Positions 1 through 64,000 of a DNA stretch of 64,000 nt are shown one piece after another. Numbering within the stretch: the stretch's first letter is position 1; each line of letters starts with the position of its first letter. The translations under genes were made by a program, and so were the position numbers. Source of the DNA: Thioalkalivibrio sp. ALJ12 (lineage in GTDB: Bacteria > Pseudomonadota > Gammaproteobacteria > Ectothiorhodospirales > Ectothiorhodospiraceae); the NCBI RefSeq assembly GCF_000378305.1, contig NZ_KB899538.1:434001-498000 (forward strand), in the 5' to 3' direction. The notes under the pieces were generated by a model. It did not search any database. It saw only the letters and a program-made list of their open reading frames with translations, and was not told where the DNA came from.

Positions 1-426
1 CGAGGCCCCGTCGACCAGGGCCTGCTCGATCCGGTGGGCAATGACCTCGCTGTCGGTTGCCGACACGCAGTGCCAGCCGGCAGCGGCCAGCTCGTCTCGC
101 AGCCGGGCATGGTTTTCGATAATGCCGTTATGGACGATGGCGACCCGGCCGTCACGGGAACGGTGGGGGTGGGCATTCACCTCGGTGGGCGGCCCGTGGG
201 TGGCCCAGCGCGTATGGGCGATTCCCACCGGCCCTTGCAGGCCGGCCGCGTCGATCTGTTCCTCCAGGGTGGCCACCTTGCCGACCGCACGGACGTCGCG
301 TAACGCGCGGTCCTCGATGACGGCTATACCGGCGGAGTCGTACCCGCGGTATTCCAGTCGATGCAGACCCTCGACGAAGATCGGGACCAGGTTGCGCTCA
401 CCAATACCTGCCAGCAGACCGCACAT
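1..426 (-). CDS. glmS: Glutamine--fructose-6-phosphate aminotransferase (N-terminal part, runs off the window)
   Basis: This enzyme makes glucosamine-6-phosphate from fructose-6-phosphate and glutamine, the first step toward UDP-GlcNAc for cell wall and LPS. Only the first 142 codons are present; the rest lies left of position 1. The protein opens MCGLLAGIG, so Cys2 becomes the N-terminal nucleophile of the class II glutaminase domain. The motif HTRWATHG at residues 71-78 and the following NAHPH segment are typical of GlmS. It lies 33 bases downstream of glmU on the same strand, the common gammaproteobacterial order after the atp operon, so the two amino-sugar genes are probably co-transcribed. 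Confidence 0.95.
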   Translation of the reverse strand, partial: MCGLLAGIGERNLVPIFVEGLHRLEYRGYDSAGIAVIEDRALRDVRAVGKVATLEEQIDAAGLQGPVGIAHTRWATHGPPTEVNAHPHRSRDGRVAIVHNGIIENHARLRDELAAAGWHCVSATDSEVIAHRIEQALVDGAS

Positions 427-459
427 GCAAACTCCTTATGTCGAGTCGGACTTTTGTGT

Positions 460-1839
460 CTAGTCGGACTTCTTCTTGGGGCGCGGCCAGTCCTGGATAA
501 CGCGCGGGCGTGCACGGGTCAGCGCCAGCGCACGCGGGTCGACATCGTCGGACAAGGTCGAGCCCGCCCCCACCGTCGCGTCATCGCCGATGCGGATGGG
601 CGCCACCAGGGCCGTGTTGGAGCCGATGAACGCTCGCTCGCCGATCTCGGTGCGATGCTTGTTGGCACCATCATAGTTGCAGGTAATCGTCCCTGCGCCC
701 AGATTGGCGCCGGCCCCGACGCTGGCATCCCCGACGTAGGTCAGGTGGTTCGCCTTCGCGCCCGGACCCAGCGTGGAGTTCTTGATCTCGACAAAGTTGC
801 CGACGCGGGCACCGGGGCCGAGCTCGGTCCCCGGGCGCAGACGGGCGAACGGCCCAACATTGGCCCCCTCGCCGATCCTTACACCTTCCAGGACACTGTG
901 TGCCGCGACCTGCGTGCCGGATCCAATCTCGCAATCGCGCAACACGCAGCCGGGGCCAATATAGACATCGTCCGCCAGCGTCACCGTGCCCTCGATCACG
1001 ACGTTCACGTCGATCGAACAGTCGTGTCCGAATTTCAGGACGCCGCGCACATCCAGGCGGTCGGGGTCCGCCACTGCGAGACCATCCCGCATCATCCGGG
1101 AGCACTGCTCCGCCTGGTGCAGGCGCTCCTGGACGGCCAGCTGCTCGCGGTCGTTCACACCCAGCACGGCGACGGGATCGGAACTGCGCACGACATCGAT
1201 CACCCGTCCTTGACCTCGTGCCACGGCCACAATGTCGGTCAGATACCACTCGCGCGGCCCTGCCGGATCGGGCTCGCAGGAAGCTAGCCAACCACGCAAG
1301 TCCCCGGCCGGTGCGGCGAGCACGCCGGTATTGATCAGGTCGACCGCACGTTCCCCGCTGGTGGCCTCCTTGTGCTCGACGATCCGCTCCAGCTGGCCCG
1401 CGGCATCGAGGATCAGGCGACCGTATCCGGTGGGGTCGGGAACCTGAGCGGCCAGGACGGTTACGCCAGTGCCGCGAGCACAGGCCTCCAGGTCCGCGAC
1501 CGGGATCCGCGGGACGTCCCCATAGGTCACCAGGACACGCGCATGGTCTGGGATGTGCTGCAGGGCCTGATAAACCGCATGCCCGGTCCCCCGCGGCTCG
1601 CCCTGGTCGATCCAGTCAAGTGCGGGGACGTGCTCGGCAAATGCGGCTCGCACACGTTCCTGTTCGTGGCTCACCACGACGTGGAGCGCGTCGGCTTCCA
1701 GCGGCGCCACGCGTTGGAGGACATGGTCCAGCAGGGGGCGTCCGGCTAGAGATTGCAGGACCTTGGGGAGGCGCGACCGCATGCGCGTCCCCTTGCCGGC
1801 CGCGAGGACCGCGATATGAAGGGGTGTCGTCTCAGGCAT
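460..1839 (-). CDS. glmU: Bifunctional N-acetylglucosamine-1-phosphate uridyltransferase / glucosamine-1-phosphate acetyltransferase
   Basis: GlmU acetylates glucosamine-1-phosphate and then uridylates it, giving UDP-GlcNAc in the cytoplasm. The N-terminal nucleotidyltransferase domain carries LAAGKGTRM near residue 12, followed by the conserved PKVL. The C-terminal half is a left-handed beta helix of hexapeptide repeats with the acetyltransferase segment NFVEIKNS and TYVGDA. The length of about 459 residues matches the family. An in-frame ATG four codons upstream (1851) is possible but would sit directly against the atp terminator hairpin; neither start has a clear ribosome site. It follows the atp operon and precedes glmS. 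Confidence 0.95.
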   Translation of the reverse strand: MPETTPLHIAVLAAGKGTRMRSRLPKVLQSLAGRPLLDHVLQRVAPLEADALHVVVSHEQERVRAAFAEHVPALDWIDQGEPRGTGHAVYQALQHIPDHARVLVTYGDVPRIPVADLEACARGTGVTVLAAQVPDPTGYGRLILDAAGQLERIVEHKEATSGERAVDLINTGVLAAPAGDLRGWLASCEPDPAGPREWYLTDIVAVARGQGRVIDVVRSSDPVAVLGVNDREQLAVQERLHQAEQCSRMMRDGLAVADPDRLDVRGVLKFGHDCSIDVNVVIEGTVTLADDVYIGPGCVLRDCEIGSGTQVAAHSVLEGVRIGEGANVGPFARLRPGTELGPGARVGNFVEIKNSTLGPGAKANHLTYVGDASVGAGANLGAGTITCNYDGANKHRTEIGERAFIGSNTALVAPIRIGDDATVGAGSTLSDDVDPRALALTRARPRVIQDWPRPKKKSD

Positions 1840-1852
1840 GGGTGCAATCATA

Positions 1853-1879
1853 AAGGGCCAACCGAATCGGTTGGCCCTT
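1853..1879 (-). terminator. Hairpin terminator after the atp operon
   Basis: A perfect 11-bp stem (AAGGGCCAACC / GGTTGGCCCTT) encloses the loop GAATC. Read on the minus strand it follows atpC by about 30 bases and is followed by a short T-containing stretch (CTTTATGATT). The T-run is weak, so some transcripts may read through into glmU. Confidence 0.7.
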
Positions 1880-1909
1880 GGGGTCGGTCATTCGTCGCAG
1901 TTTGCCGGA

Positions 1910-2329
1910 TTATTTCCGGCGCAACTTCTGGATCATCTGCAGGCGGGCGGCGGCCTCCACGAGTTCCGCCTGCGCCTTGGCGTAGTCGAAATCGGCCTTG
2001 GAGTTCTCCAGGGCCTCCTCCGCACGTTTCTTCGCCTCCAGCGCCTCGGCCTCGTCCAGATCCTTGGCCCGCACCGCCGTATCCGCCAGGACCGTCACAT
2101 GATACGGCTGGACCTCGAGGATACCGCCCGAGACGAACACCGGCTGCGGATCGGCGCCTTCCTTTTCCAGGATGCGCAGCTCGCCCGGGTTCAGGCGCGC
2201 CAGCATCTGGGTGTGGCCCGCATAGACACCGACCTCGCCACCCTCGGCCGGGGCCGCGATCATCAGCGCGGTCCCGGAGTAGATGGACTCCTCGGCACTG
2301 ACCACATCCACGTGCATCGTCATGGGCAT
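1910..2329 (-). CDS. atpC: F1Fo ATP synthase epsilon subunit
   Basis: Epsilon is the central-stalk subunit of F1 that couples rotation and inhibits ATP hydrolysis. The protein has the expected beta-sandwich opening ([15 protein letters not shown]) and a helical C-terminus ending [11 protein letters not shown] chose the ATG at 2329 because an AAGGAG ribosome site lies 10 bases upstream and the 139 residues equal the usual length. A GTG three codons earlier would sit almost on top of that ribosome site. It is the last gene of the atp operon and starts 12 bases after atpD. Confidence 0.94.
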
Positions 2330-2341
2330 GTTGCTCACTCC

Positions 2342-3757
<1,416 letters not shown>

Positions 3758-4618
3758 CTAGACCGCAGCCGCGCCGCTGACGATCTCGGAGATCTCCTGG
3801 GTGATCGCGGCCTGGCGCGCCTTGTTGTAGACGAGCTGCAGGTCCTTGATCATCGTGCCGGCGTTGTCGGAGGCCGACTTCATCGCGACCATGCGCGCGG
3901 CCATTTCGCAGGCCACGTTCTCGACCACCGCCTGGTAGATCAGCGACTCGACATAGCGCTCGAGCAGGGTATCCATCACCGGAACCGTATCGGGCTCGTA
4001 GATGTAGTCCCAGTGATGCTTCAGAGACTCGTCCTTGCTCGGCGCGGTCGGCAGAAGCTGGGTCGCCTCCGGCTGCTGGGTCATCGTGTTGACGAACTTG
4101 TTCTCCAGCAGCACGACGCGGTCGACCTTGCCATCGCGGAAGTTGTCCAGCACCACCTTGATGGAGCCAATCAGGTCCGTGATGTGCGGGCGATCACCCA
4201 GATCGCGCGCCTCGGCCACGATGTTGCCACCCAGGCGCTTGAAGAACTGCAGCGCCTTGTTGCCGACGACGCACAGGTCCACCTCAACGCCCTCTTCGCG
4301 GTAACGCCGCATCTCGCCGACGGCCTTCTTGAACAGGTTGGTGTTCAACCCGCCGCATAGGCCACGATCGGTCGAGACGATGATCAGCGCCACACGCTTC
4401 ACTTCGCGCTCGACCATGAACGGATGCTTGTACTCCGCGTTGGCCATCGCGACGTGACCGATCACGTCGTGGATCTTCTGGGCGTAAGGCCGGGACTCTT
4501 CCATACGGTCCTGGGCCTTGCGCATCTTGGACGCTGCGACCATCTCCATGGCCTTGGTGATCTTCTGAGTATTCTGGATACTCTTGATCTGCGTCCGGAT
4601 CTCCTTAGTGCCCGCCAT
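3758..4618 (-). CDS. atpG: F1Fo ATP synthase gamma subunit
   Basis: Gamma is the rotating central shaft of F1. The N-terminal helix begins [20 protein letters not shown], and the C-terminal helix contains the signature [12 protein letters not shown] and [15 protein letters not shown]. These coiled-coil ends pair inside the alpha-beta hexamer. The length of 286 residues is typical. It starts 12 bases downstream of the atpA stop. Confidence 0.98.
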
Positions 4619-4630
4619 TGCGTGCTCCCG

Positions 4631-6172
4631 TTACCAGCTGTGCTTGGCCTTGAACTCTTCCAGGGCCTTCTTCAGCTTTTCCTGGATGGAGTCGTTGTAG
4701 TCGCCAGAGCTGTTGATTTCGTCCAGGAGCTCCTTCTGCGAGGAACGCGCGTAGGCCATCAGTTCCTTTTCGAAGCTCACGACCTTGTCCGCCTCGACGT
4801 CATCGAGGTAGCCCTCGTTGGCGGCGTACAGCGAGAACGCCATCTCGCCGATGGACATCGGCTGGTACTGGCCCTGCTTCATCAGTTCGGTGACGCGCTT
4901 GCCGCGGTCAAGCTGCTTGCGGGTCAGCTCGTCGAGATCGGAGGCGAACTGCGAGAACGCCGCCAGTTCACGGTACTGCGCCAGCGCCAGACGCACACCA
5001 CCACCAAGCTTCTTGATGATCTTGGTCTGCGCGGCCCCACCGACTCGGGAGACCGACAGACCAGCGTTGATCGCCGGGCGGATGCCCGAGTTGAACAGGT
5101 CGGTCTCGAGGAAGATCTGGCCGTCGGTGATCGAGATCACGTTGGTCGGCACGAACGCGGACACGTCGCCCGCCTGGGTCTCGATGATCGGCAGCGCGGT
5201 CAGCGAGCCGGTCTGGCCCTTCACTTCGCCGTTGGTCATCTGCTCGACGTAGTCGGCGTTCACGCGGGAGGCGCGCTCCAGCAGGCGCGAGTGCAGATAG
5301 AAGACGTCACCCGGATAGGCTTCGCGGCCGGGCGGACGACGCAGTAGCAGCGACACCTGACGGTAGGCCCAGGCCTGCTTGGTCAGATCGTCGTAGACGA
5401 TCAGGGCGTCTTCACCACGGTCGCGGAAGTACTCGCCCATCGCGCAGCCGGCGTACGGGGCGATGAACTGCATCGCGGCCGACTCGGAGGCGTTGGCGGC
5501 CACAATGATGGTGTTATCCATCGCACCGGCCTCTTCCAGCTTGGCCACCACAGAGGCAACCGACGAGGCCTTCTGACCCACGGCGACGTAGATACACTTA
5601 ACGCCGGAGTCCTTCTGGTTGATGATCGCGTCGATCGCCACCGCGGTCTTACCGGTCTGGCGGTCACCGATGATCAGCTCGCGCTGGCCACGGCCCACGG
5701 GGACCATCGCGTCGATCGCCTTGATGCCGGACTGCAGCGGCTGGTCAACCGACTGCCGGTCGATAACACCGGGGGCAATCTTCTCGATCGGGCTGGAGAC
5801 TCCGGTTTCCACCGGACCCTTGCCGTCGATCGGGCGGCCGAGGGAGTCGACCACGCGGCCCAGCAGGCCCTCGCCCACCGGCACCTCAAGGATGCGACCG
5901 GTGCACTTGGCGGTATCGCCTTCTTTAATGTGCTTGTAGTCACCCAGGATCACGACGCCGACAGAGTCACGCTCGAGGTTGAGCGCCATGCCGAAGGTGT
6001 CGCCGGGGAACTCGATCATTTCGCCCTGCATGACATCGCCAAGGCCGTGCACGCGAGCGATACCGTCGGTCAGGCTGACCACGGAGCCCTCGTTGGCGGC
6101 CTCGGAGGAGGCATCGAATTTCTCGATGCGCTGTTTGATCAGATCACTGATCTCGGAGGGATTCAGTTGCAT
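4631..6172 (-). CDS. atpA: F1Fo ATP synthase alpha subunit
   Basis: Alpha is the non-catalytic nucleotide-binding subunit of F1 and alternates with beta. The P-loop GDRQTGKT is at residues 169-176, and the alpha signature [17 protein letters not shown] is intact. The 513 residues match the usual length. It lies between atpH and atpG with a short 13-base gap upstream. Confidence 0.98.
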
Positions 6173-6185
6173 GTTAAATATCCTC

Positions 6186-6722
6186 TTAGCGACTCAAATT
6201 GGCAGCCAGGCGGTTCAGCTGGCCTCGCACGGAGCCGTCGATTACCAGGTCGCCGGCGCGGATGATGGCCCCGCCGAGCAGGGAGCTGTCGACTGAACAC
6301 TCGAGATCGACTTCGCAGCCCAGGCCTTTGGCCAGGGCATCGTGGATCTCTTTCTCCTGCGCCTGCGTGAGCTTGCGGAAGGCGATTACGTCGGCGTGGA
6401 CGCGCTTTTCGGCCTCGGCCTTCATCGCGGAGAACGCGTCGTAGACGGCGGGCAGCGCGGGTAGGCGACCATTTTCGGCCAGCAGCCGAACCAGGTTGCC
6501 GGCCTCGGGGCCGACCTTGTCGCCGGCCACGTCCAGCACGAGCTGCGCGCGATCGGCACGCGGGAGCCGCGGGTTGGAGAGGAGACTGTGCATCTGCGAG
6601 TCGGCGGCGATGGCCGCCAGCAACTCGAGCTGCTCGGCCCAGCCAGCGAGATCGTTTTTCTCCTGGGCCCGCTCGAAAGCGGCGCGGGCGTAGGGTCGGG
6701 CGACCGAAATCAGGTCTGACAT
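6186..6722 (-). CDS. atpH: F1Fo ATP synthase delta subunit
   Basis: Delta joins the top of F1 to the b-subunit peripheral stalk. The N-terminal helical domain begins [17 protein letters not shown], the conserved opening of the family, and the C-terminal part contains [17 protein letters not shown], also conserved. The length of 178 residues is normal. It is 9 bases from atpF on the same strand. Confidence 0.96.
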
Positions 6723-6731
6723 AACGTCTCC

Positions 6732-7202
6732 TTAGAGCTTGGCCGCGAGCTTCTTCAGCAGATCGCCGTGGGCCTTGGCATCGATCTCCTTGGCCAGGAT
6801 CTGCTCGGCACCGGCAACCGCCAGCTGGGAGACCTGCTTGCGCAGTTCTTCCTTCGCACGGTTGATCTCCTGCTCAATCTCGGAGTGCGCCTGTTCCTTA
6901 ATACGCTCGCCTTCCTCGCGCGCGGTGGTCTTGCTTTCCTCGACCAGCTCTGTCGCACGCTTCTGCGCAGAGGCCATGATCTCGTTGGCCTGCTGCTTGG
7001 CCTCCTTGATCACCGCGGTCGCGCGCTCCTGGGCGAGCTCCTGTTCCTTTTCGCCACGCTCGGCGGCGGCCAGGCCGTCCGCAATCTTCTTGCGGCGCTC
7101 TTCCAGGGCGGCGGACATGGGCGGCCAAACGTAGCGCATCGTGAACCACACGAATACGGCAAACGCCAGGAGCTGGCCGATGATGGTCAGATTGATATTC
7201 AT
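6732..7202 (-). CDS. atpF: F1Fo ATP synthase b subunit
   Basis: The b subunit is the peripheral stalk that holds F1 stationary. One N-terminal membrane helix (about residues 5-25, [20 protein letters not shown]) is followed by a long, highly charged coiled coil rich in Lys, Glu and Ala that runs to the C-terminus. The length of 156 residues is the family standard. Only one b gene is seen here, as in other gammaproteobacteria. Confidence 0.97.
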
Positions 7203-7255
7203 CCTGCTACCTCAGGTTGACGAGTGGAGGGGACCTCGGGACTCGCTCAGCCTTG

Positions 7256-7522
<267 letters not shown>

Positions 7523-7543
7523 TCAGTTTGAAGGTGAATCGAA

Positions 7544-8804
<1,261 letters not shown>

Positions 8805-8847
8805 TCAGCGGATGGGCACACCCACCCCTCTCCCAAAAAGTGCGCGC

Positions 8848-8876
8848 ATTATAAGAGCACCCTTCTATTAGGTCAA
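8848..8876 (-). promoter_or_regulatory. Sigma-70 promoter of the atp operon
   Basis: On the minus strand a -35 box TTGACC (8876-8871) and a perfect -10 box TATAAT (8853-8848) are separated by exactly 17 bases. The predicted transcript would start near 8841, about 37 bases before the atpI start codon. The near-consensus sequence suggests strong constitutive expression. Confidence 0.85.
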
Positions 8877-8936
8877 ACCGTTATGGGGTGGCCAAAGGGG
8901 CGTGGGGAGAGGCTTTGGGCGAGGCAGACGGGCTTT

Positions 8937-9779
8937 TTACTGGATGTGTTCGAGGATGCCGTCGAGCTCGTCGAGGCTGTTGTATTCGATGACCAGTCGG
9001 CCCTTGCCCTGGCGGTTGTAGCGGACCTGGACGGGGGCCCCGAGGCGATCAGACAGGCGGCTTTCGAGTTGCCGGACCTCTGGCGAGGGGCCGGCCTCCT
9101 TGCGCGGCTCCGGCTGCGCCGAGAGGACCTTCTTGACCAGTTGCTCGGTGGCGCGGACGGTCATGTCACGCTTGACGACCGTCGCGGCAACCCCCGGCTG
9201 GTCGTCCAGCGGCAGGGCCAGCAGAGAGCGGGCATGGCCCATCTCCAGCCGGCCCTCGTTCACATGTTCCTTGACCACGTCGTGCAACTCCAGCAGACGC
9301 AGCAGGTTGGTGACGGAGGTGCGCGAACGGCCGACCGCATCCGCCGCCGCCTGATGGGTCATCTCGAATTCGTCGATCAGGCGCCGGATGGCCTGCGCCT
9401 CTTCCAGCGGGTTCAGGTCCTCGCGCTGGATGTTCTCGATCAGCGACATCGCGGCCGCGGCCTGATCGGGGATGTCGCGCACCACCGCCGGCACGCTCTC
9501 CAGCCCCGCAATTTGGGCGGCTCGCCAGCGGCGTTCGCCAGCAATCAGTTCGAAGCCGCCCTCGACCCGGCGCACGACAACCGGCTGAACAATGCCCTGG
9601 GCACGAATCGACTCGGCCAGCTCCGCGAGCGCGGGCTCGGACATGTGCACGCGCGGCTGATACTGACCGCGGCGGATCTGTTCGATCGGCAGCTGCGCCA
9701 GGGAGTCACTCTCGTTGCCGCCGCTTTGTGCCCCCGACAGGAGGGCATCGAGCCCGCGGCCCAGTCCACGTTTTGCCAT
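8937..9779 (-). CDS. parB: Chromosome-partitioning protein ParB
   Basis: ParB binds parS sites, spreads as a CTP-dependent clamp and works with ParA to segregate the origin. The protein begins MAKRGLGRGLDALLSG, a hallmark N-terminus that binds ParA. The CTP-binding core contains GERRWRAAQIAG, followed by the helix-turn-helix region and a C-terminal dimerisation segment. From the ATG at 9779 it has 280 residues; an upstream extension in frame lacks ParB character. A matching parS site is found within recF at 20903. Confidence 0.96.
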   Translation of the reverse strand: MAKRGLGRGLDALLSGAQSGGNESDSLAQLPIEQIRRGQYQPRVHMSEPALAELAESIRAQGIVQPVVVRRVEGGFELIAGERRWRAAQIAGLESVPAVVRDIPDQAAAAMSLIENIQREDLNPLEEAQAIRRLIDEFEMTHQAAADAVGRSRTSVTNLLRLLELHDVVKEHVNEGRLEMGHARSLLALPLDDQPGVAATVVKRDMTVRATEQLVKKVLSAQPEPRKEAGPSPEVRQLESRLSDRLGAPVQVRYNRQGKGRLVIEYNSLDELDGILEHIQ

Positions 9780-9807
9780 CGTTTCAGTCCTGCTCGTGTA
9801 TGCGGGA

Positions 9808-10563
9808 TCAGCGGCGCAGCATCTCGCCGGCCAGCGCGAGGTAGGCCACCGCCCCGCGCGAGGAGGCATCATACAACAAGGCCGGCTGACCAAAGCTGGG
9901 GGCCTCGGCCAGGCGGATGTTGCGCGGGATCACAGTCCGGAACACGCGTTCGCCGAAGTGCCCGGTGAGCTGGTCGGAGACGTCACCGGACAGCCGGTTG
10001 CGCGGGTCAAACATTGTGCGCAGCAACCCGGCGATGCGCAGCTGCGGGTTGGGCCCCTTCTGGATGCTCTCGATCGTGCGCATCAGCGCGGTCAGGCCCT
10101 CGAGCGCGTAGTACTCGCACTGCATCGGGATCACGACCCCGTCGGCGGCCACCAGCCCGTTGACCGTCAACAGGTTCAGCGACGGCGGGCAGTCGATCAG
10201 GATGTGGTCGTAGTCGGCGGCCACCGGGCCCAGGGCGTCGCGCAGCCGATATTCGCGTCGCTCCTGATCCATCAGGCGCACCTCGGCCACGGTCAGGTCC
10301 CCGTTCGCCGGCACCAGATCGAAACCGCCCTCCACACGGTGAGCGGCCTCCGGAACCGTGGCCTGGCCCAGCAGCACCTCGCAGGAGGTCGGGTCGTCGG
10401 CGTGCTTGTCCACGCCGGAACCGGTGGTGGCATTCCCCTGTGGGTCCAGGTCCACGACCAGCACGCGCTTGCCCAGCCGGGCGAGCGAGGCGGCGAGATT
10501 CACGCAGGTCGTGGTCTTGCCCACCCCGCCCTTCTGATTGGTGATGGCCAGCGTATCGGTCAC
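9808..10563 (-). CDS. parA: Chromosome-partitioning ATPase ParA (Soj)
   Basis: ParA is a deviant Walker ATPase that forms a nucleoid-bound gradient pulling ParB-parS complexes. The start is a GTG at 10563 that overlaps the rsmG stop by four bases (GTGA). The deviant P-loop NQKGGVGKTTTCVNLAASL begins at residue 8. Later motifs include VVDLDPQGNATTG and IDCPPSLNLLTVN. Its 251 residues lie in the normal range for chromosomal ParA. It is followed by parB after 28 bases. Confidence 0.96.
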   Translation of the reverse strand: MTDTLAITNQKGGVGKTTTCVNLAASLARLGKRVLVVDLDPQGNATTGSGVDKHADDPTSCEVLLGQATVPEAAHRVEGGFDLVPANGDLTVAEVRLMDQERREYRLRDALGPVAADYDHILIDCPPSLNLLTVNGLVAADGVVIPMQCEYYALEGLTALMRTIESIQKGPNPQLRIAGLLRTMFDPRNRLSGDVSDQLTGHFGERVFRTVIPRNIRLAEAPSFGQPALLYDASSRGAVAYLALAGEMLRR

Positions 10564-11189
10564 GTCTCGGCTCTCTCGATAATGGCGATGTGCCGCTGGG
10601 CGGCCTCGCCGGGAATGGTAACCGGGTCCACAGCCCGGTACGACCACGGGGCGGGCAGCGGCGCGTCCGCCACCGAGCGCTGCCCGAGCATGGCCAGCAC
10701 CCGCCCGCCCGTGGCCACCTGCGGTGCGACGCGCGCGACCATGTCCGCCGGTGCCTTGAATGCCCGCGCCAGGACCGTGGTGTAGGGCGCGGCGGGTCCG
10801 AAATCCTCGATCCGCATATGCACGGCCTCGACCCGGGTCAGCCCGGCCAGCCCGATCACGTTGCGCAGGAAGCGGATGCGCTTGGCCGCGCTGTCCAGCA
10901 GGCAGAAATCGCGCTCGCGCTCGCAGGCAGCCAGTATGAAGCCCGGCAGGCCGGCGCCCGTCCCGACATCCAGGATGCGGTCCCCGTGAAGATACGGGCG
11001 CAGGGTCAGGCTGTCGAGGATGTGCCGGGGGATCCACTGCGCGGGGTCGCGCACGGCGGTCAGATTGTGCACCCGGTTCCAGCGCCCGAGCTGCTCGAGA
11101 TAGATCGCCAGGGCCTCGATGGCGGCTGCGTCCAGCGCCCACTCGTCGGCGACGGCGCCCAGGGCCGCCCGCCAGTCGTTACTCGCCAC
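10560..11189 (-). CDS. rsmG: 16S rRNA (guanine527-N7)-methyltransferase
   Basis: RsmG (GidB) methylates G527 of 16S rRNA using S-adenosylmethionine. The Rossmann methyltransferase core shows [12 protein letters not shown], the SAM-binding motif, and [12 protein letters not shown]. An upstream segment contains [12 protein letters not shown], conserved in the family. The length is 209 residues. It overlaps mnmG by 11 bases and parA by four, so the three are translationally linked. Confidence 0.96.
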
Positions 11190-13053
11190 TGGCGCGCTGC
11201 TTCAGGTGAACAGCCAGAGCCGAAAGCGCGGCCGGGGTCACGCCCGGGATGCGCTGGGCCTGACCCAGCGTGTGCGGACGGAATTCGGCGAGTTTCTGGC
11301 GGATCTCGTTGGACAGACCATGCACCCGCGCGTAGTCGAGGTTGTCCGGCAGCGCCGTCTGATCGGCCTTCGCCTGGCGCGCGACCTCGGCCTGCTGGCG
11401 TTCGATGTACCCGGCGTATCTGGCCTGAATCTCGGCCTGCTCGCGCACGTCCGGCGTGCAGCCCGCATCCAGTTCCGGGAGTGCCTGCATCAGGGCGTCA
11501 TAGTCGGCCTCCGGTCGGCGCAGCAGGTCGAGCAGTGTGGCATCCGGCTCCGGGGCCTTGCCGAGGAGCTCGACTAGGGCCGGGCGGCTGCGCTGATCCC
11601 GGTCCGGTCGCGTCTGTGCAAGCCTGCTCATTTCCGACTCGATCGCGGCGGCGCGGCGCTCGAACCGTGCCCAGCGGGCATCGTCGACCAGGCCATGTTC
11701 GCGCCCGACCGGGGTCAGGCGCAGATCCGCGTTGTCCTCGCGCAACAGCAGCCGGTACTCGGCGCGCGACGTGAACATGCGGTAGGGCTCCTGCGTGCCG
11801 CGGGTGACCAGGTCGTCGATCAGCACACCGATATAGGCCTCGGAACGCTGCGGGATCCAGGGTTCGGCGTCCCGGGTCAGGCGGGCGGCATTCAGTCCGG
11901 CGACCAGGCCCTGGGCGGCGGCCTCTTCGTATCCGGTGGTGCCGTTGATCTGCCCGGCGAAGAACAGATTGGCCACCTCCCGCGTGGCCAGCGATGGGCG
12001 CAGGCCGCGCGGGTCGAAGTAGTCGTACTCGATCGCGTAGCCCGGACGGGTAATGCGCGCGTGCTCGAAGCCCTCGATGCTCTGCACCAGCGGCACCTGG
12101 ATCGCATAGGGCAGGGAGGTGGAGATGCCGTTTGGGTAGAGCTCGTGGGTGGTCAGCCCCTCCGGCTCGACGAAGACCTGGTGGCTGGTCTTGTCGGCAA
12201 AGCGCACGACCTTGTCCTCGATCGAGGGGCAGTACCGCGGTCCGGTGCTGTCGATCTGGCCGGAATACATCGGCGCCTGATCGAGGTTCGCCCGGATCAG
12301 GTCATGGGTCCGCTCGCTCGTGCGCGCGATATGACAGGGGCGCTGAGCCGGGTGATCGGCCGTGGAGCCGGTGAACGAGAATACCGGGCGCGGGTCGTCG
12401 CCCGGCTGCACCTCGAGGCGCGCGAAGTCGACGCTCCGCCCGTCGATGCGCGGCGGGGTGCCGGTCTTCAGGCGCCCGACCGCAAAGGCCATCTCGCGCA
12501 GGCGCGCGGCCAGGCACACGCTCGGCGGATCGCCCGCGCGCCCGCCCGGCTGCTGGGTCAGCCCGGTATGCATCTGGCCGTTGAGGAAGGTCCCCACCGT
12601 CAGCACGACGGCGCGGGCCTGGAACGCAAGGCCCGCCTCGGTGACCACACCGGTCACGCGATCGCCCTCCATGGTGATGTCGGCCACCGGCTGCTGGAAG
12701 ATCTGCAGATTCGGTTCGGCCTCCACGAACTGGCGGATGGCCTGGCGGTAGAGCTGCCGGTCGGACTGGGCGCGGGTCGCGCGCACCGCCGGACCCTTGC
12801 GCCTATTGAGGATGCGGAAATGGATGCCGGCGGCATCCGCCGCGCGCGCCATCACGCCCCCCAGGGCATCGATCTCCTTGACCAGGTGGCCCTTGCCAAT
12901 GCCGCCGATCGCCGGATTGCAGCTCATCTGGCCAATGGTCTCGATGTTATGGGTCAGCAGCAGCGTGCGCGCACCCGCGCGTGCCGCGGCCAGAGCGGCC
13001 TCGGTGCCGGCGTGTCCGCCGCCAATCACGATGACATCAAATTCTTCTGCCAT
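11179..13053 (-). CDS. mnmG: tRNA uridine-5-carboxymethylaminomethyl modification enzyme MnmG
   Basis: MnmG (GidA) is the FAD- and NADH-dependent partner of MnmE that modifies wobble uridine 34 of several tRNAs. The N-terminal FAD site is [12 protein letters not shown]. The signature [16 protein letters not shown] and [11 protein letters not shown] are present. The C-terminal helical domain ends with the [16 protein letters not shown] segment that contacts MnmE. The length of 624 residues is standard. Confidence 0.97.
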
Positions 13054-13164
13054 GACCTCTTGAAACCCGGCCGCTGGGCGGCCCGAAAAAGTAAAATCAG
13101 CAGTTTAGCAGGAGTGGCGGTGGCGTCGAAGCGGCCGCATGGGGATCCATGTTTCCCTACGCCA

Positions 13165-14478
13165 TCACTTGCCGATGCAGAAACCGGCGAAGATCTCGCC
13201 GAGCAGGGCCTCGTGGTCCTGGCGACCCAGCAGGGCGTCCAGCGCCGCCTCGGCCAGGCGCAGCTCCTCGGCGATCAGGTCGGGCGCAGCGCTGGCCTCA
13301 ATGCGGCCCAGATGCAGCGCCGCCAGGCGCAGGCCATCGAGGTGGCGCGCACGCACGCTGAAGCGCTGCTGCCCGCCCTCGCTGGCACCCAGCCGCTCGA
13401 CGATGGCCTGCTTGAGTTCATCAATGCCCGCACCGGTGCGCGCCGAGATGACGATCCCCTCTGTAGATCGGGAATCCGCGACGCAATCCTGCTTGTTCCA
13501 GACCGTGAGCCGCGGGATCTCGGGCGGGGCCTCCAGCTCGGGGACGGCCTCCGGCCGGGTCAGATCCCGAAGGTCCAGGATCAGGTCGGCCCCGGTCGCA
13601 GCCTCGCGGGCGCGCTGCATCCCGATCTTTTCCACAGGGTCGTCGCTGGCGTGCAGCCCGGCGGTGTCGATCAGTTCCACCGGGATCCCGTGGATGGCGA
13701 TCGGCGAGCGCAGTACGTCCCGGGTGGTCCCGGGGCGGTCGGTGACGATCGCCACCTCGCTCTCGGCCAGTCGATTCATCAGGCTGGACTTGCCGACATT
13801 GGGGGCACCGACCAGGGCCAGACGCAGGCCCTGGGCGAAATAGCGGGCCGGGCGCAGGCGCTCGAGGAGCGCGAGGATGGTCGTGTGCAGGACCTCCGCC
13901 CGCCGGGCGATGTCCGGGGCGGCCTCGGATTCGAGGTCAGTCTCGCCGAAGTCGATCTCGGCCTCGATGACCACGCGCATGTCGCGGATGGCCCGGGAGA
14001 CCGGCTCCAGCTCCGCGGCCAGCGCCCCGTCGAGGCTGGAGCGGGCCAGGCGCGCGGCCTGGGCCGTCTGGGCATGGATCAGATCGGCGACGGCCTCGGC
14101 CTGCGCGAGGTCGAGGCGGCCGTTCAGAAAGGCCTGTTCGGTGAATTCGCCCGGCCGCGCGCGGCGCGCACCGAGGCCGACCGCCGCCGCGACGAGCGCC
14201 TCCAGGAGCACCGGGCTGCCGTGGCCTTGCAGTTCGACCACGTCTTCACCGGTATACGAATGGGGCGCGGGGAAATAGAGGATCAGGCCATCGTCGATGG
14301 TCTCGCCGCTGGCCGGATCAGTGAGGCGGCCGTAATGAGCTTGGCGTGGTCGCAGGCGGTCGCGCCCGGTCAGGCGCCGTGCGATCACCAGCGACTGGGG
14401 GCCCGACAGACGGACCACGCCAATGCCGCCGACCCCCGGCGGGGTGGCGACCGCGACGATGGTATCCGCCACGGTCAC
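13165..14478 (-). CDS. mnmE: tRNA modification GTPase MnmE
   Basis: MnmE (TrmE) is the potassium-activated GTPase that works with MnmG on wobble uridines. It starts with GTG at 14478. The N-terminal folate-binding domain begins DTIVAVATPPGVGGIGVVRL. The G domain carries GAPNVGKSSLMNRL and DTAG. The C-terminus ends FCIGK, the family's diagnostic cysteine motif. The length is 437 residues. It starts 7 bases after the yidC stop. Confidence 0.97.
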   Translation of the reverse strand: MTVADTIVAVATPPGVGGIGVVRLSGPQSLVIARRLTGRDRLRPRQAHYGRLTDPASGETIDDGLILYFPAPHSYTGEDVVELQGHGSPVLLEALVAAAVGLGARRARPGEFTEQAFLNGRLDLAQAEAVADLIHAQTAQAARLARSSLDGALAAELEPVSRAIRDMRVVIEAEIDFGETDLESEAAPDIARRAEVLHTTILALLERLRPARYFAQGLRLALVGAPNVGKSSLMNRLAESEVAIVTDRPGTTRDVLRSPIAIHGIPVELIDTAGLHASDDPVEKIGMQRAREAATGADLILDLRDLTRPEAVPELEAPPEIPRLTVWNKQDCVADSRSTEGIVISARTGAGIDELKQAIVERLGASEGGQQRFSVRARHLDGLRLAALHLGRIEASAAPDLIAEELRLAEAALDALLGRQDHEALLGEIFAGFCIGK

Positions 14479-14485
14479 GGCCCGG

Positions 14486-16192
14486 TCAGCTCTTCTGCTT
14501 GTCCGGGTCCTCGCCGCCCTCGATCTTGCGCGTGATGTACCACTGCTGGGCGATGGAGAACAGGTTGTTGGTGAACCAGTACAGCACCAGGCCCGCCGGG
14601 AAGAAGGCGAAGAAGATCGTGAACACGAATGGCAGCGCCATGAAGATCTTCTGCTGCACCGGGTCCATCGGCGGCGGGTTCAGCTTGTACTGCACGAACA
14701 TGGACACGCCCATCAGGATCGGCAGGATGAAGTACGGATCACGCGAGGACAGATCCTGGATCCACAGCCACCACGGGGCCTGACGCAGTTCCACGCTCTC
14801 CAGCAGCACCCAGTACAGGGCGATGAACACCGGGATCTGCACCAGGATCGGGAGACAGCCACCCAGCGGGTTGATCTTCTCCTTCTTGTACAACTCCATC
14901 AGCGCCTGGTTCATGCGCTGCTTGTCGTCCTTGTAGCGTTCCTTCAGGGCCTGCAGCTTGGGCGCAACCTTGCGCATGCGCGCCATCGAGCGATAGCTGG
15001 TGGCGGACAGCTTGAAGAACGCGAGCTTGATCAGGATGGTGAGCAGCACGATCGACCAGCCCCAGTTGCCGACGACGCTGTGGATCAGATCCAGCAGCCA
15101 GAACAGCGGCTTGGCCAGGAAGGTGAACATCCCGTAGTCGACGGTCAGTTCCAGGCCCTGGGCGATCTGGGAAAGCTCGTCCTGGAGCTTCGGTCCAACC
15201 CACAGTCGGGTCTGGAGCTGCCCGCTCTCGCCCGGGCGCACGGTCAGGGGCTCGGCCGAGTGCAGGCCGATCAGGTATTCCTCGCCAACCTCGCCAGGCA
15301 CGGCGCGGGCATACAGCGCGTTCACCTCGTCATCGCCCGGGACCCAGGCAGAGACGAAATAGTGCTGGATCATCGCGACCCAGCCGCCATGCAGGCGTTG
15401 CTGGATGGGGTCGTCGGCGAGCGACTCGAAACGCTCCCGCTGGTAACTGCCGTCGAAATACGCGGCCCCCGTGAACGTATACAACCACCAGGACTCGCGG
15501 TCCGGGGTCGGCCCGTGGCGCAACTGTCGATACTGGCGCCCACTCCAGGTGGAATCGCCCTGGTTGCGGACCTCGTAACCCACCTCGATCAGATGAGTCC
15601 CGCGGGTAAAGGTGTAGGTCTTGATGACCTCGATCTCGCCATCGTCCGAGACCCAGCGCATCGGGACCTGAAGGGTATCGTCGCCCTCGGCCATCTCGAA
15701 GTGGTCGCCGTCAACCTCGAAATTGGCGTGGTGCGAGGGGGCCCGCCCCTCCATCGCGCGGTCGTTGACGCGGTCGTGCGTCAGGCCACTCTGAGCCACG
15801 TAGCCGCGCACGCGGTGGTCAAACAGGCGAACCGGAACCAGCGGGTCATCCTGCAGATCGCGCGGATACTGCAGCAGGTCTGCGCGCAGGATGGTGCCGC
15901 CACGGGTGTCGATCAGCAGCTCGTGCTTGTCGGTGCGGACGGTGAACTGGCGACGATCCGGCTCCTGGATCGGGCTGATCTCGGACACATCCGCGGCGGC
16001 GGCACGTGGATCGTCCTCGTCCTCGAACTGGGGCGCGTCGGGGACATCCTCCGGGCGGGCATCGGGATCCTCCGCCTCTTGCTCGGCCGTTTCCGGCTGG
16101 GCAGGGGTGCCGTAGTCCTGGTTCCAGGCCTGCCACATCAGGAACAGGACAAAGGCCAGGCTGAGCCACAAAAGGGGACGCAAGTTATCCAT
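14486..16192 (-). CDS. yidC: Membrane protein insertase YidC
   Basis: YidC inserts and folds inner-membrane proteins alone or with SecYEG. The protein (568 residues) has an N-terminal membrane helix (MDNLRPLLWLSLAFVLFLMW), an acidic linker, a large periplasmic beta-rich domain typical of Gram-negative YidC, and a C-terminal five-helix insertase core. The core includes GGCLPILVQIPVFIALYWVL. The acidic linker (residues about 28-65) is longer in Asp/Glu than usual, in keeping with a salt-adapted proteome. Confidence 0.97.
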   Translation of the reverse strand: MDNLRPLLWLSLAFVLFLMWQAWNQDYGTPAQPETAEQEAEDPDARPEDVPDAPQFEDEDDPRAAAADVSEISPIQEPDRRQFTVRTDKHELLIDTRGGTILRADLLQYPRDLQDDPLVPVRLFDHRVRGYVAQSGLTHDRVNDRAMEGRAPSHHANFEVDGDHFEMAEGDDTLQVPMRWVSDDGEIEVIKTYTFTRGTHLIEVGYEVRNQGDSTWSGRQYRQLRHGPTPDRESWWLYTFTGAAYFDGSYQRERFESLADDPIQQRLHGGWVAMIQHYFVSAWVPGDDEVNALYARAVPGEVGEEYLIGLHSAEPLTVRPGESGQLQTRLWVGPKLQDELSQIAQGLELTVDYGMFTFLAKPLFWLLDLIHSVVGNWGWSIVLLTILIKLAFFKLSATSYRSMARMRKVAPKLQALKERYKDDKQRMNQALMELYKKEKINPLGGCLPILVQIPVFIALYWVLLESVELRQAPWWLWIQDLSSRDPYFILPILMGVSMFVQYKLNPPPMDPVQQKIFMALPFVFTIFFAFFPAGLVLYWFTNNLFSIAQQWYITRKIEGGEDPDKQKS

Positions 16193-16200
16193 GAGCGCGA

Positions 16201-16458
16201 CTATTTCCGGGATCGATGCGAGTGGGCGGACAGATGGGGTTCCGGCACGGGGTCATAGCCCCCGGGGGACCACGGGTGGCAACGCAGAATGCGCCGCAGT
16301 CCGAGCCAGAAGCCGCGTGCGACGCCGTGTTTTTCCACCGCCTCGACGGTGTAGGCCGAGCACGTCGGGTAATGCCGGCAATGCGGCGCCATGAACGGGG
16401 AGATGCCGTACTGATAGGCCCGAATCGGCAACAGGGCAATCTTGCGTACAAGGGTCAT
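16201..16458 (-). CDS. yidD: Membrane protein insertion efficiency factor YidD
   Basis: YidD is a small membrane-associated protein that improves YidC-dependent insertion. The 85-residue sequence contains the family signature [20 protein letters not shown] with three conserved cysteines further marked by [15 protein letters not shown]. The start codon overlaps the rnpA stop by four bases (ATGA) and the stop is 8 bases from yidC, the usual rpmH-rnpA-yidD-yidC order. Confidence 0.96.
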
Positions 16459-16805
16459 TGCAGGCGATCCAGCAGCGTTTCCATCTCCGAGCGCAGGGCC
16501 CGTCGGTCACAGGTGCCCGCAGCGGCGCGGGCCAGGACAATCAGGTCCACAGGTGGCAGCGCCGCGCGGCGTTGGCGGAAGGCCTCGCGCGCGATGCGCT
16601 TGACCCGGTTGCGATCCGTGGCGTTGCGCACATGGCGCTTGGCGATCGCGAGCCCCAACCGGGGCTCGCCGCCGCCCTCGCGGGCACGGTACAGCAGCGT
16701 CAAATAGCGGCCACGGATCGGACGCGCGTCGGCGAAGACGTGCCGGTAATCAGCACCGACCAGCAAACGCGCCTGGCGCGGGAAGCCCTGCGCCCCGGCG
16801 GTCAT
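16455..16805 (-). CDS. rnpA: Ribonuclease P protein component
   Basis: RnpA is the protein cofactor of RNase P, which trims the 5' ends of tRNA precursors. The 116-residue basic protein carries the RNR region [16 protein letters not shown] and an N-terminal segment [12 protein letters not shown]. It lies between rpmH and yidD. The C-terminus is short but normal. Confidence 0.95.
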
Positions 16806-16827
16806 GATGGCCAGCCGGACAGCGCGA

Positions 16828-16968
16828 TCAGTTGGTCGGGCAGAGACGCTTGCGGCCTTTGGCGCGACGGGCGTTCAGGACCTTGCGACCGCCACGGGTG
16901 GCCATGCGGGCACGGAAGCCGTGGGTACGGGCGCGGACAAGCCGACTCGGTTGAAAGGTGCGCTTCAT
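16828..16968 (-). CDS. rpmH: 50S ribosomal protein L34
   Basis: L34 is a small, very basic large-subunit ribosomal protein. The 46 residues begin [20 protein letters not shown] and end with the usual Lys/Arg-rich tail. The reading frame remains open further upstream, but the ATG at 16968 gives the conserved start. It is transcribed away from dnaA, as in most bacteria. Confidence 0.97.
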
Positions 16969-17002
16969 GACGAATCTCGGACAATGGGATAAAGGGCGGA
17001 GA

Positions 17003-17031
17003 AAACTACCGTCAACCGTGCGCGAAGTCAA
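17003..17031 (-). promoter_or_regulatory. Possible rpmH promoter
   Basis: On the minus strand a perfect-start -35 box TTGACT (17031-17026) is followed 17 bases later by a weak -10 TAGTTT (17008-17003). A second TTGACG lies nearby at a shifted register, so the exact pair is uncertain. The region is the 151-base gap between divergent rpmH and dnaA. Confidence 0.4.
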
Positions 17032-17119
17032 TCAGCGAGCGAGACTTGGCTAGCGCACGGGGTCACCATCGGCGTAGACTCAGGGGCCCCCGAACCCTCG
17101 TGATCCCGGAGACCCGCGT

Positions 17120-18487
17120 GTGACTGCCAATACCCTGTGGACAGCCTGTCTGGATCGCCTGCAGGGTCGTGTGAGTGAGCAGCAGCTGAATACCTGGCTG
17201 CGACCCCTGCACGCCGAGGAGGAAGCCGGGGCCTTGCGCCTGCTGGCACCCAACCAGTTTGTCTTCGAACATGTCCGCGACCATCTCCTGAGTTCCATCG
17301 AAGAGGCCGTCAGCGAACTGCGCCCCGGCACCGAAGAGACCGATAGGCAACGCGTTCGCCTGGGGATCGGGGGGACGGAGTGGACCGCCGCGGAGCCCGA
17401 AGGCTCCGCACCTTCACGGGCACCCGCGAGCGCGCCAGCGCGGCGAGCAGCGGTCCCCAAGGGGCCGGTCAGCAACCTGAACCCGGCCTTCACCTTCGAC
17501 ACCTTCGTCGAGGGCAAATCGAATCAACTGGCGCGCGCGGCCAGTCTGCAGGTGGCCGAGAACCCGGGGGTCGCGTACAACCCGCTGTTCATCTATGGCG
17601 GCGTAGGCCTGGGCAAGACCCATCTTATGCACGCGATCGGCAACAGCATCCTGAGCCGGCTGCCGGAAGGCCGGATCATCTACCTGCACTCCGAGCGCTT
17701 CGTCGCCGACATGATCAAGGCGCTGCAGCACAACGCGATCGACGACTTCAAGCAGCACTATCGCACGGCCGATGCCCTCCTGATCGACGACATCCAGTTC
17801 TTTGCGAACAAGGAACGTTCCCAGGAAGAATTTTTTCATACATTCAACGCGTTGCTTGAAGGTCAGCAGCAGATCATCCTGACCTCGGACCGTTATCCGA
17901 AGGAGGTCGAGGGGCTTGAGGAACGGCTGAAATCACGTTTTGGCTGGGGCCTGACCATCGCCATCGAACCCCCGGAGCTGGAGACGCGCGTGGCCATCCT
18001 GCAGCGCAAGGCGGAACAGGCCGGGATCGAGTTGCCAACCGAGGTCGCCTTTTTCATGGGCAAGCGCATCCGGTCCAACATCCGGGAGCTGGAGGGGTCG
18101 CTTCGCCGGGTCATCGCGAACGCGCATTTCACCGGCAAACCGATCACCCTGGACTTCGCCAAAGAGGCGCTGCGCGACCTGCTCGCCGTCCAGAACAAGC
18201 TGATCACCTTGGAGAACATCCAGAAGACCGTGGCCGATTACTACCGCATCAAGGTGGCGGATCTGCTCTCCACTCGCCGCAGCCGCTCGGTGGCTCGACC
18301 GCGCCAGATGGCGATGGCACTCGCGAAGGAACTCACGCAGCACAGCCTGCCGGAGATCGGCCAGGCCTTCGGCGGACGGGACCATACGACGGTCATTCAT
18401 GCCTGTCGCAAGATCGTCGAGTTGCGCGAGGCGGATGCGAGCCTGGATGAAGACTATGCAAATCTGCTGCGGACCCTGAGCAGCTGA
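17120..18487 (+). CDS. dnaA: Chromosomal replication initiator protein DnaA
   Basis: DnaA binds DnaA boxes, melts oriC and loads the helicase. The 455 residues start with GTG. Domain I is residues 1-80, a variable linker about 85-118, the AAA+ domain has the P-loop GGVGLGKT at 160-167 and the Walker B segment LLIDDIQFF, and the C-terminal domain IV carries the DNA-binding signature [13 protein letters not shown]. It starts the dnaA-dnaN-recF-gyrB set. Confidence 0.98.
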
Positions 18488-18739
18488 CGCTGACGCACAT
18501 CCCTGCAGGTTGACCGAACAAGCTGTGGATAAGATGGGGGGAAGTCGTGCGCAGTCAGCGTAAATTTTTGGTGCCTGATTTCATCCACAGGATAGACACA
18601 GGCGATACAGAGGTTTGAAAGCCGTTTTTTGAATAATAAAAGTCGACAAATCAATTGGTTAAAGGTTTTCCGCACAGGGAGAAGCGGACCTTATTATCAT
18701 CAGTTTTAAATTACTTAAACCCAATTACAGGACACCGCC
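18488..18739 (+). other. Probable replication origin region (oriC) between dnaA and dnaN
   Basis: This 252-base gap has a perfect DnaA box TGTGGATAA at 18524-18532 and a one-mismatch box on the other strand, TCATCCACA, at 18581-18589. A weaker relative, TTTTCCGCA, lies near 18666. The right part (about 18615-18720) is strikingly AT-rich for this genome and could be the unwinding element. Gene context (rpmH-dnaA-dnaN, parAB nearby) supports an origin. I did not see a dense cluster of boxes, so the boundaries are uncertain. Confidence 0.6.
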
Positions 18740-19843
18740 ATGGAACTCTCTTTCCAGCGCGAAGCGATGACTGACGCCCTGCAACGGATTGTCGGGGCGG
18801 CCGAGAAACGTTTGACGATGCCGATCCTCGGCAACGTGCGCTTGCGACCGGATGAACGGGGCGGCATTCGCATGGATACCACCGACCTGGAACTGGCCTG
18901 GCAAGGTGAGGCGACGGGAACCATCCCCGGCGAGTGCGACGTGACAGTATCGGTACGCAAGCTGCTGGATGTGGTAAAGGCGGCACCGGAAGACAGCGAG
19001 ATCCGGGCGACGATCGATGGAGAACGGATGTCCGTGGGGTTCGCTGGCTCGCGTTTCAGTCTGGCCACGTTGCCGGGTGCGGATTTCCCCGACTGGGAGA
19101 GCAAGAGCTCGGAGTGGACCCTGGACATCCCGCAGAACCGGCTGCGTCGGTTGCTTGAGGCGACGATGTTTTCGATGGCGCAGCAGGACGTTCGCTATTA
19201 CCTTCAGGGATTGCTGTTGGTAGCCAGTGGTCACAGCCTGCGCGCGGTGGCAACCGACGGGCATCGACTGGCACTGGCCGAGGCCGAGCTTGACCAGGCG
19301 ATCGATGGACGGATCGAGAAGATCGTGCCGCGCAAGACGATCGCGGAGCTGCGCCGCAACCTGTCGGACGACGATGTACCAGTTCGCGTCGGGTTCAGTG
19401 AGGATCAGGTGCTGTTCGATCTTGGGAATGCGGTGCTGCGCAGCAAGGTGATCGAAGGGCGGTTCCCGGATTACGAGCGCGTGATTCCAGCGGACCTTCC
19501 GGCGACCCTGACGGTGGAACGCGAGCGTCTCAAGCAGGCACTGGCACGCGTATCCATCGTCGCGTCGGACAAGTACCGCGGGGTGCGGATGACGCTTGGC
19601 GATCAGGGCTGTCAGGTCATGACCCACAACGCGGATCGTGAAGAGGCCCAGGAGTCAGTCGAAGCCGAGTATCAGGGCCCGCCGATGGAGATCGGATTCA
19701 ACCTCGGATACCTGGTCGATGTCCTCAATGCCATTGAAACCGATCAGGTCCGGATCGGGCTGCGGGACGGGAACTCCTCGATCCTGGTGCAGGCCGATCC
19801 TACGGGTGGCGCGCGTTACGTCGTGATGCCGATGCGCCTGTAG
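18740..19843 (+). CDS. dnaN: DNA polymerase III beta subunit (sliding clamp)
   Basis: The clamp tethers polymerases and other factors to DNA as a dimeric ring. The 367-residue protein has the three repeated clamp domains. Recognisable parts are TMPILGNVRL near the N-terminus, RAVATDGHRLALAE in domain 2, and the C-terminal end ARYVVMPMRL, which forms part of the partner-binding pocket. An AGGA ribosome site precedes the ATG. Confidence 0.98.
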   Translation: MELSFQREAMTDALQRIVGAAEKRLTMPILGNVRLRPDERGGIRMDTTDLELAWQGEATGTIPGECDVTVSVRKLLDVVKAAPEDSEIRATIDGERMSVGFAGSRFSLATLPGADFPDWESKSSEWTLDIPQNRLRRLLEATMFSMAQQDVRYYLQGLLLVASGHSLRAVATDGHRLALAEAELDQAIDGRIEKIVPRKTIAELRRNLSDDDVPVRVGFSEDQVLFDLGNAVLRSKVIEGRFPDYERVIPADLPATLTVERERLKQALARVSIVASDKYRGVRMTLGDQGCQVMTHNADREEAQESVEAEYQGPPMEIGFNLGYLVDVLNAIETDQVRIGLRDGNSSILVQADPTGGARYVVMPMRL

Positions 19844-19866
19844 TCGCGACCGGGCGAACAGACGCC

Positions 19867-20940
19867 GTGCTGGAAGCCCTGTGGTGGAGGGGGGTGCGAA
19901 ATCTCTCGGAGCAGACGTTCGAGCCGGGCAAAGGTATCAACCGGCTCGTGGGTCCAAATGGCGCAGGCAAGACGTCGGTGCTGGAGGCCTGTCATGTGCT
20001 TGCCGCGGGACGATCGTTCCGGACGCCGCAGCTTCGTCGGGTCGTTCGGTCAGGCGAGAAGGGCCTGTGGATCGGGGGGCGGGTGCGTGACCTGCGTGGA
20101 GGTGAGCATCGCCTGGGCGTGAGCTGGGAAGGCACACGGCGGTCGCGGGTCGACGGGCGATGGATGGAAGGGCATGCCAGCGTTGCGGAGTGGCTGCCGG
20201 TCCGGGTGCTGCATGCGGGATCCTTTGAGCTGCTCACGGGATCGCCGGAGGAACGGCGCCGTTTGCTCGATTGGGGTTGCTTTCATTCCGTTCAGGGGTA
20301 TCGGTGGCACTGGCAGCAATGGAGGCGGGCGCACGAGCAACGCAACGCCGCTTTGCGCAAGGGCGATCGTCGTGCGGCGCGAGAATTTGAACGCCCGCTA
20401 GTCGCCGCCGGTGAGATCATCACGCAGGCGCGACAGGCCTATATCGATCGCTGGGAGAGCAGCACTGCGGAGGCGGCGCGGGCCTTCGGATTTTCGCAGC
20501 GCCTGGAAGGCTTCCAGGTGCACCTTCGTGTTGGCTGGGAACGGGATCGTCCGCTCTCGGACGCAATTGCACGCAGCCGGGCCTCGGACGAAGAGAGGGG
20601 CTTCGGACAGGTCGGGCCGCAACGCGCAGACATCGACCTCCGCTTTGATGGTCGGGTGGCGGCGGAGGCGTCGCGGGGTGAACAAAAAAGGCTGATCACG
20701 GCGTTGACCGGCGGGCAGGCCAGGATGCTCGAACGTGAGGCCGGTAGGGCACCGGTCGTGCTACTGGATGATGTGGTTTCGGAACTGGATGTGGATGCGG
20801 TGGAAGGGTTGATGTGCGGCCTCCAGAACTTCGGGTGGCAGGTACTGGTCACCGCAGTCGAGTCGCGTATCCCCGGGCTGGAGGGTGGGCGATCCACGCG
20901 ATTGTTTCACGTGGAACATGGTGTGGTGACCCCGGACTGA
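19867..20940 (+). CDS. recF: DNA replication and repair protein RecF
   Basis: RecF is an SMC-like ATPase that helps load RecA at gaps with RecO and RecR. It starts with GTG 23 bases after dnaN. The Walker A motif is VGPNGAGKTSVLEA, and the C-terminal half has the ABC-type signature SRGEQKRLITALTGGQA with the Walker B segment VVLLDDVVSELD. The length is 357 residues. The 3' end of the gene contains an exact parS site. Confidence 0.96.
   Translation: MLEALWWRGVRNLSEQTFEPGKGINRLVGPNGAGKTSVLEACHVLAAGRSFRTPQLRRVVRSGEKGLWIGGRVRDLRGGEHRLGVSWEGTRRSRVDGRWMEGHASVAEWLPVRVLHAGSFELLTGSPEERRRLLDWGCFHSVQGYRWHWQQWRRAHEQRNAALRKGDRRAAREFERPLVAAGEIITQARQAYIDRWESSTAEAARAFGFSQRLEGFQVHLRVGWERDRPLSDAIARSRASDEERGFGQVGPQRADIDLRFDGRVAAEASRGEQKRLITALTGGQARMLEREAGRAPVVLLDDVVSELDVDAVEGLMCGLQNFGWQVLVTAVESRIPGLEGGRSTRLFHVEHGVVTPD
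20903..20918 (+). promoter_or_regulatory. parS centromere site inside recF
   Basis: The 16-mer TGTTTCACGTGGAACA reads on the opposite strand as TGTTCCACGTGAAACA, an exact match to the bacterial parS consensus TGTTNCACGTGAAACA. It is within the last 15 codons of recF and about 11 kb from parAB. ParB is expected to bind here and spread around the origin. Confidence 0.9.
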
Positions 20941-20967
20941 GCCGCGCCCCGGCCCCCGCCTTTGCGT

Positions 20968-20973
20968 TATACT
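20968..20973 (+). promoter_or_regulatory. Possible gyrB -10 element
   Basis: TATACT in the context TTTGCGTTATACT lies 34 bases upstream of the gyrB start. No convincing -35 box is visible in the GC-rich stretch before it. The gene could also be read from upstream promoters of the dnaA set. Confidence 0.35.
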
Positions 20974-21003
20974 GCAGTGTCTGTTACCCGCCGGATGCCG
21001 TAA

Positions 21004-23439
<2,436 letters not shown>

Positions 23440-23445
23440 TCCCGG

Positions 23446-23976
23446 ATGGCGATCTTCGTCATCGTCACGATCGCCGGGCTCGTGGGTCTGACTCTGGGCA
23501 TTGCGCGCTTGTACTCCCATCTGGCCGTCCAGGAACGCCAAGTGGTCGGCACCTGGGATCAACTGGAGCGCCTTCTTGTGCAGCGCAACGGCCACTTGCA
23601 GAAGGTCTGCATCCAAGCTGACAGCGGACCACCGGCCGTCCAGGATCTGCACCGATCCTTGCAGCGTCAGGAGACGGCTCGTCGCCGGGGCGACCTGACC
23701 ACCGTCGCCGAAGCGGAGCGCGAAATCCGCGCCCTGTGGGACTCGATATACCAACAACCTATTGATATTAATAGAGAAAGTTTGGACGAGTCGACGCGAC
23801 GGGTCGTCGCTCTGGATCAGGCCATTCGCGACACCCTGATTCGCTATAACGCCGCCCTGCAGACGTATCGGCACACCTGCCGCTCGCCCTTCTACGCACC
23901 GCTCGCCTGGCTCGCCGGAATGGGCCGTTACACACCCTTGCAACCCCCATCCTCCGATCCGGACAATCCTGCCTAG
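23446..23976 (+). CDS. LemA-family membrane protein
   Basis: The 176-residue protein has one N-terminal membrane helix (about residues 2-20) and a helical remainder. The arrangement WDQLERLLVQRNGHLQKVC followed by a C-terminal IRYNAALQTYR and GMGRYTPLQ resembles the LemA fold, whose members are anchored by one helix with a helical bundle outside. The function of LemA proteins is poorly known. It starts six bases after gyrB and has no visible ribosome site. The usual LemA neighbours (TPM domain or HtpX genes) are absent. Confidence 0.6.
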   Translation: MAIFVIVTIAGLVGLTLGIARLYSHLAVQERQVVGTWDQLERLLVQRNGHLQKVCIQADSGPPAVQDLHRSLQRQETARRRGDLTTVAEAEREIRALWDSIYQQPIDINRESLDESTRRVVALDQAIRDTLIRYNAALQTYRHTCRSPFYAPLAWLAGMGRYTPLQPPSSDPDNPA

Positions 23977-24090
23977 CCTTTCCAGCACCCTCCAGCGACC
24001 GGTTCGATGGAGTCTCGCAACGGCGGAACACCCTCCCGGGCCTGTGGTCCGAATGGCATAATTCCCGTCCTACTCGAATCTGGAGTCCAC

Positions 24091-26139
24091 GTGACCAACC
24101 CTCTGCTGCAAACGGATCGCCTGCCCGCGTTTCGATCCATCGTCCCGGCACACGTTCTCCCCGCTATCGACACCGTCCTTCAGGAGAATCGCGACGGGAT
24201 CGAACAGCTCGTCGCCCAGGCTGGCGACGCCCCGACCTGGGACGGACTTGTGGCGCCTTTGCAGCACCTGGATGCCCGTCTCTCTCAGGTATGGGCACCG
24301 GTCGGACATCTTAATGCGGTGATGAACAGTCCGGAGCTGCGCCAGGCATACAATGCCTGCCTGCCCAAGTTGTCCGAGTTTGGGAGCTGGGTGTCGCAGC
24401 ATCAGGGGCTGTATGCCGCCTTTCGCCGCCTGGCCGATGGCCCGGAATACCCCCAGCTCGCGCCCGAGCGACGCAAGGTAATTGATGACGCCCTGCGTGA
24501 TTTCCACCTCAGTGGTGTCGATCTCCCCGAGGATGCGCGCGCCCGCTTGCGGGAAATCGATGCCCGTCTGTCCGCACTCACGGCGCGATTCGAGGAGAAC
24601 GTCCTCGATGCGACCCAGTCCTGGACCTGGCAGACCGACAATCAGGACGAACTTGTCGGCATACCCGCAGCAGAACAGGCCATGTTGGCCCAGAACGCCC
24701 GCGCCCACGAGCAGACCGGTTACGTCGTCACACTGGATTTCCCAAGCTATTTCGCGGTGATGAGCCATGCTGACAACCGCCAGCTTCGCCGCCGCGTCTA
24801 CGAGGCCTTCGCGACCCGCGCATCTGACCAGGGCCCCGATGAAGGTCGCTTCGACAACAGCGAGGTCATGGTCGAAATCCTCCAGCTGCGGGAGGAGAAG
24901 GCGCGCATCACGGGATTTGCGCACTACGCGGAGCGCTCACTGGCGACCAAGATGGCCGAGAACGCCGGTCAGGTCGATACCTTTCTGCAGGACCTCGCCC
25001 AGCGGGCACGTCCCCGGGCCGAACAGGATCTGGACGGGCTGCGTGCCTTCGCCCGCGATGAGCTCGGGCTCGACTCCCTGGAAGCCTGGGATATGGCCTA
25101 TGCCGCCGAGAAGATGCGTGAGCGGCGTCTTGGACTGAGCCAGGAAATGCTGAAGCCCTATTTCCCCGCCAGCCAGGCGGTGGAAGGCCTGTTTCGCCTG
25201 GTCGAGCGCCTGTTCGGCGTGCATTTCGAGGCCGACCCGACTGTCGAAAGCTGGCATGACGACGTTCGCTACTATCGAGTCGTTGACGCGAACGGCGTCG
25301 AACGTGCGGGTTTCTACTTTGATCTCTACGCCCGCAAGAACAAGCGAGGCGGTGCCTGGATGGATGTCTGCCGCCAGCGTTTTGTCTCGGCAGAGGCCCA
25401 GCAGGTCCCGGTCGCCTTCATGACCTGCAACTCCACCCCGCCCGTGGATGGCAAGCCTGCGCTGTTTACCCACGACGAGGTGATCACCCTGTTCCACGAG
25501 TTCGGCCATGGCCTCCACCACATGCTCACACGCGTGAACGAGCCCGAGATCGCCGGGATCAATGGCGTCGAGTGGGACGCCGTCGAACTGCCAAGCCAGT
25601 TCATGGAGAACTGGTGCTGGGAGCGCGAGGCCCTGGATCTGTTCGCCCTTCATTACGAGACCGGCGAGCCCATGCCGGATGACCTCTATCAGCGCCTCGT
25701 CGATACCCGCCACTTCCATGCCGCGCTGCAGCTCCTGCGACAGGTCGAGTTCTCCCTGTTCGATATGCGCCTGCACGCGGGGCCGGCACCCGACAGCGCC
25801 CAGGCCATCCTCGACCTCCTGGAGACGGTGCGTGACGAGGTCGCGGTGGTCCGTCCGCCGGCGTTCAACCGCTTCCCCCATGGCTTTGCCCATATCTTTG
25901 CCGGAGGCTATGCGGCGGGTTACTACAGCTACAAGTGGGCGGAGGTCCTGTCCGCCGATGCCTTTGCACGATTCGAGGAAGAGGGTCTGTTCTCGCCCGA
26001 GGTCGGTGCAGCCTATCTGCGCGAGATCCTGGAGGTCGGAGCCTCTCGTCCAGCCGCCGACTCCTTCCGGGCCTTCCGCGGTCGTGACCCCGAGATCGAC
26101 GCCCTGCTGCGGCACAGCGGACTGGAGAACGCCGCGTGA
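24091..26139 (+). CDS. prlC: Oligopeptidase A (M3 family zinc metallopeptidase)
   Basis: This cytoplasmic zinc endopeptidase degrades signal peptides and short peptides. I chose the GTG at 24091 because it gives 682 residues, almost the length of E. coli PrlC, and the sequence before it lacks family features. The zinc motif HEFGHGLHHML is in the expected C-terminal position, and the conserved YYSYKWAEVL follows. The stop overlaps xthA by four bases. Confidence 0.95.
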   Translation: MTNPLLQTDRLPAFRSIVPAHVLPAIDTVLQENRDGIEQLVAQAGDAPTWDGLVAPLQHLDARLSQVWAPVGHLNAVMNSPELRQAYNACLPKLSEFGSWVSQHQGLYAAFRRLADGPEYPQLAPERRKVIDDALRDFHLSGVDLPEDARARLREIDARLSALTARFEENVLDATQSWTWQTDNQDELVGIPAAEQAMLAQNARAHEQTGYVVTLDFPSYFAVMSHADNRQLRRRVYEAFATRASDQGPDEGRFDNSEVMVEILQLREEKARITGFAHYAERSLATKMAENAGQVDTFLQDLAQRARPRAEQDLDGLRAFARDELGLDSLEAWDMAYAAEKMRERRLGLSQEMLKPYFPASQAVEGLFRLVERLFGVHFEADPTVESWHDDVRYYRVVDANGVERAGFYFDLYARKNKRGGAWMDVCRQRFVSAEAQQVPVAFMTCNSTPPVDGKPALFTHDEVITLFHEFGHGLHHMLTRVNEPEIAGINGVEWDAVELPSQFMENWCWEREALDLFALHYETGEPMPDDLYQRLVDTRHFHAALQLLRQVEFSLFDMRLHAGPAPDSAQAILDLLETVRDEVAVVRPPAFNRFPHGFAHIFAGGYAAGYYSYKWAEVLSADAFARFEEEGLFSPEVGAAYLREILEVGASRPAADSFRAFRGRDPEIDALLRHSGLENAA

Positions 26140-26903
26140 AGATCGCCAGCTGGAACGTCAACTCCCTGAAGGTCCGCCTGCCCCAGGTCCTCGACTGGCT
26201 GGGTAGCTCGCGCACGGACATCCTCGCCTTGCAGGAAACCAAGCTAACCGACGAGAACTTCCCGGTCAGTGCGATCCAGGATGCCGGTTACGAGGTGGTC
26301 TACTCCGGCCAGAAGACCTACAACGGCGTGGCCATCCTCTCGCGTACACAGGCAACGGACGTCGTCACTGATCCGCCGGGGCTGGAGGACGCCCAGCGCC
26401 GCATCCTGGCGGCCACGATCGGCGATATCCGTATCGTGAACCTCTATGTGGTGAACGGCGAAAATGTCGGGACCGAAAAGTACGCCTACAAGCTCGACTG
26501 GCTGGCACGCATGCGCGCCTGGCTGGCCGCCGAGATCGAGACCTACCCGAACCTCGTGGTGCTGGGCGATTTCAACATCGCCCCGGAAGACCGCGACGTG
26601 CACGACCCCGAGGCCTGGCACGAGCGTATCCTGTGCTCGACCCCGGAACGGGAGGCCCTGGCGGCCCTCACGGACCTTGGTCTCGCGGACACCTTCCGAG
26701 CGTTCGAGCAGCCGGAAGAGGAATTCTCCTGGTTCGATTACCGCGCCGCTTCCTTCCGGCGCAACCGCGGCCTTCGGATTGACCTGGTCCTCGCCAGCCC
26801 CGCACTGCAAAAACGCCTGACCGCTGCCGGGATCGACCGCGAGCCCCGCGGCTGGGAACGGCCCTCCGACCACGCCCCCGTCTGGGCCGAATTCAGCGAC
26901 TAG
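26136..26903 (+). CDS. xthA: Exodeoxyribonuclease III
   Basis: XthA is an AP endonuclease and 3'-5' exonuclease in base-excision repair. The 255-residue protein starts with GTG and opens KIASWNVNSLKVRLPQV. Catalytic motifs are LALQETKL, GDFNIAPEDRDVHDP and the C-terminal SDHAPVW. It is translationally coupled to prlC (GTGA overlap), so the two are probably expressed together. Confidence 0.96.
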   Translation: MKIASWNVNSLKVRLPQVLDWLGSSRTDILALQETKLTDENFPVSAIQDAGYEVVYSGQKTYNGVAILSRTQATDVVTDPPGLEDAQRRILAATIGDIRIVNLYVVNGENVGTEKYAYKLDWLARMRAWLAAEIETYPNLVVLGDFNIAPEDRDVHDPEAWHERILCSTPEREALAALTDLGLADTFRAFEQPEEEFSWFDYRAASFRRNRGLRIDLVLASPALQKRLTAAGIDREPRGWERPSDHAPVWAEFSD

Positions 26904-26936
26904 GCCCGGCCGACGGCCGCGCCCTGGGAGACACCT

Positions 26937-28400
26937 TTGAAATACAGGGACCTGCGTGACTTCATCGACGGGCTAGAGGCCCGCGGCGAGCTCAAGCGCA
27001 TCACCACCGAGATCGACCCGAACCTCGAGATGACCGAGATCGCCGATCGTGTCCTGCGCGCCGGCGGACCCGCGTTGCTGTTCGAGAACCCCAAGGGTTC
27101 CGATATCCCGGTCCTGGCTAACCTGTTCGGCACGCCGGAACGGGTGGCCATGGGCATGGGCGAGGACTCGGTCGAGGCCCTGCGCGAGGTCGGCCGGCTG
27201 CTGGCCTTTCTCAAGCAGCCGGACCCGCCCAAGGGCCTGAAGGCGGCCTGGGAACAGCTGCCTGTGTTTCGCAAGGTGCTCGACATGGCGCCCAAGAAGA
27301 CGCGCGGGGCCGCCTGCCAGCGCCATGTGATCGAAGGCGACGACGTGGACCTGTCCACCCTGCCGGTGCAGACCTGCTGGCCGGGGGATGCCGGGCCGCT
27401 GATCACCTGGGGCCTGGTCGTGACCCGCGGGCCGGAGAAGTCGCGGCAGAACCTCGGCATCTACCGTCAGCAGGTGATCGGCCGCAACCGTGTGATCATG
27501 CGCTGGCTGTCGCATCGCGGGGGCGCGCTGGACTACCGGGAATGGTGCCAGGCCCATCCAGGTGAGCCGTTCCCCATTGCGGTGGCCCTGGGGGCCGATC
27601 CTGCGACCATCCTCGGCGCGGTCACGCCCGTGCCGGATACGCTGTCGGAATACGCCTTTGCCGGGCTGCTGCGCGGCAGCCGCACGGAGGTCACCCGCTG
27701 CATCGGCTCCGATCTCGAGGTCCCGGCATCCGCCGAGTTCGTGCTGGAGGGCCATATCCACCCCGGCGAAACCGCGCCCGAGGGCCCGTTCGGCGATCAC
27801 ACGGGGTACTACAACGAGGTGGACGAGTTCCCGGTGTTCACCATCGACCGTATCACCCACCGTGAACAGCCGATCTATCACTCCACCTATACCGGGCGTC
27901 CGCCCGATGAACCGGCGGTCCTGGGGGTTGCCCTGAACGAGGTCTTCATCCCGATCCTGCAGAAGCAGTTTCCGGAGATTGTGGACTTCTACCTGCCGCC
28001 TGAGGGTTGCTCCTACCGTATGGCGGTGGTTTCCATGCGCAAGCAGTACCCGGGCCACGCGAAGCGCGTGATGATGGGGGTGTGGTCGTTCCTGCGCCAG
28101 TTCATGTATACAAAATTCGTGATCGTCGTCGATGATGACGTGAACACGCGCGAGTGGAACGATGTAATCTGGGCGATTACCACGCGCATGGACCCTGCGC
28201 GTGACACGACGCTGGTGGAGAACACGCCGATCGACTACCTGGATTTTGCCTCACCCGTCTCGGGGCTGGGCTCCAAGATGGGTATGGACGCGACCTCCAA
28301 GTGGCCGGGCGAGACCGATCGCGAGTGGGGCCGACCGATCACCATGGATCCGGCCGTACGTGAGCGGGTGGATGCCCTCTGGGACGAGCTGGGGCTGTAG
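26937..28400 (+). CDS. ubiD: 4-hydroxy-3-polyprenylbenzoate decarboxylase UbiD
   Basis: UbiD removes the carboxyl group of the ubiquinone precursor using prenylated FMN made by UbiX. The start is a TTG at 26937, giving [20 protein letters not shown], the conserved opening. Family segments include [17 protein letters not shown] and [12 protein letters not shown]. The length of 487 residues is close to E. coli UbiD. No ubiX is in the window. Confidence 0.95.
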
Positions 28401-28425
28401 CCGTCGCCACAGCCCCGCCCGGCCC

Positions 28426-28998
28426 CTAGTTGCCCAGGTGTGCGCCGTCCTCGGGTAGCCGCACCCAGGCCGCGATGTCGGCGCCCATGGCCCGTACCGT
28501 GCGACCCATCACCGCGCAGCTGCCCTTGAACCCGCCGAATGCCCCGCCGCCAGACACCCGGCGTGAGGTGAAGTCAGCCACCGCCTCGCCGTTCTCGTAC
28601 AGCGTGCCCTCGGCCTCCGCCAGGGACCGGTGTCCGGACCAGGCGCTGCCGTCATTGCGGGCCTGGGTGATCTCCACCACCAGTACCTTTCCAGCATCCC
28701 CGGGGCTCACGTCCGCGCCGGATTCCACGCGGACATCATGGCGAGCCCCGAACTCCTGCACGAAGCCGGGGAAGCGCTCCTCCAGCTCGCATTCGCGGCG
28801 AATGGCTTCGGACACCGTTGCATCGTCGCTGTAGGCGAACCGCTCCGGGACCGCGACGATCACCTCCGGATCGGTGACCTCGGCAGCGGCTTCGGCCCCT
28901 GCATCGGTCGTCGTGTCACGGGTTTCGTTGGCTGCACATCCGCCCAGAACCATCACCCCGACGGCGGCCAGTGCGGCTGTCCATTTTTCTCCTTGCAT
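28426..28998 (-). CDS. Lipoprotein of unknown function
   Basis: I do not recognise the family with confidence. The 190-residue protein has a lipoprotein signal with the lipobox LGGC at about residues 18-21, then an Ala/Glu/Asp/Thr-rich linker. The middle has alternating hydrophobic residues (VLVVEITQARN) and the C-terminal part is Gly-rich (SGGGAFGGFKGSC) with a second cysteine. It converges on ubiD and is divergent from the flavin reductase at 29157. The pattern resembles small outer-membrane lipoproteins of the periplasmic face; this is inference. Confidence 0.65.
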   Translation of the reverse strand: MQGEKWTAALAAVGVMVLGGCAANETRDTTTDAGAEAAAEVTDPEVIVAVPERFAYSDDATVSEAIRRECELEERFPGFVQEFGARHDVRVESGADVSPGDAGKVLVVEITQARNDGSAWSGHRSLAEAEGTLYENGEAVADFTSRRVSGGGAFGGFKGSCAVMGRTVRAMGADIAAWVRLPEDGAHLGN

Positions 28999-29156
28999 TC
29001 CTTTCTCCCTGCCTGTGATTGGCGCCCCCGAGTCTGCCCCATCCCGTCCATGGAATGCACCCCGGGACCGCTACATGCGGCTTCCGGGGTTGCTTGCGTT
29101 CGCCCGGACCGTGGAGACAATAGGCCCCCTTGTTGGACCAGCAGCGGGAGCAGCGC

Positions 29157-30185
29157 ATGGCCTTTGACGTGATCATCCAGCCCAGCGGGCAGCAACTCGA
29201 GGTCGAAGACGACGAGACCGTACTCGAGGCCGCGTTGCGCCAGGGGTTTGCGTTTCCCTATGGCTGCCGTAACGGCGCCTGCGGATCCTGCAAGGGGCGC
29301 GTCCTCGCGGGCGAAGTGGACCACGGGCCGAAAAAGCCGCCGGGCATTACCGAGGCCGAACTGGCCGATGGCTGGGCCCTGTTCTGCCAGGCGGTCCCGG
29401 TGGATGACCTGGAGATCGAGGTGCGCGAGATCGGCGCGGCCAAGGATATCGTCGTGAAGACGCTGCCCTGTCGTGTCGCGCAGCTGAACCGCCTGGCCGA
29501 CGATGTCATGGAGCTGCGTCTTCAGCTCCCCGCAACCGAGCGCATGCAGTTCCTCGCCGGACAGTACCTGGATGTCCTGCTCAAGGGCGGCGGGCGCCGT
29601 AGCTACTCGCTGGCCAATGCCCCGCATGACGACGAACAGCTGGTCCTGCATGTGCGCAACCTGGAGGGTGGGCGCTTCTCGAAGATGGTGTTCGAGGAGA
29701 TGCAGCCCAAGGCGCTGTTACGGATCGAGGGGCCGCTCGGCACGTTCTTTGTCGACGAGGAATCGGAGCGGCCGCGCCTGTTCGTTGGTGGTGGCACGGG
29801 CTTCGGCCCGCTCAAGGGGATGCTGGACCATCTGGCGGTCGAGGGCTTCGACCGCCCGCACCACCTGTTCTGGGGCGCGCGCAGTGCAGAAGGGATTTAC
29901 GCCCCCGATTGGCTCGGCCGCATGAGCGCCGAACACGGTGAGCATTTTCGTTTTACGCCGGTGCTCTCCGATGTGCCGGCGGACACGGCGGGCGGGTTCC
30001 CGGCTGTCGCGGGCTGGCCACACGATGCGGTACTGGCCGAATACCCCGACCTGTCCGGCTTCGATGTCTACATGGCCGGTCCGCCGGCGATGATCGAGGC
30101 GGCGACCAATGCCTTCCTCGCCGCGGGCCTGCCGACCGAACAGCTCTACTACGACAGCTTCGAGCCGGCCGCGCCCCACGAATAG
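29157..30185 (+). CDS. 2Fe-2S flavin reductase (CDP-6-deoxyglucoseen reductase-like)
   Basis: The protein joins a plant-type ferredoxin domain to an FAD and NAD(P)H reductase. The start ATG at 29157 gives 342 residues. Iron-sulfur cysteines are 37, 42, 45 and 77 (CRNGACGSC and LFCQ). The FAD motif RSYSLANAP and the nucleotide motif FVGGGTGFGPLKGML follow. Such proteins pass electrons from NAD(P)H to an oxygenase or flavin partner. Its position near ubiD suggests, but does not prove, a link to quinone metabolism. Confidence 0.85.
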   Translation: MAFDVIIQPSGQQLEVEDDETVLEAALRQGFAFPYGCRNGACGSCKGRVLAGEVDHGPKKPPGITEAELADGWALFCQAVPVDDLEIEVREIGAAKDIVVKTLPCRVAQLNRLADDVMELRLQLPATERMQFLAGQYLDVLLKGGGRRSYSLANAPHDDEQLVLHVRNLEGGRFSKMVFEEMQPKALLRIEGPLGTFFVDEESERPRLFVGGGTGFGPLKGMLDHLAVEGFDRPHHLFWGARSAEGIYAPDWLGRMSAEHGEHFRFTPVLSDVPADTAGGFPAVAGWPHDAVLAEYPDLSGFDVYMAGPPAMIEAATNAFLAAGLPTEQLYYDSFEPAAPHE

Positions 30186-30204
30186 GGGCGCGCGACCCCG
30201 CTGA

Positions 30205-31020
30205 TCAGCTGGTCGCGAGTTGCGCGGCCAGGCGGTGCACCGCCTGCTGCATCGCGGCGTCAGTCGGGTCCTCTGCGACCTCTACGGCGGCCTTGAACCC
30301 CAGCTCGTGGGCGATCTCGCCGATCCGTTCGGAACCCACCACCAGCGGTGTCTTGCGCAGCCACATGCGCCCGAGCTTGCCGACCATCTCGTAGAGATTG
30401 CGCAGCCCCTCGCCACTGGTGATCGTGATGATGTCGATCTGGTCGCGCGAGAACGCATACATCAGCGCGCCGGTATCGCCCTCCGGGCGCCCGCGCCGAT
30501 AGGCCTCGGCAAAGGTGACCTCCGCGCCGCGCGACTTCAGCGTATCGCCGAGGTATTCGCGCCCGCCGTCGCCGCGAAAGATCACCACGCGCTGGCCGGC
30601 CACGTCCTGCATCGCCGGCTGTTCCAGCAACGCCTCGCTGTCGAAGCGCCGCGGCGGGGCGATATCCACGTTCAGCCCGAAGCCCTTCAGCTCCTTCGCG
30701 GTGCGGTTGCCGATGGCTGCGATTCGCGTCCCTTCGGGCCAGGTGCGGTCGGCCAGCGCCAGGTTCAGCACCCGCTGCACCGCGTTCGGGCTGATAAAGA
30801 CCGCAATATCGAAATTATCCAGCTGATTCAGTACCGCGCGCAGGTCGGTCGGGTCGCTGGGCGCCAGGATCTCCAGCACCGGAAAGCGGATCACCTCGGC
30901 GCCATCGCCAGCCAGCAAGGTGCAGAACTCCTCTGCCTGCGCCGCCGGCCGCGTGACCAGGATCCCGCAGCCGTTCAGGGGGCCGTCCGCGGTGGGCTTC
31001 ATGATATCCAGCTCGGCCAT
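30205..31020 (-). CDS. hemD: Uroporphyrinogen-III synthase
   Basis: HemD closes hydroxymethylbilane to uroporphyrinogen III. From the ATG at 31020 it has 271 residues. The family is poorly conserved, but the opening GILVTRPAAQAEEF, the segment VFISPNAVQRVLN and TITSGEGLRNL are typical. It follows hemC after two bases, the usual operon order. No hemX or hemY follows; the next gene downstream converges from the other side. Confidence 0.93.
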   Translation of the reverse strand: MAELDIMKPTADGPLNGCGILVTRPAAQAEEFCTLLAGDGAEVIRFPVLEILAPSDPTDLRAVLNQLDNFDIAVFISPNAVQRVLNLALADRTWPEGTRIAAIGNRTAKELKGFGLNVDIAPPRRFDSEALLEQPAMQDVAGQRVVIFRGDGGREYLGDTLKSRGAEVTFAEAYRRGRPEGDTGALMYAFSRDQIDIITITSGEGLRNLYEMVGKLGRMWLRKTPLVVGSERIGEIAHELGFKAAVEVAEDPTDAAMQQAVHRLAAQLATS

Positions 31021-31022
31021 TT

Positions 31023-31970
31023 TCAGGATCCTTTCGTGGAGGCTGCGTTCTCGGCGTGGGCGGCGGCCAGCAGCTCGCCAGCCCCCAGTTCCAGCAGTTG
31101 TTCGGCCAGCTGTACCCCGAGGGCCTCCGCGTCGCCGCGCGGCCCTTCCACCTGCCGTCGCAGGAGCTGGCTGCCATCGACGGCGCCGACCAGACCGTCC
31201 AGGCGGAGCCGGTCGCCGTCCAGGGTTGCGTGGGCGGCCAGAGGGACCTGGCAGCCGCCCTCCAGGCGGCGATTGAACGCGCGTTCTGCACGCACGCGGT
31301 CGGAGGTGTCGCGGTCGTTCAGGGGTGCGATCAGCGCCGCGATCTCCGGGTCGTTCTCGCGGCACTCGATGGCGATTGCCCCCTGGCCCACCGCCGGCAG
31401 GCTGACAGCCGGTTCCAGCCGGGCGCGGATGCGCTCGTCGAACCCAAGGCGCTTCAGTCCGGCCGCCGCCAGCAGGATCGCGTCGTACTCGCCGGCATCC
31501 AGCTTGCCCAGCCGGGTGTTCACGTTGCCGCGCAGATCGGTGATCTTCAGGTCCGGCCGCCGTGCCCGCAGCTGGCACTGCCGGCGCAGGCTGGACGAAC
31601 CCACGCGCGCGCCCTGGGGCAGCTCGTCGACATGGGCATAGGTGTTGGAGACGAACGCATCCAGCGGATCTTCCCGGTCGAGGATCACCGGTAGCACCAG
31701 GTCCGTCGGCAGCTCCATGGGCACGTCCTTGACCGAATGGACCGCGATGTCCGCACGATCCTCCAGCATTGCGACCTCCAGCTCCTTCACGAACAGCCCC
31801 TTGCCGCCGATACGGGCCAGCGGGGAGTCGAGCACGCGATCGCCCTGGGTCGTCATGCCGACCAGTTCCACCGGAAGATCCGGGTGCAGGCCCCGCAGGC
31901 GCGCGGCGACATGTTCCGCCTGCCACATGGCGAGCGGGCTTTTTCGAGTGGCGATACGCAGGGGTTTCAT
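31023..31970 (-). CDS. hemC: Hydroxymethylbilane synthase (porphobilinogen deaminase)
   Basis: HemC polymerises four porphobilinogens into hydroxymethylbilane. It begins [20 protein letters not shown], the conserved start, and has the cofactor-attachment segment [15 protein letters not shown], whose Cys binds the dipyrromethane. The length is 315 residues. It lies downstream of algR on the same strand after 94 bases, and a TATACT-like -10 element is visible in that gap. Confidence 0.97.
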
Positions 31971-32064
31971 GCGGGGTCCGGCGGCTGGAGAATAAAGCGC
32001 CGTAGTATAACGGTTTCGGCGCAGTGGCCCGAACCCTCCCGGATCGCGGGGCTACCGGGTTCCG

Positions 32065-32790
32065 TTATGGGAGATCGCCGCGCAGGAAGGCCCGTACCTG
32101 CGGCAGCTGGCGGCGGCTGACGGCGACCGGATCGAGCTGACCATGAAACAGCAGGCGGTGATCGGCCGGGCCGCGCGTCTCCAGCCCCCGGATCGCCGTG
32201 CGTACCACCAGACAGCCGCGGCGCACGCACAGGAGGGCATCGCCGAACCGGGATTCCAGTTCGTGCAGTCGCGTATCCACAAACCCCTCGAGCTGTTCAC
32301 CGCGCGCAATCACATAGCCGTCTTCGGCCGTGAAGTAGGCGATACGGTCCAGGGCCACGCGTTCCTCGCGCCGCCCGATGGTCAGGCGAACCGTCCGTGG
32401 AGCGGGTGCCGAAGAGCCGGCCTTGTGCCGGGCCGCGCGCTCCAGGGCCTGGGTCAGGCGCTCGCCGCGCACGGGCTTGAGCACGTAGTCGCGCACGCCG
32501 GCCTCGAAGGCGTCCAGGCTGAACTGCTCGTGTGCGGTGACCAGGATCACCATCAGGTCGGGTCGCCGGGCGCCGATCTCGGCGGCCAGCTCCATGCCCG
32601 ACTCACCGGGCATCTCGACATCCAGCAGCACCAGATCGGGTGCCTCGCGGGTGATGGCGTCGCGTGCGCTGATCGCCTCGGCCGCCTGGCCAATCACCTG
32701 ATGTCCGGCGTCGTTGACCATCCCGGCCAGGCGCTGACGCGCAATCGGTTCGTCGTCCACGATCAGGACGCGCAAGGCTTCACTCGACAT
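32065..32790 (-). CDS. algR: LytTR-type response regulator (AlgR-like)
   Basis: This is a DNA-binding response regulator. From the ATG at 32790 it has 241 residues: a receiver domain with the phosphorylation site Asp57 (LVLLDVEMPGESG) and a C-terminal LytTR DNA-binding domain (about residues 135-240). It overlaps the upstream sensor kinase gene by 11 bases. Placement next to hemC and argH matches the Pseudomonas algZ-algR-hemC order, which supports the symbol; the regulon here is unknown. Confidence 0.88.
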   Translation of the reverse strand: MSSEALRVLIVDDEPIARQRLAGMVNDAGHQVIGQAAEAISARDAITREAPDLVLLDVEMPGESGMELAAEIGARRPDLMVILVTAHEQFSLDAFEAGVRDYVLKPVRGERLTQALERAARHKAGSSAPAPRTVRLTIGRREERVALDRIAYFTAEDGYVIARGEQLEGFVDTRLHELESRFGDALLCVRRGCLVVRTAIRGLETRGPADHRLLFHGQLDPVAVSRRQLPQVRAFLRGDLP

Positions 32791-33820
32791 GTTGATTCCC
32801 CCGTTCCAGTGGCAGGCGAATGCGGACTTCGAACTCGCGCTTCCGGGCCACGGTTTCGAAGCGACACCGATCACCAAACGCATGGTGCAGGCGCAGGCGC
32901 ACGGCCTCGCTGGCGGTGCCGGTCCCCTCGCTGTGCGCGTCCGGGTCGACACTGTTGGTCAATGACAGCATCACTGTCCCGGAGTCGAGCCGACAGCGAA
33001 CGCGCACAAAGCCGGGACCCCGGGCCGGTCCGATCCCGTGCTGAATCGCGTTTTCCGCCAGCGGCTGCAGGATCAGGGTGGGCACGCTGACGTCCAGACC
33101 GGCCTGGTCCGGACAGTCCCATTCCACCTCCAGGCGCTCGCCAAAACGCGTCTGCTCGATATTCAGGAAAGCTCGCACCAGCTCCAGCTCCGCGCGCAGG
33201 GACTGGCGATCCGCGGTCGCGAAGGTGGCGCGAAAGAGATCGGCCAGATCCAGCGTGATCTGCTCCGCGCGCGCGGGTTCGCTGCGGCACAGCCCGGCAA
33301 TGGTGTTCATGCTGTTGTAGAGAAAGTGCGGCCGCAGCCGCGCGCGCATCGCCTGCTCGCGGGCGCGGGAGACGGCCCGGGTCTCGCGCTGCCAGGCCGC
33401 CTGCAGGTAGAGGTAATGCATCGCCACCAGGCTCAGGATCGTGGCCACCGCGATCGCCGGCCAGCGCCAGGCCGGATCGGCCAGCTGCAGGCCCTCGGCC
33501 CCCAGAAAGACCGCCGCCGTGTTGGCGATCGGCACCAGCGGGGGCAGGACGATCTGGCCCCACAAGGGCAGGCGCACCAGCAGCCGCTTGCCGGCGCACA
33601 GGATCAGCAGGCTGGTCAGCGCGACCCAGAAGATGAACAGCGCATGCAGGGCGAGCCCCGGCACCCAGTCCTGCCCGCCTCCGCGCAGCAGAGTTACGGC
33701 CAGGGCCAGCAGTACCGCGACCATCAGCACGCGCAACAGCGTCTCGGCGCTGCAGAAATCCGGCAGCGGCGATTGTTTCGCCAGTTCGGTGGTCTCGTCG
33801 TCCGGCGCAGGTGCCTTCAC
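32780..33820 (-). CDS. algZ: LytS-type sensor histidine kinase (AlgZ-like)
   Basis: This is a membrane histidine kinase and the partner of AlgR. I chose a GTG at 33820 with a GGAGG ribosome site upstream, giving 346 residues. Four membrane helices lie between residues 28 and 140. The kinase motif [15 protein letters not shown] includes His165, the likely phosphorylated residue. The ATP-binding part ([10 protein letters not shown] and a Gly-rich tail) is less canonical than in typical kinases, which is normal for this family. Confidence 0.87.
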
Positions 33821-33865
33821 GACCCGTCTCCCCTCCGGGTGCCGTCCATCCTTGTATTTGGTCGG

Positions 33866-33894
33866 GGGACACTGTGCCGCGTCTCCCTTATACT
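33866..33894 (+). promoter_or_regulatory. Probable argH promoter
   Basis: A -35 box GGGACA (33866-33871) and a -10 box TATACT (33889-33894) are 17 bases apart, with transcription expected near 33901 and the argH ATG at 33928. It lies in the 107-base gap between divergent algZ and argH. Confidence 0.6.
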
Positions 33895-33927
33895 TCCGTG
33901 TCTTTCCAACCCGGTTCAGGGTGCACC

Positions 33928-35364
33928 ATGACGCAGGATTCCGCACGCGACAAGCCACAGGCCCCGGCCCCCGAGGGCGAGGCCAAGCTCTGGGGCGGCC
34001 GTTTCTCCGAACCCACCGATGCCTTTGTCGAACGCTTTACCGCCTCGGTCGAGTTCGACCAGCGCCTGTACCGGGAGGATATCCAGGGATCGCAGGCGCA
34101 TGCGCGCATGCTGGCCAAGGTCGGCGTGCTGACCGACGCCGAGGCCGAACAGATCCTGCAGGGGCTGGACGCCATCCGCGACGAGATCGCCGCCGGCAAG
34201 TTCGACTGGCAGATCGGCCGCGAAGATGTGCACATGAACATCGAGGCGCGGCTGATCGAGCGGATCGGTGATGTCGGCAAGAAGCTGCACACCGGCCGTT
34301 CGCGCAACGACCAGGTGGCGACCGACATCCGCCTGTGGCTGCGCGCCGCCATCGACGACATCCTGAGCCTTGTCCGGGCCTACCAGCGCGGGCTGGTGGA
34401 TCTGGCCGAGCGCGAGGCCGAGACGGTGATGCCCGGCTTTACCCATCTGCAGACCGCGCAGCCGGTCACCTTCGGGCACCACATGCTGGCCTGGTACGAG
34501 ATGCTGGAGCGCGATGCCCAGCGCCTGGTCGACTGCCGCGCGCGGGTCAATGTCCTCCCGCTGGGCGCGGCCGCGCTGGCCGGGACACCGTATCCGCTGG
34601 ATCGCGAGTACACCGCCGAGCTGCTGGGCTTTGACGGGGTGACGCGCAACTCGCTGGACGCGGTCTCGGATCGCGACTTCGCGATTGAGTTCACCGCCGC
34701 CGCGGCGACGCTGATGATGCACCTGTCGCGCCAGGCCGAGGAGCTGATCCTCTGGACCAGTGCGCAGTTCGCGTTCATCGACCTGCCGGATCGCTACTGC
34801 ACCGGCTCGTCGATCATGCCGCAGAAGAAGAACCCGGACGTGCCCGAGCTGGTGCGTGGCAAGACCGGCCGGGTCTATGGCCACCTGATGTCCTTGCTGA
34901 CCCTGATGAAGGGCCAGCCGCTCGCCTACAACAAGGACAATCAGGAGGACAAGGAACCGCTGTTCGACACCGTGGATACCTTGCTCGGCTCGCTGCGCGC
35001 GTTTGCCGACATGGTGCCCAACCTGGAGGTGCGTGCGGAGAACACCCTGGCCGCCACGCGCAAGGGCTTTGCCACGGCAACGGATCTTGCCGACTACCTG
35101 GTCGGGCGGGGTGTGGCCTTCCGTGATGCCCACGAGGTCGTGGGTCGTGCGGTACGGGTGGCGCAGGATCGTGGGGTCGATCTGGCGGAACTGCCGCTGG
35201 CCGACCTGCAGGCCATCAGCGACGCGGTGGGCGACGATGTTTACACGGTGCTGACGCCGGAGGGGTCGGCCGCTGCTCGCAACCTGACCGGCGGCACCGC
35301 CCCGGAGCAGGTCCGGCGCCAGGTCGCGGTCGCCCGCGAGCACCTTGCGGGCACGATGGGCTGA
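33928..35364 (+). CDS. argH: Argininosuccinate lyase
   Basis: ArgH splits argininosuccinate into arginine and fumarate. From the ATG at 33928 it has 478 residues. The motifs [28 protein letters not shown] and the superfamily signature [12 protein letters not shown] are intact. The upstream in-frame extension lies within the promoter region and is not part of the protein. argH next to algZ/algR is common in Pseudomonas relatives. Confidence 0.97.
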
Positions 35365-35374
35365 GACACGATCG

Positions 35375-35398
35375 AGGTGGTGCGAAGGCGCACCACCT
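35375..35398 (+). terminator. Terminator hairpin after argH
   Basis: A perfect 10-bp stem (AGGTGGTGCG / CGCACCACCT) has the loop AAGG. It sits in the 49-base convergent gap between argH and the unknown gene at 35414, so it may serve both. No long T-run follows on the plus strand. Confidence 0.6.
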
Positions 35399-35413
35399 GA
35401 TTTACCAGGATCG

Positions 35414-35917
35414 TCAGTAGGCCAGCGTCGAGTCGATCACTTCCCACATCACGTTACCGTGCACCACCTCGTAGCCGAGCAGGACCTGGCCATGGGCATC
35501 GTCGCCCTCGAAGTTCGCCAGTACCCAGCGGTGGTTCAGCACGTGGATGCCGTCGGGCCGGAACGCAAAGCCCTCGTCACCCTCCGCCTCGTGCGGGATC
35601 AGCTCCGGATGTTCCATCAGATCTGCACGCAGGCGCTCCTCGGCGCGTGCCATGCCGCGGCGTTGCAGGTCCTGGATGTGCGCGTTCGTCAGGCCCAGTT
35701 CGACCGGGCGCGGAATCTCGTGCCGGGTGTATTCCTGTAGCTGCACCTGCGTCTGGTACAGCTCGCGCTGGGCCTCGGTCACATCCTGCTCCAGCCCGGT
35801 GGCACGGGCGATGTAGATGGCGAGGATGATGACGAAAAACAGCATGAAGCCCAGCCAGGCCAGGCGCTCGCTGTTCTTCAGGCCACCCTGATTCTTGTTG
35901 TCCTGTTCTTCGGTCAC
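35414..35917 (-). CDS. Membrane-anchored protein of unknown function
   Basis: I do not recognise this family. A GTG at 35917 with a GGAGGA ribosome site six bases upstream gives 167 residues. One membrane helix (about residues 17-36) is followed by a segment with coiled-coil character (LEQDVTEAQRELYQTQVQLQ), then a globular C-terminal part (about residues 70-167) that ends GYEVVHGNVMWEVIDSTLAY. The orientation is probably cytoplasm-in, periplasm-out. It lies between argH and selO. Confidence 0.7.
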   Translation of the reverse strand: MTEEQDNKNQGGLKNSERLAWLGFMLFFVIILAIYIARATGLEQDVTEAQRELYQTQVQLQEYTRHEIPRPVELGLTNAHIQDLQRRGMARAEERLRADLMEHPELIPHEAEGDEGFAFRPDGIHVLNHRWVLANFEGDDAHGQVLLGYEVVHGNVMWEVIDSTLAY

Positions 35918-36056
35918 GAGTCTCCTCCCGGGAAAGGGGCACACCATATGAAAGCCGTGCCCGCGTGACGGAACACCCGGGCTGTGTGGGCCCAAAGGTG
36001 CAAAATCGAAACGTCGCGCATCATAACGCCTGAAGCCGCGATCTGCCGAGGTATCG

Positions 36057-37559
36057 ATGTCCCGCGCCGAAGCCCCAGCGCCCAGCACACCCGAACTGCA
36101 ATGGGTGAACCGCTTTGCGAGTCTGCCGGAGGCCTTTTATGACCGTCCGGCGCCGGCCCCGTTCCCGGATGCCACGTGCCTGGCGACCAGCGCCGAGATG
36201 TGCCGGCGCCTGGGGCTGGCCGCGACCGACCTGGCCCGCCAGCCCTGGCTGGGGGCCTGCACCGAAGGACACCCGATGGAGGGCCCCGACCCGCTGGCCA
36301 GTGTCTATGCCGGGCACCAGTTCGGCGTCTTTGTCCCGCAGTTGGGGGACGGACGCGCAAAGCTGCTGGGCGAGGTTCGAACCACCTCCGGTGAGCACTG
36401 GGAACTGCAGGTGAAAGGGGCTGGCCGCACGCGCTATTCGCGCGGCGCCGACGGCCGCGCGGTACTGCGTTCCTCGATCCGCGAGTACCTGATCTCCGAG
36501 GCGATGGCCGCACTGGGCGTGCCGACCACCCGCGCGGTGGCCCTGTTCGGCTCCAGCCTGCAGGTCCTGCGCGAGCGCGTGGAACCGGGGGCGATCGTGC
36601 TGCGCGCGGCACCCAGCTTCCTGCGCTTCGGGCACTTCGAGTATTTCCACTACAGCGGCTACAGCGAACGCCTGCGCGAACTGATCGACTATGCGCTGGC
36701 GCACGACTATCCCGAGCTGGCGGACGCCGACGACCCGGTGGCCGCGATGCTCGAACAGGTGATCGCGAACACCGCCGAGATGATCGCCGACTGGCAGGCC
36801 GTCGGGTTTTGCCACGGGGTGATGAATACCGACAACATGAGCCTGCTGGGGCTGACCATCGACTATGGCCCGTTCGCGTTCCTGGATGCCTACGACCCGG
36901 GCTACATCTGCAACCACACCGACCAGGGCGGCCGCTACGCCTTCGACCAGCAGCCGGCGATCGCGCAGTGGAACCTGATCCGTCTGGCCGAGACCCTGGT
37001 AATCCATTTCCAGGACGCCACCCGCGAAGCCGCGATCGAGCGGGCCAAGGCACTTCTGGTGGACTTCATGCCCCGGTTCGAGCAGGCCTGGCTGACGCGC
37101 ATGCGCGGGAAGCTGGGGCTGGTGGAGGAACGCGAAGGGGATCTGGAGCTGATCCACGACCTGCTGGCACGCATGGCCGCGGAGGGTGTCGACTACACGC
37201 GCTTCTTCCGCCAGCTGCCGGATCTGGAGCAGCCCGAGATCCGCGAACAGCTCGAGGCCGAGCTGGAGGACGCGACCGCCTGGCGCGGATGGTGGTCGCG
37301 CTATCAGGCGCGCCTGGAGACGGAGGCCCGCCCGTTCGAGGCACGCCGGGCGGCGATGAACGCGGTCAATCCGAAGTACATCCTGCGCAACCACCTGGCG
37401 CAGGCCGCGATCGAGCAGGCCGAGGCGGGCGATACCTCCGAGCTGCTGCGGCTGCAGGCCATTCTTGAGCGTCCGTTCGACGAGCAGCCCGAGCACGAGG
37501 CCTACGCGGACCTGCCGCCCGCCTGGGCCGCCGGCATCCAGCTGAGCTGCTCCTCCTGA
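36057..37559 (+). CDS. selO: Protein adenylyltransferase SelO (YdiU)
   Basis: SelO is a pseudokinase-fold enzyme that transfers AMP to proteins and is linked to oxidative stress. The 500-residue protein contains the characteristic segment GFCHGVMNTDNMSLLGLTID (residues 250-269), including Asp259, Asn260 and Asp269 of the metal site, and an early VYAGHQFGVFVPQLGDGRA. The C-terminus ends with the cysteine-containing SCSS, as in E. coli. It has its own promoter region of 139 bases. Confidence 0.95.
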   Translation: MSRAEAPAPSTPELQWVNRFASLPEAFYDRPAPAPFPDATCLATSAEMCRRLGLAATDLARQPWLGACTEGHPMEGPDPLASVYAGHQFGVFVPQLGDGRAKLLGEVRTTSGEHWELQVKGAGRTRYSRGADGRAVLRSSIREYLISEAMAALGVPTTRAVALFGSSLQVLRERVEPGAIVLRAAPSFLRFGHFEYFHYSGYSERLRELIDYALAHDYPELADADDPVAAMLEQVIANTAEMIADWQAVGFCHGVMNTDNMSLLGLTIDYGPFAFLDAYDPGYICNHTDQGGRYAFDQQPAIAQWNLIRLAETLVIHFQDATREAAIERAKALLVDFMPRFEQAWLTRMRGKLGLVEEREGDLELIHDLLARMAAEGVDYTRFFRQLPDLEQPEIREQLEAELEDATAWRGWWSRYQARLETEARPFEARRAAMNAVNPKYILRNHLAQAAIEQAEAGDTSELLRLQAILERPFDEQPEHEAYADLPPAWAAGIQLSCSS

Positions 37560-37601
37560 CGGTGCCCTGATCGGCCTTTGCGCTACGGCCCCTGGGAGGG
37601 C

Positions 37602-38090
37602 TTAGTTGACCGCGCCCTCGGGTGGCAGCTTCTCCTTCATCGAGTCGGACAGTGGCACGTCGTGCACGACCAGCACCGGCAGGCGGGCGTTGCGCACCAG
37701 CCATTCGGTCGCGGACCCGGAGAGCATGCTGGCGATCTGGCTGCGACCGCGCGTGCCCATCACGATCATGTCCGCACCCCATTCCTCGGCATGGCGGGAG
37801 ATCTCCTCCGGCGCACTGCCCACGGCGATGGCGACCTCGTCATCTGCCTCCGCCCACTCCTGCAACTGCGACCGGATTTTTTCTTCCGCCGAATGGCGCA
37901 TTTCCTTTGCATTCAGGGGCGACGACCCCGCACCACTGAACGCACCAGCGGAACTGGGCCCTGCCACGTCCGACGGCTTCATCACATAGAGCAGCCGCTT
38001 CTTCGCCCCCGGACAGTGCTGGCGTGCAACGGCCAGGGCCGCGGCAGAGGCGGGCGAGAAGTCGACGGCGATGATGACGCGCTGCAGCAT
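37602..38090 (-). CDS. Universal stress protein (UspA family, ATP-binding type)
   Basis: This single-domain universal stress protein has 162 residues from the ATG at 38090, which has a GGGGA ribosome site five bases upstream. An upstream in-frame TTG is less likely. The nucleotide-binding pattern G-x2-G-x9-G-S is present near residues 113-127 (GTRGRSQIASMLSGS), so it should bind ATP. It is divergent from the SulP transporter gene; Usp proteins are often paired with transporters and may regulate them. Confidence 0.9.
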   Translation of the reverse strand: MLQRVIIAVDFSPASAAALAVARQHCPGAKKRLLYVMKPSDVAGPSSAGAFSGAGSSPLNAKEMRHSAEEKIRSQLQEWAEADDEVAIAVGSAPEEISRHAEEWGADMIVMGTRGRSQIASMLSGSATEWLVRNARLPVLVVHDVPLSDSMKEKLPPEGAVN

Positions 38091-38315
38091 GAAGATCCCC
38101 AATTGAACGCATGGAAGAGCCCCGGCAAAGGCTTGAGCGGGGCGGCAAACTTCAGGACGGGCTTATGAAGTGCTAGACTTTGTCGCCTTTCCTGGCGGTT
38201 TCAGTCTGTACCGGCATTGAACCGCTTGCAACCGCGCCATCCACTGGTGGCAACCGGGCCCGGCTACTTCGCACAAGTCTCTGGTACCTGTTCGTTCACC
38301 CGTTGATCCCGACGC

Positions 38316-39860
38316 ATGTCGGCTTCGGCGCGCATGGGTATTGGGGACCATATCGTGCAGCAGACCCTACAAGACTTCCTCTCCCGCCAGCGCAAGATCT
38401 GGTTGTTCAATGTGCGCGCGGACCTGATCGCCGGGATCGTGGTCGCGCTGGCCCTGATCCCCGAGGCGATCGCGTTCTCGATCATCGCCGGGGTCGACCC
38501 GAGCGTGGGCCTGTACGCCTCGTTCACCATGGCGGTGGTGATCGCCTTCGCCGGAGGGCGCCCCGGGATGATCTCGGCCGCGACCGGGGCCATGGCCCTG
38601 CTGATGGTGACACTCATCGCCGAGCACGGACTGCAGTACCTGCTGGCCGCGACCATCCTGACCGGGATCATCCAGATCCTGTTCGCCTGGGCCAAGCTCG
38701 CGCGCTACATGATGTTCATCCCGCGCACGGTGCTGGTCGGCTTCGTGAATGCGCTGGCGATCCTGATCTTCCTGTCGCAGGTGCCCTACCTGGTGGATGG
38801 CGACACCACCATGTGGGCGCTGGTCACGGCCGGCCTGATCATCCTCTATGGCCTGCCGATGATCCCGGGCTATCCGAAGCTGCTGCCGCCGCCGCTCGTC
38901 GCGATCGTGGTGCTCAGCGTCCTGGTCTACTTCATGGGCCTGCCGACGCTGGAGGTCGGCGACATGGGCGAGCTGCCGGACGGCCTGCCGGTGTTCCTGT
39001 TCCCGGACATCCCGCTGAACTGGGAGACGCTGCAGATCATCTTCCCGACCGCCTTCGCGCTGGCGATCGTCGGCCTGCTGGAGTCGCTGCTGACCGCCTC
39101 CATCCTCGACGACCTGACCGACACGCCCTCCGGCAAGAACCGCGAGGCCCAGGGCCAGGGCATCGCCAATGTCGTCACCGGCTGCTTCGGCGGTATGGCG
39201 GGCTGCGCGATGATTGGCCAGTCGGTGATCAACATCAAATCCGGGGGGCTGGGGCGGCTGTCCACGCTGTCGGCGGGGATCTTCTTGCTGATCTTCATCG
39301 TGTTTCTCGGCGACCTGGTCTCGATGATCCCGATGGCCGCGCTGGTCGCGGTGATGATCATGGTCTCCATCGCCACCTTCGACTGGGGCTCGCTGACCAC
39401 CCTGCACAAGCTGCCGCGCACCGACGCCACCGTGCTGATCGTGACCGTCGGCACCACCGTGATCACCCACGACCTGTCGCTGGGCGTATTCGCCGGCGTG
39501 CTGCTCTCGGCGATCTTCTTCGCGCGCAAGATGGTCAAGGCCGTCGAAGTCACCAGTGCGCTGTCGGAGGACGGCCGGACTCGCATCTACACCGTGCGCG
39601 GCCAGCTGTTCTTCGTCGCCGTGGACAAGTTCATCGACAGCTTCGACTACCGCGAGGGCATCCACCACATCGAGATCGACCTGACGCGCGCCTCGCTATG
39701 GGACAGCTCGGCGGTGGCTGCCATCGACAAGGTCGTCGGCAAGTTCCGCCGCAACGGCATGGAGGTCGAAGTCAGGACGCCGCGTGGCGAGAGCGGCGAA
39801 CTCCACGACAAGCTCGCGCAACACGACAAGGGCGCCGACCTGGGGCCGGGCGGGCACTAA
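38316..39860 (+). CDS. SulP-family anion transporter with STAS domain
   Basis: SulP proteins move sulfate, bicarbonate or other anions across the inner membrane. The protein of up to 514 residues has about a dozen membrane helices (roughly residues 30-420) and a C-terminal STAS domain (about 425-500). The segment [20 protein letters not shown] is family-typical. The start is uncertain: ATG 38336 or GTG 38354 are alternatives, the latter with a GGGGA seven bases upstream. Substrate cannot be set from sequence; in a chemolithoautotroph bicarbonate is possible. Confidence 0.88.
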
Positions 39861-39867
39861 TGCCGCC

Positions 39868-39983
39868 ACCGTCATTGCGAGGAGTGCAGCGACGAAGCAA
39901 CCTCCCTCCGAAACCCTCGGACCCCGACACTGCGCAAGCTTCGGGAGGTTGCCGCGGCCCCTGCGGGGCCTCGCAATGACGGT
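39868..39983. repeat. Palindromic interspersed repeat, copy 1
   Basis: A 116-base element has inverted ends CACCGTCATTGCGAGG / CCTCGCAATGACGGTG. A second nested inverted repeat lies inside (GCAACCTCCC... / ...GGGAGGTTGC). This is a MITE- or REP-like repeat of a type common in proteobacteria. It sits just after the SulP gene and could act as its terminator. A related copy lies at 40856-40962. Confidence 0.85.
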
Positions 39984-40051
39984 GCCCGTGGCGGCGCCGG
40001 GGGATGGGAGAGATTGGACCTCTTGTCCAGGCATGGCAGGCTAGGCGGATG

Positions 40052-40777
40052 ATGAATCTTCGCCGGCCGGCGCCTCCGGCCGACCCCCGGGTCGAGCAGG
40101 AGCGGATTCGGCGTGCGCTGCTCTGGCCGATGCTGGGGGCCGCCGTCCTGATCGTGATCCACGCCCTGCACGACCTGCTGGGCGGGGACTGGTCGCGGCT
40201 GGGTATTCTGCCGCGCGACGCGGTCGGGGCGCTGGGCATCATCACCTCGCCGTTGATCCACGGCTCCTGGGGTCACCTGCTCGCCAATGTGCCGACCTTG
40301 TGGGTGCTCGGCATGCTCACGCTCTACGGCTTTCCGCGTGCCACGCGCGTTGCAGTCCCGCTGATCTGGCTGATGGGGGGGCTGGGTGTCTGGCTGTTCG
40401 CCCGCGAGGGGCTGCACATTGGCGCCTCGGGCCTGACCCACGGGCTGATGTTCTTTGCCGTGGTGATCGGGATCCGCCGGCGCGATGCGCTGTCCATCGC
40501 GGTGGCCATCATCATCCTGTTCCTCTACGGCAGCATGCTCTGGGGTGTCTTCCCCAGCGGCCCCAAGGTCTCGTTCGAAGCGCACCTGTTCGGCGCGGTC
40601 GTGGGTGCGGTCTGTGGCTGGTTCCTCTATCGTCGAGATCCGTTCCCGGTGTATCGGCGGCACGACTGGGAGGACGACGACCCCACCGACCCCGAGACCC
40701 TGCGCAAGATCGAACAGGGGCGGCTCGACGAGATCGAGCCGAAGGAACCGCCGGAGGGGCCTGGGCGGCGCGATTAG
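40052..40777 (+). CDS. Rhomboid-family intramembrane serine protease
   Basis: The 241-residue protein (start ATG 40052; an adjacent ATG at 40049 is equally possible) has about six membrane helices. The rhomboid residues are present: His75 and Asn79 in HLLAN, catalytic Ser126 in IGASG, and His178 in AHLFG. It should therefore be an active protease cutting membrane-anchored substrates. A charged cytoplasmic C-terminal tail of about 45 residues follows. The gene stands alone, with palindromic repeats on both sides. Confidence 0.88.
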   Translation: MNLRRPAPPADPRVEQERIRRALLWPMLGAAVLIVIHALHDLLGGDWSRLGILPRDAVGALGIITSPLIHGSWGHLLANVPTLWVLGMLTLYGFPRATRVAVPLIWLMGGLGVWLFAREGLHIGASGLTHGLMFFAVVIGIRRRDALSIAVAIIILFLYGSMLWGVFPSGPKVSFEAHLFGAVVGAVCGWFLYRRDPFPVYRRHDWEDDDPTDPETLRKIEQGRLDEIEPKEPPEGPGRRD

Positions 40778-40855
40778 CCGGGCACCCTTTCTGGATGCCG
40801 TTCGTCGCGCTCGGTGCATCCCGCGACGTAGCGGCTACGGTCCATCTTCACGGCA

Positions 40856-40962
40856 CCGTCATTGCGAGGAGGCGAAGCCGACGAAGCAATCTCCCTCAGG
40901 AAGCACCGCATTGCCAGCGTTCGGAGGTTGCCACGTCGGCTTCGCCTCCTCGCAATGACGGC
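40856..40962. repeat. Palindromic interspersed repeat, copy 2
   Basis: A 107-base element has perfectly matched 27-base inverted ends (40856-40882 and 40936-40962), beginning CCGTCATTGCGAGGAGG. Its internal part (AAGCAATCTCCCTC... GGAGGTTGCC) resembles copy 1 at 39868. The RNA could fold into a long hairpin. It lies between the rhomboid gene and the 3' end of the TonB-dependent receptor gene, which converge here. Confidence 0.88.
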
Positions 40963-40985
40963 TCAGGGTCCGGCGTGGTGGCGCT

Positions 40986-43106
40986 CTAGCGCCCGAAGGT
41001 CATGCGCATGCCGGCCATCAGGGTCAGGCCGGGGGCCGGCTCGTAATAGCGGCGGTTGCCGTCGTTGATGCGGATGTTGTCGACGTTGTCCGCGTCCAGC
41101 AGGTTGTTCGCGGCCACGAAGGCCTCGACATGGGCGTTGCCATCCTGCCAGTGGCGGCCCGCGCGCAGGTTCAGCGTGGTCTGTCCGCCCACCCGTTCGT
41201 CGTTGGCGTCGTTCACGTAGCGCCCGCCTGTGTACAGCGCATCGATGGTGAAAAAGTATGGCCCCTGGCGCCAGTCGGCCTCCACGAACAGCTGCTCGCG
41301 CGGCAGCCCGGGCAGGCGGTTGCCGTCGCGCCGTTCGCCCTGCTGGTCCACGAAATCCCGATAGCGGAAATCGTTCAGGCTGAGCGCGCTGGACAGCGTC
41401 CACTGCTCCGTCGCGGACCAGTCGACCGCCAGTTCGAAGCCGCTGCGCGCGGTTCGGCCAGCGTTGGTGTAGAACGTGCGACCGTCCACGTTGGGCTCTT
41501 CGAACGGGGCGATCTCGTCGCGCACGCGGGTCGCGTAGACCGAGGCATCCCAGGCCAGGCGACCGGTCTCGCGGCGGATCCCGACCTCGATGCTGCGTGC
41601 CCGCTGAGGGTCGAGATCGGCGTTGAATCCGCCCCCGCCCTCGGGATTCGCGAACTCGGTGAAGGTCGGGGTCTCGAAGTTGGTGGCTACGTTCACGTAG
41701 GCCCGGTAGTCCGGCTGGAAGTGCCAGATCAGCCCCGCCATCGCGCTGGTCTCGCGGAAGGTCCGCGCATCCGAGCGATCCGGTTCGCCCACCCGGTCGG
41801 AGAAGTGGTCATCGATGGACATGCGGATGCGGTCGTGGCGCGCGCCGAGCACCATGTTCCAGTCCGACCCCAGCGCGGTGTCGGTCTGCACGAAAACCCC
41901 GCGCGAGCGGGCGCGCTCGCGCTGGTCCAGCGCCAGATCCCCAACGACTTCGTCTTCGTCACAGTCCAGCTGCCCTGGTGCGAAAGTACCAGACGTACAG
42001 CGCCGGGTGCGATCGTCACGCTGTTCCTCCAGGTCGATCCCGGTCAGCACCCGGGTCGGGCCGATGTCCTGTTCGTACTGGGCGTTGAGCCCGTAGAAGT
42101 CGCGCTCGTAGGCTACCCGCGAGTCGCCGGGAAATGGCAGTTGCTGCGCGTAGTCGCGCTGGGTCCAGAAACCACCCAGGCGCAGCTCGCCGGGGCCGAG
42201 CGACTGCTCCCACTGCAGCCCCGTTGTGAGCTGCTCGGCTTCCTGGGTGCTGTCGAGGGCCGTGGCCAGCGGGGCGGCCGCGCGCCGGTTCTGGCGCATC
42301 TCCTCGCGCGTGAGCCCGCCGGGGTCGTCGGTGCGCGGGGCATCGAGGTAACGCAGGTGAAAATTCAGCGTCCCCGCCTCCAGCTCCGAGGCGGTGTGCA
42401 GGCGCAGGTAGCGCTTCTCGGCGGTGGACTGGTCGCGGTAGCCGTCGATGGCGAAGTCGTGTGCCGTCAGGGAGTAGCGATGGGTCCCGTGATCCTGCTC
42501 GGCGATGGCCTCGGCGCGGCGATAGCCGTAGCTGCCCAGCATGACTCCGCCGCCAAAGCCACGCGCGTCGCGCCCGTCGCGGGTGCGCGCCGAGATCACG
42601 CCTCCGGAGGCATTGCCGTACAGCGCGGCGCTGGGCCCGCGCAGGACCTCGATGTCGCGCAGGTTCAGCAGGTCGATGGCGTCCACCTGCGATTGGCCGT
42701 CCGGGGTGGTCTCGGGGATGCCATCCTGCAGGATGCGCAGCCCGCGTACCCCGAACGGCGCGCGCGAGCCGAAACCGCGGATGGAGATGCGCGCGTCCTG
42801 CGCAAAGTTGTAGCGGTTCTGGGCGAACAGCCCTGGTACGCGATTCAGCGACTCGTCCAGCTGCAGGCCCTGACGCCCCTCGGTGGCCTGGCGCTCGTCC
42901 ACCCGTGATACCGCCGCCGGCAGGTCCGCCAGCGGCGTGGCCAGCCTGGGCGCGGTCACCGTGATCTCGACCGGGTCGAGCACGGGTACGTCGTCCTCGG
43001 CGATGGCCGTCGGAGCGGCCAGGCCCAGCACCGGCAGGGACAGCGGCAGCAGAGCGACCGGTCCCCTGAGGCTCCGGGTCTGCCCGTCTGCCGGTCGCCT
43101 GGGCAT
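40986..43106 (-). CDS. TonB-dependent outer-membrane receptor
   Basis: The 706-residue protein takes up a ligand such as a ferric siderophore across the outer membrane. It has a signal peptide (about residues 1-36), a plug domain with ISIRGFGSRAPFGVRGLRIL and VLRGPSAALYGNASGGVI, and a C-terminal 22-strand barrel ending in MTFGR. The plug begins with PVEITVTAPRL, a likely TonB box. It starts seven bases after the unknown secreted protein gene. The ligand cannot be read from sequence. Confidence 0.93.
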   Translation of the reverse strand: MPRRPADGQTRSLRGPVALLPLSLPVLGLAAPTAIAEDDVPVLDPVEITVTAPRLATPLADLPAAVSRVDERQATEGRQGLQLDESLNRVPGLFAQNRYNFAQDARISIRGFGSRAPFGVRGLRILQDGIPETTPDGQSQVDAIDLLNLRDIEVLRGPSAALYGNASGGVISARTRDGRDARGFGGGVMLGSYGYRRAEAIAEQDHGTHRYSLTAHDFAIDGYRDQSTAEKRYLRLHTASELEAGTLNFHLRYLDAPRTDDPGGLTREEMRQNRRAAAPLATALDSTQEAEQLTTGLQWEQSLGPGELRLGGFWTQRDYAQQLPFPGDSRVAYERDFYGLNAQYEQDIGPTRVLTGIDLEEQRDDRTRRCTSGTFAPGQLDCDEDEVVGDLALDQRERARSRGVFVQTDTALGSDWNMVLGARHDRIRMSIDDHFSDRVGEPDRSDARTFRETSAMAGLIWHFQPDYRAYVNVATNFETPTFTEFANPEGGGGFNADLDPQRARSIEVGIRRETGRLAWDASVYATRVRDEIAPFEEPNVDGRTFYTNAGRTARSGFELAVDWSATEQWTLSSALSLNDFRYRDFVDQQGERRDGNRLPGLPREQLFVEADWRQGPYFFTIDALYTGGRYVNDANDERVGGQTTLNLRAGRHWQDGNAHVEAFVAANNLLDADNVDNIRINDGNRRYYEPAPGLTLMAGMRMTFGR

Positions 43107-43112
43107 CGCGCG

Positions 43113-44522
43113 TTAGTCCCGGAGGATCAGCTGCTGGGTCAGGAGCTCGCCATGATCGAGGAAGGCGTCGTACAGCGCCCGGCTGCGTTCCGCCAGCGCC
43201 TCGTCGTCGCCCCAGGACCCTGGGCGGTCGAAGACCTCGCCCGTACGGTAGCCATTGGCCACGGCCATCATGAAGGCCGCGACGGACCGGGTGGTCACGG
43301 TCGGGTCGGTCACCGACCCATCCTCGTAGGCCAGGCGTGTGGGGACGATGGTGGACTCGAGCTGGTATTCGAGCGCGCCCTCGAGCAGGCGGTCAATCGC
43401 CGCACCCAGTTCGCCTTCCAGCTCCGGCGCCCGCTCGCTCAGCAGCTTTGCGGTCCCCTCGCGTTCGCGCAGCAGGGAAAAGCCGCCGGTGACCTGGTGG
43501 ACGAACCGCCATTGCGCGGCGACGTCGACGTGGTCGGAGGCCGCACGGGCCTCGCCGTCCTCGAACGCGATGTGTGCGGGCAGGCCCCAGTCGCGGATCG
43601 GCCCGTCTTCGGACACGATGGCGCGGGTGATGGACGCAGTGCGGTCCGCCAGCGTCTCGGCGCGCCCCTGATCGTCCGCATCCCCGAACAGGTAGAGCGT
43701 CTCGTAGACCCCCTTGAGGCCACGCAGCAGCGCCCCGACCTGATCCACCGACCACTCCGCGCCCTGGTCGCGGACAAACATCCCGGCATCATCATCCCAG
43801 GCCGCGTCGGCGGTGTCCGCCATGGCCCGGGCGATCTCGACCATGTCGTCGCGCGAGTGGCCCAGCCAGCCCGCGAGGGTCTCATGCTCCAGCTGCCCCA
43901 TGTCGTCCTCGCCACCCGGCTTGTGCTGGCGCACCCAGGCGTATGCGGGGCCGTGCAGGGCGTCGAGGCCGAAGGCGAGGGCATCGGTGCCCGAGTCATT
44001 CGCCGCTGCCACCTCGCCGTCGGCGTAGCGTTCGTTGACCAGGTGGTCCGCCAGCGCCGACATCAGCGGTGCCGGGTTGTGGGTGATCTCGTCGTACAGG
44101 CCCAGGTGTTCGAAGCGACCCCCGCTGTGATGCATATGGTAGAGATACGCGGCATCGGCATAGGCCGCCGGAGCAGCCTCGTCGTCACTGCCGGACTGTG
44201 CGCGGATGCGCCCTTCATCTACCAGCTTGCCGTGCACCGTATCCAGCAGGCCGAGCCAGGTCTCGCCGATCTCCCGCATCGGGCCATCGGCGAGTTCCGG
44301 ACGGTAGTCGTCATGCCCCAACTCACTGTCGCGCATCAGGCGGCCCTTGACCGTCAGTGCCCCCAGCGTCATGAACGCATCATCGGCGGTCATCCCGTCG
44401 GCATGCACCAGCACGCGGTCCTCGCCATCGAGCCCGTGAGCAATTCCGAGCGGAGCGGCCTGTGCTGTCGTGGCCAGTGTCACAGCGATGGCCGCTGTCA
44501 GCGGTGCAAAGGCTGCCTTCAT
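43113..44522 (-). CDS. Secreted protein of unknown family, upstream of a TonB-dependent receptor
   Basis: I do not recognise this family. The ATG at 44522 gives 469 residues with a signal peptide that probably ends after AQA (residues 19-21). The mature part is acidic and rich in Ala, Asp and His, and looks mostly helical with repeats of the type WDDDAGMFV and AAQWRFVHQ, which recall helical toroids such as (alpha/alpha)6 barrels. No catalytic motif was identified. It precedes the TonB-dependent receptor by seven bases and is divergent from an iron-type ABC importer, so a role in metal or siderophore handling in the periplasm is plausible. Confidence 0.75.
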   Translation of the reverse strand: MKAAFAPLTAAIAVTLATTAQAAPLGIAHGLDGEDRVLVHADGMTADDAFMTLGALTVKGRLMRDSELGHDDYRPELADGPMREIGETWLGLLDTVHGKLVDEGRIRAQSGSDDEAAPAAYADAAYLYHMHHSGGRFEHLGLYDEITHNPAPLMSALADHLVNERYADGEVAAANDSGTDALAFGLDALHGPAYAWVRQHKPGGEDDMGQLEHETLAGWLGHSRDDMVEIARAMADTADAAWDDDAGMFVRDQGAEWSVDQVGALLRGLKGVYETLYLFGDADDQGRAETLADRTASITRAIVSEDGPIRDWGLPAHIAFEDGEARAASDHVDVAAQWRFVHQVTGGFSLLREREGTAKLLSERAPELEGELGAAIDRLLEGALEYQLESTIVPTRLAYEDGSVTDPTVTTRSVAAFMMAVANGYRTGEVFDRPGSWGDDEALAERSRALYDAFLDHGELLTQQLILRD

Positions 44523-44735
44523 GGTCTTGTATCCCCTTCTCGCGAATGTTCCGGCCCGAACTGTATGGACCAAACCCTACTGAAACTCCTGACTCCGCAC
44601 ACGGGTAGCGGTTCAATCGGAGGGGGTCTCGGGCCTCCCGCGTGCGTTAACAAAACTTCATACGAGTGCAACGGGTTCGTCATCCGCTCCGCGTAGCGTG
44701 GGTGCGCCATTCGTGCAAGACAGGAGCAACCCGAC

Positions 44736-45821
44736 ATGCAAGATTTGAAGCCTTCCGCTCGTCTGGCCCCCTTGGTGCTGGCCATCAGTGCTGCATTCAG
44801 CGGTGGTACCGCCATGGCTGGGCAGGCGATCGATGCCGATGATGTCGATGCCGGCGAAGTCGCGCTCTCCGACGACGTCCTGACGGTCTATCTGCATGAC
44901 CATGGTGATTCGATCGCCGCTCGTTTCACCGAGGATACCGGCATCGACGTGCAGATCGTCGACATGAGTGGCGGCGAGATCCTCGCCCGCATCGAGGCCG
45001 AGCGCGTGAACCCTCAGTGGGATGTGGTCTACGTGATGGGTCACGGCAGTGTCCATCGGCTCCACGAGGACGGCATCCTCCTGAAGGACGACTGGCAGCC
45101 CGAGGCCGTCAGCGACTATACCGAGCAGGCCCAGAAGATCTACGAGCGTCACCCCGATGCCTCGTGGTGGCCGGTCACCATCAGTGCCCCGGCCCTTCTC
45201 GCGTACAACCCGAGCTGCGAGGGGACCGAGGACATCACCGGCTGGGACGCCCTGCGCGATCCACAGTTCGAGGGCCGCATCGGGATGCCCAACCCGAACA
45301 TCTCCGGCCCGGCCTATCCCTACGTGGCCTCGTTCTTCGAGGATGACATGGATGCCGGCTACGAATTCTGGCAGGACGTCTTCGACAACGGTGTGCGGAT
45401 GTACCGCTCCAACAGCCCGGTGGCCGAGGCCCTGATGACCGGCGAGCTTTGCGTGGCCGGTCTGGAAGAGCCCAACACCTACGGCGAGGTGGAGAAGGGC
45501 GAGGACATTGGCATCGTATACCCGGAAGAGGGTGTGCCGGGCGCGGCCCGTGGCGTTGGCATCTCCGCCGACACGAGCGTTAGGGACGACGCCCGTGCCT
45601 TCGTCGAGTGGCTGCTTTCCGCCGAGACGCAGGACTACCTGACCGAGATCGAGCATCGCAACAAGTTCTTCCAGCCGGTGAATCGCAACGCCTCGCCGAA
45701 CGAACTGCTGCCGCCGAACGATTTCCTGGACGGGGAAACTCCGTACGTCTTCAGCGACTACGTCTGGATGGGCGAGGTAGAAGCCGAGATCAAGCGCTGG
45801 TTCGCTGACCAGGTGATGTAA
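44736..45821 (+). CDS. Periplasmic substrate-binding protein of an iron(III)-type ABC importer
   Basis: The 361-residue protein has a signal peptide ending near AMA (residues 26-28) and the two-lobe fold of extracellular solute-binding proteins, with YNPSCEG, MPNPNISGPAY and a C-terminal SAETQDYL segment. Two cysteines (NPSCEG and GELCVAG) may form a disulfide. The family includes ferric-binding FbpA and also 2-aminoethylphosphonate and other binders. Iron(III) is favoured by the neighbouring TonB-dependent receptor. A terminator-like hairpin follows, likely lowering expression of the permease. Confidence 0.8.
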   Translation: MQDLKPSARLAPLVLAISAAFSGGTAMAGQAIDADDVDAGEVALSDDVLTVYLHDHGDSIAARFTEDTGIDVQIVDMSGGEILARIEAERVNPQWDVVYVMGHGSVHRLHEDGILLKDDWQPEAVSDYTEQAQKIYERHPDASWWPVTISAPALLAYNPSCEGTEDITGWDALRDPQFEGRIGMPNPNISGPAYPYVASFFEDDMDAGYEFWQDVFDNGVRMYRSNSPVAEALMTGELCVAGLEEPNTYGEVEKGEDIGIVYPEEGVPGAARGVGISADTSVRDDARAFVEWLLSAETQDYLTEIEHRNKFFQPVNRNASPNELLPPNDFLDGETPYVFSDYVWMGEVEAEIKRWFADQVM

Positions 45822-45851
45822 CCCGGCCCCTCCACTGCCGGATGCAGTAAT

Positions 45852-45888
45852 GGGGCTCTGCTGGGACACGGCAGGGCCCCTTCTTCTT
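45852..45888 (+). terminator. Terminator or attenuator between the binding protein and its permease
   Basis: A 12-bp stem with two G-T pairs (GGGGCTCTGCTG / CGGCAGGGCCCC) has the loop GGACA and is followed by TTCTTCTT. It would let part of the transcripts stop after the binding protein, giving more of it than of the membrane parts. Confidence 0.75.
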
Positions 45889-45929
45889 GTAGCGACCCGG
45901 GCGTGGCTCCATACGCCCAAGGAAATCCG

Positions 45930-47696
45930 ATGACCTCAGTCCCCGTGCGTTCGATCGCCCCGACACCGTCGCCGCTTGCCCGTCTGATGGGCCGCCTGCC
46001 GGCCAGTGATTCCCTGGTGGTCTGGCTGGTGACCGGGGCGCTGCTGATTCTGGTCGCCCTGCCGCTGACCGCGATGCTGTTGCACCTGGCGTTCCCGCGC
46101 CTCTATCTCGGCGATTTCACCCTCGGGGATTTTCAGCTCTTCCGGGATCTCTGGGAACGCCGGCTCTGGCGTACTTCGGTGACCAACTCCCTGTTGCTGG
46201 CGACCGGGACCATGGTGCTCGGGACTATCATCGGCGCCGGTCTCGCCTGGATCCGCCACAACTACCGCTTCCCCACCGCCAGCCTGATCGATTTCGCCGC
46301 CTGGTTCGTGCTGGTGATGCCGTCGTTCATCATCGCCCAGGGCTGGGTGCTGTTTTCGCGCAGCAGTGGCACGGCCGCCCAGCTCGGCATGCACTGGGTG
46401 AACGACTTCGTGTTCTCCCTGCCGGGGCTGATCACGGTGATGGCGCTGACCAACTTTCCGCTCGCCTATCTGGCGACCAGCGCGGCCCTGCAATGGGATG
46501 TCTCGCGCTATGAACAGGCAGCGCGGCTGTGCGGCGCGAACGCTGTCCAGACCCTGTGGCGGGTGCGTCTGCCACTGCTGATTCCGGCCTTCGCCTCCGC
46601 CGCGATCCTGGTATTCGTCGACAGCATCGGCGACTTCGGGTTGCCGGCGGCCTTTCTCTCGGTATTCAGCTTTCCGCTGATCCCTTACAACATTCGGGCG
46701 GAGGTCGCGACGGTTCCCGTATCCTTCGAAGGTGCTGCTGTACTGTCCTTCGTGCTGGTGAGCCTGGTCGGGGCGGCCATTGCCCTGCAGATCCGGGTGC
46801 TCCGCAACGGCGGTCGCGACTTTCTGACCGCGGCCGCGGCGCCGCGCAACCGCCCGAAGCCGAGACTGTGGCCGCTGCTGACTGCAATCAACCTGGTATT
46901 CCTGACGCTGGCCATCTTTGCACCGCTGGGAACCAGCCTCTCGGTCTCGTTCATGGACCGCTACAGCCAGGGCCTGACCCTGGGCAATCTAACGCTGAAC
47001 AACTACATCGACGTCCTGTCCGAGGGATCCTCCCTGCTGCCGGCGCTGCGGAATTCCTTCTTCATCGCCTTCACGGCCGCGGGCATCTCGATGGTGGTCG
47101 GTTTTCTCGCCGCTTACCTGCTGGCCTTCAGCAGCAACCGCATGAAGCAGTTCATCGACGTCGCCTCCACGGTTACGCTGGCGGTGCCGGGGATCGTCCT
47201 GGCGGTGGGCTACATCTTCATGTGGAATCAGCGCTGGCTGGCCGATCTCGGGATCCAGGTCTACGGCAGTCCCTGGGCGATCATCCTGTGTTCGGCCGCG
47301 GCCTCGGTCCCGATCGCCGTACGCATCGTGCTCGGTGCGATGTCGCAGACGCCGGGGTCGTTCATGGCCAGCGCCGCCTTGCAGGGCGCCGGGCTGTTCA
47401 CGCGCCTGCGCAGCATCCTGATGCCCATGGTCCTGGCCGGCCTCCTCTCGGCCACGCTGGCGGTGTTCGCGACCAGCGTCTTCGACCTGGCGATCACCAT
47501 CATGCTGCAGCCCCCGGGCTACCCGACCATTCCGGTGATCATCGACGAAGCCTTCCGCACCGTGGAGTACGGCTGGGCCACCGCCGCCACCGTGATCGTC
47601 TGCAGCCTGACCGCCCTGATTATCGTCGCCGCCCGCTGGGCCGTGCGACGCGCCTTCCCGTCCTTTTTCCTTGTCAGCGAGGACCACGCGAAATGA
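45930..47696 (+). CDS. Double-domain iron(III)-type ABC transporter permease (FbpB-like)
   Basis: This permease of 588 residues consists of two tandem membrane domains, each with its own EAA-type loop for the ATPase (YEQAARLCGANAVQTLWRVRL and a second in the C-terminal half). About twelve membrane helices are predicted. The ATG at 45930 has an AAGGA ribosome site; an upstream GTG is unlikely. The stop overlaps the ATPase start by four bases (ATGA). Confidence 0.88.
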   Translation: MTSVPVRSIAPTPSPLARLMGRLPASDSLVVWLVTGALLILVALPLTAMLLHLAFPRLYLGDFTLGDFQLFRDLWERRLWRTSVTNSLLLATGTMVLGTIIGAGLAWIRHNYRFPTASLIDFAAWFVLVMPSFIIAQGWVLFSRSSGTAAQLGMHWVNDFVFSLPGLITVMALTNFPLAYLATSAALQWDVSRYEQAARLCGANAVQTLWRVRLPLLIPAFASAAILVFVDSIGDFGLPAAFLSVFSFPLIPYNIRAEVATVPVSFEGAAVLSFVLVSLVGAAIALQIRVLRNGGRDFLTAAAAPRNRPKPRLWPLLTAINLVFLTLAIFAPLGTSLSVSFMDRYSQGLTLGNLTLNNYIDVLSEGSSLLPALRNSFFIAFTAAGISMVVGFLAAYLLAFSSNRMKQFIDVASTVTLAVPGIVLAVGYIFMWNQRWLADLGIQVYGSPWAIILCSAAASVPIAVRIVLGAMSQTPGSFMASAALQGAGLFTRLRSILMPMVLAGLLSATLAVFATSVFDLAITIMLQPPGYPTIPVIIDEAFRTVEYGWATAATVIVCSLTALIIVAARWAVRRAFPSFFLVSEDHAK

Positions 47697-48772
47697 ACCA
47701 AGACAGCGTAGACGTCAGTATCCGCGGCCTGACCCGCCGCTACCAGGACAGCATCGCGCTGGACTCGGTGGACCTGGATATCGCCTCCGGCGAGGTGATC
47801 GCCGTGCTTGGTGCCTCGGGCTGCGGCAAGTCCACCCTGCTGCGGCTGCTGGCAGGTCTCGATACCCCCAGCGAGGGCACGATCACGATCGGCGGTCACC
47901 AGGTCAACGGGCCCGGCTTCCATATCCCGCCGGAGCGGCGGCCGGTGAACATGGTCTTCCAGGACTTCGCGTTATGGCCGCACATGAACGTGCGCAAGAT
48001 CATCGAGTTCGGGATGCGTCACCGGCGCATTCCCCGTGCGGAATGGAACACGCGGCTACGGGACCTGCTCGCGCTGCTGGAGCTTGGCGGGCTGGAAGAT
48101 CGGCTCCCGCGCCAGCTATCCGGGGGGCAGCAGCAGCGGGTCGCCATCGCGCGGGCCCTGGCCACGCGGCCCCGGCTGCTGCTACTCGACGAGCCGCTGT
48201 CCAACCTCGATTCGCAGCTGCGCCTGCAGATGCGCGACGAACTCGCGGCCCTGTTGCGCCGGATCGGTACCACCGCGCTGTATGTGACCCATGACCTCCA
48301 CGAGGCCATGACCCTGGGCCACCGGCTGGTGGTCATGCGCGACGGCCGCATCGAGCAGAGCGGGACTTCGGGCGAGATCTTCCGCAATCCGGGGAGCCCC
48401 TGGGTTGCTGGTCTGGTCGGTTTCTCCAACCGGATTCCCGTGGTCGTGGAAGACGTGAACGGCGGGCGGGTCCGCGTGCGCAGCGGCAGCCATCTGCTCG
48501 AGGCCAGCAGCGGCGAGGCGTTAAAAGTCGGTGACGAGGCACTCCTGCTGGCCCAGCCTCAGGCGCTAACCCTGACCACTGGCGATGGGGCCAATCGGCT
48601 GCGGGCCCGCGTCCAGAGCTGCCACTTCGAGGGCACTGGCTGGCGCCTGCGCTGTCAGAGCGAGGCCGCGCCCTTGACCGTTCATACAGAAAATCCTTTT
48701 GACGAAGGCAAGGTGGTGACTATCGAGGTTCCGGCGGATAGCGCGCGCGCCTATTCCCGAACGGCGGCCTGA
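47693..48772 (+). CDS. ABC transporter ATPase (FbpC-like, with C-terminal regulatory domain)
   Basis: The 359-residue ATPase powers the preceding importer. It has the Walker A motif GASGCGKST, the Q-loop MVFQDFALWPHM, the signature LSGGQQQRVAIARAL and Walker B LLLLDEPLSNLD. Residues after about 240 form a TOBE-type domain typical of FbpC and PotA ATPases. The ATG overlaps the permease stop. A long open frame that reads into it from 46529 is a different frame through the permease and not real. Confidence 0.9.
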   Translation: MNQDSVDVSIRGLTRRYQDSIALDSVDLDIASGEVIAVLGASGCGKSTLLRLLAGLDTPSEGTITIGGHQVNGPGFHIPPERRPVNMVFQDFALWPHMNVRKIIEFGMRHRRIPRAEWNTRLRDLLALLELGGLEDRLPRQLSGGQQQRVAIARALATRPRLLLLDEPLSNLDSQLRLQMRDELAALLRRIGTTALYVTHDLHEAMTLGHRLVVMRDGRIEQSGTSGEIFRNPGSPWVAGLVGFSNRIPVVVEDVNGGRVRVRSGSHLLEASSGEALKVGDEALLLAQPQALTLTTGDGANRLRARVQSCHFEGTGWRLRCQSEAAPLTVHTENPFDEGKVVTIEVPADSARAYSRTAA

Positions 48773-48915
48773 TTCCGCTTTCCCGGAACCCTTGACGGCG
48801 TTTGGCAAGCGCCGTGAACAGGCTCGCCTGTCCCACTATCAAGGTGTCGCCATTGTTCAGCCCCGTGGGCCATCCAATCTTCCACTCGCCAGCGGAGTGG
48901 TTTCGACAAGCGCAC

Positions 48916-48948
48916 AAAAAAGGCCACCGGACGGGATGTCCGGTGGCC
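48916..48948 (-). terminator. Rho-independent terminator of the porin gene
   Basis: A perfect 11-bp stem (GGCCACCGGAC / GTCCGGTGGCC) has the loop GGGAT. On the minus strand it is followed by six T residues. It lies about 30 bases after the stop of the OprP-like porin gene. Confidence 0.9.
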
Positions 48949-48976
48949 GAAGGCCCCCGAGGAGGCTACGGGGAGA

Positions 48977-50128
48977 TCAGAAGTTGTACTGCATGCGGGC
49001 GAGGAAGATGTTCGGGCTGTCATCACGGAAGGCACCGTTCGACAGACTGTCCACCGCGTCGCTGTCCTTCACGTCCACCATCACGTAGTTGGCCATGAAG
49101 CGCAGGTTGGAACTGACGTAGTAGTTCAGGCCCAGCGTGAAGTTGTTCTGCTCGCCGCCCAGGATGTCGGCATCGCCGAGGTCCACCGAGCTGTAGCGCG
49201 CGGCGATCTCCCAGGCACCGGAGGGGCGCTGCGGATCAATGGTCCGGAAGCCGGTGGGTCGGTAGCCGCGGGTCTCGCCGGTCAGGACGTAGCCGGCCTG
49301 GACATGCCAGCCGTTGAAGGTGAGGTCGGAGCCCGAATCGCGATCCACCTCGGCCTGCAGGTACTCGGCACTGGCATGGAACGGGCCGCTGAGGAAACCG
49401 AACTCCAGCCCGGCCTTGGTGGTGGAGCGCGCGTCCAGCGAGCTCGTATCGATCAGGCGGGTGCCTTCGGTCGGACGCGACTCCGGGCGATCCCGGAAGC
49501 GCACGCTGCCTTCGCGCGCGTTGCTGGAGAAGGCCTCGTGAGAGAGCGAGGCGCCGAGATGGATCGTCTGGTCACCCCGGATCGGGTTGAACGTGACACG
49601 GCCGGCCATGCCCAGGGGGGCGTCGCCATCGGGATCACCCTCGATGGAGTGGGAGTAGCCCATCACCGAGAAGTGGTAGTTGTCGCCGGACTGGCCGTAA
49701 CCCAGGCCGATGCGGCGGGAATCCGTGAAGACCTGCGAGGATGCGCGCTCGATGAAGGTCATGCGATTGGAGCTGGTCAGCTGCTCCATGCCCTGGGGCA
49801 CCTTGAACTGACCGAACTGCCAGGTGCCGGCATCAGTGTCGTAGGTGACCTTCAGGTCGTTGTAGCTGATGCTTCCACCGGAGAAATCGAACTCCAGCTG
49901 GTAGCCCCAGTTCCCGATGAGAGAACCGCTGCCGCCCAGGCGTGCCCGACGCACAAGAAAACCGTCCTGGAAGGCCTCGTCTTCAAGGTTGTCGGTGTCG
50001 TGGAAGGCGGCATCGAGGTGCAGGCGTCCGCGCGGATCGAATGTCAGATCGGCCGAGGCCGGGGCGCTGATCGCGATCCCCAGCCCAAGGATCAGCGAAG
50101 TATTTACGGTGTATCTGACGGCTTTCAT
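48977..50128 (-). CDS. Phosphate-selective porin (OprP/OprO family)
   Basis: This outer-membrane porin has 383 residues, with a signal peptide of about 26 residues (ending ASA) and a beta barrel ending in Phe (MQYNF). The order of segments (FDPRGRLHLDAAFHD, GNWGYQLEFDFSG, FGQFKVPQGMEQLTSS) matches phosphate- and pyrophosphate-selective porins. A GGAGG ribosome site precedes the ATG. The gene is divergent from phnD homologues with a Pho box in between, in keeping with phosphate limitation control. Confidence 0.88.
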   Translation of the reverse strand: MKAVRYTVNTSLILGLGIAISAPASADLTFDPRGRLHLDAAFHDTDNLEDEAFQDGFLVRRARLGGSGSLIGNWGYQLEFDFSGGSISYNDLKVTYDTDAGTWQFGQFKVPQGMEQLTSSNRMTFIERASSQVFTDSRRIGLGYGQSGDNYHFSVMGYSHSIEGDPDGDAPLGMAGRVTFNPIRGDQTIHLGASLSHEAFSSNAREGSVRFRDRPESRPTEGTRLIDTSSLDARSTTKAGLEFGFLSGPFHASAEYLQAEVDRDSGSDLTFNGWHVQAGYVLTGETRGYRPTGFRTIDPQRPSGAWEIAARYSSVDLGDADILGGEQNNFTLGLNYYVSSNLRFMANYVMVDVKDSDAVDSLSNGAFRDDSPNIFLARMQYNF

Positions 50129-50290
50129 GTACTCCCTCCTGTAATCGAAAGCTTGTTCGGATATTCCGGACCGGTAGCCGAAGACCGGCGCCGGGCAGGA
50201 GGGATGCCACCCTAGTGGTGGGGTATGGCAGGGCGGTTACATGCGGGCTTCGATTTGGTGACATCCGGCCAGGGGGGGCGCGCGGCTCAT

Positions 50291-50308
50291 TTGTCACGGT
50301 CTTGTCAT
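50291..50308 (+). promoter_or_regulatory. Pho box (PhoB binding site)
   Basis: Two direct half-sites TTGTCAC and TTGTCAT are separated by GGTC, exactly the 7-4-7 arrangement of the PhoB site (consensus half-site CTGTCAT). It lies 105 bases before the phnD homologue and 163 bases from the divergent porin start, so one site may serve both. Confidence 0.8.
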
Positions 50309-50412
50309 GCGGAAGCCACGTGAGCGCAACGTGGGGCAGGCAGGGTAGCGCCTCGAATCGCCGGACCCTGATGGTCGGCACACCGCCCCCTCGTGACCTG
50401 CATGGAGAGACC

Positions 50413-51267
50413 ATGAAAAAGACTGCACTTGCATTGACGATGAGCCTGACCCTCGGTGTCTCGGCCTCCGCTCAGGCTGACCCCTGTCCCGACACTCTGC
50501 GCTTTGCCGATACCGGCATCGAGGGTATGGAAGAGATGGTTCGCACCTTTGGCCCGTTCGGCGAGGCCCTGGGCGATGCCGTGGGATCCAGGATCGAGTT
50601 CTTCCCGGTTAGTGACCGCACCGCCGCGGTCAATGCACTGCAGTTCGACCAGGTCGACATCATCCTGGCCGGCCCGTCCGAGTACGCGGTGATGCGCTCA
50701 CGTCAGGATGTGCAGTTGATGGTCGGTCTCGAGCGCGCCGAGTACGGCACCGCCTTCGTGGTCCATGCCGACAGCGATATCCATTCGCTGGAAGACCTGC
50801 GCGGCAAGGACATCGCGCTGAAAGATGCGGGATCGACCACCGGCCACATCGTGCCGTCCTGGATGCTGGTGAATGCGGGTCTGGACCTTGATCGTGACGT
50901 GAACACACACCTGCTGGATGGCGCGCGCTTCGAGGCCCTGATCAACCGCGACGTGGATGCCATGGGATCCGGTGTGCGTGATGTTGCGCGTCTGAAGGAG
51001 CGCGACCCGAATGGCGACTACCGCGTCATTGCCGAGAGCGACACCATGCCCCGCGATGCCTTTGTCGCCCGCGGCGGCCTCGACCAGGCCTGTGTGGCCC
51101 ATGTCAACGAGCAGATCATGGCCGATGCCGAAAATCTGATGGAGGCCATACTCGGGCCGGGTCGTCGTGACAAGTACACCAATGCCCGCTTCGTCAATGA
51201 CCTCACCGAAGAGGAATTCGACCTCATCACCGAGGCCTATGATCTCGTTGGCATTCGCCTGAACTAA
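50413..51267 (+). CDS. Phosphonate/phosphite/phosphate-binding protein (PhnD-like)
   Basis: The 284-residue periplasmic binding protein has a signal peptide ending QADPC. Family features are FADTGIEGMEEMVRTFGPF near the N-terminus, GPSEYAVM and ALKDAGSTTGHIVPS. PhnD-like proteins bind phosphonate, phosphite or phosphate; the ligand cannot be told here. The Pho box upstream favours phosphate starvation induction. No C-P lyase or phosphite dehydrogenase genes are in the window. Confidence 0.85.
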   Translation: MKKTALALTMSLTLGVSASAQADPCPDTLRFADTGIEGMEEMVRTFGPFGEALGDAVGSRIEFFPVSDRTAAVNALQFDQVDIILAGPSEYAVMRSRQDVQLMVGLERAEYGTAFVVHADSDIHSLEDLRGKDIALKDAGSTTGHIVPSWMLVNAGLDLDRDVNTHLLDGARFEALINRDVDAMGSGVRDVARLKERDPNGDYRVIAESDTMPRDAFVARGGLDQACVAHVNEQIMADAENLMEAILGPGRRDKYTNARFVNDLTEEEFDLITEAYDLVGIRLN

Positions 51268-51341
51268 GCCCCGGCAGCAACATTTGCAGCAGGAGACCCG
51301 GTGCCCTTGGGCATCGGGTCCTCGCTCCGTGGAGTGATGTG

Positions 51342-52148
51342 ATGAACCCCATTGTAGTCAAGGATCTGCACAAGCACTTTGGCTCGATCCATGTATTGCG
51401 CGGTCTCGATTTCGAGGTCGCCCCCGGAGAAGGTACCGTCCTTCTCGGGGCGAACGGCTGCGGCAAGTCGACCCTGATGCGCTGCCTGATTGGCCTCGAG
51501 CGGCCGGATGCCGGCACCGCCGAGGTCGCTGGCATCGACATCGCCACCGCTGGCCGACGCCGTTTGCGGGAAGTACGCCGCTCCGTCGGGATGGTTTTCC
51601 AGCGGTTCAACCTGGTCGCCAATCTGTCGGTCCTGCAGAACGTCCTGTTCGGTGCGCTGGGACGCCAGCCACTGGGCGTGATGGCACTGGCCTCCCCCTG
51701 GGCACCGCAGGAAGAGCGCGACCGCGCGATGCACTGCCTGCACCGAGTAGGGCTCGCCGATCGGGCCGGCCAGCGTGCCGACACGCTCTCCGGCGGCCAG
51801 CAGCAGCGAGTAGCCATTGCACGCATGCTGATGCAGGCCCCGCGATTGGTCCTGGCGGACGAACCCGTCGCCAGCCTCGACCCGAGATCCGGGCGCGAGG
51901 TGATGGACCTGCTCTGGGAGATCGTGCGGGAAGAGGGCATGACCGTGGTATGCACCCTGCATCAGCTGGACCTTGCTCGTGAGTACGGCGACCGCCTGCT
52001 TGGCATGAAGGCCGGCAAGATCCAGCTCCAGGGGCGTATCTCCGATTTCGATACCGGCAGCCTCGAATCGCTTTACCACGGCGAGGTCCGGGTGGATGGT
52101 GACCCGCGGGAGGAAGTGCCTCTCGCAACCGCTGCCTCTGCCTCCTGA
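51342..52148 (+). CDS. Phosphonate/phosphate ABC transporter ATPase (PhnC-like)
   Basis: This 268-residue ATPase partners the PhnD-like protein and PhnE-like permease. Walker A is GANGCGKST, the Q-loop is MVFQRFNLVANLSVLQNVL, the signature is LSGGQQQRVAIARML and Walker B is LVLADEPVASLD. The ATG at 51342 has GGAG seven bases upstream; the GTG one codon before is a poorer choice. It follows the binding protein by 74 bases. Confidence 0.9.
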   Translation: MNPIVVKDLHKHFGSIHVLRGLDFEVAPGEGTVLLGANGCGKSTLMRCLIGLERPDAGTAEVAGIDIATAGRRRLREVRRSVGMVFQRFNLVANLSVLQNVLFGALGRQPLGVMALASPWAPQEERDRAMHCLHRVGLADRAGQRADTLSGGQQQRVAIARMLMQAPRLVLADEPVASLDPRSGREVMDLLWEIVREEGMTVVCTLHQLDLAREYGDRLLGMKAGKIQLQGRISDFDTGSLESLYHGEVRVDGDPREEVPLATAASAS

Positions 52149-52178
52149 CGCGCCCAGACCTTTCACGGAACCAACCCA

Positions 52179-52985
52179 ATGCATCCAGTCGATCAACGAG
52201 TGGCGGCGCTTGCGCCCGCCCGATTCACCTCGCCCTCGGTCTTTACCTGGGTGATTCTTGTAGGTTTCGCTGCCTTCTTCATACAGGGCTTTCTGTCCGT
52301 TGATGTCACCCTGGCCCGTCTGGCTCAGGGATTCGGCAATCTCGGGGGATTCTTCGCTCAGGCCTGGCCGCCCGAGACCAGCCGGCTGGAGCCGATTGCC
52401 TGGTCCATGCTGGAAACCCTGAACATGGCCATTGTGGGCGTGACGGTCGGCGTAATCCTGAGCGTGCCGATGGCCCTGCTGTGCGCCTCGAACACCGCCC
52501 CCAATCGCCTGGTGCGGACCCTCAGCCGGACCATCGTGGCCACCATGCGCACCATCCCCGATCTGATCTGGGCGCTGATCTTCGTGGTTGCGGTGGGGCT
52601 TGGGCCGCTGGCCGGAATCCTGGCCATCATCATGGACACCATCGGTTTTTGCGCACGCTTCTTCTCCGAACGTATCGAGGAGGTCTCGAAGGGGCCATCC
52701 GAGGCCCTGGCCTCCACCGGCGGGGGCCGGCTCTCGGTGATCTTCGGGGCCATCCTCCCCGAGTCGACGGCCTCGATGACCGCCACCAGCCTGTACGGGG
52801 TCGAAAAGGCGATCCGCTCGGCCGTGGTGCTGGGGCTGGTCGGGGCCGGCGGCATCGGGGTCGAACTGTCCACCGCAATGCGCATGTTCCAGTTCGATCA
52901 GGCGTTGACGATCATCCTGGTGATCCTGGTCGTCGTCATTGGTTTCGAACAGATCTCCTCAGCAATCCGTCGTCGAGTGATCTAG
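52179..52985 (+). CDS. Phosphonate/phosphate ABC transporter permease (PhnE-like)
   Basis: The 268-residue permease has about six membrane helices. The cytoplasmic loop for the ATPase is visible (PSEALASTGGGRLSVIFGAILPE), and the segment TMRTIPDLIWALIFVVAVGLGP is typical of PhnE. It ends the phnD-phnC-phnE set. A terminator hairpin follows. Confidence 0.9.
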   Translation: MHPVDQRVAALAPARFTSPSVFTWVILVGFAAFFIQGFLSVDVTLARLAQGFGNLGGFFAQAWPPETSRLEPIAWSMLETLNMAIVGVTVGVILSVPMALLCASNTAPNRLVRTLSRTIVATMRTIPDLIWALIFVVAVGLGPLAGILAIIMDTIGFCARFFSERIEEVSKGPSEALASTGGGRLSVIFGAILPESTASMTATSLYGVEKAIRSAVVLGLVGAGGIGVELSTAMRMFQFDQALTIILVILVVVIGFEQISSAIRRRVI

Positions 52986-53030
52986 ACGGTCAGGGACTGT
53001 GTCGATATGAGAAGGGTGAGCACGGCGCAG

Positions 53031-53063
53031 AAAAAACCCCGCCGGTCGAGGGACCGGCGGGGT
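53031..53063 (-). terminator. Rho-independent terminator of the BCCT carrier gene
   Basis: A perfect 12-bp stem (ACCCCGCCGGTC / GACCGGCGGGGT) has the loop GAGG and, on the minus strand, is followed by six T residues. It lies 33 bases after the stop of the BCCT gene and also in the convergent gap after phnE. Confidence 0.9.
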
Positions 53064-53095
53064 CTGGGTCGCCTGGGGTAACTTTTGCCGACGGC

Positions 53096-54715
53096 TTACC
53101 CGGTTGCCTCCTTCAGACGGATCAGCTTGAGCTCGTGGAACAGCCCCATCATCAGGCTGACGCACATGAACAGCAGCACGATCACGAAGGGCAGGCCGGC
53201 GCTGACGGCACCGGCCTGCAGGGCCTGCAGCGCGGCCGCGCCACCCACCGCCAGCAGCACACCGGCGATCACGCCCTCGACCGTGGCCCAGAACAGGCGC
53301 TGGGACTGCGGGGCGTCGGTCTTGCCGCCGGAGGTGATCGAGTCGATCACCAGCGAGCCGGAGTCTGACGAGGTGATGAAGAAAACCAGGACCAGGGTGA
53401 TTGCCAGCAGTGAGGTGATCGTGGTCAGCGGCAGGTGCTCGAGCATCTGGAACAGCGCCAGCGAGGAGTCACTGATGCCGTCGGCCAGTGCACCGACCCC
53501 GTCGCGGGCCTGATCCAGGCCGGTCCCGCCAAAGGCACTCATCCAGATCACGGTCACGGCCGTTGGCACCAGCAGCACCGCGGTCACGAACTGGCGTACC
53601 GTGCGCCCGCGCGAGACCCGTGCGATGAACATGCCGACAAACGGCGACCAGGAGATCCACCAGGCCCAGAAGAAGATCGTCCACTCGTGATAGAAGGTCT
53701 GGTCGTCACGACCCACAGGGTTGCTGAGCGGCCACATGTACTGGGCGTAGGCGCTCAGCGTGATGCCGGTATTGGAGAGGAAGGCGATAAAGCCGCCGAA
53801 CAGGGCCACGAACAGTAGCAGTACCACCGCCAGCGTCAGGTTGATGTTGCTGAGCACGCGCACCCCGCCATGGATGCCGCGCATGATCGACAACAGGGCA
53901 ATTACCGTGACGCCGATGATGATCGCGACCTGGGTGTTCAGGCCGGCTTCGATGCCGAACACCGACTCCAGCCCCGATGCCGCCTGCTGCGCCCCAAGAC
54001 CCAGGGAGGTGGCCAGGCCGAACAGGGTGGCCAGTACCGCCAGGGTGTCGATCACATGCCCGAGCGGGCCCCAGATCCGCTCGCCGAAGATCGGGTAGAA
54101 CGCGGAGCGAATGGTCAGCGGCAGGCCCTTGTTAAAGGCAAAGAACGCCAGCGCCAGGCCTACCACGGCATAGATCGCCCATGGGTGCAGGCCCCAGTGA
54201 TACATCGTCGCACCCAGGGCCGCGTGCTTCGCTTCCTCGGTGCCGCCCTCGATGCCCAAAGGCGTCCCGAACCACTCGGTGAAGTAGCCTACCGGTTCGG
54301 CCACGGCCCAGAACATCAGGCCGATGCCCATGCCGGCGGCGAACAGCATCGAGAACCAGGACAGCACGCTGAAGTCCGGCTTCGCATCCTGGCCGCCAAT
54401 CCGGATGCTCCCGACCGGCAGCAGGATCAGGGCCAGACAGAACAGCACGAACAGGTTGCCGGCCGACAAGAACAGCCAGTCAAAGGTCTCGCCGATCCAG
54501 GCACGCGTGGCGCCCAGGCCCTCGTCGGCCTGTTCCGGGAACATCAGGGACAGGATCACGAACGCGAGGATCAGCAGGGCGCTGACGGCGAATACCGGGT
54601 TGTGCAGATCCAGCCCCAGCGGGTTGATGTTCTGTTCCCCGATCTCGTGATCGGTCTCGTAACGGGCCTCGAGCTCCTCGATCTCCCGTTTCGGGTCTTG
54701 TGCGTTGTCGCTCAC
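53096..54715 (-). CDS. BCCT-family betaine/choline/carnitine transporter
   Basis: BCCT carriers take up betaine-like osmolytes with Na+ or H+. The 539-residue protein has twelve membrane helices. The Gly-rich segment GMGIGLMFWAVAEPVGYF and the Trp motif WTIFFWAWWISWSPFVGMFI are present. I chose the GTG at 54715 because an AGGAGG site lies five bases upstream. The acidic N-terminal tail of about 35 residues is typical of osmotically active carriers. The cytoplasmic C-terminus is short, which may mean that osmotic activation differs from BetP. Confidence 0.9.
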   Translation of the reverse strand: MSDNAQDPKREIEELEARYETDHEIGEQNINPLGLDLHNPVFAVSALLILAFVILSLMFPEQADEGLGATRAWIGETFDWLFLSAGNLFVLFCLALILLPVGSIRIGGQDAKPDFSVLSWFSMLFAAGMGIGLMFWAVAEPVGYFTEWFGTPLGIEGGTEEAKHAALGATMYHWGLHPWAIYAVVGLALAFFAFNKGLPLTIRSAFYPIFGERIWGPLGHVIDTLAVLATLFGLATSLGLGAQQAASGLESVFGIEAGLNTQVAIIIGVTVIALLSIMRGIHGGVRVLSNINLTLAVVLLLFVALFGGFIAFLSNTGITLSAYAQYMWPLSNPVGRDDQTFYHEWTIFFWAWWISWSPFVGMFIARVSRGRTVRQFVTAVLLVPTAVTVIWMSAFGGTGLDQARDGVGALADGISDSSLALFQMLEHLPLTTITSLLAITLVLVFFITSSDSGSLVIDSITSGGKTDAPQSQRLFWATVEGVIAGVLLAVGGAAALQALQAGAVSAGLPFVIVLLFMCVSLMMGLFHELKLIRLKEATG

Positions 54716-54905
54716 GCTCACCTCCTTGGTGTGATTGGGGGACGCTGGTCCAGACGTTCTCCGGTCCATCGCCTGGAACTGTCTGACCGCCAGGGCGGTA
54801 GTCTTCGATTGAGACCGCGTCTCCCGAGGTACGAGTCGTTTCGTTCTGGCATCCGGCCGTCGGAATCCGAAACGAAAAATTCGGGACCTTCATGGCTGAC
54901 TTCCA

Positions 54906-54931
54906 TTGCTCACCCGCTAGCGGGTGAGCAA
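54906..54931. promoter_or_regulatory. Perfect palindrome between the porin and BCCT genes
   Basis: The arms TTGCTCACCCGC and GCGGGTGAGCAA enclose the bases TA. No T-run follows, so it is either a weak terminator of the porin gene or an operator. A smaller inverted repeat (GAGAC CGC GTCTC) lies at 54813-54825 upstream of the BCCT start. Confidence 0.5.
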
Positions 54932-54955
54932 CAAACGTGCGCGGCGGATTGGCTT

Positions 54956-56008
54956 CTAGAAGCTGTAGTGCATGCCGACCATGAACACGTTGTTGCTTCC
55001 ATCCTCGGGAAAGTCAGCCCCGGCCCGGCCGGTGTCTCGGGCCCTTGATGCCGGTACCGCACCGGTTGCTTCTTCTTCGTAGTAGTACTCGGCAAACAGG
55101 GACAGCCCGTCCATCCAGTTGAACGCGTAGCCCAGGTGGAAGACGTCTCCGCCGTAGTTGTCGACGTTGGCGTAGGTTCCGTGGAATATATGTTGCCCCA
55201 CGGCGTAGGCGGCGTAGATGTTCGCGGCGACGTCGCCGTCGTCCCCGAAGGCCCCGGCGTCCTGGTCGCTTTCAATGTATTCGACCTTGGCACCCATCGA
55301 CCATGGGCCCATGCTGTGCATCGCGGACACCCCCCAGATCCGAGTGTTCTGCTCGCCATTGGCATCATCGACCCCGACGGAAAGAGTCGTGTCGCCGAAG
55401 GCGTACGAACCGGTCACCTGGTAGCGATCATCTGGAGAGCCCGATGCATCGTCGTAGCCGCCGTTCGCGCTGTAGGAGGCCGCGAACGAGAAGCCGTTGA
55501 AGTCCGGAGAGTAGTACATGAGGCTGTTGCTCTCACGGAAGGTCGTATAGGTCGCGAAGCCGCTCTGGTAGGAGTAGAACATGTCCACCGGGAAGGCGAT
55601 CGCGTTGTAATACGGCAGCCAATCGCGGCCATACGCCACGGTACCGAATGCGCCGTCGAGCCCGACCTTGCCGATGCGGACGTCCTCGTCTTCGCCACTG
55701 AAGGGGTCCTGTACTCGGCCGTTGGCCAGGTCGAGCGGGATTTCCAGCTGCGCAAACGCGTTCAGGCTTTCATTGATCTCATAGTTGGCGTTGAAGCCGA
55801 TGCGTGAATAGGCATCCCGGAAGCCGTCATAGCTGTCCTCGCCATCCGGGTCCGCCGTTTCGTACTGCAGTCTCAGTGAACCGTAGAAATCGAACTCGAC
55901 GCCCCCTGCACCCTCCTGTTCTGCGGGGCTGACCGCTGGCGCCAGAAGAAGCGCCGTGGCAACGGCCCCGGCCAGTGGAGTGAGATTCCACGAAATGTTG
56001 TTTTTCAT
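54956..56008 (-). CDS. Gram-negative porin (general trimeric type)
   Basis: The 350-residue outer-membrane protein has a signal peptide (about residues 1-29, ending SPA) and a beta barrel ending in Phe (GMHYSF). Segments such as FYGSLRLQYETAD and SRIGFNANYEINESLNAFAQ are typical of 16-strand porins. The mature protein is very acidic, as expected in a salt-loving organism. The ATG at 56008 has AAGGAA upstream. It is divergent from the marR gene. Confidence 0.88.
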   Translation of the reverse strand: MKNNISWNLTPLAGAVATALLLAPAVSPAEQEGAGGVEFDFYGSLRLQYETADPDGEDSYDGFRDAYSRIGFNANYEINESLNAFAQLEIPLDLANGRVQDPFSGEDEDVRIGKVGLDGAFGTVAYGRDWLPYYNAIAFPVDMFYSYQSGFATYTTFRESNSLMYYSPDFNGFSFAASYSANGGYDDASGSPDDRYQVTGSYAFGDTTLSVGVDDANGEQNTRIWGVSAMHSMGPWSMGAKVEYIESDQDAGAFGDDGDVAANIYAAYAVGQHIFHGTYANVDNYGGDVFHLGYAFNWMDGLSLFAEYYYEEEATGAVPASRARDTGRAGADFPEDGSNNVFMVGMHYSF

Positions 56009-56264
56009 TATTCGTTCCTTTTGGCAGTTCGATCCTGGAATCCGAAAGAGAAACAGGCCCCTGTACCCCCGGGGGACCGATGGCGAGCTCCCGAGGAACC
56101 GCCACAACCGTTTCTGTCGCGTATGGCTAACGAGAGGCCCGTTTTGTTGCCCAGAGACCGGATCCTGGTGACCTCGGCTAGCCGGAAACCCCATTAATAG
56201 AACGCGCTCGCCGCTTTCGCCACCAAAGGACAAGTTGCAACTCCATTATTTTTGTACAAAACTA

Positions 56265-56280
56265 TATGGCATTTGCCATA
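56265..56280. promoter_or_regulatory. Palindromic operator upstream of the MarR gene
   Basis: The 16-mer TATGGCATTTGCCATA is two perfect 7-base arms around TT, the size and symmetry of MarR-type operators. It lies just upstream of the preferred marR start at 56296 and follows an AT-rich stretch that probably contains the promoter. Autoregulation by the adjacent MarR protein is inferred. Confidence 0.65.
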
Positions 56281-56295
56281 CTGAGTCCGACTGTG

Positions 56296-56814
56296 ATGTC
56301 AGCTGTTTCTGCCCAGAACGAACCTCATCGCCCCGCGACGGAAGGGGAACCGGATCTGTCGCGTTCCGTGATCCGTCAGCTGCGCGTGATCATCCGCGCC
56401 CTGCAGGGGCATTCGCGGGCAGTGGAGCGTGCCTGCGGGATCAGTGCCTCGCAGTTGTGGGCCCTGTGGGAGCTGCAGCGCACGCCCGGGCTGAATGTCA
56501 GCGACCTTTCGCGCCGGCTGTCGGTGCATGCCTCGACCACCTCGAACCTGCTGGACAAGCTGGAATACAGCGGGCTCGTCGAGCGCCGCCGCCCGGAGAA
56601 GGACCAGCGCATCGTGCGGCTGTATGTCACGCCCAAGGGGGAGGCGCTCCTGTCCGACGCCCCGGCAGCCCCCCAGGGCGAGTTGAACCGCGCGTTGCAC
56701 GCTCTCCCGCCCGAGCGGCTGGCGGATCTGGACGAAGGGCTTACCCTCCTGGTCGAGGCGATGAACACCACCGAGCCTCGTGCCGGTCTGCAGCCGTTCG
56801 AGGTGAAAACCTGA
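56296..56814 (+). CDS. MarR-family transcriptional regulator
   Basis: The protein has 172 residues from the ATG at 56296; an ATG at 56266 lies within the palindromic operator and is less likely. The winged helix core is about residues 25-125: SQLWALWELQRTPGLNVSDL, then the recognition helix STTSNLLDKLEYSGLVERRR and the wing DQRIVRLYVTPKG. It is followed by the small membrane protein and the hydrolase cluster on the same strand, so it is a candidate regulator for them. Confidence 0.9.
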   Translation: MSAVSAQNEPHRPATEGEPDLSRSVIRQLRVIIRALQGHSRAVERACGISASQLWALWELQRTPGLNVSDLSRRLSVHASTTSNLLDKLEYSGLVERRRPEKDQRIVRLYVTPKGEALLSDAPAAPQGELNRALHALPPERLADLDEGLTLLVEAMNTTEPRAGLQPFEVKT

Positions 56815-56840
56815 GCGGCGTGGCCGCCAGGTAACGCGCC

Positions 56841-57242
56841 ATGCGCTCCCTCCTGCCCGCCAGCCTGCTGCTTCTGCTGCTGCCGCTGGTTGTACTGGCC
56901 GAGCCCCGATTCGACGACCCGCCCACGGACTCGCGTGATGGCGGTCTAACCCTCGAATGGAACGCCGAGGGGCCCGTCGAACTCGAACAGGCGAGCGGTC
57001 CGGACTTCGACGACGCCCGCGTGATCTATCGCGGTGGCGACACCAGCAGCGTAGTCAGCGGCCTCCCGGACGGCGAATATCGCTTTCGCCTGCGGGCCGA
57101 TGGCGCGGACGACTGGGCCGACGAGGCCCGGATCGATGTGGCGCACCACAGCCTGGCCCGCGCGTTCGGCTTCTTCGCGCTGGGAGGCGTCGTCTTTCTG
57201 GTCCTGATCGTGGCCATCCTGCGCGGTCGCCCGCGCGACTGA
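56841..57242 (+). CDS. Small membrane-anchored protein with a fibronectin-III-like domain
   Basis: The 133-residue protein has a signal peptide (residues 1-20, ending VLA), a beta-rich domain (about 25-95) with the look of a fibronectin type III fold (LTLEWNAEGPVELEQ, SGLPDGEYRFRLRADG), and a C-terminal membrane helix (about 107-127) with a basic tail. It should sit in the inner membrane facing the periplasm. I do not recognise a specific function. It lies between marR and the M20 hydrolase gene. Confidence 0.75.
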   Translation: MRSLLPASLLLLLLPLVVLAEPRFDDPPTDSRDGGLTLEWNAEGPVELEQASGPDFDDARVIYRGGDTSSVVSGLPDGEYRFRLRADGADDWADEARIDVAHHSLARAFGFFALGGVVFLVLIVAILRGRPRD

Positions 57243-57311
57243 ATTCACCTGCCCCGCCCCGTCGATCCGCGTGTACCGCGACCGGGGCCGGCGGCCCTAT
57301 CGGAGAACACG

Positions 57312-58553
57312 ATGCACGAACTCAAGATCAACATGCAGCGCCTGCAGCAGGACATTACCGAGCTGGGGCAGATTGGACGCGATGCCGACCGTGGCTTGCA
57401 CCGCCGGGCGTTCAGCGAGGGCGACCGCGCGGGGCGCGAGTGGTTTCGCGGCCGCCTGGAGGCCGCGGGCCTCGACGTCTGGCAGGATGGCGCCGCCAAC
57501 CTGCACGGTCGCCTGGACTACGACGGCAAGCGCCCGGTGGTCGCCATGGGCTCGCATCTCGATACCGTCCCCGGTGGTGGCCCGCTGGATGGTGCCCTGG
57601 GGGTGCTGATCGGGCTGGAGGTGCTGCGCACGGCCAAGGAACATGAGGTCGACTTGCAGTACCCGCTGGAGGTCATCGACTTCACTGACGAGGAGGGCCG
57701 CTTCGGCGGCATGTTCGGCTCCCAGGCGATGGCCGGAAAGCTGACCCCGGAGAGCATCAGCCATGCCCGTGACCTCGAGGGCATCACCCTGGTCGAGGCG
57801 ATGGCCAACTGGGGCCTGAATGCCGACGACGCCCTGAGCGCGCGACGCGACCCGCACACCCTGCATGCCTTCATCGAGACCCATATCGAGCAGGGCCCGG
57901 TGCTGGATCGCCGCGGCCTGAGCGTGGGCGTGGTCGAGGCCATCACCGGCCTGTTCAAGTGGGAGGTGCGCCTGAAGGGCCAGCCGAACCATGCGGGCAC
58001 CACGCCGATGGACATGCGCATCGACGCCTTCCAGGGGCTGGCCGAATTCGGCGGCGAGATCAATCGCCTGCTGGAGGAGCACGGCAGCCCGAACTCGCGC
58101 GCGACTATCGGCCGCGTGGAGCTCTCGCCGGGCGCGGCGAACACCGTGCCGGGCATGGCGACTTTCTCCTTCGAGGTGCGCGATACCGACGAGAAGGTAT
58201 TGACCGCGCTGGCCCACGCGGCCCGCCGCACGCTGTCCAGCCTCGCGCGCCGGCGTGACCTGATGTTCGAGTTCGACGTGCTCTCGGAGATCGATCCGGT
58301 GCGCTGCGACACGGGCATCGTGCAGACCATCGAGGCGACCGCCGAACGCATGGGGCTGGAGTACCTGACCATGCCCAGCGGCGCTGCGCACGACACCCAG
58401 AGCATGAGTGCAATCACGCGTACCGGCATGATCTTCGTACCGAGCCTGCAGGGGCGTAGCCATTCCGCGGCGGAATGGACAAACTGGGAGGACATCGAGA
58501 CCGGCGCCAACCTGACGCTGCAAAGCGCCCTGGCCCTGGCCGCCCGTTCGTGA
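57312..58553 (+). CDS. M20-family N-carbamoyl-L-amino-acid hydrolase / ureidoglycolate-type amidohydrolase
   Basis: This zinc hydrolase of 413 residues belongs to the family that cleaves N-carbamoyl amino acids, allantoate or ureidopropionate. Metal ligands are visible: His82 and Asp93 (SHLDTVPGGGPLDGA), Glu127-Glu128 (TDEEGRFGG), His191 (THIEQGPVL) and His360 (AAHDTQSMS). The dimerisation-domain segment GQPNHAGTTPMDMR carries the substrate-binding His227. It starts the hydrolase-transporter-carbamoyltransferase cluster. A carbamoyl-amino-acid substrate fits the carbamoyltransferase gene four genes downstream. Confidence 0.85.
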   Translation: MHELKINMQRLQQDITELGQIGRDADRGLHRRAFSEGDRAGREWFRGRLEAAGLDVWQDGAANLHGRLDYDGKRPVVAMGSHLDTVPGGGPLDGALGVLIGLEVLRTAKEHEVDLQYPLEVIDFTDEEGRFGGMFGSQAMAGKLTPESISHARDLEGITLVEAMANWGLNADDALSARRDPHTLHAFIETHIEQGPVLDRRGLSVGVVEAITGLFKWEVRLKGQPNHAGTTPMDMRIDAFQGLAEFGGEINRLLEEHGSPNSRATIGRVELSPGAANTVPGMATFSFEVRDTDEKVLTALAHAARRTLSSLARRRDLMFEFDVLSEIDPVRCDTGIVQTIEATAERMGLEYLTMPSGAAHDTQSMSAITRTGMIFVPSLQGRSHSAAEWTNWEDIETGANLTLQSALALAARS

Positions 58554-58589
58554 GCATCCCCGATCACCGCGACCCAAGGACCGCCCGGC

Positions 58590-59333
58590 ATGGCCAATAA
58601 CGACAACGTCTCCCAGCTCACTGACTACGACTCTCTGGACCCGCTGCGCGAGCAGTACCAGGAGAGCCTGATCACGACCCCGGTGCTGCGTCAGGAACTG
58701 CGCGAGCACCACGTCGCTCTGCTGTGCATTGACCTGCAGTACCTGGATGCCGCGCGCGGTCATGGGGTGTTCGCCGACTCGGTGCAGTCCGGCGTGCCGC
58801 CCGAGGCACAGGAGTACTACTTCAACCGCCTGGAGCAGACGGTGCTGCCGAACGTGCGCCGGCTGCAGGATGCATTCCGCGAGCAGGGGCTGGAGGTCAT
58901 CCACACGCGTATCCGTTCGCTGACCCACGACGGGCGCGACCGCAGCCCGGGCCACAAGCGCCTGAACCTGCATGCCGCGCCCGGCTCCAAGGATGCGGAG
59001 TTCGTCGAGCAGGTCGCACCGGTGGGCGACGAGATCGTGCTGGACAAGACCGCCAGCGGCGTCTTCAATTCGACCAACCTGCACTACATCCTGCGCAACC
59101 TGAACATCTCGGCACTGTTCATCGTGGGTGTGTATTCGAACGAGTGCGTATCCACGGCCGTGCGCGATGCCTGTGACCTGGGTTTCTATGTCACGCTGAT
59201 GGACGACGCTACCGCGACGGTGACCCCGGAGATGCAGAAGGCGACGATCACCACCATCAAGGATCGCTACGCCCGCGTGATGACCACCGACGAGGCGATC
59301 CGCGAGATCAAGAAGGTGAAGGAGGCCTCGTGA
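58590..59333 (+). CDS. Isochorismatase-fold cysteine amidohydrolase
   Basis: The 247-residue protein belongs to the cysteine hydrolase family that includes nicotinamidase, N-carbamoylsarcosine amidase, biuret hydrolase and ureidoacrylate hydrolase. The catalytic triad is Asp48 (LCIDLQ), Lys153 (LDKTASG) and Cys186 (YSNECVSTAVRDA). It therefore should cut an amide or carbamoyl group. It lies between the M20 hydrolase and the symporter. The stop overlaps the symporter start (GTGA). Confidence 0.88.
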   Translation: MANNDNVSQLTDYDSLDPLREQYQESLITTPVLRQELREHHVALLCIDLQYLDAARGHGVFADSVQSGVPPEAQEYYFNRLEQTVLPNVRRLQDAFREQGLEVIHTRIRSLTHDGRDRSPGHKRLNLHAAPGSKDAEFVEQVAPVGDEIVLDKTASGVFNSTNLHYILRNLNISALFIVGVYSNECVSTAVRDACDLGFYVTLMDDATATVTPEMQKATITTIKDRYARVMTTDEAIREIKKVKEAS

Positions 59334-60796
59334 CCGGCCTCGACGACCCGATCCTCCCGAGTTCCATCGCCTGGGGGCTGCTGATCGCGTTCAGCATCCT
59401 CTGGGTGGCGCTCGGCTGGTGGCTGGGTCGTCACAACAAGACCGCCGAGGACCACATGCTGGCCGGGCGCAACGTCGGGCTGGCGCTGGCCACCGCGACC
59501 GCGATGGCCACCTGGGTGACGGCCAACACCACGATGACCGCCCCGCAGCTGGCGTTGCAGCTGGGCGTCTGGGGCATGCTCGGGTATTCCCTGGGGGCGC
59601 TGGGCCTGATCCTGTTCGCGCCGCTGGCTCGTCGCATCCGCGAGCTGATGCCGCGCGGCTTCACCTCCGGGGACTTCATCCGGCTGCGCTTCGGCACCTT
59701 TACCTGGCGGGTATTCCTGGTGGTCTCGCTGATCTACGCCTTCGGCTGGCTTGTGTCGATGGCGATGGCCGGCGGGGTGCTGATCAATGCCCTGGCCGGG
59801 ATCGACTATCGCGTGGGCATGACCGTGATCCTCACGGTCTGCGTGATCTACACCCTGCTGGGCGGTCTGCGCGCGGTTATCGGTACGGACTTCATCCAGA
59901 CCATCATCATCATCGCGGGTGCGGCGTTCATCGCCTGGCTGACCATCGACAAGGTTGGGTTCGAGGCGATCCATTTCAACCTGATGGAAGAGCGCCCGGA
60001 ACTGCTGAGTCTGCTGTTCCCGGCCGCAATCATGTTCCTGTTCAACAACCTGCTGTTCGGGGTCGGCGAGATCTTCCACTCCAACGTCTGGTGGTCGCGC
60101 GCCTTCGCGTTTGGCCGCAACGTCGGCTTTCGTGCCTACCTGCTGGGCGGGCTGCTGTGGCTGCCGATCCCGATCGTCGCCGGCTTCATCGCCCTGGCCA
60201 CGCCGGCGCTGGGCATCAACGTGCCCGCCGCGGACATGGTCGGGCCGCTGGTCGCGGCCGAGGTCCTCGGCCTGACCGGCGCGATCGTGGTCTTCATCGT
60301 CGTCTTCGCCGCCTTGGCCTCGAGCCTCGACTCGCTGCTGGCGGCCACCTCGGACCTGGTCACCCGCGATATCTACCGCGGCCATATCCGCCCGCAGGCC
60401 AGCGAGCAGAGCCAGTTCCGCGCGACCAAGGTGATCGTTGTGCTGCTGGGTCTGCTGACCTGGCTGGCCGCGAGCTATCGCGGCTCGCTGCCGATCATCG
60501 GCTCGCTGGCCGAACTGCTGTACTTTACGGGGGCCTTCGTGGCCTCGGCGATCTGGCCGATCGTCGCCGGGCTGTACTGGCGGCGGGCGAACCCTCAGGG
60601 CGCGGCCTGGTCGATGATACTGGGGTCGGGCATTGGGCTGGCCAGCTATTTCCTGATCGGCTTCTATGTCGCGGCACTGGTGGGCGCGGCCGTCTCCCTG
60701 GCCGTGATGGTGCTGAGTACCTGGCTGGCGCCGCGGCCGTTCGACTGGGGTCGCCTGTCCCGCGACGCCGCGGCCGAGGAGGTCCGGACCGCATGA
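59330..60796 (+). CDS. Sodium:solute symporter (SSS family)
   Basis: SSS carriers use the Na+ gradient to import small solutes such as amino acids, sugars, pantothenate or ureides. The 488-residue protein starts with GTG and has about 13 membrane helices. The segment TAMATWVTANTTMTAPQLAL is the discontinuous first core helix, and VVFIVVFAALASSLDSLLAA contains the conserved Ser pair of the Na+ site. The solute cannot be read from sequence, but the cluster suggests a carbamoyl-amino-acid or its amide. The stop overlaps the next gene by four bases (ATGA). Confidence 0.9.
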   Translation: MTGLDDPILPSSIAWGLLIAFSILWVALGWWLGRHNKTAEDHMLAGRNVGLALATATAMATWVTANTTMTAPQLALQLGVWGMLGYSLGALGLILFAPLARRIRELMPRGFTSGDFIRLRFGTFTWRVFLVVSLIYAFGWLVSMAMAGGVLINALAGIDYRVGMTVILTVCVIYTLLGGLRAVIGTDFIQTIIIIAGAAFIAWLTIDKVGFEAIHFNLMEERPELLSLLFPAAIMFLFNNLLFGVGEIFHSNVWWSRAFAFGRNVGFRAYLLGGLLWLPIPIVAGFIALATPALGINVPAADMVGPLVAAEVLGLTGAIVVFIVVFAALASSLDSLLAATSDLVTRDIYRGHIRPQASEQSQFRATKVIVVLLGLLTWLAASYRGSLPIIGSLAELLYFTGAFVASAIWPIVAGLYWRRANPQGAAWSMILGSGIGLASYFLIGFYVAALVGAAVSLAVMVLSTWLAPRPFDWGRLSRDAAAEEVRTA

Positions 60797-60915
60797 TGAT
60801 CTCGTCGACTGCCTTGTCCGTGATCGTTGTGGTTGCCACGCTGGTCGCCACCCTGACCCCGATCCTGCTGCTGGCCCTGTTCATTCGCGACTGGAAAAAA
60901 GGATGCCTCTGGTGA
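60793..60915 (+). CDS. 40-residue single-pass membrane protein coupled to the symporter
   Basis: The reading frame is ATG-ATG-initiated, 40 residues, with one hydrophobic helix (about residues 7-31, rich in Val, Thr and Leu) and a basic end RDWKKGCLW. It overlaps the symporter stop by four bases (ATGA), and its own stop overlaps the likely GTG start of the carbamoyltransferase by four bases (GTGA). This double coupling is the main evidence that it is a gene. It may be a small subunit of the symporter. I know of no named family it belongs to. Confidence 0.65.
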   Translation: MMISSTALSVIVVVATLVATLTPILLLALFIRDWKKGCLW

Positions 60916-61985
60916 ACTACACCGAAGATCCCCTGCACGTGCTCCACCCGAAAGACGGCGCCGCCGGCACCGACCGCCCGAAGGCGCTCCTTGAGGCCGT
61001 GGAGGAAGACCCGGACCCGCTCCTGAAGCTGGCGGCCGCGCATGTGGTTTCCAGTCAGCAGTTCTCGCGCGATGAACTGCTGCAGCTGTTCCGTCTGGCG
61101 GCGCAGTACGAGACCACTCCGGCGCTGATGCACCTGCCGCTGGCCGGCAAGATTCTGATCAGTGCGTTCTACGAGCCGTCCACGCGCACGCGGCTGTCCT
61201 TCGAGAGCGCCTGGCACCGGCTTGGCGGGGCGGTGATGTCGATCACCGACCCCAAGAGCACCGGCATCGCCAAGGGCGAGTCGCTGGCGGACATCGCCGA
61301 GATGTTCAACAACTACGGCGACGTGCTGGTGCTGCGCTCCTCGGATGGCGAGGCGGCGCACAACATGCTGGAGAACCTGCGCATCCCGCTGGTCAACGCG
61401 GGCAACGGGATCGACGAGCATCCGACCCAGGCGCTGGCGGACGTCTACACCCTGGCCAAGTGGCGACCGGAGCTGTTCACCGGCCCGGTGGCGCCGGAGG
61501 ACCGCATCAAGGTCGGTATCATCGGGGTGCCCTCGCGCATGCGCACGGTGCGTTCGCTGCTGCGCCTGCTAAGCCTGTTCCCGGAGGCAATCGAAGAGGT
61601 CGTGATCATCTCGCGCGAGGACGAGAACTTTGACCCGGGTCAGCGCGAGGAGCTGGAAGAGGCCGGCCTGAAGCTGCGCGTGGTGCACGAACTGGACCCG
61701 CTGCTGCCGGAGCTGGACGTCGTCTACATCAACGCCATTGCCTGGGTGGGGGATACGTTCGAGTCCATGGGCGAGGGCCTGAAGCTGGATCGCAACTCCC
61801 CGCTCAAGAAGGGCGCGGTCATCCTGCACCCGCTGGCACGCGGTGACGAGCTGTCCACGGACCTCGACGACACCCCGCACAACTGGTACTTCGCCCAGGC
61901 CCGCGGGGCCGTGTTCGTGCGCATGGCGCTGCTGACCACGGTGGTCCGCCGGATCAGCGCGGTCATGGATACCCCGGAAGACTGA
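60912..61985 (+). CDS. Carbamoyltransferase of the aspartate carbamoyltransferase family, with altered acceptor site
   Basis: The protein has 357 residues from the GTG at 60912, which overlaps the preceding small gene; an ATG at 60903 is possible but its ribosome site is too close. The carbamoyl-phosphate site matches PyrB: STRTR at residues 90-94, Lys121 (AKGE), Arg142 and His170 (HPTQ). Arg211 matches PyrB Arg167. PyrB Arg229 and Gln231, which hold the aspartate side chain, are replaced by Ala275 and Ala277, and HPLPR is HPLAR (306-310). So it should carbamoylate an amine other than aspartate. The N-terminus is about 40 residues longer than PyrB. Confidence 0.85.
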   Translation: MNYTEDPLHVLHPKDGAAGTDRPKALLEAVEEDPDPLLKLAAAHVVSSQQFSRDELLQLFRLAAQYETTPALMHLPLAGKILISAFYEPSTRTRLSFESAWHRLGGAVMSITDPKSTGIAKGESLADIAEMFNNYGDVLVLRSSDGEAAHNMLENLRIPLVNAGNGIDEHPTQALADVYTLAKWRPELFTGPVAPEDRIKVGIIGVPSRMRTVRSLLRLLSLFPEAIEEVVIISREDENFDPGQREELEEAGLKLRVVHELDPLLPELDVVYINAIAWVGDTFESMGEGLKLDRNSPLKKGAVILHPLARGDELSTDLDDTPHNWYFAQARGAVFVRMALLTTVVRRISAVMDTPED

Positions 61986-62005
61986 GCCAAAGTCGAACTT
62001 GAACC

Positions 62006-62044
62006 GCGAGCGGCGTGGCGCGCCGTAAACCGCGCCCCGCTCGC
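62006..62044 (+). other. Stem-loop between the carbamoyltransferase and amidotransferase genes
   Basis: An outer stem GCGAGCGG / CCGCTCGC (62006-62013, 62037-62044) stacks on an inner stem GGCGCG / CGCGCC (62017-62022, 62031-62036) with a three-base bulge and an eight-base loop. It lacks a T-run, so it may act as an attenuator or an mRNA-stabilising hairpin rather than a simple terminator. Confidence 0.5.
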
Positions 62045-62074
62045 ACCCACGGAATCGAACCAAGGAGACATGCC

Positions 62075-64000
62075 ATGTGTGGCATCGCCGGAATCTTTCA
62101 CGCCGACCCCAACCGCAAGGTGGACCCGCAGACCCTGGTCAACATGGCCGCGATCCAGTATCACCGCGGCCCCGACGGCTTCGGCTACAAGACGCTGGAC
62201 GACCGCGGCGTGGGCTTCTCCCATGCCCGCCTGTCGATCATCGACCTGGACGAAAACCGCGGCCGCCAGCCGTTCTGTATGACCGACGGATCGATCATGA
62301 CCGCGGTCAACGGCGAGCTGTACGACTACAAGCGCATCCGTACCGACCTGACCTCGCGCGGCGTGCAGTTCCGCACCAAGAGCGACTCCGAGATGGTCAT
62401 GCACCTGTACCGGCGCGAGGGGCTGGAGGATGCGATCAAGCACTTCCGCGGCGAGTTCGCGATCTCGCTGTATGACCGCGAGCATGATCGCCTGGTGCTG
62501 ATCCGCGACCGCTTCGGCATCAAGCCGCTGTATTTCACCGAGGCCAATGGCAGCTTCGTGTTCGGCTCCGAGCTGAAGGTGCTGTTCGCCAATCCCGACG
62601 TCCCGCGCCAGTTTGCCGATGACGGCCTGTACCACCAGCTGATGCAGACCATGGTCCCGGGCACCACTGCGTTCGAGGGCATCCACCAAGTGAAGCCCGG
62701 CCACATGGTCATCGTCGAACGGGCCCACGGCAAGCTGAAGGTGCGCCAGGAGAAGTACTGGGACATGGACTTCCCGCTGGCCTCCGAGCGCCCGCCGGAG
62801 GAGGATGCCGACGAGAACTACTGGATCGAGGGCGTGCGGGAACAGTTGATGGAGGCCGTCCAGCTGCGCCTGGAGGCCGACGTGCCGGTCGCCTGCTACC
62901 TCTCCGGCGGGATCGACTCCTGCATCACCCTGGGCCTGGCCTCGGCCAGCCAGCAGTCGCCGGTCAAGGCCTTCACCATCGGCTTCGACAACGACGACTA
63001 CGACGAAACGGCGATTGCCCGCGAGATGGCCGAGAGCGTCGGCGCCGACCAGGACATCCTGAAGCTGAATGCGGATCACCTCTACGACAACTTCGAAGAG
63101 GCCCTGTGGCACGCCGAGCGCACCATCTACAACACGCTGGGGGTGGCCAAGCTGTTGATGAGCCGGCACGTGAACGAGGCGGGCTACAAGGTGGTGGTGA
63201 CCGGCGAGGGCTCGGACGAGCTGTTCGGTGGCTACCCGGCCTTCCGCCGCGACATGTTCCTGCACGGCCTGGACACCCTGCCGGAGGCTGACCGCGCCGC
63301 CTGGCAGCAGATGCTGAACGAGTCCAACGAGCTGTTCTCCGGCGCGATGCTGGCCGAGGACGAGGTCGACGACCCCGAGTTCACGAAGATGATGGGCTTT
63401 ACGCCGTCCTGTCTGCAGCCCTGGCTGGCGGCAGCCGAGCACGTGCCCGGCCTGCTGGCGCCGGAGCGCCGCGAACGCATGCAGGACTACCAGCCCGGCA
63501 AGGCGATCGCCAACGCCCTGGACGACGACATGCTGGATGGCCGGCATCCGCTGGACAAGGCCCAGTACGTCTGGATCAAGACCATGCTGGAGGGCCAGAT
63601 CCTGACCTGGGGTGGCGACCGCATGGACATGGCCAACTCCATGGAGGCGCGCCCGCCGTTTCTCGACCACCACCTGGCCGAGTTCTGCGCCCACCTGCCG
63701 CCGACCCTGCGCATCAAGGGCCGCACCGAGAAGTACGTGCTGCGCGAATCGATGAAGGGCCTGCTCCCGAAGGTGCTCTACGAGCGCGAGAAGTTCGCGT
63801 TTATGGCCCCGCCGGCGCACACCGACCCGGTCAAGTGGGCAGCGATGAAGGCCCTGGCCGACCGCTACCTGTCGCCGGAGAAGGTGGCCGAGGCGGGTCT
63901 GCTGGACCCGGAAGGCGTGCGCCGCGTGTTCGAGATCCACGAGGACGAGACCACCCCGGCAGCCACCCAGGTCCAGCTGGACGCGGTGATCAACCACATG
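62075..64000 (+). CDS. Asparagine-synthetase-like glutamine-dependent amidotransferase (partial, runs off the window)
   Basis: At least 642 residues are present, with no stop before the window ends. The N-terminal glutaminase domain has Cys2 after Met, Arg52 (HARLSI), Asn79-Gly80 (NGELYDY) and Asp104 (SDSEM). The synthetase domain has the pyrophosphate loop SGGIDS at 277-282 and GEGSDELFGGY. An AAGGAG site precedes the ATG. It should activate a carboxylate with ATP and amidate it with glutamine nitrogen. It is longer than E. coli AsnB (554 residues). Homologues such as AsnO amidate the alpha-carboxyl of a Gln-Gln dipeptide osmolyte. The true substrate is unknown. Confidence 0.9.
   Translation, partial: MCGIAGIFHADPNRKVDPQTLVNMAAIQYHRGPDGFGYKTLDDRGVGFSHARLSIIDLDENRGRQPFCMTDGSIMTAVNGELYDYKRIRTDLTSRGVQFRTKSDSEMVMHLYRREGLEDAIKHFRGEFAISLYDREHDRLVLIRDRFGIKPLYFTEANGSFVFGSELKVLFANPDVPRQFADDGLYHQLMQTMVPGTTAFEGIHQVKPGHMVIVERAHGKLKVRQEKYWDMDFPLASERPPEEDADENYWIEGVREQLMEAVQLRLEADVPVACYLSGGIDSCITLGLASASQQSPVKAFTIGFDNDDYDETAIAREMAESVGADQDILKLNADHLYDNFEEALWHAERTIYNTLGVAKLLMSRHVNEAGYKVVVTGEGSDELFGGYPAFRRDMFLHGLDTLPEADRAAWQQMLNESNELFSGAMLAEDEVDDPEFTKMMGFTPSCLQPWLAAAEHVPGLLAPERRERMQDYQPGKAIANALDDDMLDGRHPLDKAQYVWIKTMLEGQILTWGGDRMDMANSMEARPPFLDHHLAEFCAHLPPTLRIKGRTEKYVLRESMKGLLPKVLYEREKFAFMAPPAHTDPVKWAAMKALADRYLSPEKVAEAGLLDPEGVRRVFEIHEDETTPAATQVQLDAVINHM

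Follow-up and report, generated by a model that had tools for sequence, protein, structure and literature searches.

N-alpha-carbamoyl-glutamine amide (CGA) is a rare salt-protecting solute, cited as having been described in 1991 in the salt-loving bacterium Ectothiorhodospira marismortui. It is reported to be an osmotic solute (PMC1224877, PMC3857566), characterized as minor and as known to date from a single organism (PMC3857566), and it has been reported in other purple sulfur bacteria too (PMC7824335). A proven case of a MarR regulator working with an AsnO-type enzyme for an amide osmolyte is PA3458–PA3461 (PMC8070244). Genes for CGA were not described in the literature that we searched, in agreement with the original prediction, and the same literature contained nothing relevant on a carbamoyltransferase linked with a compatible solute and an asparagine synthase. 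In the passages searched, papers on Thioalkalivibrio mention betaine and a gene for sucrose but not CGA. At high salt, the transcriptome of T. versutus D301 shows glnA up 8-fold, and its table of upregulated nitrogen-metabolism genes does not list the genes discussed below.

Here, we describe a gene cluster of Thioalkalivibrio sp. ALJ12 that probably makes, recycles and carries CGA. In this reading, to which we assign a probability of about 0.75, a carbamoyltransferase (CT) would carbamoylate glutamine and an AsnB-type amidotransferase (AsnB) would amidate its alpha-carboxyl. Since CGA is defined by N-carbamoylation and alpha-amidation, CT and AsnB, the enzymes that stay together, match both chemistries. 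The same interpretation had been put forward in the original prediction and has survived every test that we ran, with its substrates and product still predicted ones.

Gene content of the cluster

The analysed window is a stretch of 64,000 nucleotides, in which the cluster occupies positions 56266–64000 with eight tightly packed genes in one strand direction (Table 1). The four enzyme types, the Na+ symporter and the small membrane protein that had been predicted to occur together were all found in place, but the proposed bounds had to be widened: AsnB extends 93 bases beyond the window, and the genes for the MarR regulator and the membrane-anchored protein join the six listed ones in a conserved unit. 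The 40-residue ORF overlaps the symporter gene through an ATGA (60793–60796) and also overlaps the CT start (60903–60915). The 133-residue anchor protein (h133) has no match to Pfam or NCBIfam models.

Table 1. Genes of the cluster and the upstream BCCT carrier gene, in window positions
Feature	Length (aa)	Position	Strand	Evidence or remark
MarR-family regulator	182	56266..56814	+	PF01047, 56.9 bits
Signal/anchor protein (h133)	133	56841..57242	+	C-terminal membrane helix by eye; probable symporter accessory
M20 N-carbamoyl-L-amino-acid hydrolase (NCH)	413	57312..58553	+	TIGR01879, NF006771
Isochorismatase-fold hydrolase (ISO)	247	58590..59333	+	PF00857, 114.9 bits
SSF sodium:solute symporter (SSF)	488	59330..60796	+	PF00474, 118.3 bits
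Membrane protein (SMP)	40	60793..60915	+	read from ORF; overlaps SSF and CT
Carbamoyltransferase (CT)	360	60903..61985	+	PF02729, PF00185
AsnB-type ATP-dependent amidotransferase (AsnB)	672	62075..64000, on to 64093	+	PF00733, PF13537, TIGR01536
BCCT carrier		53096..54769	-	outside cluster

The BCCT osmolyte carrier noted upstream in the original prediction is indeed there. However, few relatives have it close to the cluster (L041–L043, L046, L048 and L061, plus a 43% match in L173), and we therefore rejected a functional link between the two.

The carbamoyltransferase and the amidotransferase

CT is the third carbamoyltransferase of the ALJ12 genome, which has its own PyrB and ArgF. Both of its domains score over the cut-offs (PF02729, 134.4 bits; PF00185, 45.0 bits), and together with the S-T-R-T motif and H134 they place CT in the aspartate/ornithine carbamoyltransferase superfamily; the AlphaFold model (13 sequences; mean pLDDT 72.3, acceptor loop poor) confirms the ATCase-like fold only. 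The carbamoyl-phosphate residues are kept in all 102 CT sequences, save Q137, which is kept in 101 and is K in one. The acceptor side is different. At the position of E. coli R229 the 102 sequences have A (74), S (23), T (4) or K (1) and never R, and the alignment shows nothing equivalent to Q231. At the sequence level, the replacement of R229 throughout thus bears out the predicted non-aspartate acceptor site. Aligned with E. coli PyrB, CT retains R167, T168 and K84, R167 being invariant (102/102); their retention with the loss of R229 and Q231 would fit an acceptor whose alpha-carboxylate is free and whose side chain bears no charge. The motifs MRT (E. coli 166–168) and HPLARG (265–270) are likewise invariant in 102/102 sequences, and IAW in the 15 sequences aligned.

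The use of aspartate or ornithine, either of which would have contradicted the proposed pathway, is made less likely, indirectly, by the genome's own PyrB and ArgF and the missing R229/Q231 site. CT scores below the cut-offs of both TIGR00670 for aspartate carbamoyltransferase (198.8 bits, cut-off 236.95) and TIGR00658 for ornithine carbamoyltransferase (85.5 bits, cut-off 280.85), and it lies apart from ArgF and PyrB in a quick tree with SH-aLRT support only and flagged long branches, whose inner order we do not rely on. We therefore rejected CT as a PyrB, for want of a TIGR00670 match and the R229/Q231 site, and as an ArgF, since it fails TIGR00658 and falls outside the ArgF clade. CT would instead be a glutamine carbamoyltransferase. 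In the same tree, a long branch separates E. coli PyrB from the other PyrB sequences.

A 36–40% relative of CT, termed CT2, was found at five weaker places in the gammaproteobacterial class sample. The four of these loci that were fetched lack nearby matches to AsnB, NCH and ISO, and carbamoyl-phosphate residues of CT2 are changed in the alignment, so we do not regard CT2 as part of the CT system; the quick tree places it within CT's side, at the level of inner order that is not relied on. The single weaker CT relative from the phylum sample, G521 (367.6 bits), also carries CT-AsnB-SSF.

AsnB has the N-terminal Cys glutaminase and the ATP-pyrophosphatase SGGxDS motif of glutamine-hydrolysing AsnB-type amidotransferases and passes TIGR01536 (420.8 bits, cut-off 267.1). 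Its Cys2, SGGIDS and acidic motif are invariant in 103/103 homologues. The parallel with AsnO of N-acetylglutaminylglutamine amide (NAGGN) synthesis, drawn in the original prediction, holds as an analogy but not as membership: AsnB falls far below the NAGGN AsnO model TIGR03104 (303.1 bits, cut-off 570.1) and makes up a clade distinct from the AsnO of this genome in a tree to which we added those further partners (13 of 16) and paralogues (7 of 9) that met a length and motif filter. A separate AsnO exceeding the TIGR03104 cut-off is encoded elsewhere in the ALJ12 genome and in E. marismortui, and no acetyltransferase appears among the Pfam and NCBIfam matches of the cluster genes; for these reasons the NAGGN system was rejected as an explanation. 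Nor is AsnB needed for protein asparagine, as the GatCAB route can serve: GatB is present in all seven genomes checked, and AsnRS scored over its cut-off in none of the seven. This makes housekeeping asparagine synthesis an unlikely role for AsnB, which also forms a distinct clade; it would rather amidate the alpha-carboxyl of N-carbamoyl-glutamine. E. marismortui has further AsnB-type genes, and therefore the cluster AsnB is not the sole amidation candidate there. CT distances correlate with those of AsnB (r 0.81, 71 rows), but linkage by itself would produce such a correlation, and we give it no weight.

Distribution, hydrolases and accessory genes

The CT-AsnB pair is the constant part of the cluster. 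Our genome name search kept 80 named loci out of 164 confirmed relatives, the other 84 lying outside the count. In 77 of the 80, AsnB lies within 4 kb of CT (within 600 bases in 75); the exceptions are two contig ends and Thiorhodospira, where an AsnB 74% identical is encoded elsewhere in the genome. In two named loci the hydrolases lie between CT and AsnB. In the gammaproteobacterial class sample, a strong CT match was found in 23 of 370 genomes, all 23 with AsnB nearby. Beyond the class, the Synechococcus MU1642 family has CT in 57 of its 271 genomes (AsnB adjoins it in 15/15 regions fetched), and Prochlorococcus-like genomes carry it too; cyanobacterial CT is ~57–64% identical to the window CT. 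The linkage thus spans Gammaproteobacteria, cyanobacteria and metagenome-assembled genomes labelled Spirochaetia, Leptospiraceae and Bacteroidetes, and given these counts the arrangement is not due to chance. Salt-lake and marine genera account for many of the named carriers.

The known producer carries the pair as well: the genome of E. marismortui DSM 4180 (FOUO), the type strain of the named species, encodes MarR-NCH-ISO-CT-AsnB (locus L070). Of its three OTCace_N genes, two group with ArgF and PyrB in the quick tree and the third is CT. Since CT is present in all 38 good genomes of the order Ectothiorhodospirales, this occurrence is not independent of the family, but it still carries weight when set beside the class base rate of 23/370.

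The hydrolases and the symporter vary between loci. NCH is near CT in 64/80 named and 23/23 class-sample loci, ISO in 52/80 and 22/23. NCH passes the M20 carbamoylase family model TIGR01879 (370.3 bits, cut-off 204), and its best model is the 'allantoate amidohydrolase' NF006771 (532.1 bits, cut-off 399), a subfamily-level match that therefore does not settle the substrate. The second best, ErtE N-carbamyl-L-glutamate amidohydrolase (NF058540), reaches 390 of the 520 bits that its cut-off demands; ErtE is the best model for the NCH of Synechococcus MU1642, which at 431 bits falls short as well. Because the odds of the CGA reading rest on CT and AsnB, they are left as they were by NF006771 outscoring ErtE. 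NCH would convert N-carbamoyl-glutamine to glutamine. ISO has weak matches to biuret hydrolase, RutB and N-carbamoylsarcosine amidohydrolase, all ureido cleavers, and since its known relatives cleave ureido groups, not alpha-amides, we assign it to the alpha-amide by elimination and tentatively. Residues H82, D93, E127, E128, H191 and H384 of NCH (97/97) and D48/K153/C186 of ISO (70/70) are invariant, counted as for AsnB among homologues passing identity and length filters; in all three proteins the invariant residues are presumably the catalytic ones of their families.

Among 112 loci, 67 have ISO, 24 have DUF1028, 21 have neither and none has both. All DUF1028 loci come from cyanobacterial genomes, in which DUF1028 stands in ISO's place, so this exclusion may represent one event. 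The literature searched offered nothing relevant on DUF1028.

SSF is near CT in 66/80 named loci and 20/23 class-sample clusters and has no match in eight Ectothiorhodospira loci. The corresponding counts for h133 are 44/80 and 20/23, and the three class-sample clusters lacking SSF also lack h133; SMP matches lie near CT in 39/80 and 14/23 loci. In the loci of Thioalkalivibrio and Ectothiorhodospira, MarR precedes the cluster on its upstream side, and a MarR match lies near only 8/23 class-sample clusters, downstream in some.

Proposed pathway and comparison with known systems

We infer the following substrates, order of steps and division of labour. CT would use carbamoyl phosphate to carbamoylate glutamine on its alpha-amino group. 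AsnB would then amidate the alpha-carboxyl at the expense of ATP, with a second glutamine donating its amide nitrogen, to yield a neutral, nitrogen-rich solute. As salt falls, one hydrolase, tentatively ISO, would remove the alpha-amide and NCH the carbamoyl group, giving glutamine back. SSF with its two small partners would take lost solute up again, and MarR may repress the operon, as PA3458 does the NAGGN genes of Pseudomonas. Several observations speak against this pathway: the genes are far more widespread than reported CGA, the Thioalkalivibrio passages and the T. versutus table above do not point to it, an operon combining synthesis with breakdown would require the two to be controlled separately, the best model of NCH is labelled allantoate amidohydrolase, and the relatives of ISO cleave ureido groups.

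Could the same two steps produce something else? The CT-AsnB pair might start from another amino acid, such as asparagine, and make its carbamoylated amide, or it might make products specific to each lineage. The substrate identity does hang on pocket residues and one producer, cyanobacterial CT is considerably diverged, and there the hydrolase set differs, with DUF1028 for ISO. Nevertheless, the MRT, HPLARG and IAW motifs are invariant, E. marismortui has the cluster, and the literature searched yielded no solute of this type other than CGA, which together make a different amide rather unlikely. An explanation of another kind, that these are ordinary genes without a joint pathway (an extra aspartate carbamoyltransferase, an asparagine synthetase and a set for the catabolism of allantoate, hydantoin or ureido compounds), draws on the fact that every protein matches a common family and that the NCBIfam asparagine synthase and allantoate amidohydrolase subfamily models are passed. 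We consider it highly improbable: the genome already has PyrB and ArgF, CT is below the ATCase cut-off and lacks the aspartate site, GatCAB can make asparagine, and CT and AsnB stay linked in Gammaproteobacteria, cyanobacteria and the metagenome-assembled genomes alike. Purely allantoate, hydantoin or ureido catabolism was likewise rejected, as it does not account for CT and AsnB, enzymes of families that consume carbamoyl phosphate and ATP.

The same product might also serve as a nitrogen store freed by NCH and ISO, rather than in osmoadaptation. It contains four nitrogens, its breakdown enzymes share the operon with synthesis, and the genes occur in Prochlorococcus-like genomes although upper-ocean Prochlorococcus are said to use nitrogen-free osmolytes; nitrogen assimilation of T. 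versutus, up at high salt, fits either use. On the other hand, recovery by a symporter-type carrier is typical of compatible solutes. Moreover, CGA has been reported as an osmotic solute (PMC1224877, PMC3857566), and the parallel of MarR with an AsnO-type enzyme is osmotic (PMC8070244). A storage cycle is thus improbable.

If the CGA reading is correct, a compatible solute from 1991 that had no known genes in the literature searched now has a two-gene hypothesis, and genes that family models would label aspartate carbamoyltransferase-like and asparagine synthase have a proposed function. A textbook superfamily, that of aspartate and ornithine carbamoyltransferases, would likely gain a new acceptor specificity, DUF1028 a possible role, and soda lakes, salterns and the sea a predicted nitrogen-rich dissolved compound with an existing route of breakdown and uptake. 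Taken jointly, the broader propositions are tentative, falling slightly short of even odds: that CGA, a nitrogen-rich solute, is widespread among bacteria of saline and marine habitats, including about one-fifth of the Synechococcus MU1642 family species sampled, with Prochlorococcus-sized genomes among these, that CT is a glutamine carbamoyltransferase new to its superfamily, and that cyanobacterial DUF1028 replaces ISO as the CGA amidohydrolase.

Among known systems, NAGGN synthesis (AsnO-Ngg, PA3459–PA3461) offers a parallel in which an AsnB-type enzyme amidates an N-blocked derivative of glutamine and a neutral osmolyte results, and PA3458–PA3461 also includes a hydrolase and a MarR regulator (PMC8070244). 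Here, however, the N-block would be a carbamoyl group added by a carbamoyltransferase instead of acetyl-glutaminyl from Ngg, and the amidotransferase, at 303 of 570 bits, does not reach the TIGR03104 cut-off and has its own clade, with the genome's AsnO elsewhere. CT shares with PyrB the fold, the carbamoyl-phosphate site, R167 and K84, but it lacks R229 and Q231, stays below the TIGR00670 cut-off, sits on a long branch apart from PyrB, bears an extra N-terminal segment of ~45 residues and coexists with a PyrB in the genome. NCH resembles the hydantoinase/carbamoylase amidases, passing TIGR01879 and NF006771 and reaching 390 bits on ErtE; it differs from ErtE and allantoate enzymes in scoring below the ErtE cut-off and in having a carbamoyltransferase and an amidotransferase as neighbours, not ergothioneine or allantoin breakdown genes. 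Finally, CGA of E. marismortui is known as a metabolite, and the genome of the type strain bears the cluster.

A conserved gene cluster and its two-gene core

The original prediction grouped a carbamoyltransferase (CT), an AsnB-type amidotransferase (AsnB), an N-carbamoyl-amino-acid hydrolase (NCH), an isochorismatase-fold hydrolase (ISO), a sodium:solute symporter (SSF) and a small membrane protein. This observation is confirmed: family searches upheld each enzyme type, and the genes belong to a row of eight co-directional genes, all on the plus strand (see table). The window spans positions 434001-498000 of contig 1 in a genome of 2.78 Mb, and a PfkB kinase gene lies 3' of the cluster on the opposite strand. 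Immediately upstream, at 53096-56233 of the window, a BCCT carrier and a general porin are encoded on the minus strand; the BCCT gene is linked to the cluster in some Thioalkalivibrio loci only. The stretch 48977-52985 encodes a porin of the phosphate-selective type (PF07396) on the minus strand, next to the binding protein, ATPase and permease of a phosphonate-type ABC transporter.

Coordinates of the cluster genes (window) and of DUF1028 and CT2 genes (fetched loci)
Feature	Position	Strand	Remark
MarR regulator	56266-56814	+	cluster gene 1
133-aa anchored protein	56841-57242	+	cluster gene 2
NCH	57312-58553	+	family search
ISO	58590-59333	+	family search
SSF	59330-60796	+	family search
40-aa membrane protein	60793-60915	+	cluster gene 6
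CT	60903-61985	+	family search
AsnB	62075-64093	+	3' end past window, read from locus L002
DUF1028	L191:4210-4896	-	PF06267
DUF1028	L097:13946-14635	+	PF06267
CT2	L175:3857-4927		CT relative, 36-40% identity
CT2	L176:5425-6573		CT relative, 36-40% identity
CT2	L177:7712-8863		CT relative, 36-40% identity
CT2	L178:7600-8817		CT relative, 36-40% identity

We found CT at no less than 60% identity in 33 of 58 relatives, counting the window genome; the next match by score has 38% identity (169.5 bits), and one genome (G014) holds a 22-residue CT fragment at 86% identity. One CT match is present in 41 of 47 genomes of the order and in 38 of 38 good genomes. At E 1e-60, 27 of 370 genomes in the class sample gave a match, 23 of them strong (>550 bits). 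Weaker matches, at 232-259 bits, lie at five places, one of them in a genome already counted among the 23; four of the five were fetched and labelled CT2. In the 23 strong genomes the neighbourhood of CT contains AsnB 23 times, NCH 23, ISO 22 and SSF 20, two of the genomes being represented by the named record with an equally long contig. In the phylum sample, CT occurs in two of 397 genomes, the window genome being one.

A scan of named genomes yielded 164 relatives, and linkage was counted on the best 80 of these 164. In 77 of the 80, AsnB is found downstream of CT at a distance of at most 4 kb. The median gap is 71 bases, and in 75 loci it is no longer than 600 bases; L104 and L115 have the hydrolases between the two genes. 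As for the three loci without an adjoining AsnB, two are contig ends and the third belongs to Thiorhodospira sibirica (L035/L079 and L157), which has a 74% identical AsnB at another genome site and no SSF, NCH or ISO match near either gene. In this species, CT and the small membrane protein are followed by an ORF that is acyltransferase-like by eye. Among the same best 80 of 164, SSF was found near CT in 66, NCH in 64 and ISO in 52, on either strand and at any identity, with short contigs scored as misses; eight Ectothiorhodospira loci gave no symporter match and three Aliidiomarina loci no hydrolase match. Since AsnB accompanies CT almost constantly whereas the hydrolases and the symporter vary, CT and AsnB are the nearly invariant core of the cluster. 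This partition is what would be expected of a biosynthetic pair to which recycling and transport are optional additions.

Two enzymes distinct from their relatives

The window genome has three PF00185 genes: one groups in the tree with ArgF (L003), one with PyrB (L004), and the remaining one is CT. The latter, 99% identical to its counterpart in a genome of the same genus (G001), scores 198.8 bits with the aspartate carbamoyltransferase model, below the cut-off of 237. For comparison with E. coli PyrB (MG1655), 144 CT reading frames were reduced to 109 distinct sequences, 102 of them of at least 300 residues. In PyrB numbering, S52, T53, R54, T55, K84, R105, H134, R167, T168 and R269 are kept in all 102 and Q137 in 101. 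The R229 position is occupied by A (74), S (23), T (4) or K (1), and Q231 and R234 of PyrB are without counterpart in the alignment. R167 and R229 of aspartate carbamoyltransferase hold aspartate's two carboxylates. Given these roles, a kept R167 and a replaced R229 suggest that CT should accept an amino acid whose alpha-carboxylate is free and whose side chain has no carboxylate. The predicted pocket would fit glutamine, and also carbamoylation preceding amidation. In a quick tree (64 CT, 9 PyrB, 7 ArgF and 4 CT2 sequences), a long branch with SH-aLRT 100 has CT and CT2 together on one side. CT2, 36-40% identical to CT and altered at the S-T-R-T and H134 positions, is possibly a non-catalytic relative. 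In L177 and L176, CT2 lies near a large protein and, by eye, an ABC transporter; the large protein of L177 matches a von Willebrand A domain.

AsnB scores above the cut-off of the general AsnB model, but the model of the amidotransferase for N-acetylglutaminylglutamine amide (NAGGN) gives it only 303 bits against a cut-off of 570. The 18 CT-partner AsnB sequences form one side of a branch with SH-aLRT 100 in a quick tree of 33 sequences. GatB is over the cut-off in all seven genomes checked and AsnRS in none of the seven, so protein asparagine should be obtained in them without need for AsnB. An AsnO over the NAGGN cut-off (911 bits) is encoded elsewhere in the window genome, at about 114573-115613 of contig 3 (L144, L210), as is an XrtA-type amidotransferase (1061 bits); the window genome may thus make NAGGN too.

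The known producer and the wider spread of the pair

N-alpha-carbamoyl-glutamine amide (CGA) was found in Ectothiorhodospira marismortui, according to two reviews (PMC1224877, PMC3857566), the second of which calls it a minor solute so far known from one organism. Another source (PMC7824335) mentions other purple sulfur bacteria, its accessible text giving no species. The genome of the E. marismortui type strain, DSM 4180, is identified in PMC8877833 as FOUO00000000, and its contig NZ_FOUO01000006 (L070) encodes MarR, NCH, ISO, CT and AsnB in this order. Thus the type strain carries the pair that the original prediction required of known producers, although the strain of the 1991 work may differ. 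Since two of its three carbamoyltransferase-fold genes (L180, L179) group with ArgF and PyrB, CT is the only free candidate, provided that a member of this superfamily makes CGA there with carbamoyl phosphate as a substrate. This genome also encodes a NAGGN-type AsnO (985 bits), an XrtA-type amidotransferase (1080 bits) and further AsnB-type genes. The pair is present in all eight listed Ectothiorhodospira loci, so its presence in E. marismortui is not independent of family membership.

The named-genome scan also found the pair in Synechococcus, Cyanobium, Aliidiomarina, Pleionea, Aliikangiella and Kordiimonas, as well as in MAGs labelled Spirochaetia, Leptospiraceae and Bacteroidetes. Of 271 genomes of the family to which Synechococcus sp. 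MU1642 belongs, 57 have CT, and AsnB adjoins it in all 15 regions fetched from 14 of these 57. Twelve of the 57 genomes are 1.4-1.7 Mb; regions from six of the twelve (L191-L195, L206; 1.6-1.7 Mb) have a G+C content of 33-35% and carry CT-AsnB-NCH-DUF1028, with no symporter match in the six regions. The size and G+C of these six resemble those of Prochlorococcus. Another genome of the family (G1019) has two SSF-CT-AsnB-NCH clusters (L197, L198).

DUF1028 (PF06267) was found in cyanobacterial loci without ISO. Among 112 loci, 24 have DUF1028, 67 ISO, none both and 21 neither. In 20 of the 24, the DUF1028 gene lies 3' of NCH and shares its strand; in the other four (L121, L199, L200, L204) it is encoded between AsnB and NCH on the opposite strand. 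DUF1028 likely takes the place of the amide hydrolase in these loci, all of which come from one phylum, and the CT-AsnB context offers a candidate function for this family of unknown role.

A putative pathway and its standing

In the proposed pathway, CT would convert carbamoyl phosphate and glutamine into N-carbamoyl-glutamine, which AsnB would amidate to CGA using ATP and a second glutamine. Breakdown, by ISO or DUF1028 first and NCH second, would regenerate glutamine and release carbon dioxide and ammonia. The roles assigned to these hydrolases are the weaker part of the proposal. NCH passes its top model, the allantoate amidohydrolase subfamily; the ErtE (N-carbamyl-L-glutamate amidohydrolase) model ranks second for NCH and first for the MU1642 protein, below the cut-off both times. 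The relatives of ISO retrieved by search (biuret hydrolase, RutB, N-carbamoylsarcosine amidohydrolase) all cleave ureido groups, so its amide role is assigned by elimination only.

The original interpretation of the cluster as a CGA system is supported as far as sequence evidence can go, and we consider it probable (about 0.75). Some of the literature speaks against it. Thioalkalivibrio papers name betaine and a sucrose gene (PMC3368412, PMC9062515, PMC8092127), with no mention of CGA in the passages searched. In the high-salt transcriptome of Thioalkalivibrio versutus D301, glnA and nitrate uptake rise strongly and betaine genes are unchanged; the cluster genes are not in its printed table. 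The word "carbamoyl" does not occur in the main text of three Prochlorococcus/Synechococcus papers (PMC12834511, PMC9606707, PMC10654061). We found no description of these genes in the open-licence papers covered by our searches. The closest working parallel to a CGA cluster is the NAGGN operon, in which, according to PMC8070244, a MarR protein represses the gene of the AsnO-type amidotransferase and loss of the NAGGN genes slows growth at high osmolarity.
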